From assembly GCF_020880415.1 (NCBI RefSeq), contig NZ_JAJIUJ010000038.1, positions 1 to 64,000 on the forward strand: a DNA stretch of 64,000 nucleotides, in the 5' to 3' direction. Below the pieces are notes generated by a model that saw only the letters and a list, made by a program, of their open reading frames with translations, had not been told where the DNA came from and ran no database searches. How positions within the stretch are numbered: the first letter of the stretch is position 1; each line of letters opens with the position of its first letter. This document shows, one piece after another, positions 1 through 64,000 of this stretch. The position numbers and the translations under genes were made by a program. The stretch comes from Xanthomonas euvesicatoria pv. euvesicatoria. GTDB taxonomy: Bacteria; Pseudomonadota; Gammaproteobacteria; Xanthomonadales; Xanthomonadaceae.

Positions 1-90
1 CGACACCGCCTGCGGTTGCGCACGATCACGCGCACGTCAACGCCTAAGTACGCGTCACTTCCCCCCTACATACATTCGAAGGATTTACAC

Positions 91-822
91 ATGAGCAACA
101 CCAAGATCGCATTGGTCACCGGCGCAACCCGCGGCATCGGCCTGGAGACCGTTCGGCAATTGGCTACCGCCGGCGTGCACACGCTGCTGGCCGGCCGCAA
201 GCGCGACGACGCCGTGGCCGCGGCCCTCAAGTTGCAGGCCGAAGGCCTGCCGGTGGAGGCCATCCAGCTCGACGTCAACGACGACATCAGCATTGCTGCC
301 GCGGTGGGCACGGTGGAGCAGCGCCATGGTCATCTGGACATCCTGATCAACAACGCCGGCATCATGATCGAGGACATGCAGCGCACCCCGTCGCAGCAGA
401 GCCTGGAGGTGTGGAAGCGCACCTTCGACACCAATCTGTTCGCGGTGGTCGAGGTGACCAAGGCCTTCCTGCCGCTGCTGCGTCGTTCGCTGGCCGGGCG
501 TATCGTCAACGTGTCGAGCATCCTCGGTTCGCTGACCTTGCACAGCCAGCCCGGCTCGCCGATCTACGACTTCAAGATTCCTGCTTACGACGCGTCCAAG
601 AGCGCGTTGAACAGCTGGACGGTGCATCTGGCCTACGAATTGCGCGACACCGCCATCAAGGTCAACACGGTGCATCCGGGTTACGTCAAAACCGACATGA
701 ACGGTGGCGGCGGCGAAATCGAAGTGGAGCAGGGCGCGCATAGCAGCGTGCAAATGGCGCTGTTGGATGCCCACGGTGCCACCGGCAGCTTTACCCATCT
801 GGGAGAGGTGTTGCCATGGTAA
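91..822 (+). CDS. Short-chain dehydrogenase/reductase (SDR)
   Basis: A 243-aa NAD(P)-dependent oxidoreductase of the classical SDR family, probably cytosolic. The cofactor motif TGATRGIG is at residues 10-17, NNAG at about 87-90, the catalytic Ser at about 142-143 and the YxxxK pair at Y166/K170. I chose the ATG at 91 because it follows GAAGGA and starts directly at the Rossmann strand; a longer frame open from position 16 adds unconserved residues. About 15 extra residues sit between the catalytic Ser and Tyr. The stop codon overlaps the start of the following outer-membrane lipoprotein gene, so the two are translationally coupled. The substrate cannot be read from the sequence. Confidence 0.9.
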   Translation: MSNTKIALVTGATRGIGLETVRQLATAGVHTLLAGRKRDDAVAAALKLQAEGLPVEAIQLDVNDDISIAAAVGTVEQRHGHLDILINNAGIMIEDMQRTPSQQSLEVWKRTFDTNLFAVVEVTKAFLPLLRRSLAGRIVNVSSILGSLTLHSQPGSPIYDFKIPAYDASKSALNSWTVHLAYELRDTAIKVNTVHPGYVKTDMNGGGGEIEVEQGAHSSVQMALLDAHGATGSFTHLGEVLPW

Positions 823-2240
823 GAAACTTCCTGAGCGTGGCACTGGCTGCGCTGGTGCTCAGCGGTTGCGCGGTCGGGCCGGATTACCGCCCCGATCCGC
901 CGGCGGCGGTGACGCTGCAAGGCGCGCAAGACCCGGCATACAGCGCGCAGTCGCCGGTGGGCAACTGGTGGTCGCAGTTCGACGACCCGGTGCTGGAGCA
1001 ATTGGTGCGCGACGCCTTGTTCGCCAACCACGACCTGCGCATCGCGGTGGCGCGCGTCAAGCAGGCGCGCGCGGTGTTCGTCGAGCGCCGCCTGGATCAG
1101 GCGCCGCATATCACCGCGCAAGGCAGCTTCGATCGTCGCGAGCAGCAGCAGGTGATCGCCGGCAATCAGCGCTTTCTGACCGAGCAGACCACGCTCGGTC
1201 TGGATGCGGCGTGGGAGCTGGACCTGTTCGGCCGTCAGCGGCGTGCATCGGAGGCCGCGCGTGCCGACCTGGATGCCGAGCAGGCCAACCTGCAGGACGT
1301 GCAGGTCACCGTTGCTGCCGAAGTGGCGCGCAATTATTTCGAATTGCGCGGCACCCAGAAGCGCTTGGACGTCTCCAAGCGCACGCTCACCAACCTGCGC
1401 GACACCCAGAAGCTGACCCAGACCCGATGGGATCTGGGTGCCGGCAGCGAACTGGACGTGCAGAGCAGCCTGGCGCGGTTGAAGGCGATCGAGGCGGATA
1501 TTCCGCTGCTGGAAACCGCCGAGGCGCAATACCGCCACCGTCTGGCTGTATTGCTGGGCCAGCAACCGGACGCGTTGGATGCCACCTTGGCCGCGCGCGA
1601 GATGCCGGCGTTCGCGCGCCCGCTGCCGCTGGGCGATACCGCCGGCTTGCTGCGTCAGCGTCCGGATGTGCGCGGCGCCGAGCGCCGGCTGGCGGCAGCC
1701 ACCGCGCAAGTGGGCGTGGCCACTGCCGACCTGTTTCCGCGCATCAGCGTGAGCGGATTCGTCGGCTTCCTCACCGGCGACGCAGCCAGGTTGACCGAGG
1801 GCAACGCCAAGGCCTGGTCGGTGACCCCGTCGATCAGCTGGGCCGCCTTCGATTTCGGCACCGTGCGTGCGCGCTTGCGTGCCAGCAAGGCGCAGGCCGA
1901 AGGTGCGTTGGCCCAGTATCAGCAAACCGTATTGCTGGCGCTGGAAGACACCGAAAACGCGTTGATCGGCTATGGCCGCCAGCAGGGGCGCCTGGCCATC
2001 GTGGTGGAGCAGGCCAATGCCGCGCGGCGTGCCGAGCAGCTGGCGCAGATCCGCTACCGCGAGGGCTCGGAAGACTTCCTCACCCTGCTGGATGCGCAGC
2101 GCACCCAGCTGGCGGCCGACGATGCGTTGGCGCAGGCCGAAGCGGCGGTGAATGTCGGTGTGGTCGGCGTGTACAAGGCGCTCGGTGGCTGGAAGCAGGA
2201 CCAAGCCCCTGCGGCACCGGTGGCCGTAGTCAATCGTTGA
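816..2240 (+). CDS. Outer-membrane efflux lipoprotein, NodT/OprM type
   Basis: A 474-aa outer-membrane channel of RND- or MFS-type tripartite efflux systems. It has a signal peptide with lipobox LSGC (Cys at residue 18) followed by AVGPDY, which is typical of NodT-family lipoproteins. Two OEP-type repeats follow, rich in Ala/Gln/Leu coiled-coil segments, with the characteristic LRQRPDVRGAERRL stretch and the LDAQRTQL stretch near the end. Length is normal for the family. The ATG overlaps the stop of the SDR gene (ATGGTAA). No adaptor or inner-membrane pump lies downstream; they may be upstream of the window, which would make this the last gene of an efflux operon. Confidence 0.92.
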   Translation: MVRNFLSVALAALVLSGCAVGPDYRPDPPAAVTLQGAQDPAYSAQSPVGNWWSQFDDPVLEQLVRDALFANHDLRIAVARVKQARAVFVERRLDQAPHITAQGSFDRREQQQVIAGNQRFLTEQTTLGLDAAWELDLFGRQRRASEAARADLDAEQANLQDVQVTVAAEVARNYFELRGTQKRLDVSKRTLTNLRDTQKLTQTRWDLGAGSELDVQSSLARLKAIEADIPLLETAEAQYRHRLAVLLGQQPDALDATLAAREMPAFARPLPLGDTAGLLRQRPDVRGAERRLAAATAQVGVATADLFPRISVSGFVGFLTGDAARLTEGNAKAWSVTPSISWAAFDFGTVRARLRASKAQAEGALAQYQQTVLLALEDTENALIGYGRQQGRLAIVVEQANAARRAEQLAQIRYREGSEDFLTLLDAQRTQLAADDALAQAEAAVNVGVVGVYKALGGWKQDQAPAAPVAVVNR

Positions 2241-2492
2241 ACGATGCGCGCGGGGCGGCCAGTGGGTCGCCCCGCAGTTCTGGCTGCAGCGTCAGAGCTA
2301 ACGAGGCGCGAACGTGTGCGGGTGATGGCTGGCGATACCGGCCATGCATCCGACGCCATCGGTTCGCCCGCCTCTCTGACAGGCGCGCTACCGCCGCTTC
2401 ATCAGCACCATCGCATTCGTGACCAATGCGATTACCCAACTGCCAGCTGCGTGTGCCCAGGCGGACCCCTGCGCAGGCATACCGCCAGGCGC

Positions 2493-3467
2493 TTATTCGG
2501 CGACCCGCACGCTGTCGCGTCCGCCGTTCTTGGCCAGATACAGCGCTGCATCGGCACGCGAAAACCAGTCCTGCCAATGCGTTTCGCCATCGTGGCGCGC
2601 CGCGCCCAGCGAGACGGTGATACGCCCACCGGGTCCGCGCAAGCCGTTGCGTATCACCTTGCGCAAGCGTTCGGTGGCCGCTTCCAGTTCGGCCAGCGAG
2701 CCGGCACGCAGCAGCACCACGAATTCTTCGCCGCCAAAACGGAACACCTGGTGCGGTTCGCGGACTTCGAAGCGCAGGATGGTGGCCAGATCCGAGAGCG
2801 CCGCATCGCCGGCGGCGTGCCCGTACAGATCGTTGACCTCCTTGAAGTGATCCAGATCCAGGATGATCAGGCTGTTGAGCCGGTCGTGCGGTTGGCGTTG
2901 ATCGATCTGGTGGGTCAGCGCACGTTCCAGCATGCGACGGTTGGGCAAGCCGGTCAGCGCGTCCAGCGAGGCCAGTTCTTCCAGATGCACGCGGTCGTCC
3001 TGCATCCGCAGCGAAAACGCGTAGCCCACCGCCAGCGTCACCAGCGTCACCACGATCGTCGACACACCCTGGCCGGGGCTGGTGATCAAGCCGGGCAAGA
3101 ACAACAAGGCGGCCAGCAGCGGCAAGCTCAACAACACCGCGCGCCGCGGCCCGCACAAGAAATAATTGGTGGCCAGCACCGGGAACAGCCACGGCAGGGC
3201 GCCAACGCCACCGGTCCAGCACGCCACCAGGCACCCGCCAACATTGATCGACGCCAGCCACACGCCGCCGGCGCCGGTGTCTTCGGCACTGCGCATCTGC
3301 CAGCCGCGCCATACCGCGAGCACGCCCAGCGCCGCGGTGACCAGACACGCAACTGCCTGACCGGTCATGGCCAGGTACACCGCATAGAGGCAAAGCAACA
3401 GCGCGGTGATTGGCCCGAGCATCTTGACGATGCCGAGTCGGAAATCCCGCCGCAGGTGGAGGATCAC
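2493..3467 (-). CDS. Membrane diguanylate cyclase (GGDEF)
   Basis: About 324 aa. Several hydrophobic N-terminal segments (roughly residues 10-165) are followed by a C-terminal GGDEF domain that begins near LASLDALTGLPNRR. The active-site signature is GGEEF within FRFGGEEFVVLL, so it should make cyclic di-GMP from two GTP. The first codon is GTG without a clear ribosome site; a slightly later ATG (KMLGPIT) is possible. There is no EAL domain and no obvious extracytoplasmic sensor beyond the membrane region. A second GGDEF gene lies 0.6 kb away on the same strand. Confidence 0.9.
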   Translation of the reverse strand: MILHLRRDFRLGIVKMLGPITALLLCLYAVYLAMTGQAVACLVTAALGVLAVWRGWQMRSAEDTGAGGVWLASINVGGCLVACWTGGVGALPWLFPVLATNYFLCGPRRAVLLSLPLLAALLFLPGLITSPGQGVSTIVVTLVTLAVGYAFSLRMQDDRVHLEELASLDALTGLPNRRMLERALTHQIDQRQPHDRLNSLIILDLDHFKEVNDLYGHAAGDAALSDLATILRFEVREPHQVFRFGGEEFVVLLRAGSLAELEAATERLRKVIRNGLRGPGGRITVSLGAARHDGETHWQDWFSRADAALYLAKNGGRDSVRVAE

Positions 3468-3633
3468 AGGGAAGGTTCTATAGGAGTCGGCATCATTATC
3501 GGCGGAGTGCGGTCAAAGTTGAGCGTGTCTTCATCTCCGCAATGGGTAGGAAAGTGAAGCGTTGCAGCGCAAGGCTTCGCACATCCTTGACGGCGCTGCC
3601 GCAAACGTATCGTTTTGGTTGTCGGAGTCTGCC

Positions 3634-3867
3634 ATGCCCACCCGCGAAGAACTGGCCACGCGCCTGGACGCGTTGCAGGAAGAGTTGCCCAAGTTGTCGG
3701 CAGATGAAGATGCGGATTTCGACTACCTGGATTTTCAGGCGCGTGCCGAAGCGATCCTGAGCAGCGCCGCGCAGGACGATGCCGCCTATGTGCGTACGCG
3801 TATCGACGGCATGCTGGCCGGTGCGGGCCTGATCCCCACCGACGACGCGGGTCAGTCCTGCGGTTGA
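3634..3867 (+). CDS. Small conserved-type protein, unknown function
   Basis: A 77-aa acidic soluble protein, starting at an ATG preceded by GGAGTCTGCC. It is mostly helical by composition and has no Cys, signal peptide or membrane segment. It sits alone between two divergent GGDEF genes. Codon use and the good ribosome site support coding, but I do not recognise a family. Confidence 0.6.
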   Translation: MPTREELATRLDALQEELPKLSADEDADFDYLDFQARAEAILSSAAQDDAAYVRTRIDGMLAGAGLIPTDDAGQSCG

Positions 3868-4049
3868 GGCCTCGTCTTGGCATGAGCCCTTGTGCTTGTG
3901 CATTTGTCGCTGCAATGCACGCGTCAGCGAATGATCCGGGCATGGCGCACACCCGGGTTCGCCAAGCCCGCGCGATGCGGATCTGAGCGTCGACCGCGCA
4001 ACCCAAGTCTTGACGGCAGACCGCACAAAGCACGCCCGGCTGCCTGCGT

Positions 4050-5750
4050 TCAGGCCACGAATGCAAGGACATCCGCGCCCACGACCTGATTGCGGCCACC
4101 CTGCTTGGCGCGATACAGCGCCGCGTCCGCCCGTTGCAACAACGAGGCCACGGTGCCGGCGTGATCGGGAAAGCTGGCTGCGCCGAACGAGGCGGTGACC
4201 TTCGGCAGGCAGACGCCGTCGCCCATGACCTGCAGGGCCTCGATGCCGGCGCGCAGTTTCTCCGCCATCATGCAGGCGGTTGGCAGATCGACCTCAGGCA
4301 GGATGATCGTCAATTCTTCGCCGCCGTACCGGCAGCAGATGTCTTCGCCACGCGTCTGCGCCAGCAGCAATTCGCCAATGGCCGCCAGTACGCGGTCGCC
4401 GCCGCTGTGCCCATGCAGGTCGTTGAACCGCTTGAAGTGATCCACATCCAGCATCAGTACCGACAACGGCAGCGCCCGGCGCGTGCAGCGCGCCAACTCG
4501 TGATTGAGGGTTTCTTCCAGATAGCGGCGGTTGTACAGGCCTGTCAACGGGTCGCGGATCGATTGCTGGCGCAGCGTTTCGCGCAAGCGCAGGTTGTGCA
4601 GCGCCAAGGACAGTTGTTCCGCTGCCGCCTCGGCCACGGTCAACGAGGCAAGATCGTCAGGGTCTTCGCTACGCAATGCCAGCATTCCCAACTGCGTGCC
4701 CTGCGCCGATAGCGGAATGCAGGCAGTGGCCGCATTCGCCGGGAGCTTGACGCCGGCATGCTGGCATAGCATCCCGGCGCTGGCGTCCATCACCACATGG
4801 GTGCGGTCGCGGCGCAGCGCCCAGCAGTTGTCCGGTGCGATGCTGGTACTGGCGTCGTCGGCCATCTCGCCCCAGGCAACCACCTGTTCGGCGCGGTCGC
4901 GCGAGGCGCGCAGCAGGTAGACCGCGCCGGCGGCACCGGGAATCAGCGGTGCAATCGTGCGTGCAGTGATTTCCAGCGCTTCTTCGGCGTCGCGGCAGTT
5001 CTGCAGCAGCCCGGAATAGCGTGCCAGTGCCTCCAGACCAGCGGAGGTGCGTTCGAGTACGGCAAACGACTCGATCAGGCGCTCGCTGGTCCGGCTGGCG
5101 TCGTCTTCGGCACGCGTACGCCGTTCCAGCTCGCGCGACAACAAGCGGTAGGCCAGCAGCATCACCAGCAAGCCACTGACAATGCCGATCACCGTCACCC
5201 ACAGCGCCCACTGTGCGCTGCGCGTGGTGGCCGCGTTGCGCCTGACCAGTTGCTGCCGCTCCAGCTCCGTCATGGCCTGCACCTGGCGGCGCAGCGATGA
5301 AGCGGTCTGGAACACCCCGCGCGCGATGGCCGCACGCGCGCCATCCAGGCCTTGCTTGCGATAGCAATGCAACAACTCGTCGATCTGCGCCAGGCGCGCG
5401 TCCACCAAACGGCTCAGGACGACCACATTGCGCCGCTGCGTCGGGTTGTCCTGCACCAGGGCATCCAGCCGCACGATGCGCTCGGGCAGGCGGCCAATCG
5501 CATCGGCATACACGCCCAGAAAGGCCTCGTTGTCGGTCAGGACGTAGCCGCGCGCCGACGATTCCGCCGACAGCATGCCCGCCTGGATTTCGTCGATGCT
5601 GGCAATCACTTCCTGCGTGTGCGTCACCCAGCCGGCGTCCGACAGCGAACGCTGCGTCGTGAGATATCCGCCCACGCCGATCAGGACAAAGATCAGCCCG
5701 CCCACCAGCGAGGCCCCGGCAGCGCGACGTTTGGTTCGTTTGGTCAACAC
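4050..5750 (-). CDS. CHASE3-GAF-GGDEF sensor diguanylate cyclase
   Basis: About 566 aa. An N-terminal membrane helix (about residues 10-30) is followed by a periplasmic CHASE3-like four-helix region (EIQAGMLSAESSARGYVLT), a second membrane helix, a GAF-like domain and a GGDEF domain starting at RDPLTGLYNRRYLEE. The signature is GGEEL (RYGGEELTIILPE) rather than GGDEF/GGEEF; the Leu variant is usually still active. The frame is open further upstream to 5888, but the segment before the basic KRTKRR stretch is not conserved in style. GTG 5750 or TTG 5747 follows GGGGAA, so I start there. Expected role: signal-responsive c-di-GMP synthesis at the inner membrane. Confidence 0.85.
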   Translation of the reverse strand: MLTKRTKRRAAGASLVGGLIFVLIGVGGYLTTQRSLSDAGWVTHTQEVIASIDEIQAGMLSAESSARGYVLTDNEAFLGVYADAIGRLPERIVRLDALVQDNPTQRRNVVVLSRLVDARLAQIDELLHCYRKQGLDGARAAIARGVFQTASSLRRQVQAMTELERQQLVRRNAATTRSAQWALWVTVIGIVSGLLVMLLAYRLLSRELERRTRAEDDASRTSERLIESFAVLERTSAGLEALARYSGLLQNCRDAEEALEITARTIAPLIPGAAGAVYLLRASRDRAEQVVAWGEMADDASTSIAPDNCWALRRDRTHVVMDASAGMLCQHAGVKLPANAATACIPLSAQGTQLGMLALRSEDPDDLASLTVAEAAAEQLSLALHNLRLRETLRQQSIRDPLTGLYNRRYLEETLNHELARCTRRALPLSVLMLDVDHFKRFNDLHGHSGGDRVLAAIGELLLAQTRGEDICCRYGGEELTIILPEVDLPTACMMAEKLRAGIEALQVMGDGVCLPKVTASFGAASFPDHAGTVASLLQRADAALYRAKQGGRNQVVGADVLAFVA

Positions 5751-5903
5751 CGCGTTCCCCGGCACGATTGTCTGGTCGAGGCCGATGCAAGCGGCGTGCC
5801 TACGCTCCACTTCGCTTGCCGAGTCAGCTGGCAGACGGCACATTGCCCCCGGAAGCAGCGTCGTGGCGGTATGCTGGCAAGCAGTCACCGAAAAGGGCGC
5901 CCG

Positions 5904-6152
5904 TTGGTCATTTTTCTAGGCAATTACCAACTCACCTGTCATGCCGTCAAAGGCGATACCCCCGCCCATGGCTGGGTGGCAGGCTGGGATATTGCGCAGA
6001 TCGGCATCGGCCGCGGCGCGAACCTGGCAGGCGCCGCGCTGTCGTCGACCTTTCCCGACCATCGCAGCGCCATGGCAGCCGCCCGGATTGCCGGCATGGT
6101 CACGCTGGAAGCCATGCACGCCAAGGCGCAAGAGCAGCGCGAGTACGCCTGA
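5904..6152 (+). CDS. Small hypothetical protein
   Basis: An 82-residue frame from a TTG at 5904 (preceded by AAAAGGG) or a later in-frame codon. It begins LVIFLGNYQLTCHAV and contains a Gly/Ala-rich centre. There is no recognised domain. Coding is supported by the ribosome-site-like sequence and by conserved-looking aromatic/hydrophobic spacing, but the start is uncertain and the frame is open far upstream through antisense of the GGDEF gene. Confidence 0.4.
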   Translation: MVIFLGNYQLTCHAVKGDTPAHGWVAGWDIAQIGIGRGANLAGAALSSTFPDHRSAMAAARIAGMVTLEAMHAKAQEQREYA

Positions 6153-6230
6153 GCGGGAAGCCCTGACGGCTGGCACGCGATTTGCTCGGGTTTGATCAGG
6201 GCGCCGTCGAGCGTCTCTGGAGCAAGTGCA

Positions 6231-6407
6231 ATGGAAGAGCCCAATAAAAGCGCACTGGCGTTGCTGCAACACGAAGCCAGCGCGTTGCTGGCCTTGTTCG
6301 ATCAACTCCGCGGCGATGCCGCCCCGCGGTGTGCAGCTGCCGACGACCGGGCAGGGGCCCTCGTTCGTCGCGATGAGCCCGACCATGCCGCGCGCGTCAC
6401 TAACTGA
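6231..6407 (+). CDS. Short ORF, possible hemerythrin-like remnant
   Basis: 58 aa. The first 25 residues (SALALLQHEASALLALFDQL) look like the first helix of hemerythrin-like proteins, where a His-containing helix ending in LF(E/D)QL is typical. The rest shows no further helices or metal ligands, so it may be a truncated copy. There is a weak ribosome site (CTGGAG). It is the last gene before the antisense asparagine-synthetase-like gene. Assignment is tentative. Confidence 0.35.
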   Translation: MEEPNKSALALLQHEASALLALFDQLRGDAAPRCAAADDRAGALVRRDEPDHAARVTN

Positions 6408-6578
6408 CGCAGCGCGCGCAGTCTGCTTCGTCCTTCGCAATGGCCAACGTCTGACCTCTGCATCGGGAAATCCCGGCCTTGTCCGTTTATCTCTGGGGCG
6501 AGGTTGAAGCGGGTGGGCAGGGCCCCAGCACGCACTGACGCATGTCGCAACGCGCAAGCGCTTTCGGTGACCTCGCTG

Positions 6579-8543
6579 TCAAACGAACGCCTCAATGGTG
6601 AGGTGGCTTATACCTTCTGGATCGCGATGGCACGCCTCGTCCACACAAAAGGAGGGCCGCTGCTGCCAGCGTTGCTGCCAAGCCTGGAACATGAGAATGG
6701 GCCAAAGATGCGTGTGCCACTTTCGTTGACCTGCGATGAACGCTTGCCAGAGATGCGTCACCACCCCGACGTCGAAGACGCCTTGCTCTTCGAGTTTTGA
6801 AGGTGTCAACAAGTCTTCAGCCCACTCGCGTAAGGGGCCGCGTAGCCAGCGGCCGACAGGCGCACCGAAGCCTCGCTTGGGTCGGTAGATAAGCTCCTGC
6901 GGCAGATACAGTTCGAGCAGGCGCTTCAAAATGTATTTTTGCTCCCCACGAACCATTTTGAGCTTGAGCGGAATCTGCCAGGCCAGCTGAAATACCTGCT
7001 GATCCAGGAAGGGGGAAGACGTGTTCAGGCCATGCAGCATGCACGCGCGGTCGACTTTGGTCATGAGTCCTTCCCCAAGTTCCATGGCAATGTCCATAAA
7101 GAGAACGCGCTCGCCTGGGGATCCGACGGTCAGCTGCTCCATGGGGGTGTCATAGATCGTGGGGTACTCCATGGAGCCAAGCACGGCGCAATGGGGGTTG
7201 CGCCAACGCGAGACTCTGAGCAGGTAGCTCTCTTCCACCGAGCGGCTGATCGTCTCCCCCACGGCCGCTCGCCATCCGCCCAAACGGGCCGACTCCTTCG
7301 TGTAGACGCCCCGGCGACGCAGCGAACAGCGCAGCGTGTCCGGGATCATGGAGCTCAGGCGCGCATTGCGCAGTGCACGCGCGTAAGCGGCATGGCCGAA
7401 GAACAATTCGTCGCCTCCATCGCCTGTCAGCATGTGACTGACTTGGCGGCGCGCGGAGCCTGCTGCAAGCAGTGTCGGAATCTGGGACGAGTCCGCAAAG
7501 GGTTCGCAAAACGCCTCCGATATCTCCGGCAGAATGGCCACGGCCTGCTGATCGCTGATGCGTTGTTGGAAATGCCGCGTACCGAGATGGCTTGCGACCT
7601 TTTGTGCCCAATCCATTTCGTCGTGGTCGGCATCCTCAAATCCGATGGTGACGGTATCGACAGGTGTTGAGCGTTGCGACTGCAGGAGGGACGTGATTAG
7701 GCTGGAATCGGTTCCTCCCGACAGGAATGAACCAGTCCTGTGATCGCTGACGCGGTCAACCGCCATCGAGAGCGCATCCTGCAGGCGGCTGATCGCACGC
7801 TCTTCGGTCACATGCTCTCTTGCTTGGATTAAGTTGCTGACATTTCTTTTCGGATGCCAGTAGCGCGCCCCCTCGCTTGGGTCGTGATGAGGCGCACCGC
7901 GTTCCACATCCAGCGTGCTGAAAACTTGAATGGTTCCTGCCGCTAGTTTGAAGATGCCTCGATGGATGCTATATGGCGATGGAATGTAGCCATATCGCAG
8001 CAGGAGCGTCAGCGCATTCCGATCGAGCGAGTTACTGAAGCCATGAGAGGAAGCGATCGCTTTGAGTTCAGAAGCAAACACAAGACCCTGATGTGTCCAG
8101 CCGTAGTACAGGCTGCATTGACCGATGTGGTCGCGCACTAGCGACAGCGTGTGTAATCGACGATCAAGAATGGCCAGGCAGAAGCTGCCATCGATGAGCT
8201 CTAGGGTTTGCTGCAGCCCCAACGACTGAATGCTTTGCGCGATCCTTGCGGCAGAGGTGTCGCTCTCACAAGCCTCTGGTGTGCTGTAAAGCGGCGAGAG
8301 GCCATTGGCGCGTCCAGCCAGAGCAACAAGATAACGACCATCGGCAGAAAAGCCCATGCGAGTCCCCGGGGTACCAGAGCTCCCGCATGCTGCAAGTACC
8401 AGGGGCGTGTCAACGACGGTTGCCACACACGCTTTATCTCCACGGTGCTTCATCACAGCAACCATCGCACTTCCACGCCGTCCTAGCGTGCTGCTGTCTT
8501 TGTGAGAATTTGGTTCCGACCACAATCCACAGATACCCGACAT
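6579..8543 (-). CDS. Asparagine-synthetase-like protein lacking the Cys2 nucleophile
   Basis: 654 aa from the ATG at 8543 (MSGICGLWSEP). The N-terminal half resembles a class II glutamine amidotransferase domain, and the C-terminal half is the ATP-pyrophosphatase synthetase domain with SGGTDSS near residue 274 and LTGDGGDELFFG later. In AsnB the second residue is the glutaminase Cys; here it is Ser, so glutamine hydrolysis should be lost, and the enzyme would use free ammonia or another amine nucleophile, or act as an amide/lactam-forming enzyme. Relatives of this type occur in polysaccharide and lasso-peptide loci, but no lasso precursor or B-protein is visible here. The frame extends upstream to 9059 without recognisable domains. 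Confidence 0.85.
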   Translation of the reverse strand: MSGICGLWSEPNSHKDSSTLGRRGSAMVAVMKHRGDKACVATVVDTPLVLAACGSSGTPGTRMGFSADGRYLVALAGRANGLSPLYSTPEACESDTSAARIAQSIQSLGLQQTLELIDGSFCLAILDRRLHTLSLVRDHIGQCSLYYGWTHQGLVFASELKAIASSHGFSNSLDRNALTLLLRYGYIPSPYSIHRGIFKLAAGTIQVFSTLDVERGAPHHDPSEGARYWHPKRNVSNLIQAREHVTEERAISRLQDALSMAVDRVSDHRTGSFLSGGTDSSLITSLLQSQRSTPVDTVTIGFEDADHDEMDWAQKVASHLGTRHFQQRISDQQAVAILPEISEAFCEPFADSSQIPTLLAAGSARRQVSHMLTGDGGDELFFGHAAYARALRNARLSSMIPDTLRCSLRRRGVYTKESARLGGWRAAVGETISRSVEESYLLRVSRWRNPHCAVLGSMEYPTIYDTPMEQLTVGSPGERVLFMDIAMELGEGLMTKVDRACMLHGLNTSSPFLDQQVFQLAWQIPLKLKMVRGEQKYILKRLLELYLPQELIYRPKRGFGAPVGRWLRGPLREWAEDLLTPSKLEEQGVFDVGVVTHLWQAFIAGQRKWHTHLWPILMFQAWQQRWQQRPSFCVDEACHRDPEGISHLTIEAFV

Positions 8544-9096
8544 CTGACCCGTCCGCCCTTGACCATATAGAGAGGTGCACTGGGCCGGGCAACGCGACTT
8601 GCTGGCGACGTCGTTCCCGATCCGGTGCGGCGCGCATGGTGGGCTGGTCGTATGGGGATTCCGCCTGGAAATGATCAAGGAACGGTTGAGATGGCGCTGT
8701 TTTTTTGAGCGCTTTGCATCGATGTCGCTCCGGTGCGCTGCGTCATGTCGAACGCGTGGATGGCCGCGTGCAACCAGGCGCAGCGATGACTCGAACAGGT
8801 TGCAGATGGCGTTTGCCTGATCGCTCTCTCGCCCGCCACGCCGCCGGCAACCAATGACTGCGCCCCTGCGGAGATCGTGGCCGACAAGGCGCCCCGGCAT
8901 CGGCTGATCGAAGTCGATATCGGTATGCCGGACCGCTTGCCGGTGCTGGCGGAATCCGAGCGCAGCTTTGGCGCGGCATATCGCAAGGTGGGTGAGGGCA
9001 TCGTGGGGGTATCGACGTTGGCCATTGGCTGCATGCCCCAGATGTCCCCAACGTCGCATGGCGTGATACGTTCACCTGCGCACTGCGTCGCACATG
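8544..9096. other. Intergenic stretch without a confident gene
   Basis: About 550 bases between the asparagine-synthetase-like gene and the ssrA terminator. A plus-strand frame from GTG 8877 (MADKAPRHRLIEVDI...) is open to 9188 and reads moderately protein-like to about 9045. It has no ribosome site or recognisable family and runs through the terminator and the attachment site, so I do not call it. It could be the tail of a decayed gene. Confidence 0.4.
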
Positions 9097-9138
9097 AAAA
9101 AGGCCGGGAACCCTTGTTTTACGGGGGTTCCCGGCCTT
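9097..9138 (-). terminator. Rho-independent terminator, probably the original ssrA terminator
   Basis: A perfect 14-bp stem (9100-9113 with 9125-9138) is followed on the minus strand by five T residues. It lies 25 bases beyond the left copy of the ssrA 3' end and on the same strand as ssrA. Removing the island would place this hairpin immediately after the tmRNA CCA end, as expected for the native terminator. Confidence 0.8.
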
Positions 9139-9163
9139 CTCAGGACCTCATCGGTCCGCTCAT

Positions 9164-9180
9164 TGGTGGAGGTGGGCGGA
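9164..9180. repeat. Left attachment site (17-bp direct repeat of ssrA 3' end)
   Basis: TGGTGGAGGTGGGCGGA is identical to 55711-55727, which is the last 17 bases of the tmRNA gene. The sequences diverge immediately outside the repeat on both sides. Together with an integrase gene next to the intact ssrA, this marks the two ends of an integrated element of about 46.5 kb. Confidence 0.9.
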
Positions 9181-9247
9181 GCCTGTAAACGCCCTCAAAC
9201 AACCCATTGATCCTAAAGATATTTAGGCCCAACAGATGTGCCTGCTT

Positions 9248-9267
9248 TGATACCTCAAATGATACCT
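9248..9267 (+). promoter_or_regulatory. Paired TGATACCT repeats (candidate integrase arm site, left)
   Basis: TGATACCT occurs at 9248-9255 and 9260-9267, 12 bases apart. The same pair with the same spacing is at 55610-55617 and 55622-55629 beside the integrase start. Short directly repeated sites at both element ends are typical of tyrosine-recombinase arm-binding sites. Confidence 0.55.
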
Positions 9268-9379
9268 AAAGTCCTGAGCTGAGTAAGTGTGGAGTGGCGC
9301 TGCTGCTGGCGCGCCACGCGACAGGTATAAGTGGCATTCGAATCCTTAGCAAATGGCCGCCAGCTAAGTCTTGAGCCGC

Positions 9380-11386
9380 TTATGGCATGGGAGAAAAGTT
9401 CGCCTGCTCTTCCTGGTATGGCGCGTCTTGGGCAGCCATAGTCAATGCTGCGCGAATCAAATCTGCAATCGCCTCTATCTGGTCTGGTGACCCACCGGGT
9501 GCTAAGTCAAATACTCCCACGCTCGGAATACGGTGCTCGGACCCGCCGCCCAACGCCGAGGGATGGCGAACGAACAGGTTTGGACTGGGCTCTACGGTGC
9601 GACCGCCTATCGTGTCACCGGGGAAGAGAACGTATGCTCCGCGAGTGCCTAAGATGCCGTCGCGATAGGTGTGCATCTTGTATAAGTCGTCCTGCTTGTG
9701 CACGCGAGCGAGCTCAATCTCATACTCGCCGATCGCTAACTCGGGTGGAGCCGGATGCTCGGCCGAGGCCTCCACGTCCTCTTCACTTTCAAAGAGTGCC
9801 TCGGCCTGCATGCGCTCCAAGCGGTATTTAGCGTCAAAATGTAGCCAGTGCTTCACCGAAGGATGACCGGCAGGCGAAATTACAATGCTGAAATCAGGGG
9901 CGAACGAGGCGGTGTAGCTGCCACTCCAGTCGCTCTTGGGAAGCTTTGAGCGCGTGAATCGCTGGTTGTAGAACAGAGAGGCTAAAACCCGATTGCCGCT
10001 AGGCGCGACGAATTCGAAGCGACATTCGCTGCGCCGGCCTTTGGTCAGTTGAATACTCAGCCCGTCCTTTGGTAGGCAGATGAAGTTGCCGCCGCTCATT
10101 TCGCTGCATATGCCTAAGAGCGCTTCCCTTAGCATAAAAAAGCACCAGTATTCGTAAATCTGATTGACCGGGCGGATGTCGCCGATCAGCCCGTCGGCGA
10201 GTTCAGCTCCTTGGCGCCAGGCCAACGATAAGCTCATCCGCAACGACAAGTCGAAGTGGAAGAGCTCCTTGTAACCGCGCCTTCGAAGCAAGGCCTGAGA
10301 GTTCGAGGGGATGTGCCCCAGGGGGCCGACGCCGCTCCACATGCTGTGCTGCAAAGCCTCGTCGAGGGAAACGGCCCAGGCCTTTGCTTCACGCTGGGAA
10401 GCACGTCGACCTCCCACACCCATGCGGGCTTCGAGCTGGCGGGCAAGCAGTGCGCAGTGCGCCAAGAACGCTTTCGCATAGCGGTTCTCGGGCGTGTCCA
10501 ATGTCTCGAACGAGTCGCGCCGAGGCAGGCCGGTCGGCGTATAGCCACGGAACATCCGACTGAGCGGGCCGCCTGCGACCATCTCCGAAGGGTCGAATCC
10601 GTCGGAGATGAGCTCCGGGTCAGCCTCTTGGATCTCGTCGATGCGGACGAACTCGATCTGCTCCATCAGTTTCGAGTGCGGCTGGGCAGCGATCTCGTCG
10701 ATGGCCAGCGGCAGCTTGGAGCTGGACATGATGTGCCGCATCAGGAAGTGCAAGGCGGCATCGTTCTTGGATAAGTCACCCGACGGGTCGAAGGACAAGG
10801 ACACTGGACTATCTAAAGAGAGCAATAGTTCCGCCGCCTTCCCTGCCAAGCTGTCGAGGAGCTCCTTGAACTCCTCGAAGTATTTGAGCTTGCGGCAGGC
10901 AACCTCTGCCATCATTGGTCGGCCGAACTCGACGCCAAGGTCGATGACCCCGGCATGCGAGCGAAGACGCAGCTGACCGGTGACGACCACCGCCCCTTGG
11001 CCATTGGCCACGGTCTCTTTCCACCGCCGCGACGGATCGCGTTTAAACACGTTAGCTAGCCGTGCGCCGAATGGCCAGTGCCGGCCTGCCTCTGCTCGCT
11101 TCGTCGCTTCATCCAAAGAAATTGGGAGGCTGATGTCAACGAAGTAGTCCGTGTCCTCGCGCAATTGGAAGCGTTCGAACAGATGCCCGGCCTCTCGCCA
11201 GCACATCGGGAGCATCGATCCAGAAGTGACGGCGGCGACGTCGATCTCGACCTCGGCCTCGAGCATGTCTGGCGCCGCCCAATCGACCGCAATCTGACGG
11301 CCACGGCCAAGGGCTGCTTCTATGTCGATCGAAGTGCCGGAGCCGAGATCGAACTTGACCCGATGGAGCGCGACGAATTCTGTCAC
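9380..11386 (-). CDS. DUF2357-type PD-(D/E)XK nuclease, McrC-like restriction subunit
   Basis: 668 aa from GTG 11386, which overlaps the stop of the upstream AAA gene as GTGA; the frame is open to 11452, but that would overlap by 70 bases. The C-terminal third has a PD-(D/E)XK core: SFAPDFSIVI, then WLHFDAKYRL, that is PD...DxK. The N-terminal and middle part resembles DUF2357 proteins, which accompany McrB-like AAA proteins in BsuMI/LlaJI-type restriction systems. Inferred role: the endonuclease partner of the AAA motor. It is the last gene of a four-gene operon. Confidence 0.8.
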   Translation of the reverse strand: MTEFVALHRVKFDLGSGTSIDIEAALGRGRQIAVDWAAPDMLEAEVEIDVAAVTSGSMLPMCWREAGHLFERFQLREDTDYFVDISLPISLDEATKRAEAGRHWPFGARLANVFKRDPSRRWKETVANGQGAVVVTGQLRLRSHAGVIDLGVEFGRPMMAEVACRKLKYFEEFKELLDSLAGKAAELLLSLDSPVSLSFDPSGDLSKNDAALHFLMRHIMSSSKLPLAIDEIAAQPHSKLMEQIEFVRIDEIQEADPELISDGFDPSEMVAGGPLSRMFRGYTPTGLPRRDSFETLDTPENRYAKAFLAHCALLARQLEARMGVGGRRASQREAKAWAVSLDEALQHSMWSGVGPLGHIPSNSQALLRRRGYKELFHFDLSLRMSLSLAWRQGAELADGLIGDIRPVNQIYEYWCFFMLREALLGICSEMSGGNFICLPKDGLSIQLTKGRRSECRFEFVAPSGNRVLASLFYNQRFTRSKLPKSDWSGSYTASFAPDFSIVISPAGHPSVKHWLHFDAKYRLERMQAEALFESEEDVEASAEHPAPPELAIGEYEIELARVHKQDDLYKMHTYRDGILGTRGAYVLFPGDTIGGRTVEPSPNLFVRHPSALGGGSEHRIPSVGVFDLAPGGSPDQIEAIADLIRAALTMAAQDAPYQEEQANFSPMP

Positions 11387-13389
11387 TTCACGAAGGACAC
11401 ATGGTTTCGAGAGATAAGCCGGGCATGCATGGCTAGTAGCTTGTCCCGACACTGTCTGAACTGGCTATCAGCGGGGAAGGTGAGCGCTTCTCCGGGCGCA
11501 ATCTCGACTGTTGTCTCCGTGCCGAGTAGATAGCGGGCTGGCGTCGTCCCGCTCTTGCCGTGTGCACCGTCCAGGAACGCGGCTAGAGCCTTGAGGCTGT
11601 CGCCGAGGGCTGATCGGTTGCCGTGAATCTTCGGCAGTACCTTTTGGAAGATGGCACGGTCCAATCCATTGATCCAATCCGCCATCACTGCAGCGGGAGG
11701 CTTGCCAGTCGCAAGCTGAGCCTTGGTCCAAACGTACATGTAGCCGTAGACCTCCTTGACGACGCGGAAGCCGAACTCGAAGCCTACTGGCCCCAACAGT
11801 TTGAAGCAGCCGTCCAGCGTCTTCAACGTCAGTTCCTTGGCGCTAACGAGCTCGACAGCACCGACGCCATGCTTGCTGGCCAGAAGGTCCAAGATGGCGG
11901 CGGGATTGGAGCCCACGGCCTCGTCGGCCTCGCGATCATCGATCGCTTGGCGCAGAAGGTCATCTGCGACCGATAAGTCGATGGTGGTCCCTTCTCCCGA
12001 GCCAGCGACGTATTGGCTCGGAGTCAGGGCTTTGACTTCGAGAACGTGCGCGCGATCAAGCACCTTCGGCGAGAACATGTGCGTGGTCTCGTCGATGTTC
12101 ACTGTACCCACATAGAACAGGTTCGGAGGCAGCTTCAATGGCTGGCCGTTGGTGACCAGGAGCTGGGCCGACTGCGCTTCCGTGGAGCCTTCGTTCTCAT
12201 CGTTGAGCAGCTCGCTGATCACGGCCAGCGACTGGCGATCGATGATCGGGGCGTTCTCGCCGTCTTCAAGGATGCTCGACGCCTCCATCAGGGACAAGAA
12301 CGGCGCAAAGTAGCGCTCGACGTGAGAGAGATTCATCTCGTCGAAAACGAGGAAGTGTGGGATCTTGGTGGACTTAGGGTGGCAGGCCCGCAGAATGATC
12401 CGCAGCGACTCCGTGATCTCGTAGCTCTCGTTAGTATCCGTGCCGTCGTCGCGCCTCCGCGCTTGGCCGAATGGCGTGCGGAAGCCCAGCAGCTTCTTGG
12501 GGGATGTCCAGTCTGGGCCAATAGAGACGAGTTGGAATATCTGGCCATCGACCTGGCCGGCATAGAGCTCTTGCAGGCTCTCGGCCAGACGCAACGTCGA
12601 GCGGGACTTGCCCGTGCCAGAGGTGCCGGTGAGGATGACGAAGGGCTTGGCAGCCAACGCGGTTACCAGGTCGAACGAGCAGAGCTTGCCTGTGACCGCT
12701 GTAGCAGTGGTGGGAGGCGCCAAGCCATCAAGGTATTCTTCCGGTGCAGCAGCCGCAGTCTGCAGGTCCGCATCTTCAATCGAGCCTCCGCCTGTGTCGA
12801 AAAGCTTGGCGATCTCGGTGGAGCTGAGAGCGTAGTCCGCAGCAATGCGTTGTTCGAGAAGGTCGAATCGCTTGGCTGGGTCGGCCTCACCGCCCAGGAT
12901 CGCTTCGATGTTCGTGCGGCGGTAGTGAAAGACGGCCACATCGCCCAAACGTGGCTTCGCAGCCTTGGCGGACGTCAACAATAGATCGGCAAGGTGGACC
13001 TCATGTCCGGCACGCAGGCTGGCCTTGCGAGGGTCATCAGTTGACAGTTCGATTACCGTCTGCCAAGGATTACCAGCGATTGTCGTCCCGGTGCCGTTAG
13101 AAATGTATTTGCCGTTTCTGAAGCCTTGCTTCTTGTCCTGAGACGAGAAGACGTTGAAGATCTCCTTCTGCGCATTAATATCGATTTTTGGCTTGTCAAA
13201 GACGCCTGCGAGCTCGGTCGTGGCTTGGATGTATGCCGCTTCCCCCTGAACGATGGCGACGCTCGGCTGTGCCTTGATCGCCAGCGTCCGCTTAAGGATG
13301 AGGAAGTCGAGGAGGGCTGCTTTCCCTCGGGTGTCCGCCACCGCGTCGATGCTGGATTTAATGCGTTGTGCGGTCAGAAATTGTGGCAT
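11383..13389 (-). CDS. McrB-like AAA+ NTPase of a restriction system
   Basis: 668 aa. Walker A GTSGTGKS is at residues 255-262, Walker B at FLVFDEMNLSH, and the sensor region is GTVNIDETTHMFSPKVLDRAHVLEV. This is the arrangement of McrB and of the AAA subunits of LlaJI/BsuMI systems. The N-terminal 240 residues probably hold the DNA-recognition domain but show no motif I can name. It starts 4 bp after the methyltransferase stop and overlaps the nuclease gene by four bases. It would translocate or assemble on DNA and license cleavage by the PD-(D/E)XK partner; GTP versus ATP use cannot be told. Confidence 0.88.
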   Translation of the reverse strand: MPQFLTAQRIKSSIDAVADTRGKAALLDFLILKRTLAIKAQPSVAIVQGEAAYIQATTELAGVFDKPKIDINAQKEIFNVFSSQDKKQGFRNGKYISNGTGTTIAGNPWQTVIELSTDDPRKASLRAGHEVHLADLLLTSAKAAKPRLGDVAVFHYRRTNIEAILGGEADPAKRFDLLEQRIAADYALSSTEIAKLFDTGGGSIEDADLQTAAAAPEEYLDGLAPPTTATAVTGKLCSFDLVTALAAKPFVILTGTSGTGKSRSTLRLAESLQELYAGQVDGQIFQLVSIGPDWTSPKKLLGFRTPFGQARRRDDGTDTNESYEITESLRIILRACHPKSTKIPHFLVFDEMNLSHVERYFAPFLSLMEASSILEDGENAPIIDRQSLAVISELLNDENEGSTEAQSAQLLVTNGQPLKLPPNLFYVGTVNIDETTHMFSPKVLDRAHVLEVKALTPSQYVAGSGEGTTIDLSVADDLLRQAIDDREADEAVGSNPAAILDLLASKHGVGAVELVSAKELTLKTLDGCFKLLGPVGFEFGFRVVKEVYGYMYVWTKAQLATGKPPAAVMADWINGLDRAIFQKVLPKIHGNRSALGDSLKALAAFLDGAHGKSGTTPARYLLGTETTVEIAPGEALTFPADSQFRQCRDKLLAMHARLISRNHVSFVK

Positions 13390-13393
13390 GCCT

Positions 13394-14479
13394 CTACCCT
13401 GAGATTGTTGTGTCTGTCTTCAGCCCATCGACCATCAGTTGGCAGAACTCTGGTTTGATGTCGATGCCGATAGCACGGAAACCATGCTTGCGTGCAAATT
13501 TTAGGCTTGTTCCGCTGCCGCCGAAGGGATCTAGGACCACACCACCCTTGGGCGTAGTCGCCAGAATTGGAATGCGGACTAACTCTTCGGAAAATCGCGC
13601 TTTGTGCTTGTGAGAACTGCGGGCCGGCGCGATCTCCCAGGTGTCCGAAGGCGGCAGGATGCTGCCGCTCTCCGAAGCGCGGCCGACGGCGTCCTTGTTG
13701 AAGTAATACCAGCGTGACTTGACTAGGTGAAACACATATTCGTGCGAAATCGAGCAGCGGTCGCGAACCTGGTCAGGGATGGGGTTGGGCTTCACCCACA
13801 CGTTGTCATTGCGTACGATCCAGTCGGCATCTTGCATGGCGATGGCGAACCGATGCGGGATCAGCAGAAGTTGCTTGGGTTTGCAAAGCAGACCATCACC
13901 GGTCCTGTCCTGAGGCCGCAATCCGAAGCGCCGGGCACTTTGTTTGGATTCGCCACTCTTATGCTCGCCTTTGCCGCTCCAATATGTATCACCCAGATTC
14001 ACCCAAAGGCTGCCGTTCTCCGCAAGCACTGATCTAGCGGCGTCGAAGCATGAGACAAGTTGGTCAATAAAATCGCGTGGATGCTCCTCGAGTCCGATCT
14101 GTCCCTTAATCCCATAGTCACGCTGCCCGTAAAACGGGGGAGACGTCACCATGCAGTTAACAAACACGCCGGCCGCAGCAAGATGCTCCATAGCTTCACG
14201 CACATCCATATTGAAGATCAGGACATTGTCGTCAGCATAATAGGCCACCTTACGTAGACCTTCGTTGGCAAATGCTTCAGCGCTGGCCACTTGCGGGATC
14301 TGCGCCAAGTTGGCTTTAGTAGGTTGTGCTTTCTTTTTATCCGTTTTGCGCTGTGCCGATTGTGAGGCACTTCTTTGGGCCGCTGACTTAGAGATTTTCT
14401 GGGCGGTTTTGATTGAAGCGGCGGGTGAACCGTCTTCGCAAAGAAAATCTCCTCGCATATCCATATCTTGGCTACTCAC
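13394..14479 (-). CDS. DNA methyltransferase, beta-type motif order
   Basis: 361 aa. Motif IV TSPPF is at residues 112-116 and motif I DPFGGSGTS at about 317-325, so IV precedes I as in beta-class amino-methyltransferases; TSPP favours N4-cytosine over N6-adenine, but this is not certain. A basic, low-complexity stretch fills residues 25-55. The start ATG overlaps the stop of the small regulator gene (ATGA). It should protect host DNA against the AAA/nuclease pair encoded downstream. Confidence 0.9.
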   Translation of the reverse strand: MSSQDMDMRGDFLCEDGSPAASIKTAQKISKSAAQRSASQSAQRKTDKKKAQPTKANLAQIPQVASAEAFANEGLRKVAYYADDNVLIFNMDVREAMEHLAAAGVFVNCMVTSPPFYGQRDYGIKGQIGLEEHPRDFIDQLVSCFDAARSVLAENGSLWVNLGDTYWSGKGEHKSGESKQSARRFGLRPQDRTGDGLLCKPKQLLLIPHRFAIAMQDADWIVRNDNVWVKPNPIPDQVRDRCSISHEYVFHLVKSRWYYFNKDAVGRASESGSILPPSDTWEIAPARSSHKHKARFSEELVRIPILATTPKGGVVLDPFGGSGTSLKFARKHGFRAIGIDIKPEFCQLMVDGLKTDTTISG

Positions 14480-14697
14480 AGGGCAGTCCTAGCTTGGCTT
14501 TTGCCGGCTGCATGCACTTCACTCTCAGATTTGGGGGGGATCGATATGTGGTTGTTTTCACAGTAGCTGGCGACTAAAACTTCGAGCATGTTCACCATGC
14601 TTCGCTGCTCATGGTCTGCTGCAGCTTTCAAAGCCCGCTTGAAAGAGGGGGTAACTCTCAAATTGAGATTGCTGCTTTTAATGTTGTTAAAATTCAT
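14476..14697 (-). CDS. Small ribbon-helix-helix-like regulator
   Basis: 73 aa from ATG 14697. NLNLRVTPSFKRALKAAADHEQRSMVNMLEVLVASYC is a ribbon-helix-helix pattern: a beta strand with alternating residues, then two helices. It overlaps the methyltransferase start by 4 bp and heads the restriction operon, so it is probably its control protein. A -10-like TATACT and palindromic TGCATGCA lie just upstream on the minus strand (about 14725-14755), a plausible promoter/operator. The frame is open further upstream, but this is the first sensible start. Confidence 0.7.
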   Translation of the reverse strand: MNFNNIKSSNLNLRVTPSFKRALKAAADHEQRSMVNMLEVLVASYCENNHISIPPKSESEVHAAGKSQARTAL

Positions 14698-15023
14698 GAT
14701 GCAACGCAATTGCCTGTGCAATCCTGGTAGTATAGTACATATTGCATGCATTTGCCCACCCTGCGCTACAGCCTTTTTTATCGTGATCAAGAGGTTTCAG
14801 GTCACAGCCGAGGAGCTACGAGAAGATGAGCGCATGGTGCGCAGTGTTTGAGAAGTTTTACATTGATCGACGGTCGTTGCATGATCGTGTATTGACTAGG
14901 GGGCTCTAATTGTAGTGTCCTTACAGCAAGCCTTCGTTTTGACAAAAAGATGAAGAAATCCAAATCCAGGTAGCTCGAATACTATTAGTATTGGCCTATT
15001 TTTAATTAAAAAGAGGTGAAGAA

Positions 15024-15275
15024 ATGTCGTTAGGGGGCTTTAAATCGACTCCCCGAGTGGCGAGTCGTAAAGTTATCTTAGTGAAATCAGAGCTGGTGCG
15101 GGGTCATCCGGAACAGGCGGATAACCCGGAATGGTTCTTGGTGCTTACCGATCCACCACCCCGGAATTTTGTGTGCAGTGGAGCCACGGAGGAGCAAGCA
15201 ATAAAGAGGGCGGAGGATATGGGCTATTCTTTTGAAGAAGATCCCGAGCCATTTCCACCTGGCTACAGAGGTTAA
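15024..15275 (+). CDS. Small hypothetical protein
   Basis: 83 aa with a strong ribosome site (AAGAGGTGAAGAA before ATG). Soluble, acidic C-terminus (EEDPEPFPPGYRG), with TEEQAIKRAEDMGY suggesting one amphipathic helix. No family recognised. Convergent with, and overlapping by four bases, the next minus-strand gene. Confidence 0.65.
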   Translation: MSLGGFKSTPRVASRKVILVKSELVRGHPEQADNPEWFLVLTDPPPRNFVCSGATEEQAIKRAEDMGYSFEEDPEPFPPGYRG

Positions 15276-15607
15276 AAATGTTTACCGCGTCTGGGTATTG
15301 AAGTGATTTCGGCATCGGACCACCGCTGTGGAAGTTGAGGATGATATTGACGTCCATCATCGCTCCAATGATCAATGCATGCGTTGAGTGCATTCGTGGC
15401 TTCTTGTTTAGCTTCCGCAACGGGGAGTCTAGCCAATGCTGCTATGAAGGCTTGGTTCCAAAAATCTTCAATTTTCATATGGATGGCGTCGATGAGGGTG
15501 GCTTGCTTTTGTAATCGAATAATGGAGCATGTCAAGTCATTGGCTCCTAACATTGGATATCTAGGCGGCGAGGGGCACGCAACGTCATTTTGCTCGAAAA
15601 ACGTCAA
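15272..15607 (-). CDS. Hypothetical protein
   Basis: Up to 111 aa; the true start may be internal, at ATG within HMKIEDF. The protein has one helical region (KIEDFWNQAFIAALARLPVAEAKQEA) that reads like a genuine soluble protein and a basic tail. It is AT-rich compared with the flanks. No function assigned. Confidence 0.45.
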   Translation of the reverse strand: MTFFEQNDVACPSPPRYPMLGANDLTCSIIRLQKQATLIDAIHMKIEDFWNQAFIAALARLPVAEAKQEATNALNACIDHWSDDGRQYHPQLPQRWSDAEITSIPRRGKHF

Positions 15608-15724
15608 CCGGCGTAAGCCTTGCGTAACAATTTTAAATTATCGGGAGCGCAAGCCGAGCTTGGTGATAGGTAAAGTAGGGCTCTACTGGGCTCGATTTTC
15701 GCGAATAATTTACTAATCAATTGA

Positions 15725-16135
15725 ATGGATCGGCTTCGAATGAACAACGCGTCTCTGAGTGCACTTGCCGCTGCCAAGGAAAAACTGGCAGAAGAAATTC
15801 GTAAGTTAGAAGAGCAGGAGGCTCAGCTTCGCCAGCAACAGTCGTCCGAAGCCTATTCGGAGATCGTCAAGCTGCTCGACCAATACACCGAGCATTTCAG
15901 TGCAAAGCAAAAGTCTGAAATTGCATATCTGCTGGGCGTTGGGATGGCTAAGCCGAAAAAGGCAGCTTCTACAAGGAAAGAAGTAGCGCCGAAGTATTGG
16001 CTGCCACACAACCAAGAAACGTGGTCAGGGCGTGGCCGTCCGCCTAAGGCATTCACAATTTGGCAGGGCAGTGCTTCTTATAAAGAGTGGAAGGCTAAGC
16101 ACCCGGGTGAGAAGTTTCCTAAGTATCCGGGGTGA
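15725..16135 (+). CDS. H-NS-family nucleoid protein
   Basis: 136 aa; a second in-frame ATG at 15740 is an equally good start. Residues 15-45 form a Glu/Gln/Leu coiled coil for oligomerisation. The C-terminus carries YWLPHNQETWSGRGRPPKAF, which matches the H-NS DNA-binding core (ETWSGRGRxP) with the AT-hook-like RGRPP. H-NS relatives silence AT-rich acquired DNA, so this may control island genes. It ends PGEKFPKYPG. Not in an operon. Confidence 0.88.
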   Translation: MDRLRMNNASLSALAAAKEKLAEEIRKLEEQEAQLRQQQSSEAYSEIVKLLDQYTEHFSAKQKSEIAYLLGVGMAKPKKAASTRKEVAPKYWLPHNQETWSGRGRPPKAFTIWQGSASYKEWKAKHPGEKFPKYPG

Positions 16136-16307
16136 GCTTTACAAAGCCCCGTGGTGTGATGTTTTTTAGCAAATGTGAGGCTTGGCGGGGTTGCTTTGCG
16201 CAAATGGGCGTAGGAGGGCGCTAGGCCCTCCTGCGCCGGCTTCTCAGCTAGGGGGGGCGCGGCCATGTGTCTCAAATTTTGCGACAGTGCCGCCGATACT
16301 CTGAGCT

Positions 16308-16532
16308 ATGAACAGAGCCGAGTTGCGAACCCACCTTGACCACTTGGACGATGCGGTGCCGGCGTTACGGGCAGCAAGTCCTGACAGATGCCATTTCTTA
16401 CGCGCGTTCGCAGGCATGGCGCAGATCATTGAAGCAAAGGCTCTCACTGCTCAGGATGCGGAATTTGTTGGTCGACGTCTCAACGAGATCTTGGCTTGGC
16501 ATGGGCTCACCAGCACTGACGAACTAGGCTAG
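16308..16532 (+). CDS. Small hypothetical protein
   Basis: 74 aa, starting MNRAELRTHLDHLDDAVPAL. Predominantly helical, no membrane segment, no Cys pair. Weak ribosome site. Likely a real small gene by codon use; function unknown. Confidence 0.5.
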   Translation: MNRAELRTHLDHLDDAVPALRAASPDRCHFLRAFAGMAQIIEAKALTAQDAEFVGRRLNEILAWHGLTSTDELG

Positions 16533-16573
16533 AAGCGCAAACGGCCAAGGCACTACAAGTTGAATGCGCTTAG

Positions 16574-16999
16574 CTAACGGCCGCCCCGAAATTTGAATGT
16601 GAAACGAGTAGAGGACGGTGTGATGGTTTTCTGAGCACTGGGCACGGGTGTGGCGTCCACCAACGTCAGCATGCCGTCGGCAACAGGCACTGGAACGCCA
16701 AGCGTAATGTCGATCTGCTTGGACCAGCCGCCGCCAATCACTGTCACTTTGACAATCATTCGTCCAGCCTGGATGCATTGAACATCGGTCGGACAACGGC
16801 TGTCCTCAATGACGCGGTCAGGGCGCACTTTGTGTCGGTTAACTGCCGCAATCTCTCCTAACCGCACTGGGCCCTCGATCGCCTGGCTAGTGAAGGGGCC
16901 AGCCGCCGCGCATCCCGTAAGTGATATGACCACCAATGCTGCGAGTATTTGCACTCGTATTCGAGAAGCCAGGGTGGCCGTTAGCTGAGCGTTTCGCAT
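16574..16999 (-). CDS. Lipoprotein of unknown function
   Basis: 141 aa. A hydrophobic signal (VQILAALVVISLTGC) ends in lipobox LTGC at about residue 30. The mature part holds SRCPTDVQCIQAGRM with two Cys that could pair, then a beta-rich region. Cys-Pro-x-Asp-x-x-Cys is common in small exported lipoproteins of Xanthomonadaceae. Function unknown. It stands alone between plus-strand genes. Confidence 0.72.
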   Translation of the reverse strand: MRNAQLTATLASRIRVQILAALVVISLTGCAAAGPFTSQAIEGPVRLGEIAAVNRHKVRPDRVIEDSRCPTDVQCIQAGRMIVKVTVIGGGWSKQIDITLGVPVPVADGMLTLVDATPVPSAQKTITPSSTRFTFKFRGGR

Positions 17000-17449
17000 A
17001 GTTGGCCTCAGGTCCGGAGATAGCCCGAGTGTCCCATAGCCTCACGACGCCCGGTCGAGTTGGGTGTCTGAGATTAGTGCAGCCGGAATGCTGTGGGCAC
17101 GAGCACTTCGTTTGAGCGGACGTCTACGGCATGAACAAGTTAGCGATCGGCAAAAAAGCGCGAGGATCGTTGGCAAAAATGGCACGCCAGCAACATGCTG
17201 TCCTCCTGGCTGTTCAACCACCGGCATGGGAGTAGCGCATCACTACTCTCCACCAGCGCTGGGCCTCTGAAAGGGACCTTAGCTTCGCTGTCCCGACCGC
17301 AAGGACAGGCCTCCTTCTCGACGCTGGCGCTTTGTTGCGGCCCTTCGCTGCGCGCTGCTTGCGCAGTGCTCGCTCTCGGGTGCGGTAGGGCCGGACGCTT
17401 CGCCTGTCGGTTCCCACGAGGCGCACAACGCGCTGGTGGAGAAGAACCG
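17000..17449. other. Gene-free leader with short hairpins upstream of the RadC-like gene
   Basis: About 450 bases without a confident gene. It contains consecutive small inverted repeats: CTGTCC/GGACAG at 17288-17308 and CTGCGC/GCGCAG at 17348-17366, followed by GC-rich potential stems. Similar chains of hairpins precede the second relaxase gene. Such leaders precede antirestriction and radC-type genes of some mobile elements and may act on single-stranded transferred DNA; this is inference. Confidence 0.4.
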
Positions 17450-17929
17450 ATGAAGCGCACCCGAGACATCAAGGCTCAATACCAACTCCAGATGGACGAA
17501 GAGGGCATCTTGCTCGCCGCAGCAACCATCCTGGAACAACGCCTTCAACGCCAAGGCCGCATCCACAGCCCCGAGCAAGCCGGCGACTACCTGATTGCCC
17601 GCTGCGCTCACCTGCCGCACGAAGTCTTCGGGGTCGTCTTCCTGGACATCAAGCACCAGATCTTGGCAACCGAACATCTCTTCTTCGGCACTATCGACGG
17701 CTGCGATATTCATCCCCGAGTAGTCGTCAAGCGCGCCCTAGATTTGAACGCCGCTGCCGTCATCCTTTTCCACAATCACCCAAGCGGCAATCCGGAACCA
17801 AGCGAAGCTGACCGCAAGGTTACCGAGCGCCTGCAGCAGGCATTGAGCCTCCTCGACATCCGGGTGCTGGACCACCTGGTGATCGGCGGGCGTCAGCACA
17901 CCAGCCTTGCAGCAAGAGGGTGGGCGTAG
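17450..17929 (+). CDS. RadC-type JAMM/MPN+ domain protein
   Basis: 159 aa, ATG preceded by GGTGGAGAAG. The RadC JAB domain is complete: an acidic residue in ATEHLFFG, then HNHPSGNPEPSEAD with the zinc ligands His-x-His and Asp. The N-terminal helix-hairpin-helix part of chromosomal RadC is absent, so this is the short mobile-element type. These occur on ICEs and plasmids near antirestriction genes; the biochemical role is unresolved. A longer frame from 17195 runs through the hairpin leader and is not used. Confidence 0.9.
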   Translation: MKRTRDIKAQYQLQMDEEGILLAAATILEQRLQRQGRIHSPEQAGDYLIARCAHLPHEVFGVVFLDIKHQILATEHLFFGTIDGCDIHPRVVVKRALDLNAAAVILFHNHPSGNPEPSEADRKVTERLQQALSLLDIRVLDHLVIGGRQHTSLAARGWA

Positions 17930-18129
17930 CCCCCCTCTCTTTCGTCGGTTGGTAGCAGAAGACCACCCAGTGCGCCTGATCTTGCAAAAGATATGGCGCT
18001 ACGCTTGAGTCCGGTCTTCAAGCTTCTTCCGCTGCTTACGCCATTACGGCAAGATCCAAATGAGAAATCGAAGGAGGGAGTTATTGATGAGCCAGGATGC
18101 GATCCAGCTGTTTCAATGCTTCGGGAAGC

Positions 18130-18768
18130 ATGATGTCTGAGCGGGTTGAGAAGCTCTTTGTGGGTTCTGATGAGCTATTGGGGGCGTTGGCGCCGATCAC
18201 AGCGGCTCCACCGTTTGATCAAAGTGATCGCCTTCAAGTTTGTCGCGCCCTTTGCCTGCTTTCGATTGAGCATGCCGCTGCGAGTCGCTACCTACTCGCA
18301 GTTGGCGCTGAGCCCTCCACCTTGGTCATTCATCGTGCGCAGTTCGAAGCACTGGTGAGAGCCGTGTGGGTCCTTTACTGCGCGAGTGATACTGAGGTGG
18401 CCTGCTTGCAGGAAGAGCTGACACCGACAAGTGAATCACTAGCGGCTCGCTTGCCCATGCTATCCAAGATGCTTCAAGCTCTGGAAACGGTGAAGCAGGC
18501 AGCCGAGCCACTGCGGGCGTTTTTGGAGTTCAAGAAATACTCTTGGGCGGCACTCAACTCGTTTGTCCACGCGGGTGCACATGCACTTCATCGATTGCGA
18601 ACGGGCTTCCCGCTTGAACTCGTGGAGCTGGTTGTCAAACAAAGCAACGCGCTCGTGGTGATGGCCCACATGCAACTTGCGATCACTACAGGTAGCCAAG
18701 ACGCGGTGCGATGGGTTGTCAAGACGTCGGACGGATTTCCCGCTGTGCTTCCTCCACGGATACGTTAG
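18130..18768 (+). CDS. DUF6988-like protein
   Basis: About 212 aa (a second ATG at 18133 is adjacent). All-helical. The centre, IHRAQFEALVRAVWVLYCASD, then a region with FKKYSWAALNSFVHAGAHALHR, fits proteins annotated DUF6988 in Xanthomonadaceae and Pseudomonas; this is from memory of the family pattern. The SFVHAGAH segment resembles a HEPN-like or membrane-peripheral helix but no catalytic motif is established. Good ribosome site (GGGA). Confidence 0.65.
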   Translation: MMSERVEKLFVGSDELLGALAPITAAPPFDQSDRLQVCRALCLLSIEHAAASRYLLAVGAEPSTLVIHRAQFEALVRAVWVLYCASDTEVACLQEELTPTSESLAARLPMLSKMLQALETVKQAAEPLRAFLEFKKYSWAALNSFVHAGAHALHRLRTGFPLELVELVVKQSNALVVMAHMQLAITTGSQDAVRWVVKTSDGFPAVLPPRIR

Positions 18769-18871
18769 GATTTTCAGGCAAGCGCCATCGCCAACGGGCT
18801 TTCAGGCTGGTGAGTGGCAAGCTTGCGATGCAAGGTTCTCGCAGTAAGGCCTGAACAAGTGAGGGGGTCGG

Positions 18872-19522
18872 ATGACGAACATCGGGAAGGCGGAAAGCTT
18901 CGAAGACGGATTTTTACGCGCTGCGCTTGAAGTCATCGCGAAGCGTGATGAGCGCGAGGCCATCATCGCCATCCGGGATTTCGATGGCCTGAGGCAACGA
19001 CTTGATCGCTCTCCGAGCACAACGCGCTTTACCCAAGCCATGGCGGAGTTCTACCTTGGCATCCCGAGACGCCAGTTCGACCAATTCAAGCGTGAGCATG
19101 GCAATCCGTTTCTGATCAGCAAGAGCACGCCACGCTCGATTTCTAAGGTAGAACTCTTGACGTGGTATGCCCAAGTCACCAAAGCGCGCGAAAAGATCCA
19201 AGAGCCGATCTCGGGCAAGTTCGGTCGAACGGGGAAGGGGATTCCCTTCATTGTGATCCGCGCGCCGGCTGGCAAGATCAAGAGCGTGATCTCGCATGCG
19301 GGGATCACGGGGCTCGATATGAGTGCGATTGAAGAAGCATTCCAGCAGGGAGCAACGATCTTGGCTCTGACCATCGATCAGGTCTTGGAATTGCCTTGGC
19401 AATTAAGCTCTGAGAAGAGGCGTTGGCGAAATGCCTACCGCTTTCATTTGATGGCCTTCCATGCAGCCCAGATGGCTTGGCTGGATCGCCAAGAGCTGGA
19501 TGAAGACACGAAGCCCGTCTAG
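18872..19522 (+). CDS. Hypothetical protein (possible DNA-binding N-terminus)
   Basis: 216 aa with a clear ribosome site (GAGGGGG). Residues 45-75 (STTRFTQAMAEFYLGIPRRQFDQF) could form a winged or plain HTH. The middle has a beta-rich GIPFIVIRAPAGKIKSVISHAGITGLD segment, and the C-terminus is helical with several Trp. I do not recognise the family. Codon use and length support a real gene. Confidence 0.7.
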   Translation: MTNIGKAESFEDGFLRAALEVIAKRDEREAIIAIRDFDGLRQRLDRSPSTTRFTQAMAEFYLGIPRRQFDQFKREHGNPFLISKSTPRSISKVELLTWYAQVTKAREKIQEPISGKFGRTGKGIPFIVIRAPAGKIKSVISHAGITGLDMSAIEEAFQQGATILALTIDQVLELPWQLSSEKRRWRNAYRFHLMAFHAAQMAWLDRQELDEDTKPV

Positions 19523-19689
19523 CCAGGCCGACCTACGACATTGACGGTCTGACGCATCAATTCGCCAGGATTGTAGTTTACGGATGAATGGGTGTTCATC
19601 GATCCGGGGCGTTTTCATCCTTTAGCAAGATGCATCCGATGCATAGATTGCGCTTCGAAGCTCGGCCAACGCCAAGCACGGAGCGCACC

Positions 19690-19923
19690 ATGAAATACAT
19701 CATTGAGATCAACGGCACCGTCCAAGTCGTCCATTGGGCGACAATTGAGGCGAACTCGCCAGCAGAAGCACTTGCCAAGTGCGATATCGATGCACTGCCC
19801 GAGAGTGACTTCGAGTTCGAACAATGGGTCAGTGACCTTACGATCGAACGCATTGAAGACGACGCCGGAACGCTCATCGCGTGCGACTACGATAACGATG
19901 TTCCAGACATTGACGATCTGTAA
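19690..19923 (+). CDS. Small acidic protein, DpnD/PcfM-like
   Basis: 77 aa with GGAG before ATG. It begins [30 protein letters not shown], a beta-beta-helix pattern like that of DpnD/PcfM small proteins of mobile elements and restriction loci. C-terminus very acidic. Family link is inferred from pattern only. Confidence 0.55.
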
Positions 19924-20014
19924 GTCCCGTTTGGCCTGCTCAATCGATTGTCGCCATCACGCTGCGATCTTGACGAAAGGCGTGATGGCGTTAAGTTGAA
20001 GGAGAGGAGAGAAA

Positions 20015-21082
20015 ATGGACCAGGCACTTAAAAGAAAGATTAGGCAGGCAGTGAAGCAGGGAAGCGAGACGTATGTGACGTCGCTTTGTCAGGCTCAAGG
20101 TGACATCGATGCTGCGGCACGCTATGCCATTGATGTGGCAATCAGGAGCAGCAAGGAGAGCTTGGTCGATCAATTGATTCCACTGCTGTCAAAGTCATTT
20201 GAGGTCTATCCGCTTGATATGGCTGCTAGGGTAGGATCACTGCGAGCGGTCGAGCAGCTCATGGCATTTTGCAACACAGAGGATGACGAGGCATTGGTGC
20301 TTGCTGCCAGGCACGGGCACACGGAGTGCGTCAAACGCCTTCTCAAAGAGTGCAGCCCTCTGCAACACGACTCACTTGCGCTCTATGAAGCGGCGCGTCA
20401 TGGCCATGCGGATGTGGTCTTTCAATTGGTCCTGTTCTCAGATGCCAAGGCGCAGGGCAGTCGAGCATTGATTGCCGCATGCAAAGAGGGCCACTTGGAA
20501 GTGGTCAAGCATCTGTTGCCGTTCTCATCGAAGATCCAATGTGCGCAGCACGGCTTTGCGGCGGCGGCCGAGAACAACCATGTCGACGTCGTTGATTTCT
20601 TGATCGAAGCGGGCCTTCCAGATCCCGAGGACACCTACGCATTGGGACTTAACGTCGCTGCTGCGAAAGGCCATGAACGCGTGGTGCGCACCTTGCTCGG
20701 GGCGATTGTGACAACCCACCGTGCGCCTCGTGACTTTGGCGAAGAGGCGCTGCAATCTGCAGCACGAACCGGACATGTAGGTATCGTCAAGTCCATCTTG
20801 GAATTTGCGCACAAGACCGCCTATCCCGAATTGGCTTTGCACGTCGCACTCGAAAATGGCCATGATGAGGTGGCCGACATCTTGGTTCGCCGAGCGAACT
20901 TAGATGATGTGCGGGACCTGATCACAGACGAAGCGATTGAGGCGAAGCTTGATGAGGCGATTGCCAGAGTTGATACGGCCAAGCAGCGCAGAGAGCTTCA
21001 ATCCAACGAGCGCAAAAGGGTGGCGCAGAGCGATACGGCAGGGCCGGTGACAATGAACCCATCTCGTGGCGTGCGCTTGTAA
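20015..21082 (+). CDS. Ankyrin-repeat protein
   Basis: 355 aa with an excellent ribosome site (AAGGAGAGGAGA). Residues about 60-300 carry at least six ankyrin-type units, for example ALVLAARHGHTECVKRLL, ALYEAARHGHADVVFQLV and ALIAACKEGHLEVVKHLL. No signal peptide, so probably a cytosolic protein-protein interaction module; a basic disordered tail follows. The partner is unknown. It is followed by a convergent membrane protein gene. Confidence 0.88.
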   Translation: MDQALKRKIRQAVKQGSETYVTSLCQAQGDIDAAARYAIDVAIRSSKESLVDQLIPLLSKSFEVYPLDMAARVGSLRAVEQLMAFCNTEDDEALVLAARHGHTECVKRLLKECSPLQHDSLALYEAARHGHADVVFQLVLFSDAKAQGSRALIAACKEGHLEVVKHLLPFSSKIQCAQHGFAAAAENNHVDVVDFLIEAGLPDPEDTYALGLNVAAAKGHERVVRTLLGAIVTTHRAPRDFGEEALQSAARTGHVGIVKSILEFAHKTAYPELALHVALENGHDEVADILVRRANLDDVRDLITDEAIEAKLDEAIARVDTAKQRRELQSNERKRVAQSDTAGPVTMNPSRGVRL

Positions 21083-21135
21083 GCAGATGTTGCCGAGATA
21101 AGACCAGATGTCGCCAACATCCTCACACCTCTGCT

Positions 21136-21867
21136 TTAAGGACTTACTCTTCGTATTTCCCAATCGCCACGCGATAGCGTGCGGACCTGATGGAGGTCGG
21201 TGTCGTAGATGGCGATCAGGTCAGAACTGCTGGCAATGATGTGGCCTCGGATCTTTCGCTCACCCTTCTCCCAGAGTTCTGAATCGCTTGTCGACACTGG
21301 GCCGAGGAGGCGTTGTTTCTCTTTGGTTGCTTTCTCTTTCCCGGATCTCTCTCCGACCAAGCCTGGCATGATTGCGACAAGCAGGCCAACCAAGTAAAGC
21401 ATCACCCCTAAATAAACGACAGATGCGGCCATGCCGGCTGAGGACACGATACCGCTTAGCCATGGCCGTTCCCGAATGAATAAAGTGATGCAATTGTTGA
21501 TTGCTGGTCTGGTGGGTAGACGATAGAGCCAGATCGCGAACCAGAGCATGAGAAAAAACGTGATCGGAACGCGCCACGGGACAGATCGGAGAATGCCAAC
21601 GCCTTGAAGCACAATGGCATAGTATCCATTCACAATTTTCCAATCGGTAGATTGCGGAAAGAGGTCAGCTTGAACACCCCAGGCACTGAGATAGGTGGTG
21701 TATGCGACATGACCGCAGCCATGAAGGACAACCCCAGCCAAAGTTGTGATGGCTGCGAGGCTGCCGACCAAACGGGTGATGGACCATGATCGCTTGGAGA
21801 GCAGCTTGTCTTGCTCTTCCAGTGGCTTGATGGGACGCCTTGATTTGACGATTTCTGTATGACGCAT
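21136..21867 (-). CDS. Membrane protein of unknown function
   Basis: 243 aa. Hydrophobic segments at about residues 33-52, 100-118 and 138-165 suggest three or four membrane helices, with a soluble C-terminal domain (residues 175-243) rich in beta strands: GHIIASSSDLIAIYDTDLHQVRTL. No enzyme motif seen. Possibly paired with the short gene just upstream on the same strand. Confidence 0.7.
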   Translation of the reverse strand: MRHTEIVKSRRPIKPLEEQDKLLSKRSWSITRLVGSLAAITTLAGVVLHGCGHVAYTTYLSAWGVQADLFPQSTDWKIVNGYYAIVLQGVGILRSVPWRVPITFFLMLWFAIWLYRLPTRPAINNCITLFIRERPWLSGIVSSAGMAASVVYLGVMLYLVGLLVAIMPGLVGERSGKEKATKEKQRLLGPVSTSDSELWEKGERKIRGHIIASSSDLIAIYDTDLHQVRTLSRGDWEIRRVSP

Positions 21868-21879
21868 AGTTCTCGTCGA

Positions 21880-22188
21880 TCAACTTCGAGATGGGAAGGA
21901 GCTGCGTAGCCAACCCATCGCCTCATCAAGGTCTAGGTTAGAGCTGGCATAAGACACTTGAAGCAAGTGGGGCGAAAGCAGACTGTCCCACTTTTGGCTA
22001 ACCAGATTTTTCGCGCCTGCCAATAGCACTTCAATGGATGGGGTTGGTGCAGCGGCAATCGCTCTGAGCGCTATCTCGATGTTCTCATGAGTACTCGGAC
22101 CCCCGTGTGATCTCGACCCCCAGGCGGCTACCCTGCGCCTTGAAGTTCCTGGCATTGAGTAAGCAAGCGATTGCATCGTCTGTCGCAT
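21880..22188 (-). CDS. Short hypothetical protein, possibly truncated
   Basis: Up to 102 aa, 12 bp upstream of the membrane protein gene on the same strand. The last 65 residues (IEIALRAIAAAPTPSIEVLLAGAKNLV... DLDEAMGWLRSSF) read like a genuine helical protein, but the N-terminus looks unconserved and no ribosome site is clear. May be the 3' end of a broken gene. Confidence 0.4.
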   Translation of the reverse strand: MRQTMQSLAYSMPGTSRRRVAAWGSRSHGGPSTHENIEIALRAIAAAPTPSIEVLLAGAKNLVSQKWDSLLSPHLLQVSYASSNLDLDEAMGWLRSSFPSRS

Positions 22189-23121
22189 TGCCCAGCCAAG
22201 TGAGAAGCAAGATGTCGCTTCCCCTATTCAGAAAGAGCTAATCATCCAAGACGTGTTGCTGGTAGCTGGTCCATCCTTCGTCGATGAAGCGCTGCGTACA
22301 CGCATCCACAAACGTCGGCGTCGGCGGCCCCTGATAAATCGCGCGCATGGTCTGACGCACCTTGGTGCGCGCGCGTCCACCGCTACCGTTGAACAGCGGC
22401 GGCGTGCCACTTTGGGTGGCAGACACATAGATCGTCTTCTGGGTTTCGTTGATTGCTTGACTAGCCAGGTGCGTCCACCTAAAAAGTGCGCCTCCCGGTA
22501 GTGAGCATGTGAAAGATCGGCAGAGTGCCGAGTGGTTAGTAGCGGCACTCTGCCGGAATTCTTCATTGACAGTGAGCGCCGCCTAGAACCGGTGCTGGTT
22601 GACGATCCGGTTGCCGACTGGTCTGTGAAAAAAGAGTCCGGATCCGTCTTGGATCAAGATGTGTTTTTTTGACCCAAATGGCGCAGCAGCCCGACAAACG
22701 TAGCCCGAGACACCTGATTGAAGGAGGCGTTATGCGTGCGCAAACCAAAACGCCTGTGGTGCAGTCAAGTCCATACTGCGCAATGGCGCAGAGGGTTGGT
22801 GTTGCTAATAGCCTCGTCGGGTCATGCTCGGCAAGGTGTGCAATTGCGGCTTGCAAGTTTTCCGCTTGAGGTGGGGCAGGGGAGCCCAGTTTTCTCACAG
22901 GGCACCGACCGGTGAGCAGAGTCGCTTTCTTTGAAGAACCACACCTAAAAGCGACCGCAACAGTGATGCTAAGGGTATCCCCCGCCTGTAGCGACACACA
23001 ATCGGTGATGAACGCTAACGCTACCAAGATCACAACGATGCCTGGGCCTTGCCGTTTAGGCCCTTGTCGATCGCATACTCTCTTGAGACATCAGAGATCC
23101 CCCATGGAAAGCGGTCCACAG
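22189..23121. other. Scrambled region with gene fragments and a nested palindrome
   Basis: No complete gene is convincing. A minus-strand fragment ending at 22238 (IYQGPPTPTFVDACTQRFIDEGW...HVLDD) looks like the C-terminus of a lost gene. A perfect 13-bp inverted repeat lies at 22518-22530/22543-22555; each arm (CGGCAGAGTGCCG) is itself a palindrome. A minus-strand frame at 22563-23033 begins with a hydrophobic stretch but continues in a Cys/Arg-rich, non-protein-like way. This looks like an insertion junction. Confidence 0.45.
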
Positions 23122-23154
23122 AAAAACCCCGGGGAGGACGCACCTTACCCGGGG
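23122..23154 (-). terminator. Rho-independent terminator
   Basis: A GC-only 7-bp stem with a 14-base loop, followed by five T on the minus strand. It ends the candidate small RNA. Confidence 0.65.
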
Positions 23155-23212
23155 ACTATTTCTAAGGCCGCCGTTCACCACTTTAAGATCGGAACGGACA
23201 TCTAGCCAATAT
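23122..23212 (-). ncRNA. Candidate small RNA (about 90 nt)
   Basis: On the minus strand a TTGACA at 23247-23242 is followed after 17 bases by TAACGT (weak -10), and a strong terminator follows about 90 bases downstream: CCCCGGG/CCCGGGG stem at 23154-23127 and TTTTT at 23126-23122. The unit holds only an eight-codon frame. It may be an antisense or trans RNA; small antisense RNAs such as ptaRNA1 are known from Xanthomonas mobile elements, but I cannot show identity. Confidence 0.35.
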
Positions 23213-23345
23213 GTGTAGACGTTAATGCACACTCTGGGTTGTGTCAAGAGAAATCTGAACCTAGTCCACAAGCCTGCGGTCACGTGCAATCATACCATCT
23301 TGAAGGATTGGCTATGACTGATGAGCCGGAAAGGACCTGCACGCT

Positions 23346-24395
23346 ATGGCTGAGCTAAGTAAAGACTATTCATACTCCAAGACGGTAATCGCAGAGTTAA
23401 CGAGGTGTCTGTCAGACTCGCGCTTTGAACCATATCTTAGGCGCGCGGAGCGGGATAGCGAGTTTGCTATGCATAGTTATCTTTACAATTCACGTTTAGC
23501 TAAAGCCATGCTATTCCCGCTGCATGCCTGCGAGATTGTCCTCCGCAACGCTGTTAACGACGTTTTAAAGCAAGATTTCAGTCAAGCGTGGTATCGGAAT
23601 TCAAATTTTACGGATCTTTTAGTTCCGAAAACAAGAGAAATTCTGCATCATGGCGTTGAGGGAGCAAAATCTAATAACGTCGATGATATTGTGGCCGAGC
23701 TTCAATTTGGATTTTGGTTTCATCTTTTTCGTTCAAACCACTTTAATATTTGGAAAGGGAGGTTTGACCGAGTGGTTCGAGCTAATGCCTCGATTAATTT
23801 TAGTGAATTTGAACCAAGACTTGCTCGTGTGCACAAATTCCGTAACAGGATAGCGCATCATGAGGGCATTCTCGGTATGCCTTCTTGTCAAAGCGCTAAT
23901 GCTGTGCACGCTGATATTGAATTTTTGGTTGGGGCGGTTTCCCAAGAGGCGCTGCAGTGGCTTGTGGCCCATTCAACGTTAGCTAAAATTATTCGTTCGA
24001 AGCCTGGGAGGAATGGAAATTTCGGCCCTACGGTTGAAGAGCGAAGCGACAACCGATTTAGGGAGATTGATTCTGCCGCATCGCTTAAAGATGTGTCTGC
24101 TAGTCACTATTCCATAGTAAAAGATGCGGGCAATGTTATTGGTGTCATCTCTGGTCGAGAAATAGCGGAATTTCTTGTGTCAATGTCGCTTCGCGACGGA
24201 ATTTTTGAGTTGTCTACCCACACTGTGAGCGAGCTAGTTAGCGAAATAGCTGGCGCAAAAAATTTTGTGATAGTTGAACCATCTGTTCCGCTCACTGAAC
24301 TTGGTAAATTGATATCAAAAAAACGCCATGCGGTAGTGGTATCGCCGCTCGGCGAGGTTAAGGGGGTGATTGAGGCATCACACCGCCGCTATTAG
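23346..24395 (+). CDS. Abi-like HEPN protein fused to a CBS-domain pair
   Basis: 349 aa, markedly AT-rich. Residues 1-210 fit the Abi_2/AbiD-like fold with a HEPN signature, RNRIAHHEGI (R-x4-H), after FRSNHFNIWKGRF. HEPN domains with this motif are usually RNases, and Abi_2 proteins abort phage infection. Residues about 235-349 contain two CBS-like units: HYSIVKDAGNVIGVISGREI and KRHAVVVSPLGEVKGVIEASH. CBS pairs bind adenine nucleotides, so the RNase may be gated by nucleotide state; that coupling is inference. There is a weak ribosome site and no antitoxin neighbour. Confidence 0.8.
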   Translation: MAELSKDYSYSKTVIAELTRCLSDSRFEPYLRRAERDSEFAMHSYLYNSRLAKAMLFPLHACEIVLRNAVNDVLKQDFSQAWYRNSNFTDLLVPKTREILHHGVEGAKSNNVDDIVAELQFGFWFHLFRSNHFNIWKGRFDRVVRANASINFSEFEPRLARVHKFRNRIAHHEGILGMPSCQSANAVHADIEFLVGAVSQEALQWLVAHSTLAKIIRSKPGRNGNFGPTVEERSDNRFREIDSAASLKDVSASHYSIVKDAGNVIGVISGREIAEFLVSMSLRDGIFELSTHTVSELVSEIAGAKNFVIVEPSVPLTELGKLISKKRHAVVVSPLGEVKGVIEASHRRY

Positions 24396-24490
24396 CGATA
24401 TTATTTATTTATGCCTACACAGTATTATATTTTAAAATTAACAAGCCATATCGCTGATTGCCGGTTGGCATAGTTGGGGGCCTCATTAAA

Positions 24491-24849
24491 GATGCATCTT
24501 CGCTCCCTTCCTCAGTCGCTCCTGAACTGTCCTCGCACATAGCTCGTTAGCGCCACAGGCGGTGATATTGACCAAGGCCTTCAACCTGGATTTTCCGAGT
24601 GTTCCCGGCCGACTTGTTGACATAGTTGTCTTGTAGCAAGGGTGCCTTCTTGTTGAGGGCGTGGTCCGTGGTCAAGGCGATATGCTCCACGCGCACGCCC
24701 TTGGCATCGAGCTCGGTAGCCAGGGTATGGCGGGACGCATGCGATCCGATTCCCTTGCCAAAGCCAAGCTCCTTTAAAAACTTCGCAAACTGATTGACGA
24801 AGCCTTGGCTGTAACGCCCATTCGGCTCAACGGTCTTGCGGCAATACAA
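24491..24849 (-). pseudogene. C-terminal fragment of a tyrosine recombinase (relic 1)
   Basis: Encodes about the last 100-120 residues of an integrase like the intact one at 27410-28801: RYSQGFVNQF, then SHASRHTLATEL, HALNKKAPLLQDNYVNKSAGN. The catalytic H-x-x-R and Tyr are present, but the second His motif has changed from TGH to TDH, and a stop at 24547 cuts the end. Homology of the 3' end continues to about 24491. The N-terminal two thirds and the first catalytic Arg are missing. Confidence 0.8.
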
Positions 24850-25203
24850 TCAGCAAGTTGCGGAGCTGTTTTCTTAACGCCAAGACACTCAAGTGCTGGG
24901 TTCGTAGGGTGAGGATGTAGGCGATGTCCACTGTAAGCGGTGCCAGGCAGGATCGCACAACCAGCTCAGGCCCGAGGACTAGCGTGCCAGGCCGGCAGTG
25001 CTGCGGTTGCATTACTGAGCCTGCGATTATGCAGCTATATCAAGGCTTTAGAAGGGATTTTTCGAGTTCTAGTCCGTTGTTTTGCTCTTATATGTATCTT
25101 GTATTGTTCTTGCAAGGTCAATGCATGGTCTGACAGCAGCCCATTGCGCAATCTGTCTGGGTGGAGTACGATTGCATCAACCCCTAGGCTTAGTGACAAT
25201 CCC
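24850..25203. other. No gene seen
   Basis: About 350 bases between the integrase relic and the next small gene. Several short frames exist on both strands but none has a ribosome site or protein-like composition. Probably leftover sequence from the insertion that truncated the integrase. Confidence 0.4.
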
Positions 25204-25539
25204 ATGGCCCTTCAAGCTCCTGATATGTCCTTCTTGCAGCAGGTATTGAAATCGTTCATCGAGACGAGTGTGCAGCGTGTCGCCTACTCGGGCGATATGC
25301 ACTTTCGATATACACTTTCTTCCGAAGATATCAAGAATAGTACCGGGCGGCAGCGCATGCATGGTGGCACTGTGAACGAATACATCGGGTTTTTCCGCCA
25401 TCACAATGTGCAAGCCCAGTACAACGAGCGGTTTTCTGCATTTGAGATCGAGCTGGATCTGAATCGTTGTGTGTTGGATCAAACCCAATCCAGGCATCTT
25501 TCTTCCGCAATGTCTCTTTTCCGTGCCGAACACGGGTGA
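25204..25539 (+). CDS. Hypothetical protein
   Basis: 111 aa from ATG 25204 (or MSFLQQ at 25225). Mixed alpha/beta soluble protein with HFRYTLSSEDIKNSTGRQR and FEIELDLNRCVLDQTQSR. It lies between two integrase relics, as cargo. No family recognised. Confidence 0.5.
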   Translation: MALQAPDMSFLQQVLKSFIETSVQRVAYSGDMHFRYTLSSEDIKNSTGRQRMHGGTVNEYIGFFRHHNVQAQYNERFSAFEIELDLNRCVLDQTQSRHLSSAMSLFRAEHG

Positions 25540-25791
25540 TTCATTTCTAATGTTTTAATAGCTATAAGCTGGTCTTGATTTTTTGAGTGGCGGTTTGCAC
25601 TGACGATGCTTTTGAGTTTGATGGATTAGTTTGGGACTTTGATTTTGCGCCAATGTAAGTGTGGCCAGTTTTAAAGATTAGATCCGAAAGAGCAGTCGGG
25701 ATTGCAATTTTATATTATGCTTAACCTGCCTGCTCATTAATGCGAGCTGGGTGGTGAATAAGTGTGGCTCCTTGATTAAATAGGCAAAGCT

Positions 25792-26511
25792 ATGGAAGTC
25801 ACAGTTGCGCCGGATCTCGGCATCGAGCAGCAACCGTCAAGGGTTTCCGATTCAATTCCTGCGCCGGCGCATGAAATTTTGAAGCAAGCACCTTGGCGTA
25901 ACCCAGCAGTTTGGCATCGCTGGTCGGCGCGTAAAATTTTGGGTAACGAGACTTCGTTCAATCACCTCTGGCCCTTCGATCTGAAGCTCAGCAGGGGCGA
26001 GTACGGGCAACTCCCCGCCATGGTGGTGAACATTCGAGTCGTGTTCGACTGTCATGTTGTCACCGAATCCAAAGATGACGAAGTTCAACAAGCTGCCACC
26101 GAGGTTGAGCAGCACTGGAGCGATAGCGGTGGAAATGTCCGCGTGTTTCATGAGCGTCGGTACAACCTTTCGAAAGAACTGCCAAAAATGATTACCGATA
26201 TGGTGCAGGTTGGAGGTTTCTGTTATGCCGCTGCTAAAAGCAACTACATGATCTGTAAGCCTCAGGGCTCGACAGTAGATGACCCCCACTACCAAGTTTT
26301 TTTCGATTTATATCGAACGGAAGAGCCGCAGCCAAGACTGGTGCTGTATGTGCAAAGCGCTTACGAAAAGCAGCTAACAAGCAGCTGTAGGGAAAAGAGA
26401 AAAAACCTTGCTACCGTTTGCGCAGATCTAATGGGGCTTATTCCTGCGAAAGACAAAGGTAAGAAGAGAAAAGGTTCAAAACGCTCTGGAAAAAAGAAAA
26501 GCCCCGCATAA
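25792..26511 (+). CDS. Hypothetical protein with Lys/Arg-rich tail
   Basis: 239 aa. Has an apparently folded domain over residues 25-205 with Trp-rich N-terminal part (APWRNPAVWHRWSARKIL) and FCYAAAKSNYMICKPQG, then a highly basic tail (KGKKRKGSKRSGKKK) that could bind nucleic acid. The stop codon lies in the loop of a terminator. Function unknown; cargo between integrase relics. Confidence 0.65.
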   Translation: MEVTVAPDLGIEQQPSRVSDSIPAPAHEILKQAPWRNPAVWHRWSARKILGNETSFNHLWPFDLKLSRGEYGQLPAMVVNIRVVFDCHVVTESKDDEVQQAATEVEQHWSDSGGNVRVFHERRYNLSKELPKMITDMVQVGGFCYAAAKSNYMICKPQGSTVDDPHYQVFFDLYRTEEPQPRLVLYVQSAYEKQLTSSCREKRKNLATVCADLMGLIPAKDKGKKRKGSKRSGKKKSPA

Positions 26512-26520
26512 CGGGGCTTT
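26498..26520 (+). terminator. Rho-independent terminator overlapping a stop codon
   Basis: AAAGCCCCG and CGGGGCTTT flank the loop CATAA, which contains the TAA of the upstream gene. The run of A before and T after makes it usable on either strand. Confidence 0.7.
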
Positions 26521-26693
26521 AGTGTTGCGGTCCGGTTCCTCTTAACAGCGATCGCTGAACCATGACTAGGCCATGGTGGGCGGTTCCTCGCACCGGCTAG
26601 AGAACCTAGTTGCGCAAGATACGGCCTTGCTCAAGCTCTGTCAACATGACCTTAAAATGGCATTAGGGCCGCCGTTAGCCTTGTGTAGGAGCT

Positions 26694-26909
26694 CTAAACC
26701 ATGTTTTCTGAGAAGTAACGTTCTTCAGGCACGCCTTCGACGTCCCGGCCGTGGGTAGCGGTGGAGGACGTCGGTCTTTCGGAAGGTGCTTGCAGACAAG
26801 TTAGGGAAGAGGCGCGGGTGGCAAGGCGCCTTGATGTCAACCGGAGGTTGAGGACGCTTTCACAGAGTGCTTCTTTGAGCAGCCGAAATAGGTTGGCCTC
26901 CGGCTTCAT
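26694..26909 (-). CDS. Small ORF downstream of integrase relic 2
   Basis: 71 aa, GAGGA seven bases before ATG. MKPEANLFRLLKEALCESVLNLRLTSRRLATR looks helical and basic, the rest is low-complexity. Directly follows the end of integrase relic 2 on the same strand. Reality uncertain. Confidence 0.35.
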   Translation of the reverse strand: MKPEANLFRLLKEALCESVLNLRLTSRRLATRASSLTCLQAPSERPTSSTATHGRDVEGVPEERYFSENMV

Positions 26910-27352
26910 GGATACATCCTCGCGTCCTTCCCTAGCTACTTCTTGAACTGCCCTCGTTGGTAGACCGAAAGCACGATCGGCGGGCTGTAGGTAGCGAGTG
27001 CTGCGACCTGGCGTTGACGCACAAGCTGCGCCGAACGATGGATGTAGTTGCTGTGTAGCACCGGCACCTTCTTGGAGATCGAATGACCTGTCACCAGGGG
27101 GATGTCTTGTTCTTTGACTCCAGCGGCTTCTAACTCGGTTGCAAACCTATGCCGGAAGCCATGAAAGCCGATGCCTTCACGAAGCCCAAGTCTTTTCAGG
27201 TAGTTGCAGAGTTGGATCAAGGTCCAATGTAGACCGCGGTGGTTGCTCCTCGATAGTGTGAGCCTTCGCGCCCCGCTCTTAGGATCTAGCCCGATTTGGG
27301 AATTGATCGTGGAAACCTTGGTGATGAGGTGACTCACCCCTACACTGAGCAA
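26910..27352 (-). pseudogene. C-terminal fragment of a tyrosine recombinase (relic 2)
   Basis: Encodes about the last 130 residues of an integrase: KRLGLREGIGFHGFRHRFATEL, TGHSISKKVPVLHSNYIH, RQRQVAAL and YQRGQFKK. The H-x-x-R, TGH and Tyr motifs are all intact, but the N-terminal part and first catalytic Arg are absent. It lies 60 bp from, and in the same orientation as, the complete integrase gene, with the same 3'-terminal DNA sequence family (GATACATCyTCGC on the plus strand). Confidence 0.82.
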
Positions 27353-27409
27353 GTTCCCAAACCATGCCGCATCTGTGCAGCATGGCGTTGTAAACCAACA
27401 TGGCTCGTC

Positions 27410-28801
27410 TTAGGGATACATCTTCGCGCCCTTACGCAGCTTCTCTTTGAACTGGCCTTGCTGATACACCGGCAATTGAACGATCGGCTGATAGAGTAAT
27501 AGTGCTGCAAGTTGTCTTTGCATGACATTGCCAGAGGACTTATGGATGTAGTGGTCTTGCAGCACTGGCACGCTCTTAACCAATGAATGTCCCGTGAGCA
27601 AAGCAATGTCCTGAGGCGTGATGCCTGCCGCATGAAGTTCTGTGGCCAGGGTGTGGCGGAAACCATGGAAGCCGATGCCTTTGGCGAAGCCAAGATCTTT
27701 GAGATAGTCGCTGAATTGGTTCAAAAGCCCTTGGCTATACCGGCAGTTGCTCGCGCCGCTTTTCTTGTTCTTGCCAGCAGACAAGTGCGGGAAAAGTCTG
27801 GGATGGCCACAGGCCTTGATGTCGGCAACGAAGTCCAAGAAGCCGGCATTGATCACCTCAGGATGCAACGGAATTTTGCGGATTGCGCTCTTGCCTTTGA
27901 GGCGTTGGCGAGTCTGAGCACCGTTAGACTGGGCAAGATCATCGTCTGCTGTCATTCGGATAGCCATGCACCACTGACCGTGTTCCAAGATGATGTCGGC
28001 AACTTTGAGCTGCGCGACTTCATTGATACGTGCCCCCGTGTAAAGGCCTAAAATCGGCCCCCACCACCGATGAGGGAACTTAGACGCCCAGGCATTGAAG
28101 GTCGCAGGATCGAAGATCTTCTGAATATCACTGGACGACAAGAGCCTGGATGGTGTTGTGGTGTTGGTGAGGAGTGATGGCTTCTTGGGCTTGAACGCTG
28201 CCATCGGCGAGTGCGCAACAGCTTTTGTTTTGAGCAACGCATTGAAAAAGCTTGTGACCATCCGACGATGCAGTTCGGTCGTGGCGCTTGCGGGGCAGGG
28301 CACATTGAGTGCGGCCCCTTCGCCAATGATGTCTTCGGCACTCATCGACTCGAACCGGGGATTGCTGGTCAAGCCAGGCGGCGCCCAGCGCAAGACATCC
28401 CACATCTGGTGAATGTGTTGATGGTCAATCTGTGAGACCGGCACATCGCCACAGGTCAGACGTAAAATTTTGAGGGATCGGGCGGCGGAGTTGATGGTGG
28501 TGTCTTGGAGATCACGCCTCGCCATGTCTTTGAGGTAATCCGCGATCTCAACAGACAGCAGCCGGGCAGGTGATCCCGTGGGAAGTGCTTCTGGATAGCG
28601 TGATCTAGGGCGGCGAGCACGAGATGCACAGAAAGTTTGCCATGCACTTTGTAGCATTTCGCTCAATTGGATTGCGGCTTGTCGTCCGCGAACAGTAACG
28701 TCGTTAAACAGCGTTTTTCCGACTTGAATGGATTTGAAGTGAAGGTGTTCGCCATCATTGATGAGAGGGACAACGGGTGGTTGGTTTTGCTTTGGAGTCA
28801 T
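27410..28801 (-). CDS. Tyrosine recombinase/integrase (internal copy)
   Basis: 463 aa and apparently complete. Catalytic residues: Arg258 (TGARINEVAQL), His379/Arg382 (HGFRHTLATEL), His405 (TGHS) and Tyr418 (LQDHYIHKS). The N-terminal core-binding domain spans roughly residues 80-200. Related to, but distinct from, the right-end integrase and closer to the two relics. No attachment repeat could be found next to it by eye, so it marks a nested element whose boundaries have been lost. Confidence 0.9.
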   Translation of the reverse strand: MTPKQNQPPVVPLINDGEHLHFKSIQVGKTLFNDVTVRGRQAAIQLSEMLQSAWQTFCASRARRPRSRYPEALPTGSPARLLSVEIADYLKDMARRDLQDTTINSAARSLKILRLTCGDVPVSQIDHQHIHQMWDVLRWAPPGLTSNPRFESMSAEDIIGEGAALNVPCPASATTELHRRMVTSFFNALLKTKAVAHSPMAAFKPKKPSLLTNTTTPSRLLSSSDIQKIFDPATFNAWASKFPHRWWGPILGLYTGARINEVAQLKVADIILEHGQWCMAIRMTADDDLAQSNGAQTRQRLKGKSAIRKIPLHPEVINAGFLDFVADIKACGHPRLFPHLSAGKNKKSGASNCRYSQGLLNQFSDYLKDLGFAKGIGFHGFRHTLATELHAAGITPQDIALLTGHSLVKSVPVLQDHYIHKSSGNVMQRQLAALLLYQPIVQLPVYQQGQFKEKLRKGAKMYP

Positions 28802-29284
28802 CGACTTTCCTTTGGGTTGAAGATGATTCAGCGATAACGTCAGTCTTTAAGCTGTCAAGGATAAAAAAATTGAAATAATGGATTTGGCCTACGCCTCGGC
28901 GTCTTGAAGATTGATGCGAATAAGGAACATCGGCGCATTTAAAATTAGCGGGCTTAACTTAGGAAAGTGCTTGTGGGCTGGCGGTTTCGCCAAAATTTAA
29001 AAGCAAACACTAAGCAACTTTATATAGTGTTTATTTTTCCAAAATAGACGCCTAAAGGGCGCCTTATTATATTTTATTATAAGAGCAAGATTAGGCGTTT
29101 TCGCGAAGTTCAATTCCGGTCATTCTTCGTTATTGAAATGTAAACGTTAAATAAATGATATTTACGGGGCCTAAAAACCATCACTATTAGGCGTCCGATT
29201 GGACCGCGATTTTTATATTTACGTGCTCTGGTCAGGAGAAAACTTGAGGTCATACAGGAGTGATCTTCACTCACTGGACTACAC
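28802..29284. promoter_or_regulatory. AT-rich intergenic region with TTAGGCG repeats (candidate regulatory/oriT region)
   Basis: About 480 bases without a gene. GACGCCTAA at 29047-29055 is the exact inverse of TTAGGCGTC at 29187-29195, and a third TTAGGCG is at 29091-29097. The region is very AT-rich compared with its surroundings and sits immediately upstream of a relaxase gene. It could hold the relaxase promoter, the nick region, or protein-binding iterons. Confidence 0.4.
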
Positions 29285-30130
29285 ATGGCTATCTTTCATG
29301 TTCGCGTTAAAACTTTCAGTCGTTCTAAAAATCAATCCGCCGTTGCGGCAGCTGCGTATCGGGGGGCCATGCTGCTAGCTGAGCCGAACGGAAAGCTGCA
29401 CGACTATCGAGCGCGCCGAGGCGTGCTCCGAACTCGATGTTTCGTTCCAGGCGGTTCCCCGGCCTGGGCTGATGATCCTCAGGCGCTTTGGACAGCGGCA
29501 GAAGCTGCGGAGAAGCGCAAGGACAGCACGCTGTGCCGAAACTTCTGCGTTTCGCTCCCGCACGAGTTGAATCATGCGCAGCGTTGGGATCTCATCGAAG
29601 ACTTGGCTCACCGCTTGGTGGATCGGTATGGCTTTGCAGTGCAGGCAAGCTCACACGCCCCGGTCCAGGGCGATCCACGGCACTTCTATGCTCACTTGTT
29701 GGCCACCACGCGAAAGCTGGGTCCAGCGGTTTTTGCCGCCAAGACGCGCGAACTGGATGGACCCATTAACGGAAGGGTTGAGGTGGAGTGGATCCGGGCA
29801 ATGGTCGCCACTCAGATCAACGCTCACCTAGCGAATGCAGGCGTCCAAGCCCGGGTCAACGAGCCGCACCCTGTAACAACAGCAACGCAGACCATGTGCG
29901 CGGACAGTTCAGCCCTGCTCGAAGGCAAAGCCGGCTTCGAATCATTGCTCAACCGTTATCGGTCTGGCGGGATGCTCATGGATGTTCCGGAAGGGCACAC
30001 GGCGGAGCGAGCGTTTGCAGAAAGACTTCTTGCACGCGGCGCCAATCGGGTGCCCGCGCCCCTGAATCAACGCAGTGATGTTAGGACGGGAGACCGAGCT
30101 GGTGAGGCGATGTCTGATCAATCAGTGTAG
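29285..30130 (+). CDS. MobA/MobL-family relaxase (short)
   Basis: 281 aa. MAIFHVRVKTFSRSKNQSAVAAAAYRG is the conserved relaxase N-terminus, with the Tyr of AAYRG as candidate nicking residue. RNFCVSLPHELNHAQRW and the metal-binding DPRHFYAHLLAT (H-x3-H) follow. It lacks the long C-terminal part seen in the second relaxase and may be truncated relative to the family or a minimal type. It would nick oriT and lead the strand for transfer. Confidence 0.85.
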   Translation: MAIFHVRVKTFSRSKNQSAVAAAAYRGAMLLAEPNGKLHDYRARRGVLRTRCFVPGGSPAWADDPQALWTAAEAAEKRKDSTLCRNFCVSLPHELNHAQRWDLIEDLAHRLVDRYGFAVQASSHAPVQGDPRHFYAHLLATTRKLGPAVFAAKTRELDGPINGRVEVEWIRAMVATQINAHLANAGVQARVNEPHPVTTATQTMCADSSALLEGKAGFESLLNRYRSGGMLMDVPEGHTAERAFAERLLARGANRVPAPLNQRSDVRTGDRAGEAMSDQSV

Positions 30131-30349
30131 ATAAGGGCGCATGATCTCGCGCTGCAATGCAGGCATGTCGTAGCGGCCAGCTCGATATCCATCGAGTGCT
30201 TGTTCAAGGTGGGGGTCTAGGCCAAAGCCCTTTTCCAGGAATTCTTCGACGCAATGCGTCAGAAGCTCCTCGCGGAAATGCAGCTCGTCGCGGTCAAGCG
30301 ACGAGCTGGCCTTCAATGTTCTGTTATGGATTTTTGAGTTCTGGTTCAT
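30122..30349 (-). CDS. Small hypothetical protein
   Basis: 75 aa, helical, charged: EELLTHCVEEFLEKGFGLDPHLEQALDGYRAGRYDMPALQREI. Convergent with and overlapping by nine bases the relaxase end. The sequence looks genuinely coding. No function assigned. Confidence 0.6.
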   Translation of the reverse strand: MNQNSKIHNRTLKASSSLDRDELHFREELLTHCVEEFLEKGFGLDPHLEQALDGYRAGRYDMPALQREIMRPYLH

Positions 30350-30415
30350 GCCATGATTCGTATCAGAGAATCACTAATCGTCAAGGCGGCGATGTCATGG
30401 CTGCACAGAAGTCGG

Positions 30416-30808
30416 TTAGAGCTCCAATTTTTCGTTGACTGCCTGACTGATCAGCTCATACCACCGGTTCATCTCGGCCTCATTGCGAAACTTGATGGTC
30501 CACACCGGATGATCGATGTCTTTGACATTGAGCGTCAGCGTGCCTTCTCGATTGTAGTTGTGCCAGTGCTTTTCCCAGGACCGCACATCGCTCAGCGCAT
30601 ACGCCTTGATGCGATTGCCGGCTTTGAACTTGATCATGGCGCGTGCTGTTGACACCGCAATGCGCGTGTTCTTGTAGCCATAAAACCGCTGGAAGTCATG
30701 GTCAAATGTTGCGTTTTCACTGCGCGTTTTCACCGTTTTGGCAAGCACCAAAAAGATCACGGCGCAGCCAGCGAAGAAGACCAGGGTAAGAAAAGTGCCG
30801 ACCGTCAT
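30416..30808 (-). CDS. Membrane-anchored DUF4755-like protein
   Basis: 130 aa from ATG 30808, which follows CAGGAA. One N-terminal membrane helix (residues 3-22), then a soluble domain with YGYKNTRIAVSTARAMIKF and DVRSWEKHW, the pattern I associate with DUF4755. No catalytic residues. Located just downstream of a small lipoprotein gene in the same direction; both may be envelope accessory or immunity-type proteins. Confidence 0.65.
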   Translation of the reverse strand: MTVGTFLTLVFFAGCAVIFLVLAKTVKTRSENATFDHDFQRFYGYKNTRIAVSTARAMIKFKAGNRIKAYALSDVRSWEKHWHNYNREGTLTLNVKDIDHPVWTIKFRNEAEMNRWYELISQAVNEKLEL

Positions 30809-30856
30809 GTGAGTTCCTGAGGAAAGGATGGGGGCACCGTTGGCGATCAACGGTGG

Positions 30857-31168
30857 CTACTGGACGCGACCAGTGATTTTCCAAGTGCCGCCCACCTTGG
30901 TGAAGGTGTAGACGCCGTCCATTTGATTGCCGAAGTCTTGACCCAATGCCCTTACCTTTGCGCTGGCATCGCACGTGTAGCTGGGCGCACCTTCCGCCTT
31001 TTGGCACTGGTTGCTCTTGAAGTCTTCGATCCTGGCCTCGTCATTGCTGTTCTCTTTGACGAACTGCAAAAAAGCGTGCTCCCGCTCAGACTGCGATGGG
31101 CGACCTCCCGAGCAAGCCGCCAGAGAGACGATCAACGTGCCGATGACGGCAAAGCGAGCCTTGGACAT
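30857..31168 (-). CDS. Small lipoprotein
   Basis: 103 aa. Signal peptide with lipobox LAAC (Cys at about 19). The mature part is DUF4878/NTF2-like in style: an N-terminal helix, a Cys pair (SNQCQKAEGAPSYTC) and a beta-rich C-terminus ending GTWKITGRVQ. Likely periplasm-facing. Operon with the DUF4755-like gene. In Xanthomonas, small lipoproteins next to type IV effectors can be immunity proteins, but this one is not adjacent to the effector. Confidence 0.75.
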   Translation of the reverse strand: MSKARFAVIGTLIVSLAACSGGRPSQSEREHAFLQFVKENSNDEARIEDFKSNQCQKAEGAPSYTCDASAKVRALGQDFGNQMDGVYTFTKVGGTWKITGRVQ

Positions 31169-31290
31169 AGAAATTCCTTGAATAGGGAGGTCGAACGGAT
31201 CGGCGCATGCACGGATGTTCAGGGCCGGCAGGGCTGCCCAAGCAACGGTTTCCAGTGCAGTTGACAGCTTGCCGATGCAGCGGCAGTATG

Positions 31291-31317
31291 CGTTCAACGA
31301 ATGATTCGTTCAACGAA
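31291..31317. promoter_or_regulatory. Operator-like overlapping palindromes upstream of the XRE regulator
   Basis: AACGAATGATTCGTT (31296-31310) and TTCGTTCAACGAA (31305-31317) are both perfect palindromes around a central base and overlap by six bases; GTTCAACGAA occurs twice in direct orientation. They sit between a divergent lipoprotein gene and the XRE regulator gene, as an autoregulatory operator would. Confidence 0.6.
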
Positions 31318-31356
31318 TTTTTGCAAGGCGCGTAACTCACGTTCATCCTTGTAGGG

Positions 31357-31710
31357 ATGAGCACCCCCCAACCTGACATCCTGTCGTTGTTCGCTGCGCG
31401 GCTTAAAGCGCGCCGCCTAGCAATTGGCCTTGTGCAACAGGACTTGGGTGTCGCTCTTGGATTGGAGAGTCGCATCGCTCAGGCTCGCATCAGTCGCTAC
31501 GAAACGGGCACGCATGTCCCAGATCTCAAGACTGCCTTGGATCTGGCTGATGCACTGGGTGTGTCCCTCAGTTCTTTGGTCGCCGAGTCTGATCGACTTG
31601 GTCAGATCATCGAGCTGGTGCGCCAGCTGCCCGAGGGTAAGCAGGAAGAGCTGGCGAAACACTTGTCTACACTCGCCGCATCGTCTCCTTCGAGGTCCGA
31701 AAAAGAGTAG
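31357..31710 (+). CDS. XRE-family HTH transcriptional regulator
   Basis: 117 aa. HTH region at residues 10-65: RLKARRLAIGLVQQDLGVALGL... ARISRYETGTHVPDLKTALDLADALGVSLSSLV. Unlike most, it has a short insertion (ESRIAQ) in the recognition region. The C-terminal helix may dimerise. It probably binds the palindromes 40-65 bp upstream and controls this gene and perhaps the downstream secretion genes. Confidence 0.88.
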   Translation: MSTPQPDILSLFAARLKARRLAIGLVQQDLGVALGLESRIAQARISRYETGTHVPDLKTALDLADALGVSLSSLVAESDRLGQIIELVRQLPEGKQEELAKHLSTLAASSPSRSEKE

Positions 31711-31974
31711 GCCGAATAACCTAGGGGGCGGACAAGCTCTCACTCGGGGAGCAGCGGAGGACGTCGCAAAAAAATTGCGGCTGAGCCCAGCGCAGCGGCC
31801 CGTGTCGTCCATGGTGCGAAAGTCCCGTTGCTGTCTTGGCATGCTTCCCGTCAGACAATTCCTACACAGATGCCAACGCCCACCCGATCTGAGCAGGTGG
31901 CTTGATCCTGTAATCTTGCGAGCGGACGGTCGTTTTCAAACAAGCCAGGGATCATCAATGGAAGGCAGCGCTTC

Positions 31975-33678
31975 ATGACCGGCAAGATCAAGCTCAGTGT
32001 CGCCACCGCGCTCTTGCTCTTCGCCCTCACAGCAGGGGTCTACCTTTCGGGTCAGTTGATCTTGATGCTGTTGAAGGTGGCCGGTCCCCTCACCGTCGGC
32101 ACCTACTGGTCTTACGTCAAAGCGCTCGACCTCCCGCGATACGCTCCTTATGCCACCAAGATCAAGCTGGCTGGCGCCCTCGGCTTCGGTGTGCCGCTGC
32201 TGGCCTGGATCGCATTGCTGATCCCGTTGTTCAAGCCAAGGGCGGCCGCCTTACACGGCGATGCGCGCTTTGCTTCTGGCAGTGATCTGGCCAAAAAGGA
32301 CATGCTCAAACCGTCGCCGACCGGCATCGTGGTCGGCAAGCACGGTGGCAAGTTGGTGCGCCTACCTGGGCAACAGTTTGTGATCCTGGCCGCGCCTACG
32401 CGCTCGGGCAAGGGGGTGGGCATCGTCATTCCCAATCTGCTCGACTACCAAGGCTCGGTGGTGGTCCTGGACATCAAGCAGGAAAACTTCGATCTGACCT
32501 CGGGCTGGCGCAAGAGCCAAGGCCAAGAGGTCTTTTTGTTCACCCCCTTTGCCGAAGACGGGCGCACCCACCGCTGGAACCCCCTGAGCTACATCTCACC
32601 CGATCCCGCCTTTCGCGTGTCGGACCTGATGAGTATCGCGGCCATGCTCTACCCAGATGGCTCCGACGCCCAGAAGTTCTGGGTGAGCCAAGCGCGCAAC
32701 GCCTTCATGGCGTTTACGCTCTATCTGTTCGATAGCTTGGACGATCAGATCAAGCGCAAGCACCCGAAAGGCACCTGGATGTTCCCAACGCTTGGGATGC
32801 TCTATCGCGTGTCGTCTGGCGATGGGAGCGACTTGAAGGGCTACCTCAAAAAGCTCTCGCAGCGCGACTTCCTGGGCCGCGATGCCAAGATGGCCTTTGA
32901 CAACCTGCTCTCGCAAGCGGAAGAGACGTTCGCCTCGATCATGGGCACGTTCAAAGAGCCGCTCAACCAGTTCATTAATCCAATCCTGGATGCGGCCACC
33001 AGCGGAAATGACTTCTTGCTCACCGATGTGCGCAAGAAGAAGATGAGCATCTACATTGGCATCCAGCCGAACAAGCTGGCGGAAAGCCGCCTGTTGATCA
33101 ACCTGCTGTTTAGTCAGCTCATCAACCTCAACACCAAAGAATTGCCGCAGAACAACCCGGCGCTCAAACACCAGTGCTTGCTGCTGATGGACGAATTCAC
33201 GTCCATCGGCCGAGTCGACATCATTGCAAGCGCGGTGAGCTACATGGCCGGCTACAACATCCGCTTGCTGCCGATCATCCAGAGTATGGCGCAGCTGGAC
33301 GCGACCTATGGCAAGGATGTCTCGCGCACCATCATCACCAACCATGCCTTGCAAATCGTCTACGCCCCGCGCGAGCAGCAAGACGCCAACGACTACTCGG
33401 ACATGCTCGGCTACACCACGGTGCGCAAGAAGAACAAGTCGCACACCAGTGGCAAGCAAAGCAGTGTGTCCTACTCCGAAACCGAGCAACGCCGCGCATT
33501 GATGCTGCCGCAGGAGCTGAAGGCGATGGGCTTTGACAAGGAGGTCTTCCTCTACGAAGGCATCCCAAGCCCGGTGCTCTGCGAGAAGATCAAGTATTAC
33601 GAAGATACCTACTTCACCAAACGGCTGCTTCCAAAAGCCGAGTTGAAGAAATTATCTGCCGCCGTCTCGGGCTCATGA
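31975..33678 (+). CDS. VirD4/TraG-type type IV coupling protein
   Basis: 567 aa, the usual length for Xanthomonas VirD4. N-terminal membrane helices at about residues 8-30 and 60-83. Walker A APTRSGKGVG is at about residue 139, Walker B CLLLMDEFTS at about 402. It is the ATPase that hands relaxase-DNA or effector substrates to a T4SS channel in the inner membrane. No VirB genes are present here, so it must use a resident channel. In Xanthomonas, VirD4 also recognises XVIPCD tails of antibacterial effectors, one of which is encoded 0.5 kb downstream. Confidence 0.9.
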   Translation: MTGKIKLSVATALLLFALTAGVYLSGQLILMLLKVAGPLTVGTYWSYVKALDLPRYAPYATKIKLAGALGFGVPLLAWIALLIPLFKPRAAALHGDARFASGSDLAKKDMLKPSPTGIVVGKHGGKLVRLPGQQFVILAAPTRSGKGVGIVIPNLLDYQGSVVVLDIKQENFDLTSGWRKSQGQEVFLFTPFAEDGRTHRWNPLSYISPDPAFRVSDLMSIAAMLYPDGSDAQKFWVSQARNAFMAFTLYLFDSLDDQIKRKHPKGTWMFPTLGMLYRVSSGDGSDLKGYLKKLSQRDFLGRDAKMAFDNLLSQAEETFASIMGTFKEPLNQFINPILDAATSGNDFLLTDVRKKKMSIYIGIQPNKLAESRLLINLLFSQLINLNTKELPQNNPALKHQCLLLMDEFTSIGRVDIIASAVSYMAGYNIRLLPIIQSMAQLDATYGKDVSRTIITNHALQIVYAPREQQDANDYSDMLGYTTVRKKNKSHTSGKQSSVSYSETEQRRALMLPQELKAMGFDKEVFLYEGIPSPVLCEKIKYYEDTYFTKRLLPKAELKKLSAAVSGS

Positions 33679-33724
33679 AATTAGCTCTTGACGAAAAATT
33701 CCAAGCCATTGCCGGGAAATTAAA

Positions 33725-34180
33725 ATGCCATTTGTAAATGAATTTATTCCTGAGCCAGATGTTGTCAAATACAACCTAGAAGCGATCGACAGAGACTTCG
33801 TGGTCGGTGGCACCAATGCGAGAGACTGGACAATTGATCGTGATCGCGACATGTATTTGCGCAATGTCGCAAACGGTGGCGGCACCGAAATCGAGGTCAG
33901 AAATCAGACAAAGTTCTCCTTCTATTGGCGTGGAGAGCTTCTAACGCTGAGATTGGATTTGGTCGACGGTGGAGGCGCGCGAGGTCAGCCCGGCTGGTCC
34001 CATTGGAGACTGATGTGGATCAATGGTGGAGAGGGACTGCCTGAGCATCTCAAGGCCGACAAGGAGCAATTCATAGCTGACCTCAAAGAAGCCTTGCTTG
34101 CATACAAGGATTTCGGCGTCCATTCCAGGAACACGGACTACCACATCGTTTTTGAAGTCGATGAGGGGTGCTTGGTGTGA
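33725..34180 (+). CDS. Small cytosolic protein, candidate effector immunity
   Basis: 151 aa, no signal peptide. Beta-rich, acidic, with several Trp (FSFYWRGELLTLRLDL, WSHWRLMWINGG). Its stop overlaps the GTG start of the giant effector gene as GTGA, so the two are translationally coupled. This small-gene-plus-toxin pairing fits an immunity or chaperone role. If immunity, the toxin acts in the cytosol, because no export signal is present. Function is inferred from position only. Confidence 0.6.
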   Translation: MPFVNEFIPEPDVVKYNLEAIDRDFVVGGTNARDWTIDRDRDMYLRNVANGGGTEIEVRNQTKFSFYWRGELLTLRLDLVDGGGARGQPGWSHWRLMWINGGEGLPEHLKADKEQFIADLKEALLAYKDFGVHSRNTDYHIVFEVDEGCLV

Positions 34181-37100
34181 ATGGCTCGATATCTGCCCAG
34201 GACGCAATCGATAGAATTCGTCAGAACCCTGGCGATTACCAAACACCAGAATCGCTGCGGTCGCTGGCCGCGCAGGTGGACGCAAATGCCTCAGGCAAGG
34301 TCACTGTTCTTTATAGTGGCCCGGCAGCGAAGGACATCTGGTCGACTGATGTCATTGGATCGATGATCGAATCTGGCGAAGACATCCGGGTTATCGATAA
34401 AAGTCAGGCATCGAAGTTTCTGAATTCCCGTGAGTTCTATACCGCGCTCGCCGACATCTATGACATTTCGCCTCGTGAGCTGATAGATGGGTCTCATCGG
34501 GGGCCTGCCACAGAGTGGCTTTACCACCCTACGCAAGGTCCTTGGGCAGATGCTTCGGGACGGTTTGCCGATGCAACCGTAGGTGAGGTTCATGCCATCG
34601 TGGGCGACGCTCAGCCAAGCCGTGTCTTTGGCGAAATTGAAGTGCCTCGCATTCTTGCCAATCCAAACGTCACCTCGATTGAGGGCCTTCCGCGTGAAGC
34701 GCTGGCCGGTGTGAAAGACCGGCTCGGTCAGCAAGCAGCCTTTGAGCTGATCGTGGCCCGTGCGCGTGAACACGAGGGCATGCTGCGCATTCCAGCCAGT
34801 GATGATGCGCTCCGCGAGAACAAAGTTCTGAGGCTCGACAACAGAGAGTATTTTCGCGGAACGGCCATTGAGGGAACATCAAAGGCGTTAGACCAGAGCA
34901 CGCTTCCGCTTAGTCAGCGCATGAAACCGCCAACCGAGCATGCCCAAGCGGGTCAGGAGCGCTGGGATGAGTGGCAGGGACGCAATATCCAAACCACGCC
35001 GGAACCTGAAATCCCAGGCTTGCGTCGCGCCGGGATGACGGCAGGGCTTGCGGGTTTGGGCGTTGCCGCCACTGCCTACGATGCGTCGCAAACTGGAGAG
35101 CGTGTTGGCACGCTGTTGGCACAAGACAACCTCACCGCTGCGCGCTCAGAAGCGTTGCACTTTGCTGCCCGAGGTGCGGGCGGCTGGGCGGGAGGTGCTG
35201 CTACCGCTGCCGTTGTTGGCACAACCGGTGCAGGCCCTGTCGCGTTGGTGGTGGCCGATGGTTATCTGTTCAGTGCTGCTGCCGACAAGGCTGTGACGCT
35301 CTGGGACAACCGCCAGATCTATATGCAAACCGACAAGCAGGGCGTGAGCTGGGAGTTCAACGGCAGCCAGTGGCTTCGCCAAGAAAAAGCCGACCTGCAA
35401 AACGATGGCGTGGATACGCCGCAGAAGCAGGGCATGTTCGCGCTGCCCGAAAAGGCGCGCGAGCTGAACTATCACGCCAGTAGCGAAGCGACCGAGCAGG
35501 CGCTGGGCAAGGTGCAACCCAGTAATCCCTATGTGCAACCATCCAGTGAGGCAGATGCAGCGCATCTTTACGCACGGGATTGGCGGCATGATCCGGCAAG
35601 TGGCCAGTGGTCACGGATGGTCGCCGACGACGTTGATCGGAACGATCGACCTGTCTGGACGGTGGATCCGGCAAGCCCCGAGCGCAGTGCTGCGTTGGAT
35701 CAGCAAGCAGCTCAGGTGGTGGACGCCAACATTGCACGTGGCCCAGCTGCGATTGCCGCGACCTATCAAGCTGCTTATCAGCGCAATGGTTGGGACGACT
35801 TTGGCCCTGTGCCAGCGGCCGTGCAAGCGGCCTTGAACCCGGATGCGTTGCAAGCATCGGACGGCAGGCAGTATCAGCGCGATACGCAAGGTCAGTGGCG
35901 GCATGATGGTGTTGCTGCCGAAGGCAATGTCCCGTTAGAACTCAATGCAACGCGTGAACGCTTGCAGCCGGCCTTGGAGCAGCATGCGCAGGCAATGGCA
36001 CAGATGCCCGCGCGGCAAACGCCAACCGCGCAGCAACAAGACCAGGCCAATACCGAGGCGACCTATGCCGCTTATGGCGTTGCGCCCAATGCTCAGACCG
36101 CTGGAGCGATCCAGCTTGCGGTGCAAAAGACCCGTGAGGCAAACGGGATTGATGCAGCGACCAGTTCTTTGGCGTTGGAGCGTGATGCGACCGGTCAATA
36201 CTCGGTGGACAGTCCCATCCAGCATTTGAGCCGTGACGCCGATGGTGTGGTGCGTGTTGCGGCAACCACCAGCACCGCCGACATCCATCAGGCACTCGGC
36301 GAGGTGCAGTCACTTCGGCAGGAGCAACCGCCTTCGGCCGGCGCACCAGAGCTGCGCATTGACGCGCAATCGCCCCAAGAGCGCGATGCCTACGAGCAAG
36401 CGTTGCGGGAGACCAATCGGCAGGGTGTTTCCACGCAAGAAGCGCAACAGGTCGCAAGCTTCGCCGCAACGACGGTCACCGCTGCGCGGGTAGACGAAAC
36501 CCAAGCGCCTCAGGCAGCCATTGACGTGCAGCGGGATCGAGACGTTGCACGCACACCCGACGCGCCTGCCGTTGCGGAGACGGCAACGCCTACTCCGGTC
36601 GTGATGCCTACATCCACCAACGCGCCTTCGCCAGAAGACGTGCGCCCGGTCGCCAAGCCGGCCGAACCGAAGCCCGAACCTGTCCCGCAACGCGAACCCC
36701 AAGAAACCCGAACATCTGAGGTTGCCGCACCCTCGACAGCCGGCGCATTCCAACCGACGGCAGAGGCAGTGGCGCCAGCCTTTGCAAGCGCATCTGCGCC
36801 GAGCGTCGGATCGCCCTCATCAGCTCTCACGTTCCCAAGCCAGGCAACTGTTCCAACGCCGCCGTCATCGCATGAGGTGGAAGGGCTGCGTCTTGGCGAC
36901 CGAGGGCAGGAGGTCGAGTTCTTGCAATATCGCTTGCAGCAGGTTGATGCCCGGGGTCCGAACGGCGAGGCCGTGCCGCAAGACGGGCACTATGGTCCAG
37001 AGACCGAACATGCCGTGAGGCAGTTCCAGCAGGACCAAGGTTTGCCTGCAACGGGCATCGCCGGCCAAGACCTGGATGCGGCGTTGTCCCAAGCACAACA

Positions 37101-37848
37101 CGCGCGCCGAGAAGCCTTGAAACCCACAGCGCCGGCATTGGCAAATGCGGCGGTGGAGCAGGGCGGTGAGCAGCAAGCGCAAGGAGTTGCACCACAGAAC
37201 GAAGCGCCATCGGCTGTTCCATTGCAGGCAACGCAGCCAGAGGTTGCGCAAGCGACATTGCCGGCAACGCCAACGCAGATCGAAGTGCCTGCACAGATCG
37301 TCTTGCCTGAGCGCACGACCTCCTCCTATGTGTCATCGCCTGGCTTCGGTGGGGCTGGCGGGCGTTCAAACCCAGGTGTGAACGATGAGGACCGGGTCGA
37401 GCAAGCGAGACCCCCCCAAGATGTCGCTCAGCAGGCGTTTCCCTCTGATCATCGGGATTACGCGTTGTTCTCGGCCATCCAGGCACAACTTCCGAGGGGC
37501 ACATCTGATGAGAAGACGGCCGAATTGCTCTATGCCGTCAAAGAGTCAGGGATCGAGCGCGCGGATCAACTCCGGAAAGTGACCATCCAAGATGATGTCG
37601 CCTTTGTCTTTGGCAAAACCCCCGGCTTTCACTCGGAAACCTCCCTCAACACGCCATCGCCTGGCATCAATGAAACCTTGCAGAAGGCAGAGGCGCTGGA
37701 TCAGCAACGGACGCAGGAGATGGCGCAATTCCAGCGCGAGCGCGAAGAAATCGACAAGAACCCAATAGGCCCCGTAATGACGCTCGCTGCCCACTCTCAG
37801 CAGCAAATGATGTCAGACGCGTCCAGTGGTGATGGGGGCGGTGGCTGA
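34177..37848 (+). CDS. Large XVIPCD-like type IV secretion effector (candidate)
   Basis: 1223 aa from GTG 34177 (GAGGGG eight bases upstream). Residues 1-200: globular unknown domain (VTVLYSGPAAKDIW..., FYTALADIYDISPREL), the probable toxin. Residues about 280-365: Gly/Ala-rich hydrophobic segments. Residues about 450-880: repetitive, Ala/Gln-rich with duplicated W-x-H-D-type units. Residues about 900-975: peptidoglycan-binding domain 1 (LRLGDRGQEVEFLQYRL, DGHYGPETEHAVRQFQ). From about 1088: HRDYALFSAIQAQLP, TAELLYAVKESGIERADQL, VAFVFGKTPG and a Gln-rich end, the layout of the XVIPCD secretion tail. Likely delivered by a Xanthomonas T4SS into competitor bacteria. Confidence 0.75.
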   Translation: MNGSISAQDAIDRIRQNPGDYQTPESLRSLAAQVDANASGKVTVLYSGPAAKDIWSTDVIGSMIESGEDIRVIDKSQASKFLNSREFYTALADIYDISPRELIDGSHRGPATEWLYHPTQGPWADASGRFADATVGEVHAIVGDAQPSRVFGEIEVPRILANPNVTSIEGLPREALAGVKDRLGQQAAFELIVARAREHEGMLRIPASDDALRENKVLRLDNREYFRGTAIEGTSKALDQSTLPLSQRMKPPTEHAQAGQERWDEWQGRNIQTTPEPEIPGLRRAGMTAGLAGLGVAATAYDASQTGERVGTLLAQDNLTAARSEALHFAARGAGGWAGGAATAAVVGTTGAGPVALVVADGYLFSAAADKAVTLWDNRQIYMQTDKQGVSWEFNGSQWLRQEKADLQNDGVDTPQKQGMFALPEKARELNYHASSEATEQALGKVQPSNPYVQPSSEADAAHLYARDWRHDPASGQWSRMVADDVDRNDRPVWTVDPASPERSAALDQQAAQVVDANIARGPAAIAATYQAAYQRNGWDDFGPVPAAVQAALNPDALQASDGRQYQRDTQGQWRHDGVAAEGNVPLELNATRERLQPALEQHAQAMAQMPARQTPTAQQQDQANTEATYAAYGVAPNAQTAGAIQLAVQKTREANGIDAATSSLALERDATGQYSVDSPIQHLSRDADGVVRVAATTSTADIHQALGEVQSLRQEQPPSAGAPELRIDAQSPQERDAYEQALRETNRQGVSTQEAQQVASFAATTVTAARVDETQAPQAAIDVQRDRDVARTPDAPAVAETATPTPVVMPTSTNAPSPEDVRPVAKPAEPKPEPVPQREPQETRTSEVAAPSTAGAFQPTAEAVAPAFASASAPSVGSPSSALTFPSQATVPTPPSSHEVEGLRLGDRGQEVEFLQYRLQQVDARGPNGEAVPQDGHYGPETEHAVRQFQQDQGLPATGIAGQDLDAALSQAQHARREALKPTAPALANAAVEQGGEQQAQGVAPQNEAPSAVPLQATQPEVAQATLPATPTQIEVPAQIVLPERTTSSYVSSPGFGGAGGRSNPGVNDEDRVEQARPPQDVAQQAFPSDHRDYALFSAIQAQLPRGTSDEKTAELLYAVKESGIERADQLRKVTIQDDVAFVFGKTPGFHSETSLNTPSPGINETLQKAEALDQQRTQEMAQFQREREEIDKNPIGPVMTLAAHSQQQMMSDASSGDGGGG

Positions 37849-38151
37849 TGTGGTGGAAGCCTAGATCGCCGTGATGACGACTAGGAGCAGCACGTGCTCT
37901 AAGTTGATGTTGACGCGTTCTCTGCGCTATCTGCCGTGGTCCGACTCTGCAATGTGCGGCTGCGCTTTGCGCAACGCACCTTCGCTTGACGCAAACCTTG
38001 GTTGCTGAAAAAGCAATAACGTGGGGCTTGCAGCCTTAGGTTTGGCGCCAATGCCAACGCCAGATCAACAAAACGCAAATGTAATTTTAATGTCTGCGCG
38101 GGTAGCCTCAACTCACGCAAGTTGTGCAGTAGATCTCGAAGTGTAGGTGCT
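37849..38151. other. No gene seen
   Basis: About 300 bases between the effector gene and the exporter operon. The only structure noticed is a run of GCGCAA/TTGCG-type partial repeats near 37960-38000. It presumably holds the exporter promoter, but I cannot point to clear -35/-10 boxes. Confidence 0.4.
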
Positions 38152-39450
38152 ATGGATAGCGAATTAGCTCAGACGGAAGACGCAGAACAACCGCTCTTTC
38201 GCAAGCGAAAGGGGCCGGAGACAACTTCCACACTCGGCGACCTAAAAGATGCGTTTCCCTCGTCCATCCGGATCTGGATCGGCTGTGGCTGTGTGCTTTT
38301 CCTCTTGCTGGCCACGTTTGTTCTGACCGCGTCCTACTCCAAGCGGGAGCACGTGTCGGGCCAGATCATTTCCACGCATGGGCGAGTGGACATCCGCAGT
38401 GGAACGCCTGGCCTCATCCTGTCGACGACATTGAAGCCAAATGCGTTGGTCAAGAAAGGCCAAGTGCTTGCGGAGCTGTCAGCCGACATCACCGATGAAG
38501 CGGGTCGCTCTTTGTCCGATGAGACGATCAAGCGTGCGCTCACCCGATCAGAAGAACTGACCAAGGAGCAATTGCAAACGCATGACTTTTCCGGCCAGCG
38601 CGAGCGGGAACTGACGCGTCAAGTCGAAGAAACGAGCGGTGCGATGCAGGAAGTCGCTCGCAAGATCTCAATCTTGGAAAAGAAATACGCCAAGAACAAA
38701 GAACTGTTGAAGACCATTGAGCCGCTGCTTGCTGAGAAGTATGTGTCCAAATACACCTACCTCACCTACGAAAATGCCCTCTTGGATGCAGAGGCGGAGA
38801 TTCAGGATGCCCGCGCGCAGCAGTCCACACTTCGCAATCAACGTGCCGCATTGCTGGGTGAGATCACCGAGATAAAGACAACGGCCAGCAGGCAAGCAAG
38901 TGAAATCGAGCGCGAGAAGTCCACGATCGAAGATCAAGTGGCCAGAGCCAAGTCTGACCGTCTGCAAACCATCACCTCACCCTTGAGCGGCAGTGTTGCA
39001 GCAATCTTTGCATCACAAGGTCAGCGCATTGGCACCGACTCGATCATCGCGTCCATCACCCCAAGCGAGTCGGTGTTCGAAGCTGAAATTCTTATTCCTT
39101 CCAGGGCCATCGGACATGTGAATGTCGGCACCGAGGTGCTGCTCAACATCGCCGCATTCCCGAAAGCAAAGTATGGCGCCATCCAGGGGCGCATCGCATC
39201 GCTGTCGACGCAAACGAGTCCGCTCGGTGAGTTGGAGCGCCGCTATGGTCGCCAGTCGCCCACTGAGCCGGTTTACACCGCCAAGGTGGCCTTGCCTTAT
39301 CAGACCATCGGAGTTGCCCAAGAAGCGAAGTCCTTCCTGCCGGGGATGGAAGTGGACGCGGAACTGATCTTGGAGGGCCGAAAGATCTGGGAGTGGATGT
39401 TTGACCCCTTCCAAACCATGGGATCACGCTTGACGGGTGAAAAGCGATGA
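38152..39450 (+). CDS. HlyD-family periplasmic adaptor of a peptide/protein exporter
   Basis: 432 aa. Starts MDSELAQTEDAEQPLFRKR. A single membrane helix (about residues 45-65) follows a cytosolic N-terminus. The periplasmic part has a lipoyl half-motif (SGQIISTHGRVDIRS, PGLILSTTLKPNALVKKGQVLAEL), a long coiled-coil hairpin (residues 120-280) and the returning half (TITSPLSGSVAAIFASQGQRI), as in CvaA/HlyD. It would link the ABC exporter to a TolC-type channel. Its stop overlaps the exporter start (ATGA). Confidence 0.9.
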   Translation: MDSELAQTEDAEQPLFRKRKGPETTSTLGDLKDAFPSSIRIWIGCGCVLFLLLATFVLTASYSKREHVSGQIISTHGRVDIRSGTPGLILSTTLKPNALVKKGQVLAELSADITDEAGRSLSDETIKRALTRSEELTKEQLQTHDFSGQRERELTRQVEETSGAMQEVARKISILEKKYAKNKELLKTIEPLLAEKYVSKYTYLTYENALLDAEAEIQDARAQQSTLRNQRAALLGEITEIKTTASRQASEIEREKSTIEDQVARAKSDRLQTITSPLSGSVAAIFASQGQRIGTDSIIASITPSESVFEAEILIPSRAIGHVNVGTEVLLNIAAFPKAKYGAIQGRIASLSTQTSPLGELERRYGRQSPTEPVYTAKVALPYQTIGVAQEAKSFLPGMEVDAELILEGRKIWEWMFDPFQTMGSRLTGEKR

Positions 39451-41663
39451 AGGACGTCTTGACACCATCCGCCAATGGCGCTGCCGAGACGGATCGCTCT
39501 GCTGAACCAAGCCTGGTGTTCTCCTCGAAGCGCCGTGTGCCGCATATCCGTCAGACGGAGTCGAGCGAGTGCGGCCTGGCCTGCATTGCGATGCTGCTCT
39601 CCTACTACGGCCATGAAACGAGCCTCGGGGAGCTTCGCAACCGCTTTACGGTGTCGACCAGCGGGGCAACGCTCGCTTCGCTGATTGAAATCGCTGATGC
39701 CAACGGGCTTACAACGCGCCCGCTTCGCTTGGAGCTTTACGAACTGCCCAAGCTGTCGTTGCCTTGCATGGTCCACCTGCACCACGGGCACTTTGTCGTG
39801 TTGACGGCTGTGCGGGGCGGTCATGTGCATATCAGCGATCCCGCAACCGGCGTCAAGAAGATCAAGCTCGACGAGTTCGATGAGGTCTTTAGCGGCATTG
39901 CGTTGGAGGCGCATCCCGGCCCGGCCTTCAAGAAGATTAAGAGTGTGCCGTCGGTATCGCTTCGCGACCTGGCAGGCTCGCTTCGGTCCCTGGTGCCCGC
40001 ATTTTGGGTCGTGGGCATCTTGGCGCTGTTCCTGGAAGGCTGCGCGCTGATTGCACCGCAATACCTGAGACTGACCATGGATCAGGTGCTCAGCGTCAAG
40101 GACGATGGCCTGGTCACCACATTGGCGATCGGCTTTTCGATCGTGCTCTTGGTCCAACTCGTCCTGACCGTTGCCAGGAAGTGGACCTTGCTGTGGATCT
40201 CTTCCACCACCGGCTTGCGGTGGAGCAGTAACTTGTTCCGTCACCTGGTGTCGCTACCCCAGTCGTATTTCGTGAAGCGGCATACCGGGGACATTTCAAG
40301 TCGCTTCCAGTCGATCTACTCCATCCAGCAGTCGCTCACGACGAAGATGCTGGAAGCGGTCATCGATGGGGTGATGTCTTTCCTCATGTTGTTGCTCTTG
40401 ATGAGCTACGACGCGCCGCTTTCCTTTGCCTTGTTGGCTTTCACCATTGCCTATGTGGGTTCGCGCTACGCTTACTACGCCAAGCTGAAAGAAGCCAACC
40501 TCGACCAGATCAACATCGATGCACGCCGGCAAAGCTTGCTCTACGAAACGGTCCGAAGCATCCAGCCCATCAAGTTGTTCAACAAGTCAGCACTTTGGGC
40601 GTCGCGCTTTACGAACTACAGCGCGAAAGCGACCAACGCGACAATCGGGGCCGAGCGGATCCGCATCGGGTTCGATTCTGTCCAGCTCCTCATCCAGGGC
40701 CTGTGCCGCATCTTTGTGATCTGGGAAGGCACCCGGTTGGTGCTCAGTGGGGATATGACGCTCGGGGTGCTGACGGTCTTTTTGATCTACGCGACGCAGT
40801 TCAGCCAACGCAGCATCAACCTGGCCGACTACTTGATGCAGCTCCGGCTGCTTCGTTTGCACACAGAGCGCATTTCAGACATCACCCACAGCGAGCCTGA
40901 GTCGTTTTTGCATGGTAACGGCGCGCTGGAGGATGCTGCGCCCGCTATTGCCATTGCTAACGGCTACTTCCGCTACTCATCCACCGACAAGTGGATCATG
41001 AGCGCCTTGCAGCTCAGGGCCCCCGCAGGCCAAGTGATTGCGATTGTCGGGAACTCAGGCGTGGGTAAGACCACACTCATCCGCGTTCTGGCGGGGCTTG
41101 AAGATCTTCAAGTCGGGGACTTCTTAGTCAATGGAGAGGATCTGCGCAAGGTCGGTAAGTCGAGCTACCGGAGCAAAGTCAGCATCGTCATGCAAGGAGA
41201 CAATCTGTTGTCAGGAACGTTGTCGGAAAACATCTCTATGTTCGATGAGCACATTGACCAAGAGCGCCTGGTGCAGGCTGCAAAATTGGCGTGTATCCAC
41301 GACGATATCCAGCGCATGCCAATGGGCTTCAACACCAGAGTTGGCGACTTGGGAAACACGCTGTCAGGTGGTCAGAAACAACGGATCTTCTTGGCCAGAG
41401 CCTTCTACAGGCGCACTAAGTTGTTGTTGATGGATGAGCCAACGACTGGGGTTGATGAGCAGATGGGCATACAGCTGATGAAGAACATCAAGAGCATCGG
41501 CGCGACTACAGTCATTGTGACGCACGACAAGAACATTTCTCGGATGTGCGATATGCACTATCTCTTTGTGGGCGGGATCCTAAGGCCTTTGATCAAAGAA
41601 CAGCCTAGCAAATTTGAACAGGACGAGGCCGGGGAAACGGCTGAGAAGTCCAGTCTACAATGA
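39447..41663 (+). CDS. Peptidase C39-containing ABC exporter (CvaB type)
   Basis: 738 aa. N-terminal C39 protease: Gln36, Cys42 (QTESSECGLAC), His115 (HHGHFVVL) and Asp131 (SDPATG). Six membrane helices lie over about residues 175-450. Nucleotide-binding domain: Walker A GNSGVGKTT at about 533, signature LSGGQKQR at about 637, Walker B LLLMDEP at about 660. These exporters cut double-glycine-type leaders and secrete the mature protein. Translationally coupled to the adaptor. The leader-bearing substrate lies 107 bp downstream. Confidence 0.93.
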   Translation: MKDVLTPSANGAAETDRSAEPSLVFSSKRRVPHIRQTESSECGLACIAMLLSYYGHETSLGELRNRFTVSTSGATLASLIEIADANGLTTRPLRLELYELPKLSLPCMVHLHHGHFVVLTAVRGGHVHISDPATGVKKIKLDEFDEVFSGIALEAHPGPAFKKIKSVPSVSLRDLAGSLRSLVPAFWVVGILALFLEGCALIAPQYLRLTMDQVLSVKDDGLVTTLAIGFSIVLLVQLVLTVARKWTLLWISSTTGLRWSSNLFRHLVSLPQSYFVKRHTGDISSRFQSIYSIQQSLTTKMLEAVIDGVMSFLMLLLLMSYDAPLSFALLAFTIAYVGSRYAYYAKLKEANLDQINIDARRQSLLYETVRSIQPIKLFNKSALWASRFTNYSAKATNATIGAERIRIGFDSVQLLIQGLCRIFVIWEGTRLVLSGDMTLGVLTVFLIYATQFSQRSINLADYLMQLRLLRLHTERISDITHSEPESFLHGNGALEDAAPAIAIANGYFRYSSTDKWIMSALQLRAPAGQVIAIVGNSGVGKTTLIRVLAGLEDLQVGDFLVNGEDLRKVGKSSYRSKVSIVMQGDNLLSGTLSENISMFDEHIDQERLVQAAKLACIHDDIQRMPMGFNTRVGDLGNTLSGGQKQRIFLARAFYRRTKLLLMDEPTTGVDEQMGIQLMKNIKSIGATTVIVTHDKNISRMCDMHYLFVGGILRPLIKEQPSKFEQDEAGETAEKSSLQ

Positions 41664-41708
41664 GGAGTTACAACGCTTATCAAAATAAGTTCAAAGGAAA
41701 AAGGCGAA

Positions 41709-41771
41709 ATGGCACATTCAATTAAAAAAAATATCAAGAAAACAGTCTACACACAGGATGGAGCGCTGTAA
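41709..41771 (+). CDS. 20-codon micro-ORF coupled to the leader-protein gene
   Basis: ATG 41709 follows AAAGGCGAA. The peptide is MAHSIKKNIKKTVYTQDGAL, Lys-rich at the start. Its stop overlaps the next start as TAATG, so ribosomes ending here could re-initiate on the metallopeptidase gene. It has no double-glycine leader and is probably a translational leader rather than a secreted product. Confidence 0.4.
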   Translation: MAHSIKKNIKKTVYTQDGAL

Positions 41772-42517
41772 TGAGAGAATTGACAAACGAAGAGCTGTTC
41801 CTAGTGGCAGGTGCAGCAGCCGCTGCGGATGTTGATCCAAGCGAGCCCCCTACTGAGATTCCACCAATTGTGGTTAACCCGCCTACAAATCCACCTCCGA
41901 GTCCGCCTCCGACTATTCCTCCTTCACCGCCAGTTGAGCAGCCCGGGCCAATCACCCCTCCGGGTGGTGGTGGTGGTGCACCCACACCTTTGCCGCCTCT
42001 CGTGAGTGGGCTCGGTGCGGGTGCGGACGCGTATCTGAATAAAAGCGAAGACGTGAAGAGTTTGCTTTCAAAATATATTTCGGGCGGTGCGGACGTCGAA
42101 TTTAAAGATCTTGGAACGGTAAAGGGCGAGGTTGATGCAGGCAACATCTATCTAGATGACGACCTCAAAGGAACCACGCTTCAAGCTGCAACTGTACTGA
42201 GTCATGAGCTTTATCATGTCTATAACCCCGTGAATTACGGCACCCAAAACCCGACTCAAGAGCAATATGTCAACGCATGGCTCAATAACGAAGCCGGCTC
42301 AGTCATGTTCGAGATGAATTTTGTCAAACAAGTTGAGGCAACTAGTATTACGCAGTATCCAGCTGATCTAACTAGCATCTATAACCAAATTGGCACGACG
42401 CTAACAGCAGAGCAGGCGAACGCTAAGATAGCTGAGTGGTATGGTAATCAGGACCATGGTGGTGGGCAAACTGTGAAGCAATACTACGAATCTGTTTATA
42501 ATTCAAATAAAAAGTAG
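41771..42517 (+). CDS. Secreted HExxH metallopeptidase with double-glycine-type leader (bacteriocin candidate)
   Basis: 248 aa. Residues 1-15 are a C39 leader, MRELTNEELFLVAGA (L at -12, E-L, V and G-A before the cut). Residues about 20-75 are a Pro/Gly-rich linker. The C-terminal domain has SHELYHVYNP, HExxH at 145-149, and Glu174 in NNEAGSVMFE as possible third zinc ligand, followed by helices. Small secreted zinc proteases with such anchors occur as polymorphic-toxin tips. It sits directly after the C39 exporter and before exported candidate immunity proteins. Inferred: a processed, exported protease toxin, far larger than classical microcins. Confidence 0.82.
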   Translation: MRELTNEELFLVAGAAAAADVDPSEPPTEIPPIVVNPPTNPPPSPPPTIPPSPPVEQPGPITPPGGGGGAPTPLPPLVSGLGAGADAYLNKSEDVKSLLSKYISGGADVEFKDLGTVKGEVDAGNIYLDDDLKGTTLQAATVLSHELYHVYNPVNYGTQNPTQEQYVNAWLNNEAGSVMFEMNFVKQVEATSITQYPADLTSIYNQIGTTLTAEQANAKIAEWYGNQDHGGGQTVKQYYESVYNSNKK

Positions 42518-42525
42518 GTGAAATT

Positions 42526-43104
42526 ATGAGATTGTGCATTAACAGACCTCTTCCATTAGCAATTTTAACTGCTGTGTTTTTAATGCCCACACTAGCATTT
42601 GGGGGTGCCTTGGGCACCGATAAAAAAATCAGCGACCTGATATCGTTGTTCAGCTCTGGCGTTGAGGTCGAGCAGTCTCAAGTCGAGAGGTTGATCGGAA
42701 CTGATACGGCTGATGTCGAAATTACTAGGGATGAACCCCTTCGTCGCCACTACCGGGTGGCATTAGATGACCCGAAATCCCAGGTGACTGCGCTGAGTTT
42801 CGGAACCAATCGAAATGACGAAGGTTCCCAAGTGTGGAACATAGCCGCGTTGACAATCGTTTCTTCTGATACTAAAGCCCCTGGGTGTGAAAAATACAGG
42901 GATATTGTGAAAAAATACGGGTTTGTGGAAGGGATTCGAGAGCCACGATCCGTTGTAAAAGGGGCAGCCTGGACGCAGCCGGCAACTTCAACTAAAGGTC
43001 CATACAAAATATTTGTTTCGACTACGGATGTTACATCGCCATGTGTTTCCGGATTGACTGTATCCAAAAAAGCAGCGGATGATTCTAGTTCTTCCGCCAA
43101 TTAA
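42526..43104 (+). CDS. Exported candidate immunity protein 1
   Basis: 192 aa, starting 8 bp after the metallopeptidase gene. Signal peptide (residues 1-26: PLPLAILTAVFLMPTLAFGG), so periplasmic. Mature protein is alpha/beta with two Cys (APGCEKYRD and TSPCVSG) that could pair. No enzyme motif. Position after an exported toxin and periplasmic location fit an immunity protein acting on a toxin that enters via the periplasm. No family recognised. Confidence 0.68.
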   Translation: MRLCINRPLPLAILTAVFLMPTLAFGGALGTDKKISDLISLFSSGVEVEQSQVERLIGTDTADVEITRDEPLRRHYRVALDDPKSQVTALSFGTNRNDEGSQVWNIAALTIVSSDTKAPGCEKYRDIVKKYGFVEGIREPRSVVKGAAWTQPATSTKGPYKIFVSTTDVTSPCVSGLTVSKKAADDSSSSAN

Positions 43105-43252
43105 AATGGAAATCATCTTCACCCTTACGTTGGCCAAGCCTTTTGATTGGTCGACGCAAGGGTGATGTGCAAGGCGCTGATAGCCATTAAATGGGGAAAA
43201 AAGCCCTCAGAAATCTTTCATTATATTTGAGTGATAGGGTGTGACTATACTG

Positions 43253-43698
43253 ATGAAGAGGGCGTTGGCTTTTCTAATCATCCCAATTTTTATTGTCACG
43301 GCAATGGTTGTGCATGCTGAAAATAGGAATTCTCAATTGAATTTGGGTGACGTTATCGGTAAATTTTATGATCCAGCTAAGCCGGTCAACTATGAAACTT
43401 TCCGTGATATCGGCCTCAGTGAATTTCGGCAAGTAAGTTCAAGCCGGTCATTGAACATTGCTTTTCGTTCAGCCGCGTTGAAGACAAAGGATCAATATGG
43501 AGTCTCCTTCGTTGAGTTCAGGGTTCCACCTGAGCTCGACAAAGGAGTGAGCTTTGCGTATATGGAATTGACGCCGCGCCACTCGCCGATGCCGGCAAGG
43601 AGGTTTTCTACAAAACCGATCTTGGTGGAACGTCTGTGTATGTGAAAGCGAGCTCGAAGAGTGAGTGCTTGCTTGGGCTCACGAGGAGTCGAAACTAA
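43253..43698 (+). pseudogene. Exported candidate immunity protein 2, frameshifted
   Basis: Starts MKRALAFLIIPIFIVTAMVVHA, a signal peptide. The first frame reads well to FVEFRVPPELDKGVSFAY (about 43560), then turns Pro/Arg-rich and stops at 43645. The +1 frame continues sensibly as GIDAAPLADAGKEVFYKTDLGGTSVYVKASSKSECLLGL and stops at 43698. Removing one TA of TATATGG at about 43557 restores one 148-aa reading frame. The layout (signal, lone C-terminal Cys) parallels immunity candidate 1. Could be a real mutation or a sequencing error. Confidence 0.7.
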
Positions 43699-43847
43699 AC
43701 GGTTTGCTGGCGCTAGCCAATTAGGCATCTATCTAGTTGGCTAGCGCCGAGATGAGCAACCAACACGTTTGGCGTAAAAGGATGAGTTCAGGCAATACAT
43801 CGTCATAAGTAGCCGCTGTGGGCATTGGAGGCGACAGCGTGATGGCA

Positions 43848-45164
43848 CTACGCATCCGGCCGCTCTCTCAGGGTGTTGCGAACGATGAGGGAGTAGACGA
43901 GGAGGGCTGGCGCGCAAGTCAAGCAGATGCCGATGAAAAACGTGCCATAGCCTAGGCTTTGTCCATAGCGCGTGGTGAGATAAGCCACTGCAAGGCCTGA
44001 GAAGCCGGCAAGCACCCTGCCGAAGATCGAGTAGAAGCTTGTTAGCCAAGCGTAGTGCTCTCCTGCGCGCCCGAGTGTGACTAGCTTTGACATGTAAGCA
44101 ACCAACGCGATGCCGGTATAGCTACTGGCAAGGTTTTGAAGAATAACGCTAGCCCAAAGCAGCTCAACGGACTGCTCGTTGGACGAAAGCAATGCAAGAC
44201 CGAGGAGTGCAAGTGCTTGGAGAGCTGCGCCAACAAGGATGGTCGTGCTCAAGGATATGCGCTTCAAGCTAGTGCCTGCAACCAAAATTCCGAGGAAGGC
44301 TGCTGGGATACCAAGCCAGATATGGAGGGATCCGACCACATTCTTTCCAATGCCAAGGGCATAGAAGAACGGATTGATCATGGGACCCAGAAGAATGTCC
44401 GGTAGGCGATAGCAGCCGATGAAGACGACCACCGCGATCCATCCTTGGAGCGTGGAGGGTCGAAGCGACACCAACGGAGCCCCGTGCTTCTCCGCACTCG
44501 TGCGACCTGGGGTGAGGACCCTATCGGGGGCAGATCGCAGAAAGAGCGTTCCGCAGATGGGCACCAACATCAGGGGAAGCAGAAGTGCATAAGCAACTTG
44601 CCAGGACAACCGCGCTGCGACCAAGAACACCAGACCGTCGCTCAGCAGTAGAGCAATGCGGTAGCCAAATTGGTAGGCAGTGAGGAGCTTAGCTGGCTGC
44701 TGGTGCACTGCCTCTTGTTCGATCCGAAACGCATCGACTGAGGCATCCAGGGTCGCACCGCCAAAGGCGGCTGCGATGCAGCTCAGTGCAATGAGCGGAA
44801 GGCTACCTGCGACAACGCTCAGGACAAGGCCCAGGAGAGAGAGGGCGACCATGACCGAAGACAAGACAATCCAGCCCTGACGGCGCGACATGCTGCTTCC
44901 AACGACCGGCGCACGGCGTTGGTCGAGATGGCGGGCCCATAGGAATTTGAGGGAGTAGGGAAGTGCGGTCCAAGCCAAGGCACCGATGACTGCAATCGAA
45001 AGCGACTTTTCGCTGAGCCAATAGCCTAAGGTGCTGCCGATCAGCGGATAGGGCAAACCAGAACCGAAGCCCAGGAACAAAAATCCAGTCCAGGCCTTGG
45101 TCGGCCTTGATGTCACTTCCTGCATGGGCTGCAACTGCCTTGTCGCTTCGGTTCGTCCATTCAT
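43848..45164 (-). CDS. AmpG-like MFS transporter
   Basis: Up to 438 aa; MQEVTSRPTKAW at 45125 is an alternative start. About twelve membrane helices. GFGSGLPYPLIGSTLGYWL at the N-terminus and LKFLWARHLDQ are AmpG-type signatures (muropeptide permease family, also found in siderophore/exporter loci). Third gene of a minus-strand unit after the SelO-like and HlyC-like genes. It might export or import a precursor or give immunity; substrate unknown. Confidence 0.82.
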   Translation of the reverse strand: MNGRTEATRQLQPMQEVTSRPTKAWTGFLFLGFGSGLPYPLIGSTLGYWLSEKSLSIAVIGALAWTALPYSLKFLWARHLDQRRAPVVGSSMSRRQGWIVLSSVMVALSLLGLVLSVVAGSLPLIALSCIAAAFGGATLDASVDAFRIEQEAVHQQPAKLLTAYQFGYRIALLLSDGLVFLVAARLSWQVAYALLLPLMLVPICGTLFLRSAPDRVLTPGRTSAEKHGAPLVSLRPSTLQGWIAVVVFIGCYRLPDILLGPMINPFFYALGIGKNVVGSLHIWLGIPAAFLGILVAGTSLKRISLSTTILVGAALQALALLGLALLSSNEQSVELLWASVILQNLASSYTGIALVAYMSKLVTLGRAGEHYAWLTSFYSIFGRVLAGFSGLAVAYLTTRYGQSLGYGTFFIGICLTCAPALLVYSLIVRNTLRERPDA

Positions 45165-45187
45165 ATCAAGGAAGCAACGTGTCTTCC

Positions 45188-45619
45188 TCAGCCATCTTTG
45201 CGAAGGGTGTAAGTCTTGGTTCCCAGGATAGCGCCCGTCCTATCTCGCACCAAGCGATGCGCTTGCTTGAAGTGAGGGCGCAAGCGGTCCCGGAGTGCTC
45301 TCGCCAGGCGTCGGTGATGCTCTGGCATAGCCACGAAATCCAGGATCCAGAGTTGATCACCTTCGTTCCAGTCGCTAATCGGTAAGAACGGGGGATCTTG
45401 CAGAACCAAATGACTGGCGGTTTCATGGGTTAGATATGCCCATAAGGCGTAGCCGGTCCAGACCCCATCTCCATCTTCGATCGTGACGAGCTGGCCTAGG
45501 CGAATCGCAGGCCATATCCACACGTAGGCAGCTGCGATACTGAACCTCTTGCGGTCAGTCTTGAACAGAAGTTGTATCGCCAGGCCAAGCGCCTGCGCAT
45601 CAACGGCATTAGGTTGCAT
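45188..45619 (-). CDS. HlyC/CyaC-type acyltransferase homologue
   Basis: 143 aa from ATG 45619, overlapping the end of the SelO-like gene by 11 bases. WPAIRLGQLVTIEDGDGVWTGYALWAYL and SDWNEGDQLWILDFVAM match the toxin-activating lysine-acyltransferase fold (LPAIRANQY... WLD in HlyC). The Asp of WILDF is kept, but the His that aligns with HlyC His23 is Arg here (KTDRKRFS), so catalysis must differ. MceI of microcin E492, a HlyC relative, attaches a siderophore to the toxin, a useful precedent. Function here is inference. Confidence 0.75.
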   Translation of the reverse strand: MQPNAVDAQALGLAIQLLFKTDRKRFSIAAAYVWIWPAIRLGQLVTIEDGDGVWTGYALWAYLTHETASHLVLQDPPFLPISDWNEGDQLWILDFVAMPEHHRRLARALRDRLRPHFKQAHRLVRDRTGAILGTKTYTLRKDG

Positions 45620-47423
45620 GGGTGTTGGTTGAGCTGAATTTCTGCGCGGCAACGGCAGCGTCCGGGAAGGTGAGCAGTGCGGCAGGAATTGTTGCACGCC
45701 CGTTCAAGCCTAGACCTACGAGGTAGCTAGTGGGTTCGCAGTCGACAAGCACGACGGTTCGATGGCCAGAATTGGTGATGCCGAGTTTCTCATCTGCGAC
45801 TTGGGCACCGAAGAGCAGTGTTCCCCCATGCACGCGTGGTCCCGACAGCTGGGCTGCATAAGCCATGCGGTGCGTATCAAAGAAATACAACGCGGTGGAC
45901 ACGTGATCGCTTGCGTAGCCTAGGACAAGCCAGTGTGGTGGTAAGCCTCTCCAAACCCGTCGCGAGACCGCGACCTCGGTTGCGATAAAGACCGAGACCC
46001 GCTCGGGTCCCGACGACCGATCGGCGAGGATCGACCGCACCAGCTTGATCGCGCGGCGCTTAGAGACGCGATAGGAAAGGCGTGGTCGTGGTCTCAGCCA
46101 GCGGTTGGCCGCACAAAGATGAAGATCTGAGTTCGGAAGTGCGCGCACGAACGCTGCGATCTCCTCGCCAATCTGAGACCCCCGGGTTGCTTTGCCTCTG
46201 AGGTGGTCAGAGAGCCAATCGTGGCGCTCGCCGTGCTTTGTGGGCTGATCGAACGCATAGTCAATGCGCTGTTGCTCGCGGTAGTAGCGCGCAATGAGCG
46301 CTTTGAAATGCAACGCCTCTGGGCTTGACTCAGGCAAGGCACACGCTTCTGCACAGTGATGGAGAAACGCAGCTTCCATGTGATGCTCGATCTGGATGAG
46401 CAGTTGATCGATGTTGGCGATTGTGTTGTCGAAGTGGGAATACTTGTTGAAGAAGTAGGCAAGCGATGGAAGCGAGTGGCGAACATCGCGCATCTCATTG
46501 CCGAAGAAATGACCATGTCCATCGGTGCCATGCTTCCAGCTGGGAACTGCGCGGAAGCCGCCGAAATCCAGGAACTGCGCGTTCAATGTGATGTTGTCGC
46601 TTGTCGGGCGCCCTGTCCAAAGGCGATGCGCGCGACTTGCGGCAATCTGCTCGGCAAGGCGGAGGTAGAGCTCAGACAAGTTAACGCCTAAGCCATTGGG
46701 ATTGCCCGCATCGAGCTGCGCGTGTTCGTCGGCAAAGTGGATGGCATCTTTGACCCGCAGGCTATCTTGAAATTGATCGCTGTTTGCGCTGCCTGATGTT
46801 CCGAAATACAGGCTGCGCTCGAAATGCGCCAAGCGAAGGAAAGCGGGCCGGATTAGAATGGCGCAACGTTCCGGTTCGTCTGCATCGGTGCGTGCCAGGG
46901 AGAAGCCGGCATCGATGATGGCAACGATGGGGACTGCCCCGTGGGGGAGCTCTGCGTTGAGGATCTCGCTGGCGACTGCCTCGCGAATGGCATCGTAAAG
47001 ATAGAGACAGCCATGGGAGTGTGACCAATCATGGGCCTCGGAGACCAATGGCGTGGGGCCGGTTCCTTTGGCGATGAGCATGCCATCGGAGCCACAGCGG
47101 CCACTCCCTCCGTGGATTGCCCCACCGCTCCCACCATAGCGATCAGCGCCCAGTGTCTGGCGTCCGAAGCTGCCGGCAACGCAGTGAGCTTCGAGAGAGG
47201 TCACGGCAAAGCGCTCAAGCAAGGACGCTGAAATGCTGGTCCGAGTGGGCTTGTCGTGGATGGCGATGCCCAAGTCATGAAACCAGCGCTCATTGAGCCA
47301 GAGCACGGAAGCATCTGGCAGCTTTCCCACTGGGAAGGGCACGAGCATCGAAGTGCTCACGCTGGCGAGGTTCAACAGGTTGGGGTCGTTCTTGTCATCC
47401 ATGTCCCAGTAGTCATTGGGCAT
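45609..47423 (-). CDS. SelO/YdiU-like pseudokinase protein
   Basis: 604 aa. Shares the SelO scheme: MLIAKGTGPTP with Lys119, AIREAVASEILNAELPHGAVPIVAI, ILIRPAFLRLAHFE, and the catalytic-loop-like TSDNITLNAQFLDFGGF (Asn277, Asp286). SelO proteins transfer AMP to protein Ser/Thr/Tyr; this is a divergent member, longer at the N-terminus with a Gly-rich GADRYGGSGGAIHGG. Overlaps the HlyC-like gene. Inferred: a protein-modifying enzyme of the neighbouring secreted-protein locus, possibly activating or conjugating with the HlyC-like partner. Confidence 0.7.
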   Translation of the reverse strand: MPNDYWDMDDKNDPNLLNLASVSTSMLVPFPVGKLPDASVLWLNERWFHDLGIAIHDKPTRTSISASLLERFAVTSLEAHCVAGSFGRQTLGADRYGGSGGAIHGGSGRCGSDGMLIAKGTGPTPLVSEAHDWSHSHGCLYLYDAIREAVASEILNAELPHGAVPIVAIIDAGFSLARTDADEPERCAILIRPAFLRLAHFERSLYFGTSGSANSDQFQDSLRVKDAIHFADEHAQLDAGNPNGLGVNLSELYLRLAEQIAASRAHRLWTGRPTSDNITLNAQFLDFGGFRAVPSWKHGTDGHGHFFGNEMRDVRHSLPSLAYFFNKYSHFDNTIANIDQLLIQIEHHMEAAFLHHCAEACALPESSPEALHFKALIARYYREQQRIDYAFDQPTKHGERHDWLSDHLRGKATRGSQIGEEIAAFVRALPNSDLHLCAANRWLRPRPRLSYRVSKRRAIKLVRSILADRSSGPERVSVFIATEVAVSRRVWRGLPPHWLVLGYASDHVSTALYFFDTHRMAYAAQLSGPRVHGGTLLFGAQVADEKLGITNSGHRTVVLVDCEPTSYLVGLGLNGRATIPAALLTFPDAAVAAQKFSSTNTHAT

Positions 47424-47913
47424 TTCGCGTCCTTCTTTCTGCAGTTGTTGCGACTTCGCGTTCGATCGGCTTTAGCGATGCTACCAACCTGACGGCAGTT
47501 CGTCCTGCTGCCGCTTGGATTTCCGAAAACCACTGGACATCACGGCTGCATAGACCATTGCCTTGAAATCGGCACAGGGCATGGCAAAAGTTAGGTCTGT
47601 ACAGGTCTTATTCATTTTCTAATATAACTATTAATCATACGTAGGGGCGCAATTGCTGACTAAGCCGTAGCGCGAAAATTCTAATAAAGAATCAAACAGC
47701 AAGAGCGCACTTATGGTTTCTGCTTTGCAGAAACCGTGCGCCAACGCTGCGCGTCGGTGCGGTGGCTTTCGCCACCTCGTTGCTATGCTTCGCTAGGCAA
47801 CACAGCCCTTCAAAACCCCGAGATTCATGTCTCTTTGTTGTCGAGTTCGCTTAACTCTCGACACGGGATGTTATGCCGCTTCTTTGTGTGCTCCACAAAC
47901 AGGAGTTTCACAA
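47424..47913. other. Hairpin-rich region upstream of the relaxase (candidate oriT)
   Basis: About 490 bases without a gene. Four stems in a row: 47715-47735 (9-bp perfect, loop TTT), about 47738-47760 (imperfect), 47761-47776 (GGTGGC/GCCACC, loop TTTC) and about 47779-47803 (GTTGC/GCAAC). The position just upstream of a MobA relaxase in the same direction, plus the chain of short hairpins, suggests the transfer origin or a single-strand promoter. The nick site is not identified. Confidence 0.45.
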
Positions 47914-49557
47914 ATGGCGATTTATCACGCAACAATGAAGTCTTTTAGCCGAGGCAACGGCGACTCGTCGGTCGCAGCAGCGGCCTACCGAGCAGGGTTT
48001 GATCTGCTCGATACGAGCACAGGGCTCGGTCACAATTATTCCCACCGAGGCGGTGTCGATTTCCATCAAATGCTTGCGCCAAAGGGAGCGCCTTCGTGGT
48101 GCTTCGATGCGCAATACTTTTGGAACGCAAATGAAGCGGCCGAGACGCGCAAGAATGCACGCGTCTGCCGAGAAGTCGAAGTATCGCTTCCGCATCAACT
48201 CGATCCACACCAACGAAGAGTGCTTGCCTTGGCGCTGGGTCAATTGCTCGTCGAGCGCTTCCAAGTGGCCGTGTTGGTGGCGGTGCACACGCCAAGTAAG
48301 CTGGGCGATCAACGCAATCATCATGTGCATTTATTGATGTCAGCCAGACAAGTAGGCCCCGGTGGACTGGGTGAGCGCGCCTGCGCTGAGTTTGATGCGC
48401 GACAAGGCGGTGGCACGCGAGCGCTGCGGCAAATCCGCAAAGACATCGCAACGGTTATCAATGCGCATCTGAAAAATGCCGGCAACGCGGCTCGGGTGGA
48501 TCATCGCAGTCTCCGAGCACAAGCGCAGGAGGCCGCGCGCAATGGGGAGTTTGAACGCGCCCGCGAACTCACGCGCCGGCCTGGTAAGCACTTGGGCAAA
48601 GCCAAAGTCGCGGTGATGCGCAAAACGAAGTTCACCGCAGAAGTCAAGGGTGCAGGGGGGCAAGCTGCGGCAGTGGCGCTTTCAAAGCTTGTTGCTGAGC
48701 ACATGAAAAAGAGCGGGAGCCTCGTGCATGAAGTGCCGCCGTCTCACAGCCATGCGGCTGCACTTCGGGATCGGACCAACGCAAAAGAGTCTGGATTAGA
48801 AGGGCGCACAGCGGGTGGGCCGGGGCGATTGTCAGGCGCAGAGCGGGTGCGGCAGATCAAAGAGCGCTTGGCGCGTGCGCCAGCGCCAAGCGCAGGACTC
48901 TACACGCCTTACAGCGGTCAGACCCGACATCTTGGTCGCGTGACGCGTCTGGCTCGGTCTTCGGGTCGAAAAGACGCGGAGGTGCTCAATGCGGAGGCTC
49001 AGCTCATCGAAGACTGGCTCGAAGCGCAACGGGAGGTCGCGCAGCAGTCTCTCGAAGTATTGCGGCAGATCCCGGGTATCCAGATTGAACCCGAGTTCCA
49101 GCGGGCGCACTCCGCACTCATCTGCCGGCGGGTCGACAGCTACGCCACAAAGCCGTTCCTGTTCGAGGATACGGAGATGCTTGCTCGCTCAGTCAGCAGG
49201 TATGCCCATACGCTGGTGCGACCCTACAAAGCGCGTGTGGCCGTGCTGGATGCGCAAGCCAAGCTTGTTGAGCAAGAAGGCAGCGGAGACGCGCAAGCGG
49301 TGGCGAGGGCACGCCAGCGTTTGGGGAGGGCAAAGGTGCATGTGTCTCCTCGCATCCAGGCCATCCAGCAATGGCGCATCAAGCGGGCTCGAAAGGCGAT
49401 GGTGGAAGCAGCTGAGGCTTTGGAGAAGAACTTTGCCGCACAGCCGATCGAGGTGCTGACGCCTGAGGCATCTGGCGATGATGCGCTTCCACCACAGGCC
49501 GAAGGTGATGCCGGGCATTGGGAGTTGAAGTTTCGGCCACCGAAGCCAAGTCTATGA
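47914..49557 (+). CDS. MobA/MobL-family relaxase (long)
   Basis: 547 aa from ATG 47914, preceded by CAGGAG. MAIYHATMKSFSRGNGDSSVAAAAYRAG is the relaxase N-terminus; VCREVEVSLPHQLD and the metal-binding NHHVHLLMSAR (HxH) follow, then ARQGGGTRALRQIRKDIATVINAHL. The C-terminal half (residues 280-547) is basic and helical and may bind the coupling protein. The N-terminus resembles the shorter relaxase at 29.3 kb but is diverged. Nicks oriT for transfer of the island by a helper T4SS. Confidence 0.9.
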   Translation: MAIYHATMKSFSRGNGDSSVAAAAYRAGFDLLDTSTGLGHNYSHRGGVDFHQMLAPKGAPSWCFDAQYFWNANEAAETRKNARVCREVEVSLPHQLDPHQRRVLALALGQLLVERFQVAVLVAVHTPSKLGDQRNHHVHLLMSARQVGPGGLGERACAEFDARQGGGTRALRQIRKDIATVINAHLKNAGNAARVDHRSLRAQAQEAARNGEFERARELTRRPGKHLGKAKVAVMRKTKFTAEVKGAGGQAAAVALSKLVAEHMKKSGSLVHEVPPSHSHAAALRDRTNAKESGLEGRTAGGPGRLSGAERVRQIKERLARAPAPSAGLYTPYSGQTRHLGRVTRLARSSGRKDAEVLNAEAQLIEDWLEAQREVAQQSLEVLRQIPGIQIEPEFQRAHSALICRRVDSYATKPFLFEDTEMLARSVSRYAHTLVRPYKARVAVLDAQAKLVEQEGSGDAQAVARARQRLGRAKVHVSPRIQAIQQWRIKRARKAMVEAAEALEKNFAAQPIEVLTPEASGDDALPPQAEGDAGHWELKFRPPKPSL

Positions 49558-49907
49558 CGGCTCAGATATTTCTGACCGTCGACCGCGCAGCAGACTGATG
49601 GTGCGCCTAGGCATTTGCCTGGAAGCTAGGGTCGTCGCAGAAGGTTCCCGCCAAATGATCGGAACAACGCCGCCCGCCATTGGCACCCGGCGCCGAGGCC
49701 AAGGCTCCAACCCCAGCGACACAGGAGTCCCGCATGCGGGGCTCTTTCTGTTGCAGCCCGAATGCTACGGCTTTTCGCACAGATCTGTTGAAGTGCAAGG
49801 CAAATCAACGTCTGCACCCTGAGGTAGTTGACGTGGCTTCCTGCCCCGTAGACGAACCTCTCCTACTTTGCGAAGCTGTGCTTTACGGAACAGGGGAGGC
49901 TAGATAC
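49558..49907. other. Intergenic region with a terminator, no gene
   Basis: About 350 bases between relaxase and PLD-like gene. It contains the terminator at 49725-49748 and otherwise no ribosome-site-backed frame. The frame of the PLD-like gene is open to 49680 but runs through the hairpin. Confidence 0.5.
49725..49748 (+). terminator. Rho-independent-like terminator
   Basis: GAGTCCCGC and GCGGGGCTC flank AT and are followed by TTTCTG. Probably ends relaxase transcription. Confidence 0.55.
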
Positions 49908-51272
49908 ATGGAGTTTGTGGGTAAACCCATCACGGGTGAGATGATTTATAACAAGCATGCTTCTGCCATCGCAGACTGTTCTGAGGTCAAGGTTGCAATT
50001 GCATACGCCACGAAGCCATCCGGCGATATCCTTCTATTTGAGGACTGCGTTGCCAAGGGGAAAAAGCTGACGTTCTATGGCCGTGTCGATGGCTCATGTC
50101 CCATCGATCTGCGTATTCTCGACTGGTTCTTGCGTCGTGCATCGCCCAACTTAGTGTGCCATCTTGTGCCGCACTGGCTACACGCTAAAGTGATTTGGTG
50201 GGTAGGCCAAGGGGCATATATTGGTTCGGCAAATCTGACCGATCGGGCGTGGTTCAAGAACTTTGAAGCTGGGGTTTACATCAAGCACGAAGAGCTTGAG
50301 CACTTTGGGATGGTGCTCCAACTTGAAGCATTCTTCGATGGCCTTGCGCAGAAGTCGTTCCCGCTCGATAGAGAGGAATATGAGCGTCAGATCAAACAGG
50401 AGAAAAGGAGGGAAGATCTAGTCGGCAAGCTCAACAAGATCGAGAGTGAATTCGAAGACGATCATTGGAAGCTGAAAGACCGCACGCCCCCTATCGCTCC
50501 CACGCCAAATCGAAAGGCGCTCGAAGCGAAGATTGCAGCTTTCCAAGCCGAATGGTCACGCACACTCACCTTGATCCGAAATGTTGGCGCTCGTGTTGCG
50601 CTTGATGAGAATCGCCCCAGTTGGATCTCGTCAGATGTGTCTCAAGGCGTTCAAGGCGATCAATTCCTTCACGCCTACTACTACCAAGTCGTCAGGCCTC
50701 ATACCGAAAAAGATGCTTACGAACGAGAATTCCGAAAGAATCGTCTCGATCCAGAGGTTGCACTACGGAGTGGACTGGCTTGGTGGAAGGCAGGCGAATA
50801 TAAGCATGAGCATGAGGAATCTACGATTTATACGTCGGCGCCCTTGCTACACGAGCTTCTCGCACGAGGCAGGATCACCACACTGACCGAAGGTGAATGG
50901 ATCGATGCCCTTACCCGCGTATACGCTTTTGGCGATCATGCGATGAAGATCAGTAACCTATATTTGGGCTTGGGCACCGATCCAGGCAGCCAAGCGAAGA
51001 GTGAAGCCTTGGCGCGGATACTTTGGAAGCAACAGTCTGGGAACGGAATGACTGCGCCCGAGGTGCTTGATTTCGTAATTTGGGGGGATGGTGATGTGGC
51101 TGAGCGCATCTGGCTAGCGAGCCATGATCATGACTACAAGCTTTCGCATATCGGCACTAGCATCCTGGGTGAGGTGGTGGGCTGGGCCCGCCCGACGGAA
51201 TACCCACCACGGAATTCACGCACAAGCAAAGCGCTTCGAGCACTTGGGAACGATGTTGATGTTCTCGTCTAG
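49908..51272 (+). CDS. Phospholipase D-like (HKD) domain protein
   Basis: 454 aa from ATG 49908, which follows GGGGAGG. Residues about 10-130 form a PLD-type domain with HAKVIWW at about 91 and GSANLTDRAW at about 106 (the H-x-K and G-S/N parts of one HKD motif). One HKD motif means it would act as a dimer, as in Nuc-type nucleases. The C-terminal 300 residues, including a coiled-coil KQEKRREDLVGKLNKIESEFEDD, are unrecognised. PLD-nuclease proteins are common in defence islands; function not proven. Confidence 0.8.
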   Translation: MEFVGKPITGEMIYNKHASAIADCSEVKVAIAYATKPSGDILLFEDCVAKGKKLTFYGRVDGSCPIDLRILDWFLRRASPNLVCHLVPHWLHAKVIWWVGQGAYIGSANLTDRAWFKNFEAGVYIKHEELEHFGMVLQLEAFFDGLAQKSFPLDREEYERQIKQEKRREDLVGKLNKIESEFEDDHWKLKDRTPPIAPTPNRKALEAKIAAFQAEWSRTLTLIRNVGARVALDENRPSWISSDVSQGVQGDQFLHAYYYQVVRPHTEKDAYEREFRKNRLDPEVALRSGLAWWKAGEYKHEHEESTIYTSAPLLHELLARGRITTLTEGEWIDALTRVYAFGDHAMKISNLYLGLGTDPGSQAKSEALARILWKQQSGNGMTAPEVLDFVIWGDGDVAERIWLASHDHDYKLSHIGTSILGEVVGWARPTEYPPRNSRTSKALRALGNDVDVLV

Positions 51273-51697
51273 CAGCCAAAACTCATCACTGGGCAGGGCT
51301 CATCGGTCACAACTCCGCGTTGACACGCGAAGCTGCGATTAGCTAGAGCACCAACGCAAGACCATCAGAACAATGACAATAATCGCGATCCAAGCTCCCG
51401 CGCCCATGCGTTTGTGTGAGCTGTTTCTGCGAGCCCTGGTGATACCTGATGAGAGCTGGGTAGGGCATGGGGAACAAAGCATATGGCGCTGTTTTTTGGA
51501 GGGCTTTTGGCGACAGGAATATTGGGTGAGGCGAGAAGAAATTTAATGTCGAGAGGCGAATGCGGCCGATGTGAGAGATTTTCCAAAAGGGGGGCGCAGA
51601 CCCTGGTTAGGTATAATAGCTTTTCTGCCTTCGGTTCAGCTTGCTATAGATTGGAAAAAATCCAAATTTTCTGAAAAATTCACTTAGCGAGAGTGGG
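51273..51697. other. No gene seen
   Basis: About 425 bases, becoming AT-rich towards 51697. A plus-strand frame 51483-51674 has a hydrophobic start but no ribosome site. The last 100 bases probably hold the promoter of the following gene. Confidence 0.4.
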
Positions 51698-53905
51698 ATG
51701 GCAAAGATCCGTAAAAAGAAAGCGCCTATGGGAAAGGTCCTGAGCAAAGAGTCGGTTGTTGCGAATTGGCTCATCGACTTAATAAACAGTGGCAAGCTAG
51801 TAGATGAAATTGTCGGGAAGGATGAAGTCGAGTCCGTTATTGGGGCTGCCGACCAGGCCAGCCACCTCCCCAGATTTTCGATCGACAAAATGAGTCGGCT
51901 AGCCAGTGCGAGGGCTTCAAAATTCGTCCTTGGCCAATTGGGTCTTCTAGAAATCGTTGCTGTTGACAAGAGCATTTCGCTGGTATCTGGCGAGGTGCTG
52001 AGGCCTGATATCATTGCTTACAATCCGGAATCAAGGGTGGTGCTGATTTTCGAAGTGAAGAGGGAGAAGGGGCCAGAGCGGCAGGCAGTTTCAGAGGTGG
52101 CAGGTTATGAGCATGAAATTCAAAACCTGTTTCCATTCCTTTCGAACATGGACATTTGCTTTGTCATCGTTGCTCGTGATTGGAGTGACCTTTTAGACCA
52201 TGGTGTCGCAAGCTTGACTACATGGTCAGGCAAGCAGTGTTTGGCCTTGAGCCTGGATTACGACGCTGAACCACGGCAATTACAATGTCGTATCGTCGAA
52301 GCCTGGTATCCGACCGCAACTGTTGATATTCCCGAAGAGGCGATGCAATGTTTTGATGTTGTCCTCTACGAAAAAACTGATGACTCGCTAAATCGGGACA
52401 GTGAGTTTCCACCTCCACTTGTTCAAACGGCCATCAGCATGATTGCTCGTGAAGGGGACCGGATGCGATCTCATGGTTTTTTGATGCTTTGGCGAAACCT
52501 TGTTGACTCGAATAGGGCGTATTGGGTGTTCACGTTGTGCACGCTTGACCCTGGCGTCTTTCACGCAACAATGCAGAAGAACGCTGATGGTCGGCAATCT
52601 ACGTTGACCACCTATTTTGCTAAAGTAGGCGGTCTTTCAAATGGCTCTATGCCGGGCAGCGGATACCGAATTATAGATCATGCGAAGAATCTTCTTTCGG
52701 AAGACTACGATGTCCAGATTGAGAATCATAACACTTGGAAAGAGAAACAGCGGCAGCATCGCGGCCGCTCTGAACCTTTTTTATTTGAATTTTGGGGCGA
52801 GCCAGGCGACTTCTCGCGATCCTTTGTGACAAGCCAAACGGTTCGATCCTCTCTACTCCCATTTCTTTCGACTTCAAAGCTTGACTGGACACATCCCCTT
52901 GTGGCACTTCCCGCCATCGGCTACATGTCGGGCAGAATTCCCTTCGTCGAGGGTCAGGTCTTCTGCAGGGATCTATTCGAAGCTGGTATAACCCTAGGTT
53001 CGCTGCAAATATGCCTGCTACACATTCGATCATTACTGGATCAACGCGGAAACGATCGAAGTGGCGAGAAAGAAAGCGCACTGCGCATTGCTGTCGCTTT
53101 GTCTAAATGGTGTTTCCCGGACGCTGTCGCGTTAATGGCTGAGCTGGCCCAGCTTTTTAAAAGCTACTCATCTATTCAGGTACCACCGCCACCGCTCTCT
53201 AACAGAGAGGAAAATTCGGTCGAGAGCGTGGGTGCCATCATTGAGTGGGTAACGAATCATCTTATTGACGAGAGTGGTTATCACAAGGTGGCATTCTTGC
53301 TGGGATTGCAACTAAGTGGGTGCTACGAGCTCCTTAATGCTGGAAAGCCGTTAAATGAAACGCCAGATGGCTTCGAAGAGATTCGGAAGAAAATGATCCT
53401 CTTCTGCCGAAACGTGACTGAGGAGATGATTGAGTGGGGTCAAAATAAGCACATTTCGCGCGGAAATGGATTGTATGTAAGAGACTACATTCAGGGGCTG
53501 ACATCCATTGCAAATATTGAGGGTGAAGCTAATATAGTGTCCGGCCTCAAAGATTTAGATTTTGATAGGCTTTTAGATGTGCTTCGTCTTTGCGTAGATG
53601 CGGTCGATAAAATTCGTTTTCCTGTCCATCACACCTTGGTGCCCACGGGGCCGTTGAAACCAGACATGTCTTTGTTGAAGAGTCGTGTCCAACACATCTT
53701 CGAGAAAGGTGATAAGAGGGCTGCTGTTATAGTAAGTGCCTCGGGCGCATACGGTGTGGGACACCTTCCAGAAGAGTGTAAAGTTCTACCGCCCTTGGAG
53801 AGTACGGAGGACGCTATCTATTTTCTAGATCAAAGAATTGGATTTGCACTGGCTACTAAGTTAAGTTGGGAAGAAGTGGGTGTAAGATTTGCCAAAGGAC
53901 TATAA
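51698..53905 (+). CDS. Large protein with N-terminal PD-(D/E)XK nuclease motif
   Basis: 735 aa. Residues about 95-120 contain EVLRPDIIAYNPE and VLIFEVKRE, that is PD...ExK, the core of a PD-(D/E)XK nuclease, after an N-terminal helical part with basic start (MAKIRKKKAP). The remaining 600 residues are helical with several conserved-looking Trp/Phe clusters but no motif I can name; there is no helicase or Walker motif. Moderately AT-rich. Next to the PLD-like gene and integrase, a typical position for defence cargo. Whether it targets phage is inference. Confidence 0.72.
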   Translation: MAKIRKKKAPMGKVLSKESVVANWLIDLINSGKLVDEIVGKDEVESVIGAADQASHLPRFSIDKMSRLASARASKFVLGQLGLLEIVAVDKSISLVSGEVLRPDIIAYNPESRVVLIFEVKREKGPERQAVSEVAGYEHEIQNLFPFLSNMDICFVIVARDWSDLLDHGVASLTTWSGKQCLALSLDYDAEPRQLQCRIVEAWYPTATVDIPEEAMQCFDVVLYEKTDDSLNRDSEFPPPLVQTAISMIAREGDRMRSHGFLMLWRNLVDSNRAYWVFTLCTLDPGVFHATMQKNADGRQSTLTTYFAKVGGLSNGSMPGSGYRIIDHAKNLLSEDYDVQIENHNTWKEKQRQHRGRSEPFLFEFWGEPGDFSRSFVTSQTVRSSLLPFLSTSKLDWTHPLVALPAIGYMSGRIPFVEGQVFCRDLFEAGITLGSLQICLLHIRSLLDQRGNDRSGEKESALRIAVALSKWCFPDAVALMAELAQLFKSYSSIQVPPPPLSNREENSVESVGAIIEWVTNHLIDESGYHKVAFLLGLQLSGCYELLNAGKPLNETPDGFEEIRKKMILFCRNVTEEMIEWGQNKHISRGNGLYVRDYIQGLTSIANIEGEANIVSGLKDLDFDRLLDVLRLCVDAVDKIRFPVHHTLVPTGPLKPDMSLLKSRVQHIFEKGDKRAAVIVSASGAYGVGHLPEECKVLPPLESTEDAIYFLDQRIGFALATKLSWEEVGVRFAKGL

Positions 53906-54076
53906 GTTAGTTGCATGGCTAACCTCCGGTCTCACTAGGCGCAAGCCTCTAGCGCCTAGCAAGTTGATCGCCTAGCTTGCAAATTCCGTGTGTCCGCTTA
54001 GGTGCAGGCATTGATTCCGCGACGATAGAATCCACTCAGCCACCACACGGTATTCGGGGCGAGATCCCCCGTGATT

Positions 54077-55603
54077 TTAATTCTTCCACCCTGTTGTTCT
54101 TGTTTTGTTCGTCCTCTTTTTGGCCGCTTGCTCTCGTCGTCGTTCCATGTGGCGAACCTGCTTGAACGCACGGTCAAATTGCCCTGGCGTGTAAGCGGGC
54201 AATGGAAGCGGAGGGCCAAACCGTTCAATGGCCGCAAAGCGAGCGGGGACAGAAGGTGGATCGACGTAGTGCTTCAAGCCTGGTGGAAGCGTCAACTCGT
54301 GGCCGGTGATTTGCTGCGAAATCGGAAGCGACACGCCGTGCTCATTGACCAACGAATTGGACAAGGTGTGTCGGAAGCAATGAAAGCTTTTGAGCCGTTG
54401 GGTCAGCCCTTGCTTGATCGCATAGGCCCGGAACTGATCCCCGAGCGCATCGCCATACCCGTTTTCGGCGTTGTAGGGCAAGTGCGGGAACAGTCGCTCA
54501 AAGCCTGCGCGCTTGACCTCATCCACATAGACCAAGAACCCAGCCTCAATCAGGGATGTGGGCAGGGGCACAAACCGGGAGGAGTGGGGGTTCTTCAAGC
54601 GCTGATCCGGCTTTGCTCCTCGGAAATGCACGCCCCAGAAGTCACCGACCTTGCCGATGTCTTCGACATAGAGCTGCGCGACTTCGTTGACCCGAGCACC
54701 GGTCGCAAATCCCAACAGCGTGCCAAACCATCGGTGCGGATACTTTTTGGCCCAAGACGTGAACGCATTCAGCTCGAGGAGCGCTTCGAGCTCAGCCTGG
54801 CTAAACGGATCACGGCTCGGCTCATCGGTGAGCGACTTGGCGCGATTGAGGATGGCTTTGTGAGGCGCCTTGCTAATCAGGTCTTCGTTCGCCAAGGAGT
54901 TGAAGAAGGACGCAATACGATCCCGATGCTTCTCTTTGGTGCGCATGCTCAGCAGTTCATGACCACCTTGCCGTGCCTTGCTCAGGATTTCGACAGGGGT
55001 GAGGCCGGCGAACACCGCCTTCTTGGTGGCGTTGCTCGGATAGTGCTCAAGCGCATCCAGGAACTGTCGGACGTCATCGGTCTTGTAGTCCTCGACCGGC
55101 TTGTCGCCGACAAGCGCCACAAACAGCCCCAGGCTGTGTTCGGTATCGAGCACGTTTTTCGCGCTTCGCCCCACACGCCGCATTTCACTGATGTGGATGG
55201 TGGCGCGCTCTGACAGCAGCGGTCCGGCGCTCTTCACAGAAGCCAGTTGCTGAAGAGGGAGGTGTTTCAGTGCGTCCAGCAGCCGAGCATGATCCCCAGC
55301 TCCGTTGGCAGAGAGCTCCACGCCACCGACCTTGATGGTGTAGGGGCGGGCTTCGTTCCCTTGCAACGCGGCCAGCGCCTGGCTCAGCAAATCGTCCCGC
55401 ATGCCCGCTCCCTGCCGCATCTGATCGAATGCTTCCGAGAGTGCCACAGCAGTTCGTGCCACGGCCAGACGGGCAGCATCACCAAGGGCCAAGCGAACGG
55501 GACGGACAAGGTAGCGTGAGCCGATAAGGGCTTGAAGGTCGGTCGGGACGAAAAAGCGCACATACAGCCCAGCAGGGCGGCGCAGAAAATAAGGCTTCGG
55601 CAC
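54077..55603 (-). CDS. Tyrosine integrase of the ssrA island
   Basis: 508 aa. Catalytic residues: Arg304 (TGARVNEVAQL), His408/Arg411 (HCFRHTLSNSL), His435 (ITGHEL) and Tyr446 (LKHYVDPPS). The N-terminal part is phage-integrase DUF6538-like (MPKPYFLRRPAGLYVRFFVP). It starts 108 bases from the tmRNA 3' end and on the same strand, so ssrA transcription may read into it, since no terminator lies between. It should recombine the two 17-bp repeats. The C-terminus is Lys/Arg-rich. Confidence 0.93.
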   Translation of the reverse strand: MPKPYFLRRPAGLYVRFFVPTDLQALIGSRYLVRPVRLALGDAARLAVARTAVALSEAFDQMRQGAGMRDDLLSQALAALQGNEARPYTIKVGGVELSANGAGDHARLLDALKHLPLQQLASVKSAGPLLSERATIHISEMRRVGRSAKNVLDTEHSLGLFVALVGDKPVEDYKTDDVRQFLDALEHYPSNATKKAVFAGLTPVEILSKARQGGHELLSMRTKEKHRDRIASFFNSLANEDLISKAPHKAILNRAKSLTDEPSRDPFSQAELEALLELNAFTSWAKKYPHRWFGTLLGFATGARVNEVAQLYVEDIGKVGDFWGVHFRGAKPDQRLKNPHSSRFVPLPTSLIEAGFLVYVDEVKRAGFERLFPHLPYNAENGYGDALGDQFRAYAIKQGLTQRLKSFHCFRHTLSNSLVNEHGVSLPISQQITGHELTLPPGLKHYVDPPSVPARFAAIERFGPPLPLPAYTPGQFDRAFKQVRHMERRREQAAKKRTNKTRTTGWKN

Positions 55604-55609
55604 GGGGTT

Positions 55610-55629
55610 TGATACCTCGTTTGATACCT
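55610..55629 (+). promoter_or_regulatory. Paired TGATACCT repeats (candidate integrase arm site, right)
   Basis: TGATACCT at 55610-55617 and 55622-55629, spaced 12 bases, just before the integrase start codon. The same pair is near the left end. Besides recombination, integrase bound here could repress its own gene. Confidence 0.55.
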
Positions 55630-55710
55630 AACGCAGGCTCAAACTGAACATCAAACCCCGGGCCTAACCTTCGCGAAATCAAGCGCTTACTGCTCTTTTC
55701 CGCGATCAGA

Positions 55711-55727
55711 TGGTGGAGGTGGGCGGA
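55711..55727. repeat. Right attachment site (tmRNA 3' end)
   Basis: The 17-bp direct repeat partner of 9164-9180. It is the T-arm and acceptor part of the tmRNA, ending in the encoded CCA, so integration preserves a complete ssrA. Confidence 0.9.
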
Positions 55728-56107
55728 ATCGAACCGCCGTCCGGAAGCACTCCATCCCCAGCACTACATGCTTAGCCCTCCGTTAGATCTCGTTTCCAGG
55801 CAGCACGGTTGGCAAAGCGCACCTGGAAACCAGCCTGCTTTATCTGACCGGTAGCTGACAGGCAGCCACTACCGATGGTTCCGTGATAATGACCCTACAC
55901 CTACGAGCACGGGCACAAGTAGGTTCGGGGGTTCGCCTTAGGCGGCTGTAGAACTACAACTAAAGCCAATTAAGCGGCGATAGCGGAGTCCGAACCGTAG
56001 TTGTCATCGTTGGCAACTAAAAGTTTGCTGCTGGATTAACGAGGAAAGCTGCCCCCTCGGCATGCGCCAAGCGACTTCGCGACCCCCGTCGAAACCAGTG
56101 CACCCCC
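55711..56107 (-). ncRNA. ssrA: tmRNA
   Basis: The tRNA-like ends pair: GGGGGTG (56107-56101) with CACCTCC before ACCA (55711 is the last base, CCA encoded). The 3' part has the T-arm GGTTCGATTCC. The message part reads GCCAACGATGAC... and encodes ANDDNYGSDSAIAA followed by TAA, the Xanthomonas proteolysis tag with AA end. The 5' side has the conserved GGTTTCGACGGG stretch. It rescues stalled ribosomes together with SmpB, encoded 2.7 kb away. Confidence 0.95.
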
Positions 56108-56242
56108 GGGGAAAGCAATAAAACGCTGACCGGGTCAGTGTAGGGATCGGCGCGCCCTGTCACAAGTGGTGAGATGCGCAACGCTTACAGTGGCTTCAGT
56201 CCCGTACCGAACGGAACAGTCTGCATACGAAGGAGCGACGCG

Positions 56243-58692
56243 ATGGCGACAAGCAAGCCCCCACGTTCGAAACCTGCACGCGCGCTGCCGCGCAAGGCGG
56301 CTGCAAGCACGCAACAACCGGCGCGGCCGCCCGCTGCGCGCGCGCAGCAGGCCGGGACCCAGGAGTCCACAGCGACCCGCGTGCAGGGCAAGGCGCGCAC
56401 GGTGATCTACATCCATGGCATCGGCAACAAGCCGCCGGCCGATGTGCTGCGTTGTCAGTGGGACAAGGCGTTGTTCGGGCGGCCCATGGGCGAGCGCACG
56501 CGGCTGGCGTACTGGGTCAATCGCGAGCGGTATCCAGTGGCCGAGCCGGGCAATTGCGACGCGCGCGATGTGGGGCCGGCGCTCAATCAAAGCGTGCAGC
56601 GCGCCTTGAGTACGCTTGGCCTGGTGCCGGGCGAACAGGACCTGCACCTGTTGGCAGAACGCGCTGGCGCAGAGCGAGCAGGAAACGCACCGATCTGCAT
56701 CGGCTGCTGGACGAGCTTCAGGGCACGTCCGTGTCCGGCAGCGTGCAGGCCAAGGGCGCCATCGATGCGATCAACCGGGTGTTGCTGCGGCTGATTTCGG
56801 CTGCATTGTTGCAGGATGTGCATGACCTGTTCTTCGTGCCGGAACGTGCGGCGTTGATGCGCGAGAGTCTGGCGCAGCGGCTGCGCGCAGGGGGCGGGCC
56901 ATTCGTGGTGGTGGCGCACAGCCAGGGGTCGATGATCGCCTTCGATGTGCTGCGCCAGCTGAAGGCCGCCGATTGCGAGGTCAGTTTGTTCCTCACCCTG
57001 GGTTCGCCACTGGGCTTGCCGCAGGTGCGCAGCATGTTCAAGCGCTGGACCGGCACGCGCAAATTGCCGTTTCCCGAGTGCGTACAGCGCTGGATCAATG
57101 TGGCCGAAACGCGCGACCCGATCGCGCTGGACCCGGACCTCACCGACGACATCGCCAATGCCAAAGGACGTTTCGAGAACCTGGCCGCTGCGCGTTTGAA
57201 TCCGGATTGGCAGCACAACCCGCATTCGGCTTCGGGCTATCTGTCCATTCCGCAGGTGCGCGCCGCGGTGCGCCAAGCCGTGGGTGTGGGCTTCGATCAG
57301 CCGGTGTCCAATGCAGTGCTGATCAAGGACCTCAGCGAGCAGCTCGAAGCGCATGGCCCTGAGTACCGGCACGATGTGCTGATCGAGCTGGATCGGCGTG
57401 TGTTGGGGAACGACCCTGCCGGTGTGCGCGCATTGCTGTTGCAGCATGTGCGCGAAGTCGCTGCGCGTACCACCGGCCTGAGCGGCGATGCGCTGGATGA
57501 GGCGATCGAGCTGGAAGACAGCCTGCAGCGTTTCGTGTCTGCGCGGCTGACCCGATTCGAGATCGAGTCGCTGCAGGATCGCTACCGCGCGTTGGGCTTT
57601 CGGCGGGTGTGGCGCGATGCCGGAAAACGCGCGTTGATCCATGTGTCGGGCAATGTGCTGCATGCCGATGCGGCACGCACGGCGTATCGCGCACGCGGGC
57701 AGCAGATCGGTTGGGCGGTGATGGATACCGGCATCGTGGCCGATCACCCGCATTTTTTCGTCAAGGGTGAACGCGACACCGTGGTGGCACAGTGGGATTG
57801 CACGCGGCGCGGCGCGCCCAAACGGCTGACCCGCGCCGATGGCACGGCGTTTACCCGGCTCGATCGGCATGGCCACGGCACGCATATCGCCGGCATCATC
57901 GCCGGCCAGTGCCGCGCGTCGATCCCGGAGGCGGGCGGCACGCCCGGCCGTCCGCTGGAATTTTCCGGCATGGCGCCGGATACCCAGCTGTATGGCTTCA
58001 AGGTGCTCGACAACGCTGGAAACGGCCGCGATTCGTGGACGATCAAGGCAGTGCAGCAGGTGGCCGACATCAACGAGCGTGCCGGCGAACTGGTCATCCA
58101 TGGCGTCAATCTGAGCCTGGGCGGCTGCTTCGACCCGGAGAGCTACGGTTGCGGGTTTACGCCGTTGTGCAACGAATTACGCCGGCTGTGGCGGCAAGGC
58201 GTGCTGGTGGTGGTCGCGGCCGGCAACGAAGGCCTGGCCTGGTTGATGCGCAACGACGGTGACGCATATGCCGCCAACATGGATCTGTCGATCAGCGACC
58301 CGGGCAATCTGGAAGACGCCATCGTGGTCGGCTCAGTGCACAAAAGCAGCCCGCACAACTATGGCGTGTCGTATTTTTCCTCGCGCGGGCCGACCGCCGA
58401 CGGCCGCAGCAAGCCGGATGTGGTCGCGCCAGGGGAGAAGATCCTGTCGGCCTACTACGACTTCGACCCGAACGACCCGACCAGCCTGATGGTGGAGATG
58501 AGCGGCACCAGCATGGCCGCACCGCATGTCTCCGGCGTGCTGGCCGGCTTCCTGTCGGCGCGCCGTGAGTTCATCGGCTTCCCCGATCGGGTCAAGCAAC
58601 TGCTGCTGGATACCTGCACCGACCTGCAGCGCGACCGCTATGTGCAGGGCAGGGGAGTGCCGAATTTGATGCGGATGCTGGGAGCGACGTGA
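56243..58692 (+). pseudogene. Lipase-like and subtilisin (S8) fusion protein, frameshifted
   Basis: ATG 56243 after GAAGGAG. The first frame gives a basic Pro/Ala-rich start and RTVIYIHGIGNKPPADVLR to about residue 147 (EQDLHLLAERAG). At about 56675-56695 the sense moves to another frame that continues KRTDLHRLLDELQG to 58692. That frame holds the lipase GxSxG (VVAHSQGSM) and a complete subtilisin triad: Asp in MDTGIV (about 57722), His in HGHGTH, Ser in SGTSMAAPH. One base in or out would unify about 815 aa. Likely a secreted or cytosolic hydrolase with two activities; the frameshift may be an artefact. Confidence 0.8.
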
Positions 58693-58699
58693 TCCGGAG

Positions 58700-58840
58700 C
58701 CGTGAGTCGGGATTGGGGATTGGCAAGAGCGGTGTGGCTTAGCCTCGCCGCTCTGCAGGTGTGGATCGCAGGACAGCAGTGCAAAAGGCCACGCACAGCC
58801 GCTCTAACCAATCCCTAATCCCGAATCACCAATCCCCGCT
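58700..58840. repeat. Xanthomonas-type intergenic inverted repeat
   Basis: GGATTGGGGATTGGCAAGAG (58709-58728) and the imperfect complement at about 58796-58822 can form a long stem around a GC-rich centre. It lies between convergent genes (protease fusion and smpB) and may serve as a bidirectional terminator. Similar GATTGGGGATT repeats are widespread between Xanthomonas genes. Confidence 0.6.
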
Positions 58841-58842
58841 CA

Positions 58843-59346
58843 TCACGCATCGCGGTTATGCCGCCGCATCACGCGCTGCTTGTCGCGCTGCCAGTCGCGG
58901 TCCTTGGCGGCGTCGCGCTTGTCGTGATTCTGCTTGCCCTTGGCCAGGGCGATTTCCAGCTTGACCTTGTTGCTGCTCCAGTACAGCGCGGTAGGCACCA
59001 GGGTGTAGCCTTCGCGCTCCACGCGGGTGAGCACCTTGTCGATCTCGGCCCGGTGCAGCAGCAGTTTACGGTCGCGCCGTTCCACTGGCACCGTGTGGGT
59101 GGAGGCCTGGATCAGCGGCGTGATCTGTGCGCCGATCAGGTAGATCTCGCCGGAGCGCACATAGGCATAGCCGTCGACGATGTTGGCGCGGCCGGCGCGG
59201 ATCGCCTTGACCTCCCAGCCCTGCAGTGCCAGGCCGGCTTCGTAGCGTTCTTCCAGGTGGTATTCGTGGCGCGCACGCTTGTTCAACGCGATGGTTTTCG
59301 TGGCCTTCGCGCCGTTTGCTTTATCCTTGGTCTGTTTCTTGCTCAT
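58843..59346 (-). CDS. smpB: tmRNA-binding protein SmpB
   Basis: 167 aa. NKRARHEYHLEERYEAGLALQGWEVKAIRAGRANI is the conserved SmpB core, and the basic C-terminal tail KGKQNHDKRDAAKDRDWQRDKQRVMRRH is the decoding-site tail. It binds the tmRNA encoded nearby and brings it to stalled ribosomes. Divergent from ratA. Length normal. Confidence 0.97.
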   Translation of the reverse strand: MSKKQTKDKANGAKATKTIALNKRARHEYHLEERYEAGLALQGWEVKAIRAGRANIVDGYAYVRSGEIYLIGAQITPLIQASTHTVPVERRDRKLLLHRAEIDKVLTRVEREGYTLVPTALYWSSNKVKLEIALAKGKQNHDKRDAAKDRDWQRDKQRVMRRHNRDA

Positions 59347-59406
59347 CCTCCCATTGTCGCCGATTCGGTGTCGTCAAACGATCTTCCGTCTTTCACAAGT
59401 TAGCGA

Positions 59407-59838
59407 ATGCCTACCATCCGTCGCAGCGCCTTGGTCGAACACAGCGCCTCCCGCATGTTCGACCTGGTCAATGATGTCGCCGCCTATCCGCGCCGCTTCG
59501 GCTGGTGCGACGCTGCCAATGTGCTCGAGCAGGACCAGGCGCACATCGTGGCGCGCCTGGATTTGGGGCTGGGGTCGTTCCGCACCTGGTTCACCACCGA
59601 GAACATCCTTGAACGCCCGGAGCGCATCGTCATGCACCTGCGCGATGGCCCGTTCAAGCGCCTGGAAGGCCTGTGGGAGTTCCAGGCGCTGGGCGAGGGC
59701 GCCTGCAAGGTGAGTCTGACCCTGGAGGTCGAAACCAGCTCGCGACTGCTTGGCCCGGCGCTGGCGCTGGGGTTTCAGGGCCTGGCCGATCGCATGGTCA
59801 ATGATTTCGTGCGTGTCGCCGACCGCGGCGACGTCTAG
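59407..59838 (+). CDS. ratA: RatA/COQ10-type START-domain protein
   Basis: 143 aa. MPTIRRSALVEHSASRMFDLVNDVAAYPRRFGWC is the conserved start of the RatA/ubiquinone-binding polyketide-cyclase-like family, and WEFQALGEGACKVSLTLEVETSS continues it. In E. coli RatA was reported to bind the 50S subunit, and homologues help ubiquinone function. The smpB-ratA-rnfH-bamE order is typical of gammaproteobacteria. Confidence 0.92.
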   Translation: MPTIRRSALVEHSASRMFDLVNDVAAYPRRFGWCDAANVLEQDQAHIVARLDLGLGSFRTWFTTENILERPERIVMHLRDGPFKRLEGLWEFQALGEGACKVSLTLEVETSSRLLGPALALGFQGLADRMVNDFVRVADRGDV

Positions 59839-59851
59839 GTTGCGCAGCCGC

Positions 59852-60148
59852 ATGCGCATCGAGGTCGTGCTGGCCTGGCCGGATCGCTACAGCTCGGTAC
59901 ACCTGGAATTGCCTGAAGGCGCACTGGAATTGCCTGAAGGCGCAACGGTGGCCGAAGCCGTCGCCATGTCCGGTCTGGCGGTGGAGCGGGCCCCTGCCGC
60001 GTATGCGGTGCACGGGCTGATCGCGCGGCCGGAGCAGGGGTTGCGCGACGGCGACCGGGTCGAATTGCTCAGGCCGCTGTTGCTGGATCCGAAAGAAGCC
60101 CGCCGCAGGCGTGCCGGACCAAGCAAGAAAGCCGGCCCCAACCGCTAG
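59852..60148 (+). CDS. rnfH: RnfH/RatB family ubiquitin-like protein with internal duplication
   Basis: 98 aa from ATG 59852 (TTG 59840 is an alternative). MRIEVVLAWPDRY...EGATVAEAV and HGLIARPEQGLRDGDRVELLRPLLLDPKEARRRRA are RnfH hallmarks. A perfect 21-bp tandem repeat (59903-59923 and 59924-59944) duplicates seven residues (LELPEGA) in the beta-grasp region. Follows ratA by 13 bases. Function unresolved; ubiquitin-like fold. Confidence 0.9.
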   Translation: MRIEVVLAWPDRYSSVHLELPEGALELPEGATVAEAVAMSGLAVERAPAAYAVHGLIARPEQGLRDGDRVELLRPLLLDPKEARRRRAGPSKKAGPNR

Positions 60149-60346
60149 CGATTGCCAGCGCTGCGACGACGCAGACTCGCTGCAAAGCCATCGCTGCTGA
60201 CGGCATGTCTCGAAGAATCAGCCGTATTCGTTGAGTTCTAACGAGCGCGCTTGGACTAAGACATGCGACAGAAAGCGCGATCGATCGGTCCTGGGAGTCA
60301 GCGCTGTAGAGTCACTGAAGCGCTCTGTTGGCATCAGGCAAAACGA

Positions 60347-60376
60347 AAAACGCATCCGTTCGAAGGGATGCGTTTT
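60347..60376. terminator. Bidirectional rho-independent terminator
   Basis: AAAACGCATCC and GGATGCGTTTT flank an 8-base loop (11-bp stem). Serves bamE (minus) and possibly rnfH (plus). Confidence 0.75.
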
Positions 60377-60416
60377 GGGTCCGATCAGGCGATCACGACA
60401 CCGCCCGGTAACCGCA

Positions 60417-60812
60417 TCAACGGCCGCGTTGCTTCTTCTTGTCGCGGGCCAGGTTGCGGCCAAACTGCTTGGGCGCGGCTTTGGCCAGTTGCTCGTCCTG
60501 CGACGGGAAATAGTCGCCTTCCCAGCGTGCGACCTGTTCGTTCTCGAAGAAGACGGTGAAATTCTTGATCTCGGTACGCGCCAGACGGTCCACGCGCTGC
60601 GTGGAGGTGTAGTCCCAGCGCTGGGCATGGAACGGGTCGGGGATCGAGGGCGTGCCCAGCAACGCACTGACCTGCTGCTTGCTCTGGCCTACCTGCAGTT
60701 GCTCCACGGCATTCTGTTTGATCAGATTGCCCTGGTAGATCGGCTGCTTGTAGATGATGCCGCAGCCAGCGGTGGAAAGAGCAATGGCGGCGACCAGCAG
60801 GAGATTACGCAT
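60417..60812 (-). CDS. bamE: Outer-membrane assembly lipoprotein BamE
   Basis: 131 aa. Lipobox TAGC (Cys about 17), then IYKQPIYQGNLIKQNAVEQLQVGQSKQQVSALLGTPSIPDPFH, the SmpA/BamE signature. The C-terminus has an extra basic tail (RDKKKQRGR). Part of the BAM complex that folds outer-membrane proteins. Divergent from fur, as in many Xanthomonas genomes. Confidence 0.96.
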   Translation of the reverse strand: MRNLLLVAAIALSTAGCGIIYKQPIYQGNLIKQNAVEQLQVGQSKQQVSALLGTPSIPDPFHAQRWDYTSTQRVDRLARTEIKNFTVFFENEQVARWEGDYFPSQDEQLAKAAPKQFGRNLARDKKKQRGR

Positions 60813-60916
60813 CGGGGATTAAGTGCTGAGGAAATCACGCCGATGATACACTTCCGCCGGTCGCCGCGACCCGTTTGATGGCAGCTGGCGCTAAATCGCC
60901 AATGAACGGAGAACGT

Positions 60917-61327
60917 ATGGAAACCCACGACCTGCGCAAAGTCGGGCTCAAGGTGACCCATCCGCGCATGCGGATCCTGGAACTGCTCGAACAGAAGAGC
61001 AATCAGCATCACCTCAGCGCAGAAGACATCTATCGCCAACTGCTCGATCACGGCGACGAGATCGGGCTGGCGACGGTCTACCGGGTGCTGACCCAGTTCG
61101 AGGCGGCCGGCCTGGTGCTGAAGCACAATTTCGAAGGCGGGCAGGCCGTCTACGAGCTGGACCGCGGCGGTCATCACGACCATATGGTGGACGTGGATAC
61201 CGGTCATGTGATCGAGTTCGAGAGCGAGGAAATCGAGGCGCTGCAGCGCCAGATCGCCGCCAAGCATGGCTACGAACTGGAAGAGCACTCGCTGGTGCTG
61301 TACGTGCGCAAAAAGCGTCCGCGCTGA
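60917..61327 (+). CDS. fur: Ferric uptake regulator Fur
   Basis: 136 aa. N-terminal winged helix (METHDLRKVGLKVTHPRMRIL, ATVYRVLTQFEAAGLV) and metal-site region HHDHMVDVDTGHVIEF. The ATG is chosen because it starts the conserved METxDLRKVGLKVT; the frame is open upstream. Represses iron uptake genes with Fe2+. Divergent from bamE. Confidence 0.97.
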   Translation: METHDLRKVGLKVTHPRMRILELLEQKSNQHHLSAEDIYRQLLDHGDEIGLATVYRVLTQFEAAGLVLKHNFEGGQAVYELDRGGHHDHMVDVDTGHVIEFESEEIEALQRQIAAKHGYELEEHSLVLYVRKKRPR

Positions 61328-61794
61328 GCTGGGTGTCCCCATGCAGCCATGACCGTTACAAGGCGGCCCAGGCCGCCTTGTGCGTTCTGGGGGCGTGTTG
61401 GCGGATTCAATGCACGACCTTCCCCCATCAGCCTCGGGCACCTTCCCCCGCGAGCGGGAGTAAGCAAGCCTTGTCGGCGAATGCTGGGGCTTGGCTGGCG
61501 GGGAGGGAGCGGGTCAGCTGAGCGAGGAAACCTCGCTGACGAGGGCCGGCAGTTGTGTCAGTGGAAAGGCGCCTCTCGCAAGCGGACGACGGTCGCGGGG
61601 CCGCCCAGGCTGCCTGAGTGCATGGAGACGGCCTAGGGAGCTCCACGTGGCCGATTGGTAGCGGCAACCCATGCATCGACAGGGTCGGTGGGCCATGCGT
61701 GATTACCCCTACCGGCGCACCGGCGCAGCAGCACCAACAGTGCCGGCTGCCCTGATCAAGCCCTTCGCACTGGCTTGCGAACGACCGAACCCGC
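61328..61794. other. Intergenic region, no gene seen
   Basis: About 470 bases between fur and recN (convergent). After a terminator at 61359-61380 there is GC-rich sequence with scattered inverted repeats. Several frames are open on both strands but have no ribosome site or protein-like composition. Confidence 0.5.
61359..61380 (+). terminator. Strong hairpin after fur
   Basis: CAAGGCGGCC and GGCCGCCTTG flank CA; no T-run follows on the plus strand. Probably ends fur transcription with help of other factors. Confidence 0.5.
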
Positions 61795-63459
61795 TCAGGC
61801 GCTCTGCAGCAGCTTGCGGGCGGCCGCGCGCGCTTCCTTGCTCACTTCCACGCCGCCCAGCATGCGTGCCAATTCTTCCTGGCGGGCCTGCGGGCCGAGC
61901 AGTTCGACCGCACTCTGGGTCATGCCGTCCACCGGCGCCTTGCTGACCCGGTAATGCGCGTGGCCCTTGGCGGCGACCTGCGGCAAGTGGGTGACGCACA
62001 GCACCTGGCGCTCTTCGCCCAGCGCGCGCAGCTTCTGCCCGACGATGTCGGCCACCGCGCCGCCGATGCCCGAATCCACTTCGTCGAACACCATGGTGGG
62101 CACGCTGTCCAGGCCCAGCGCCGCCACTTCGATGGCCAGCGAAATGCGCGACAGCTCGCCGCCGGAGGCGACCTTGCGCAAAGCGCGCGGGGGCTGCCCG
62201 GCGTTGGCGGCGACCAGGAATTCCACCCGTTCGGCGCCATTGGGGTCCGGCCGGGGGCTCTCGTGCGGCTGTAGCTGGATCAGGAACTGCCCGCCGCCCA
62301 TGCCCAACTCGCCGATCAGCGCGGTGGTCGCGGCCGACAACGCCTCGGCGGCGGCGGTGCGGCTGTCGCTGAGCACGCCGGCCGCGCTGCGCCAGGCGCC
62401 GGTGGCGATTTCGATGTGCTTGTCGAGCTGCTGCAGGCGCTCGTCGGCGCCGCGCAGGCTCTCGACTTCGGCGCTCAGGTGGTCGCGATGCGCGGCCAGT
62501 TCGTCCGGCGTGACGCGGTGTTTGCGGGCCAGGTCGTGCAGGCGGCCAAGGCGGCGCTCCATCGCCTCGAACTGGGCCGGGTCGGCCTCCAGGTCGTCGC
62601 GCACACGGTCGAGCAGGGCCAGCGCTTCCCCGATCTGGATCACGGCGCTGTCCAGCAGCGCGTCCACTTCGCCCAGCCGCGGTTCGTGTTCGGCCACGCG
62701 CGACAAATCGTGGCGGCTGTCCTGCAACAGGCCCAGGGCACTGGCGCCGTCGTCGCCGTTGAGCTGCTGGGCGACGCTGTCGCAGGCACCGATCAGCGCG
62801 GTGGCATGGGCCTGGCGGCGGTGATTGACGTCCAGTGCGGCAATCGCGGCCGGATCCAGGTCCTCGCGTTCCAATTCGGCCAGTTGGTGTTCCAGAAAGC
62901 CGATCCGGTCGGAGACATCGCCCTGCGCGGAGAGCGCATCACGCTCGTCCAGCAGCGCCTGCCAGCGCTGGCTGGCCTGGCGCACCTGCTCGCGCTGGGC
63001 GCTGTTGCGGGCGTAGGCATCGAGCAGGGCGAGCTGGCTGTGCCGGGCCATCAGCGCCTGGTGCTCGTGCTGGCCGTGGATTTCGACCAGTTTCGAGGCG
63101 AGTTCCGCCAGTTGCGAGGAGGTGACCGGGCGGCCGTTGATCCAGGCGCGCGAGCCGCCGTCGGCGCGGATGATCCGGCGCAGCTGGCATTGCGCCTCGT
63201 CGTCGAGTTCGTTGTCGGCCAGCCAGCGCAGCCCGGGATGCTCGGCCGGCAGCTGGAATTCGGCCGACAGTTCGGCGCGCTCGGCGCCATGACGCACCAC
63301 GCCGCTGTCGGCGCGCAGCCCGGACAGAAAGCCCAGCGCGTCCACCATCAGCGACTTGCCGGCGCCGGTTTCGCCCGATACCACGGTCATTCCCGGCCCG
63401 AATTCCAGTTCGGTGGCACGGACAACGGCGAAATCCTTGATCGAGAGGTGTCTGAGCAT
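61795..63459 (-). CDS. recN: DNA repair protein RecN
   Basis: 554 aa from ATG 63459 (MLRHLSIKDFAVVRATELEF). Walker A GETGAGKS at about residue 30, SMC-like coiled coils in the middle, signature KVASGGELSRISLAIEV, Walker B VPTMVFDEVDSGIGG, and CVTHLPQVAA. SMC-family ATPase that handles double-strand-break repair. Divergent from hrcA. Length normal for RecN. A longer frame to 63675 is unsupported. Confidence 0.97.
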   Translation of the reverse strand: MLRHLSIKDFAVVRATELEFGPGMTVVSGETGAGKSLMVDALGFLSGLRADSGVVRHGAERAELSAEFQLPAEHPGLRWLADNELDDEAQCQLRRIIRADGGSRAWINGRPVTSSQLAELASKLVEIHGQHEHQALMARHSQLALLDAYARNSAQREQVRQASQRWQALLDERDALSAQGDVSDRIGFLEHQLAELEREDLDPAAIAALDVNHRRQAHATALIGACDSVAQQLNGDDGASALGLLQDSRHDLSRVAEHEPRLGEVDALLDSAVIQIGEALALLDRVRDDLEADPAQFEAMERRLGRLHDLARKHRVTPDELAAHRDHLSAEVESLRGADERLQQLDKHIEIATGAWRSAAGVLSDSRTAAAEALSAATTALIGELGMGGGQFLIQLQPHESPRPDPNGAERVEFLVAANAGQPPRALRKVASGGELSRISLAIEVAALGLDSVPTMVFDEVDSGIGGAVADIVGQKLRALGEERQVLCVTHLPQVAAKGHAHYRVSKAPVDGMTQSAVELLGPQARQEELARMLGGVEVSKEARAAARKLLQSA

Positions 63460-63575
63460 GAGGTCGAGTGTGAACGCTTTGGGGAAGCTTAGGGTGGCAG
63501 GGGCAGACGGGGAATCGGACGCTTGCCATCCCCGGGGCCAGACATTATCTATGCGCTGTCTCACCGGATGATCCC

Positions 63576-64000
63576 ATGCGCGCGTCCCAGTCCCCAATGC
63601 TCGACCCCCGCGCCCGCCAGTTGCTGCGCACCCTGATTGCGCGCTACATCCGCGACGGCGAGCCGGTGGGGTCAAAGACGCTGGCCCAGCATGCGGGTTT
63701 GGACGTCAGCCCGGCCACCATCCGCAATATCTTGGCCGACCTGGAAGACGTCGGCCTGCTCAGCTCCCCGCATACCTCGGCCGGACGCGTGCCCACTGCG
63801 CATGGCTACCGGGTGTTCGTCGACAGCCTGGTGCAGATGCAGCCGCCTGGCGAAGAGGAAGTCCGCCGCCTGCGCGCGGAGCTGGCCAGCGGCAACGGCA
63901 CGCAATCGTTGCTGGGCAGCGCCTCGCAGATGCTGTCGGCGATGAGCCACTTCGTCGGCGTGGTCAGCGCGCCGCGCCGCGAGCAGTTCGCGTTCCGGCA
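63576..64000 (+). CDS. hrcA: Heat-inducible repressor HrcA (partial, 5' end)
   Basis: The first 141 codons; the gene runs off the window. LDPRARQLLRTLIARYIRDGEPVGSKTLA... GLDVSPATIRNILADLEDVGLLSSPHTSAGRVPT is the classic HrcA N-terminal winged helix. It represses the dnaK/groE heat-shock genes through CIRCE; the CIRCE operator is not visible upstream in this window. The neighbouring grpE-dnaK-dnaJ would lie beyond 64000. Confidence 0.95.
   Translation, partial: MRASQSPMLDPRARQLLRTLIARYIRDGEPVGSKTLAQHAGLDVSPATIRNILADLEDVGLLSSPHTSAGRVPTAHGYRVFVDSLVQMQPPGEEEVRRLRAELASGNGTQSLLGSASQMLSAMSHFVGVVSAPRREQFAFR

What the first reader, a model, noticed from the sequence alone, without database searches (positions are those of the whole stretch)
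38152..43698. Secreted metallopeptidase with a double-glycine-type leader in a C39-exporter operon: candidate protease bacteriocin
Seen: HlyD adaptor and C39 ABC exporter coupled by ATGA; then a 248-aa protein whose first 15 residues (MRELTNEELFLVAGA) fit a C39 leader, with a Pro/Gly linker and HELYH plus a downstream Glu. Two genes with signal peptides follow. Known: C39 exporters usually secrete small peptides such as class II microcins. Inference: here the cargo is a folded zinc protease domain with periplasmic immunity proteins, a contact-independent toxin of an unusual kind.
Basis: partly seen in the sequence, partly recalled or inferred. Interest (0 to 1): 0.88.

Follow-up and report, generated by a model that had tools for sequence, protein, structure and literature searches.

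The report
Microcin-route polymorphic toxins of Xanthomonas
A Xanthomonas mobile element carries an exporter of the kind that normally secretes tiny antibacterial peptides, but here it sits with interchangeable toxin cassettes - in this copy a probable zinc protease with its own protector gene - which suggests a modular bacterial weapon that we did not find described in print.

Summary
In detail: HlyD adaptor, C39 peptidase/ABC exporter, a 248-aa protein with a class II microcin-type leader and HELYH...E, then a signal-peptide-like gene. Related Xanthomonas loci show more than one odd protease. The leader and Pro/Gly linker are nearly constant while the C-terminal domain is exchanged: HELYH and HELGH metallopeptidases, a pesticin-type muramidase (Pfam 5.9e-45), an HELAH protein and a beta-rich protein. 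Four cargo types each have their own downstream gene (21 of 21 intact pairs, near-duplicates included). Against a type B relative, DNA identity falls from 92% to 39% at the linker's end. A near-identical exporter is in 12 of 13 genomes with cargo types A-D and 0 of 22 others. The same metallopeptidase domain occurs on VgrG (T6SS), XVIPCD (X-T4SS), VirB6 and Sec proteins. Best reading: a polymorphic toxin-immunity system exported by the microcin route; this copy carries a periplasm-acting zinc protease. The last gene is a broken orphan immunity gene of another type.

The parts
38152..39450 (+). HlyD-family periplasmic adaptor of the exporter
   Evidence: Pfam HlyD_3 6.4e-09, HlyD_D23 2.4e-08; TIGR01843 E 9.1e-36, below its cut-off
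39447..41663 (+). C39 peptidase / ABC exporter (PCAT), 738 aa, motif residues present
   Evidence: copies or contig-end pieces at least 95% identical in 12 of 35 genus genomes
41771..41815 (+). class II microcin-type leader, residues 1-15 (MRELTNEELFLVAGA, predicted cut after GA)
   Evidence: 112- and 115-aa candidate cargoes beside two related plasmid exporters have leaders of the same kind
41816..41854 (+). invariant mature N terminus, residues 16-28 (AAAADVDPSEPPT), shared by five cargo types
   Evidence: between-type pS 0.55, pN 0.000; alignment
41855..42001 (+). Pro/Gly linker, residues 29-77, at whose end the cassettes differ
   Evidence: DNA identity window/L061 falls from 92% to 39% here
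42002..42517 (+). toxin domain type A: HExxH-(24)-E, probable zinc metallopeptidase; HELYH at 42203-42217, E174 at 42290-42292
   Evidence: purifying selection dN 0.032 / dS 0.42 against L004
42526..43104 (+). cognate immunity protein type A (ImmA), 192 aa, signal-peptide-like start
   Evidence: downstream of type A toxins in 5 of 5 intact cases; alignment A5
43241..43698 (+). broken orphan immunity gene of type B (HELGH cargo); open frame 43241-43645
   Evidence: 78% identity over 110 aa to the intact type B immunity protein; internal deletion with frame change; intact copies exist in relatives
9164..55727 (.). probable 46.6-kb mobile element between 17-bp direct repeats of the ssrA 3' end (9164-9180 and 55711-55727)
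   Evidence: integrase 54077-55603 (-), Pfam Phage_integrase 7.7e-09, beside tmRNA 55711-56107 (-)

Best explanation
A mobile polymorphic toxin-immunity system that uses the class II microcin export route. The C39-ABC/HlyD pair, with a TolC-type channel presumably encoded elsewhere, recognises the 15-residue leader, cuts after Gly-Ala and exports the whole enzyme (mature type A: 233 aa, 24.6 kDa). The constant mature N terminus and Pro/Gly linker take it to a competitor's envelope; there the C-terminal domain, in this copy an HExxH-E zinc peptidase, acts in the periplasm. The producer is protected by the cognate secreted immunity protein just downstream. Toxin-immunity cassettes are swapped at the linker, and old immunity genes remain as orphans or remnants. 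Shown by sequence: architecture, exchange boundary, cargo-partner pairing, exporter linkage, conserved HExxH-E set, purifying selection. Inferred: cleavage, export, entry, periplasmic site of action, protection, killing.
For: Leader and exporter. Constant N terminus with five different C termini. Type C is a Pesticin domain, 5.9e-45. Cassette boundary at the linker end, with within-type pairs as control. Pairing A 5/5, B 7/7, C 6/6, D 3/3 = 21 of 21; best of 100,000 shuffles 17. Near-identical exporter in 12 of 13 genomes with A-D cargo and 0 of 22 others. Exchange between exporters: full-length exporters of type B and C/D loci are 97-99% identical to the window's, those of the two type A loci 97 and 96% (one search read). 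Orphan immunity genes in L055, L056, L065, L067 and the window remnant. The same metallopeptidase domain on VgrG, XVIPCD, VirB6 and Sec proteins. pN 0.000 in codons 16-28. GC 42-47% in 42000-43749 against 54-61% over 38250-41499.
Against: No experiment. No structure model. No significant Pfam, NCBIfam, PHROG or PDB match for the type A domain. No receptor-binding domain is recognised, so the entry route is unknown. Immunity types A and B, and those of the other carriers, are not detectably related. Type E lies without a C39 exporter nearby, and genome G019 has C and D cargo without this exporter. The constant tag was found in one genus only. Many loci are near-duplicates, so 21 pairs are not 21 independent events. 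The invariance of HExxH in the 30-sequence alignment is in part by construction (see full report).
Confidence: 0.77

Rival explanations
1. A secreted protease virulence factor aimed at the plant host, exported by T1SS, with the downstream gene a chaperone or inhibitor used during export.
For: Xanthomonas are plant pathogens that secrete proteases (general knowledge); the RaxABC T1SS of the genus is linked to a plant immune response (search listing only).
Against: Type C cargo on the same leader is a Pesticin-family muramidase; each of four cargo types has its own partner, with orphan partners kept; the domain is shared with VgrG and XVIPCD proteins.
Confidence: 0.1
2. A conventional bacteriocin exported by C39 in which the protease domain is an inert passenger and the N-terminal part is the active peptide.
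For: The N-terminal part is the conserved portion and has a leader like those of class II microcins.
Against: The C-terminal domain is under purifying selection (dN/dS about 0.08, window against L004), keeps HExxH and E, and its type predicts the partner gene.
Confidence: 0.06
3. The metallopeptidase processes other exported proteins of the producer rather than being a weapon.
For: It lies in the exporter operon.
Against: The same slot holds a muramidase or other cargo elsewhere; I saw no other leader-bearing gene in the window's operon.
Confidence: 0.04

Closest known systems
Class II microcins / colicin V (CvaAB-TolC type export)
   Same: 15-residue leader ending in GA; C39-ABC exporter plus HlyD adaptor; immunity gene alongside
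   Different: Microcins are at most about 10 kDa by the definition in PMC10233263 (passages); this mature protein is 24.6 kDa, enzyme-like and modular; the partner differs by cargo
Classical polymorphic toxins (Zhang et al. 2012, PMC3482391)
   Same: Constant N-terminal trafficking part, variable C-terminal toxin, immunity gene, orphan immunity genes
   Different: In the passages found, C39 appears as a toxin peptidase (Tox-PL-C39) and in an immunity table row, not as the toxins' export route; 'double-glycine' and 'type I secretion' do not occur in the main text held (first 300,000 of 357,715 characters)
VgrG2b C-terminal metallopeptidase and PA0261 (T6SS; Tpe/Tpi family, PMC6899460)
   Same: HExxH plus distant Glu gluzincin toxin acting in the periplasm with a periplasmic immunity protein (passages)
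   Different: Third ligand E983 with E936 in HExxH, so 44 residues after the second His, against 25 here; not listed by profile searches of PDB sequences; carried by a spike, not a microcin leader
X-T4SS effectors with XVIPCD
   Same: Some Xanthomonadaceae XVIPCD proteins carry the same metallopeptidase domain
   Different: C-terminal XVIPCD for T4SS recruitment; no leader
Pesticin (bacteriocin muramidase)
   Same: Type C cargo is in the Pfam Pesticin family
   Different: On a microcin leader, and not on this window's protein; pesticin itself was not fetched
X. perforans Bcn-C (PMC7259588)
   Same: Metalloprotease bacteriocin already reported in this genus
   Different: 362 aa, predicted signal peptide; its protease activity was lost in the type II secretion (xpsD) mutant; single ORF; 'ABC transporter' and 'HlyD' do not occur in the text (abstract and passages)
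Cdz bacteriocin of Caulobacter (PMC5380434)
   Same: T1SS-exported with a presumed leader; shows that such cargo can act on contact
   Different: 84-86 aa glycine-zipper proteins, not enzymes; 'C39' does not occur in the text (passages)

Membership tests
Class II microcin | 15-18 aa leader ending GG or GA | tested here: met
   MRELTNEELFLVAGA; definition from PMC10233263 passages
Class II microcin | C39-ABC exporter with membrane fusion protein in the locus | tested here: met
Class II microcin | mature size at most about 10 kDa | tested here: not met
   24.6 kDa if cut after residue 15
Class II microcin | antibacterial activity | not testable with these tools
   no assay
Polymorphic toxin system | constant N-terminal trafficking part with exchanged C-terminal domains | tested here: met
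Polymorphic toxin system | toxin-specific immunity gene downstream | tested here: met
   by position and type, 21 of 21 intact pairs; protection itself not tested
Polymorphic toxin system | orphan cassettes or immunity genes | tested here: met
   L055, L056, L065, L067 and the window remnant
Zinc metallopeptidase, gluzincin HExxH...E | two His, catalytic Glu and a third Glu conserved | tested here: met
   invariant in the 9 A/B proteins; the 30-sequence set was in part picked by HExxH, but not by the third Glu
Zinc metallopeptidase, gluzincin HExxH...E | metallopeptidase fold | tested here: inconclusive
   no model; PDB profile hits at E 0.56-1.5, 6 of 9 named metallopeptidases and 3 MJ1213 entries aligned at an HExxH; Pfam matches weak
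VgrG2b / Tpe family | homology to the VgrG2b C-terminal domain | tested here: inconclusive
   not listed by PDB profile searches at E up to 10, but its chain was not compared directly; ligand spacing differs, 25 against 44
Pesticin family | Pesticin domain | tested here: not met
   window protein has no Pfam match; a type C relative does

The most novel reading that the evidence does not exclude
Residues 1-77 form a general delivery tag, a 15-residue export leader followed by an invariant mature import or anchoring motif and a flexible linker, that turns a small enzyme into a diffusible or surface-held bacteriocin; Xanthomonas elements trade envelope-acting enzymes on this tag and share them with T6SS, X-T4SS, VirB6 and Sec carriers. 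This would be a class of enzymatic bacteriocins between microcins and colicins.
Probability: 0.5. Interest if true: 0.9.

Novelty: new variant of a known kind. Interest (0 to 1): 0.8.

Why it matters
It would add a trafficking route, the C39/double-glycine microcin exporter, to polymorphic toxins and break the expectation that this route carries only small peptides in Gram-negative bacteria. It makes a testable prediction that a 77-residue tag suffices for export and delivery, and it offers a natural comparison of one protease domain on up to five kinds of carrier.

Tried and rejected
Single-sequence Pfam, NCBIfam, PHROG and PDB searches of the type A protein gave nothing usable. Membership in the VgrG2b family was considered and not supported. 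Common ancestry of the immunity types was tested and not detected. Plasmids: no match for the toxin protein; exporters there are below 60% identity in all 2131 matching records and at most about 41% in the 25 rows listed; two loci read carry 112- and 115-aa candidate cargoes. The viral-contig scan with A3 gave none. Class-wide N-terminal search: 4 of 369 genomes at E up to 0.01, the three besides the own genome at E 0.003-0.004 and read as chance. Family-wide: 16 of 395, one of them (G058, E 0.008) outside the genus and read as chance. XAC0096 of X. citri was considered as the known X-Tfe of this type; its XVIPCD is given at 506-646, so it is not the 374-385-aa architecture seen here and I make no claim. 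Type E was looked at only briefly. Paper searches on novelty; the library lacks most subscription papers and holds no bioRxiv collection, so absence there is not absence in print. A 2026 screen of class II microcin candidates in Xanthomonas (PMC13174018, passages only) does not mention large cargo in the passages seen.

Rows dropped before counts: the pairing count leaves out the three type E loci (L069-L071), the leader-only or interrupted type D copies (L056, L064) and fragment L023/L027; near-duplicate loci were kept. The automatic clustering put A and B toxins in one cluster; the A/B split is mine, by motif and alignment. In one search locus L122 was dropped because the wrong frame had been picked.
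Full report
Observation. The window lies in a 5.31-Mb, 121-contig genome of the genus Xanthomonas (inferred from the named relatives). The operon is as described: HlyD 38152-39450 and a C39-ABC exporter 39447-41663 overlap at ATGA; a 248-aa protein 41771-42517 follows after 107 bp, and a 192-aa protein 42526-43104 after 8 bp. The exporter has Pfam C39, ABC_membrane and ABC_tran domains and their motif residues. The leader MRELTNEELFLVAGA fits the class II microcin pattern; a strict form of it stood at the N terminus of 1 of 436 ORFs of at least 120 aa in the window and loci L084-L094, this one. The last ORF (43241-43645) is not a second partner: it is a remnant of another immunity type, with an internal deletion and a frame change.

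A polymorphic family. Searching the genus found the protein or its N terminus in 15 of 35 genomes. Many matches cover only the N-terminal part, to about residue 70-124, at 62-97% identity, and then continue into different proteins. Five representatives share the leader, AAAADVDPSEPPT and a Pro/Gly linker and then diverge. The C termini are: A, HELYH (window); B, HELGH (also in this genome on contig C30); C, a Pesticin-family muramidase (Pfam 5.9e-45); D, HELAH with a weak M91 match (0.014); E, beta-rich by its sequence, function unknown. Between the window and the type B locus L061 the DNA is 90-98% identical in the exporter's 3' half, 91-92% in the leader-linker and 31-44% from the end of the linker on. 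Other between-type pairs show the same fall, beginning a little earlier (window/L003 63%, window/L065 65% in the 150-bp bin of the linker, then 32-47%). Within-type pairs are the control: window/L055 (both A) stay at 85-91% through the toxin domain and 69-83% in the immunity gene, the two C loci at 85-99%, while the more distant A pair window/L056 has 56-71% and then 40-57%.

Cargo and partner travel together. In the loci examined, the gene just downstream belongs to one sequence cluster per cargo type: A 5 of 5, B 7 of 7, C 6 of 6, D 3 of 3; with these counts entered, the best of 100,000 shuffles was 17 of 21. The cases include near-duplicates. The partners begin with signal-peptide-like segments (by eye; no predictor was available). 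Several loci carry further immunity-type genes without the matching toxin beside them (L055, L056, L065, L067), and the window's remnant is one of these decayed. Type E, interrupted D copies and fragments were left out of the count.

Exporter linkage and exchange. Exporters at least 95% identical to the window's occur in 12 of 35 genomes (E up to 1e-100; in G012 and G030 only as pieces at contig ends), and all 12 carry A-D cargo. Thirteen genomes carry A-D cargo. The exception, G019, has C and a broken D copy among identical repeated 335-aa frames that look like insertion sequences but match no Pfam family. None of the other 22 genomes has such an exporter. Full-length exporters of type B and C/D loci are 97-99% identical to the window's, one truncated type B copy 98%, and those of the two full-length type A loci 97 and 96%: exporter likeness does not follow cargo type, as expected if cassettes move. 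GC is 42-47% in the windows from 42000 to 43749 against 54-61% over 38250-41499.

The constant tag is under selection. Between cargo types, codons 16-28, downstream of the predicted cut, show pooled pS 0.55 and pN 0.000 (13 proteins of five types; codons 1-28: 0.53 and 0.032). The leader alone would not require this, so the mature N terminus probably has a role of its own, in export, surface attachment or entry (inference). The type A domain is itself constrained (window against L004: dN 0.032, dS 0.42).

The domain on other carriers. A profile of types A and B plus one VgrG-borne member found matches in 36 of 395 family genomes (6 of 54 genera) and 3 of 369 class genomes, the own genome included. 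Architectures read: VgrG-type proteins (L073, PDB VgrG matches; L086, DUF2345 2e-47 and T6SS_Vgr 2.2e-32), XVIPCD proteins (PF20410 8.8e-25 to 2.2e-32), a VirB6/TrbL fusion (PF04610 7.1e-21) and Sec-type proteins in the same genome (signal peptide by eye). In the 30-sequence alignment the labels 'XVIP' and 'VirB6' were given by length: Pfam confirmed XVIPCD in 3 of 6 of that label scanned (the three misses are 299-331 aa long) and VirB6 in 1 of 1. Only S, H-E-x-x-H, E and Y-Y are invariant there. For the XVIP and VirB6 rows the frame had been picked by an HExxH and trimmed round HExGH, so that motif is invariant by construction; the S, the Glu and the Tyr pair were not used in picking. The Glu lies 23-25 residues after the second His. 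T6SS and X-T4SS deliver antibacterial toxins (PMC6759196 and PMC6899460, passages seen), which supports an antibacterial role here.

Fold. Structure prediction was not accepted, so no fold search was possible. A profile of 16 members met PDB sequences only at E 0.56-1.5: 6 of 9 are named metallopeptidases and 3 are MJ1213 entries aligned at an HExxH. This is suggestive, not significant. VgrG2b, a periplasm-acting gluzincin toxin, works like what is proposed here, but membership is not supported: no profile match listed, and its third ligand lies 44 residues after the second His (from E936 and E983 in PMC6899460) against 25 here. Its chain was not compared directly.

Mechanism. Best reading: leader recognition and cleavage after Gly-Ala by the C39 domain, export through HlyD and an outer-membrane channel encoded elsewhere (not searched for), action in the periplasm of a competitor, protection by the paired secreted immunity protein. 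Cleavage, export and all that follows are inferred. A receptor-type and a contact-type entry cannot be told apart.

Known and new. Microcins share the leader and exporter, but the size limit (about 10 kDa, PMC10233263 passages) is not met at 24.6 kDa. Polymorphic toxins share the architecture; in the main text held of the 2012 survey 'double-glycine' and 'type I secretion' do not occur. A metalloprotease bacteriocin, Bcn-C, is known in X. perforans but has a predicted signal peptide, and its protease activity depends on type II secretion (abstract and passages), so 'protease bacteriocin' as such is not new. Searches listed no description of C39-exported polymorphic enzymes. Hence: new variant of a known kind.

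Noticed in passing
window 9164-9180 and 55711-55727: 17-bp exact repeat of the tmRNA 3' end 46.6 kb apart with a Phage_integrase gene beside ssrA: probable ends of an integrated element. A second Phage_integrase gene lies at 27410-28801.
   Followed up: partly
window 11383-14479: Type II methyltransferase match (13394-14479) and a PDC-M26A match (11383-13389) in PADLOC: possible defence genes near one end of the element.
   Followed up: no
window 31975-37848: VirD4-like gene, a 151-aa gene and a 1226-aa protein with a peptidoglycan-binding domain; its C terminus looks XVIPCD-like by eye but Pfam XVIPCD was not matched.
   Followed up: partly
L104, L105, L107: VirB6-like T4SS channel proteins carrying the HExxH domain at their C terminus (Pfam TrbL checked on L104 only): a channel component fused to a toxin-like enzyme.
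   Followed up: partly
L069, L070, L071: Type E leader proteins lie away from any C39 exporter; in L069 and L070 they are followed by a signal-peptide-like aspartyl protease gene (PF13650 4.3e-12 on the L070 copy).
   Followed up: no
L003: The same genome holds a second, parallel locus (contig C30) with VirD4-like gene, exporter, type B toxin and immunity gene.
   Followed up: partly
window 45609-47423: 604-aa protein with a partial SelO-family match (residues 116-297, 2.1e-08), present downstream of the cassettes in several relatives.
   Followed up: no
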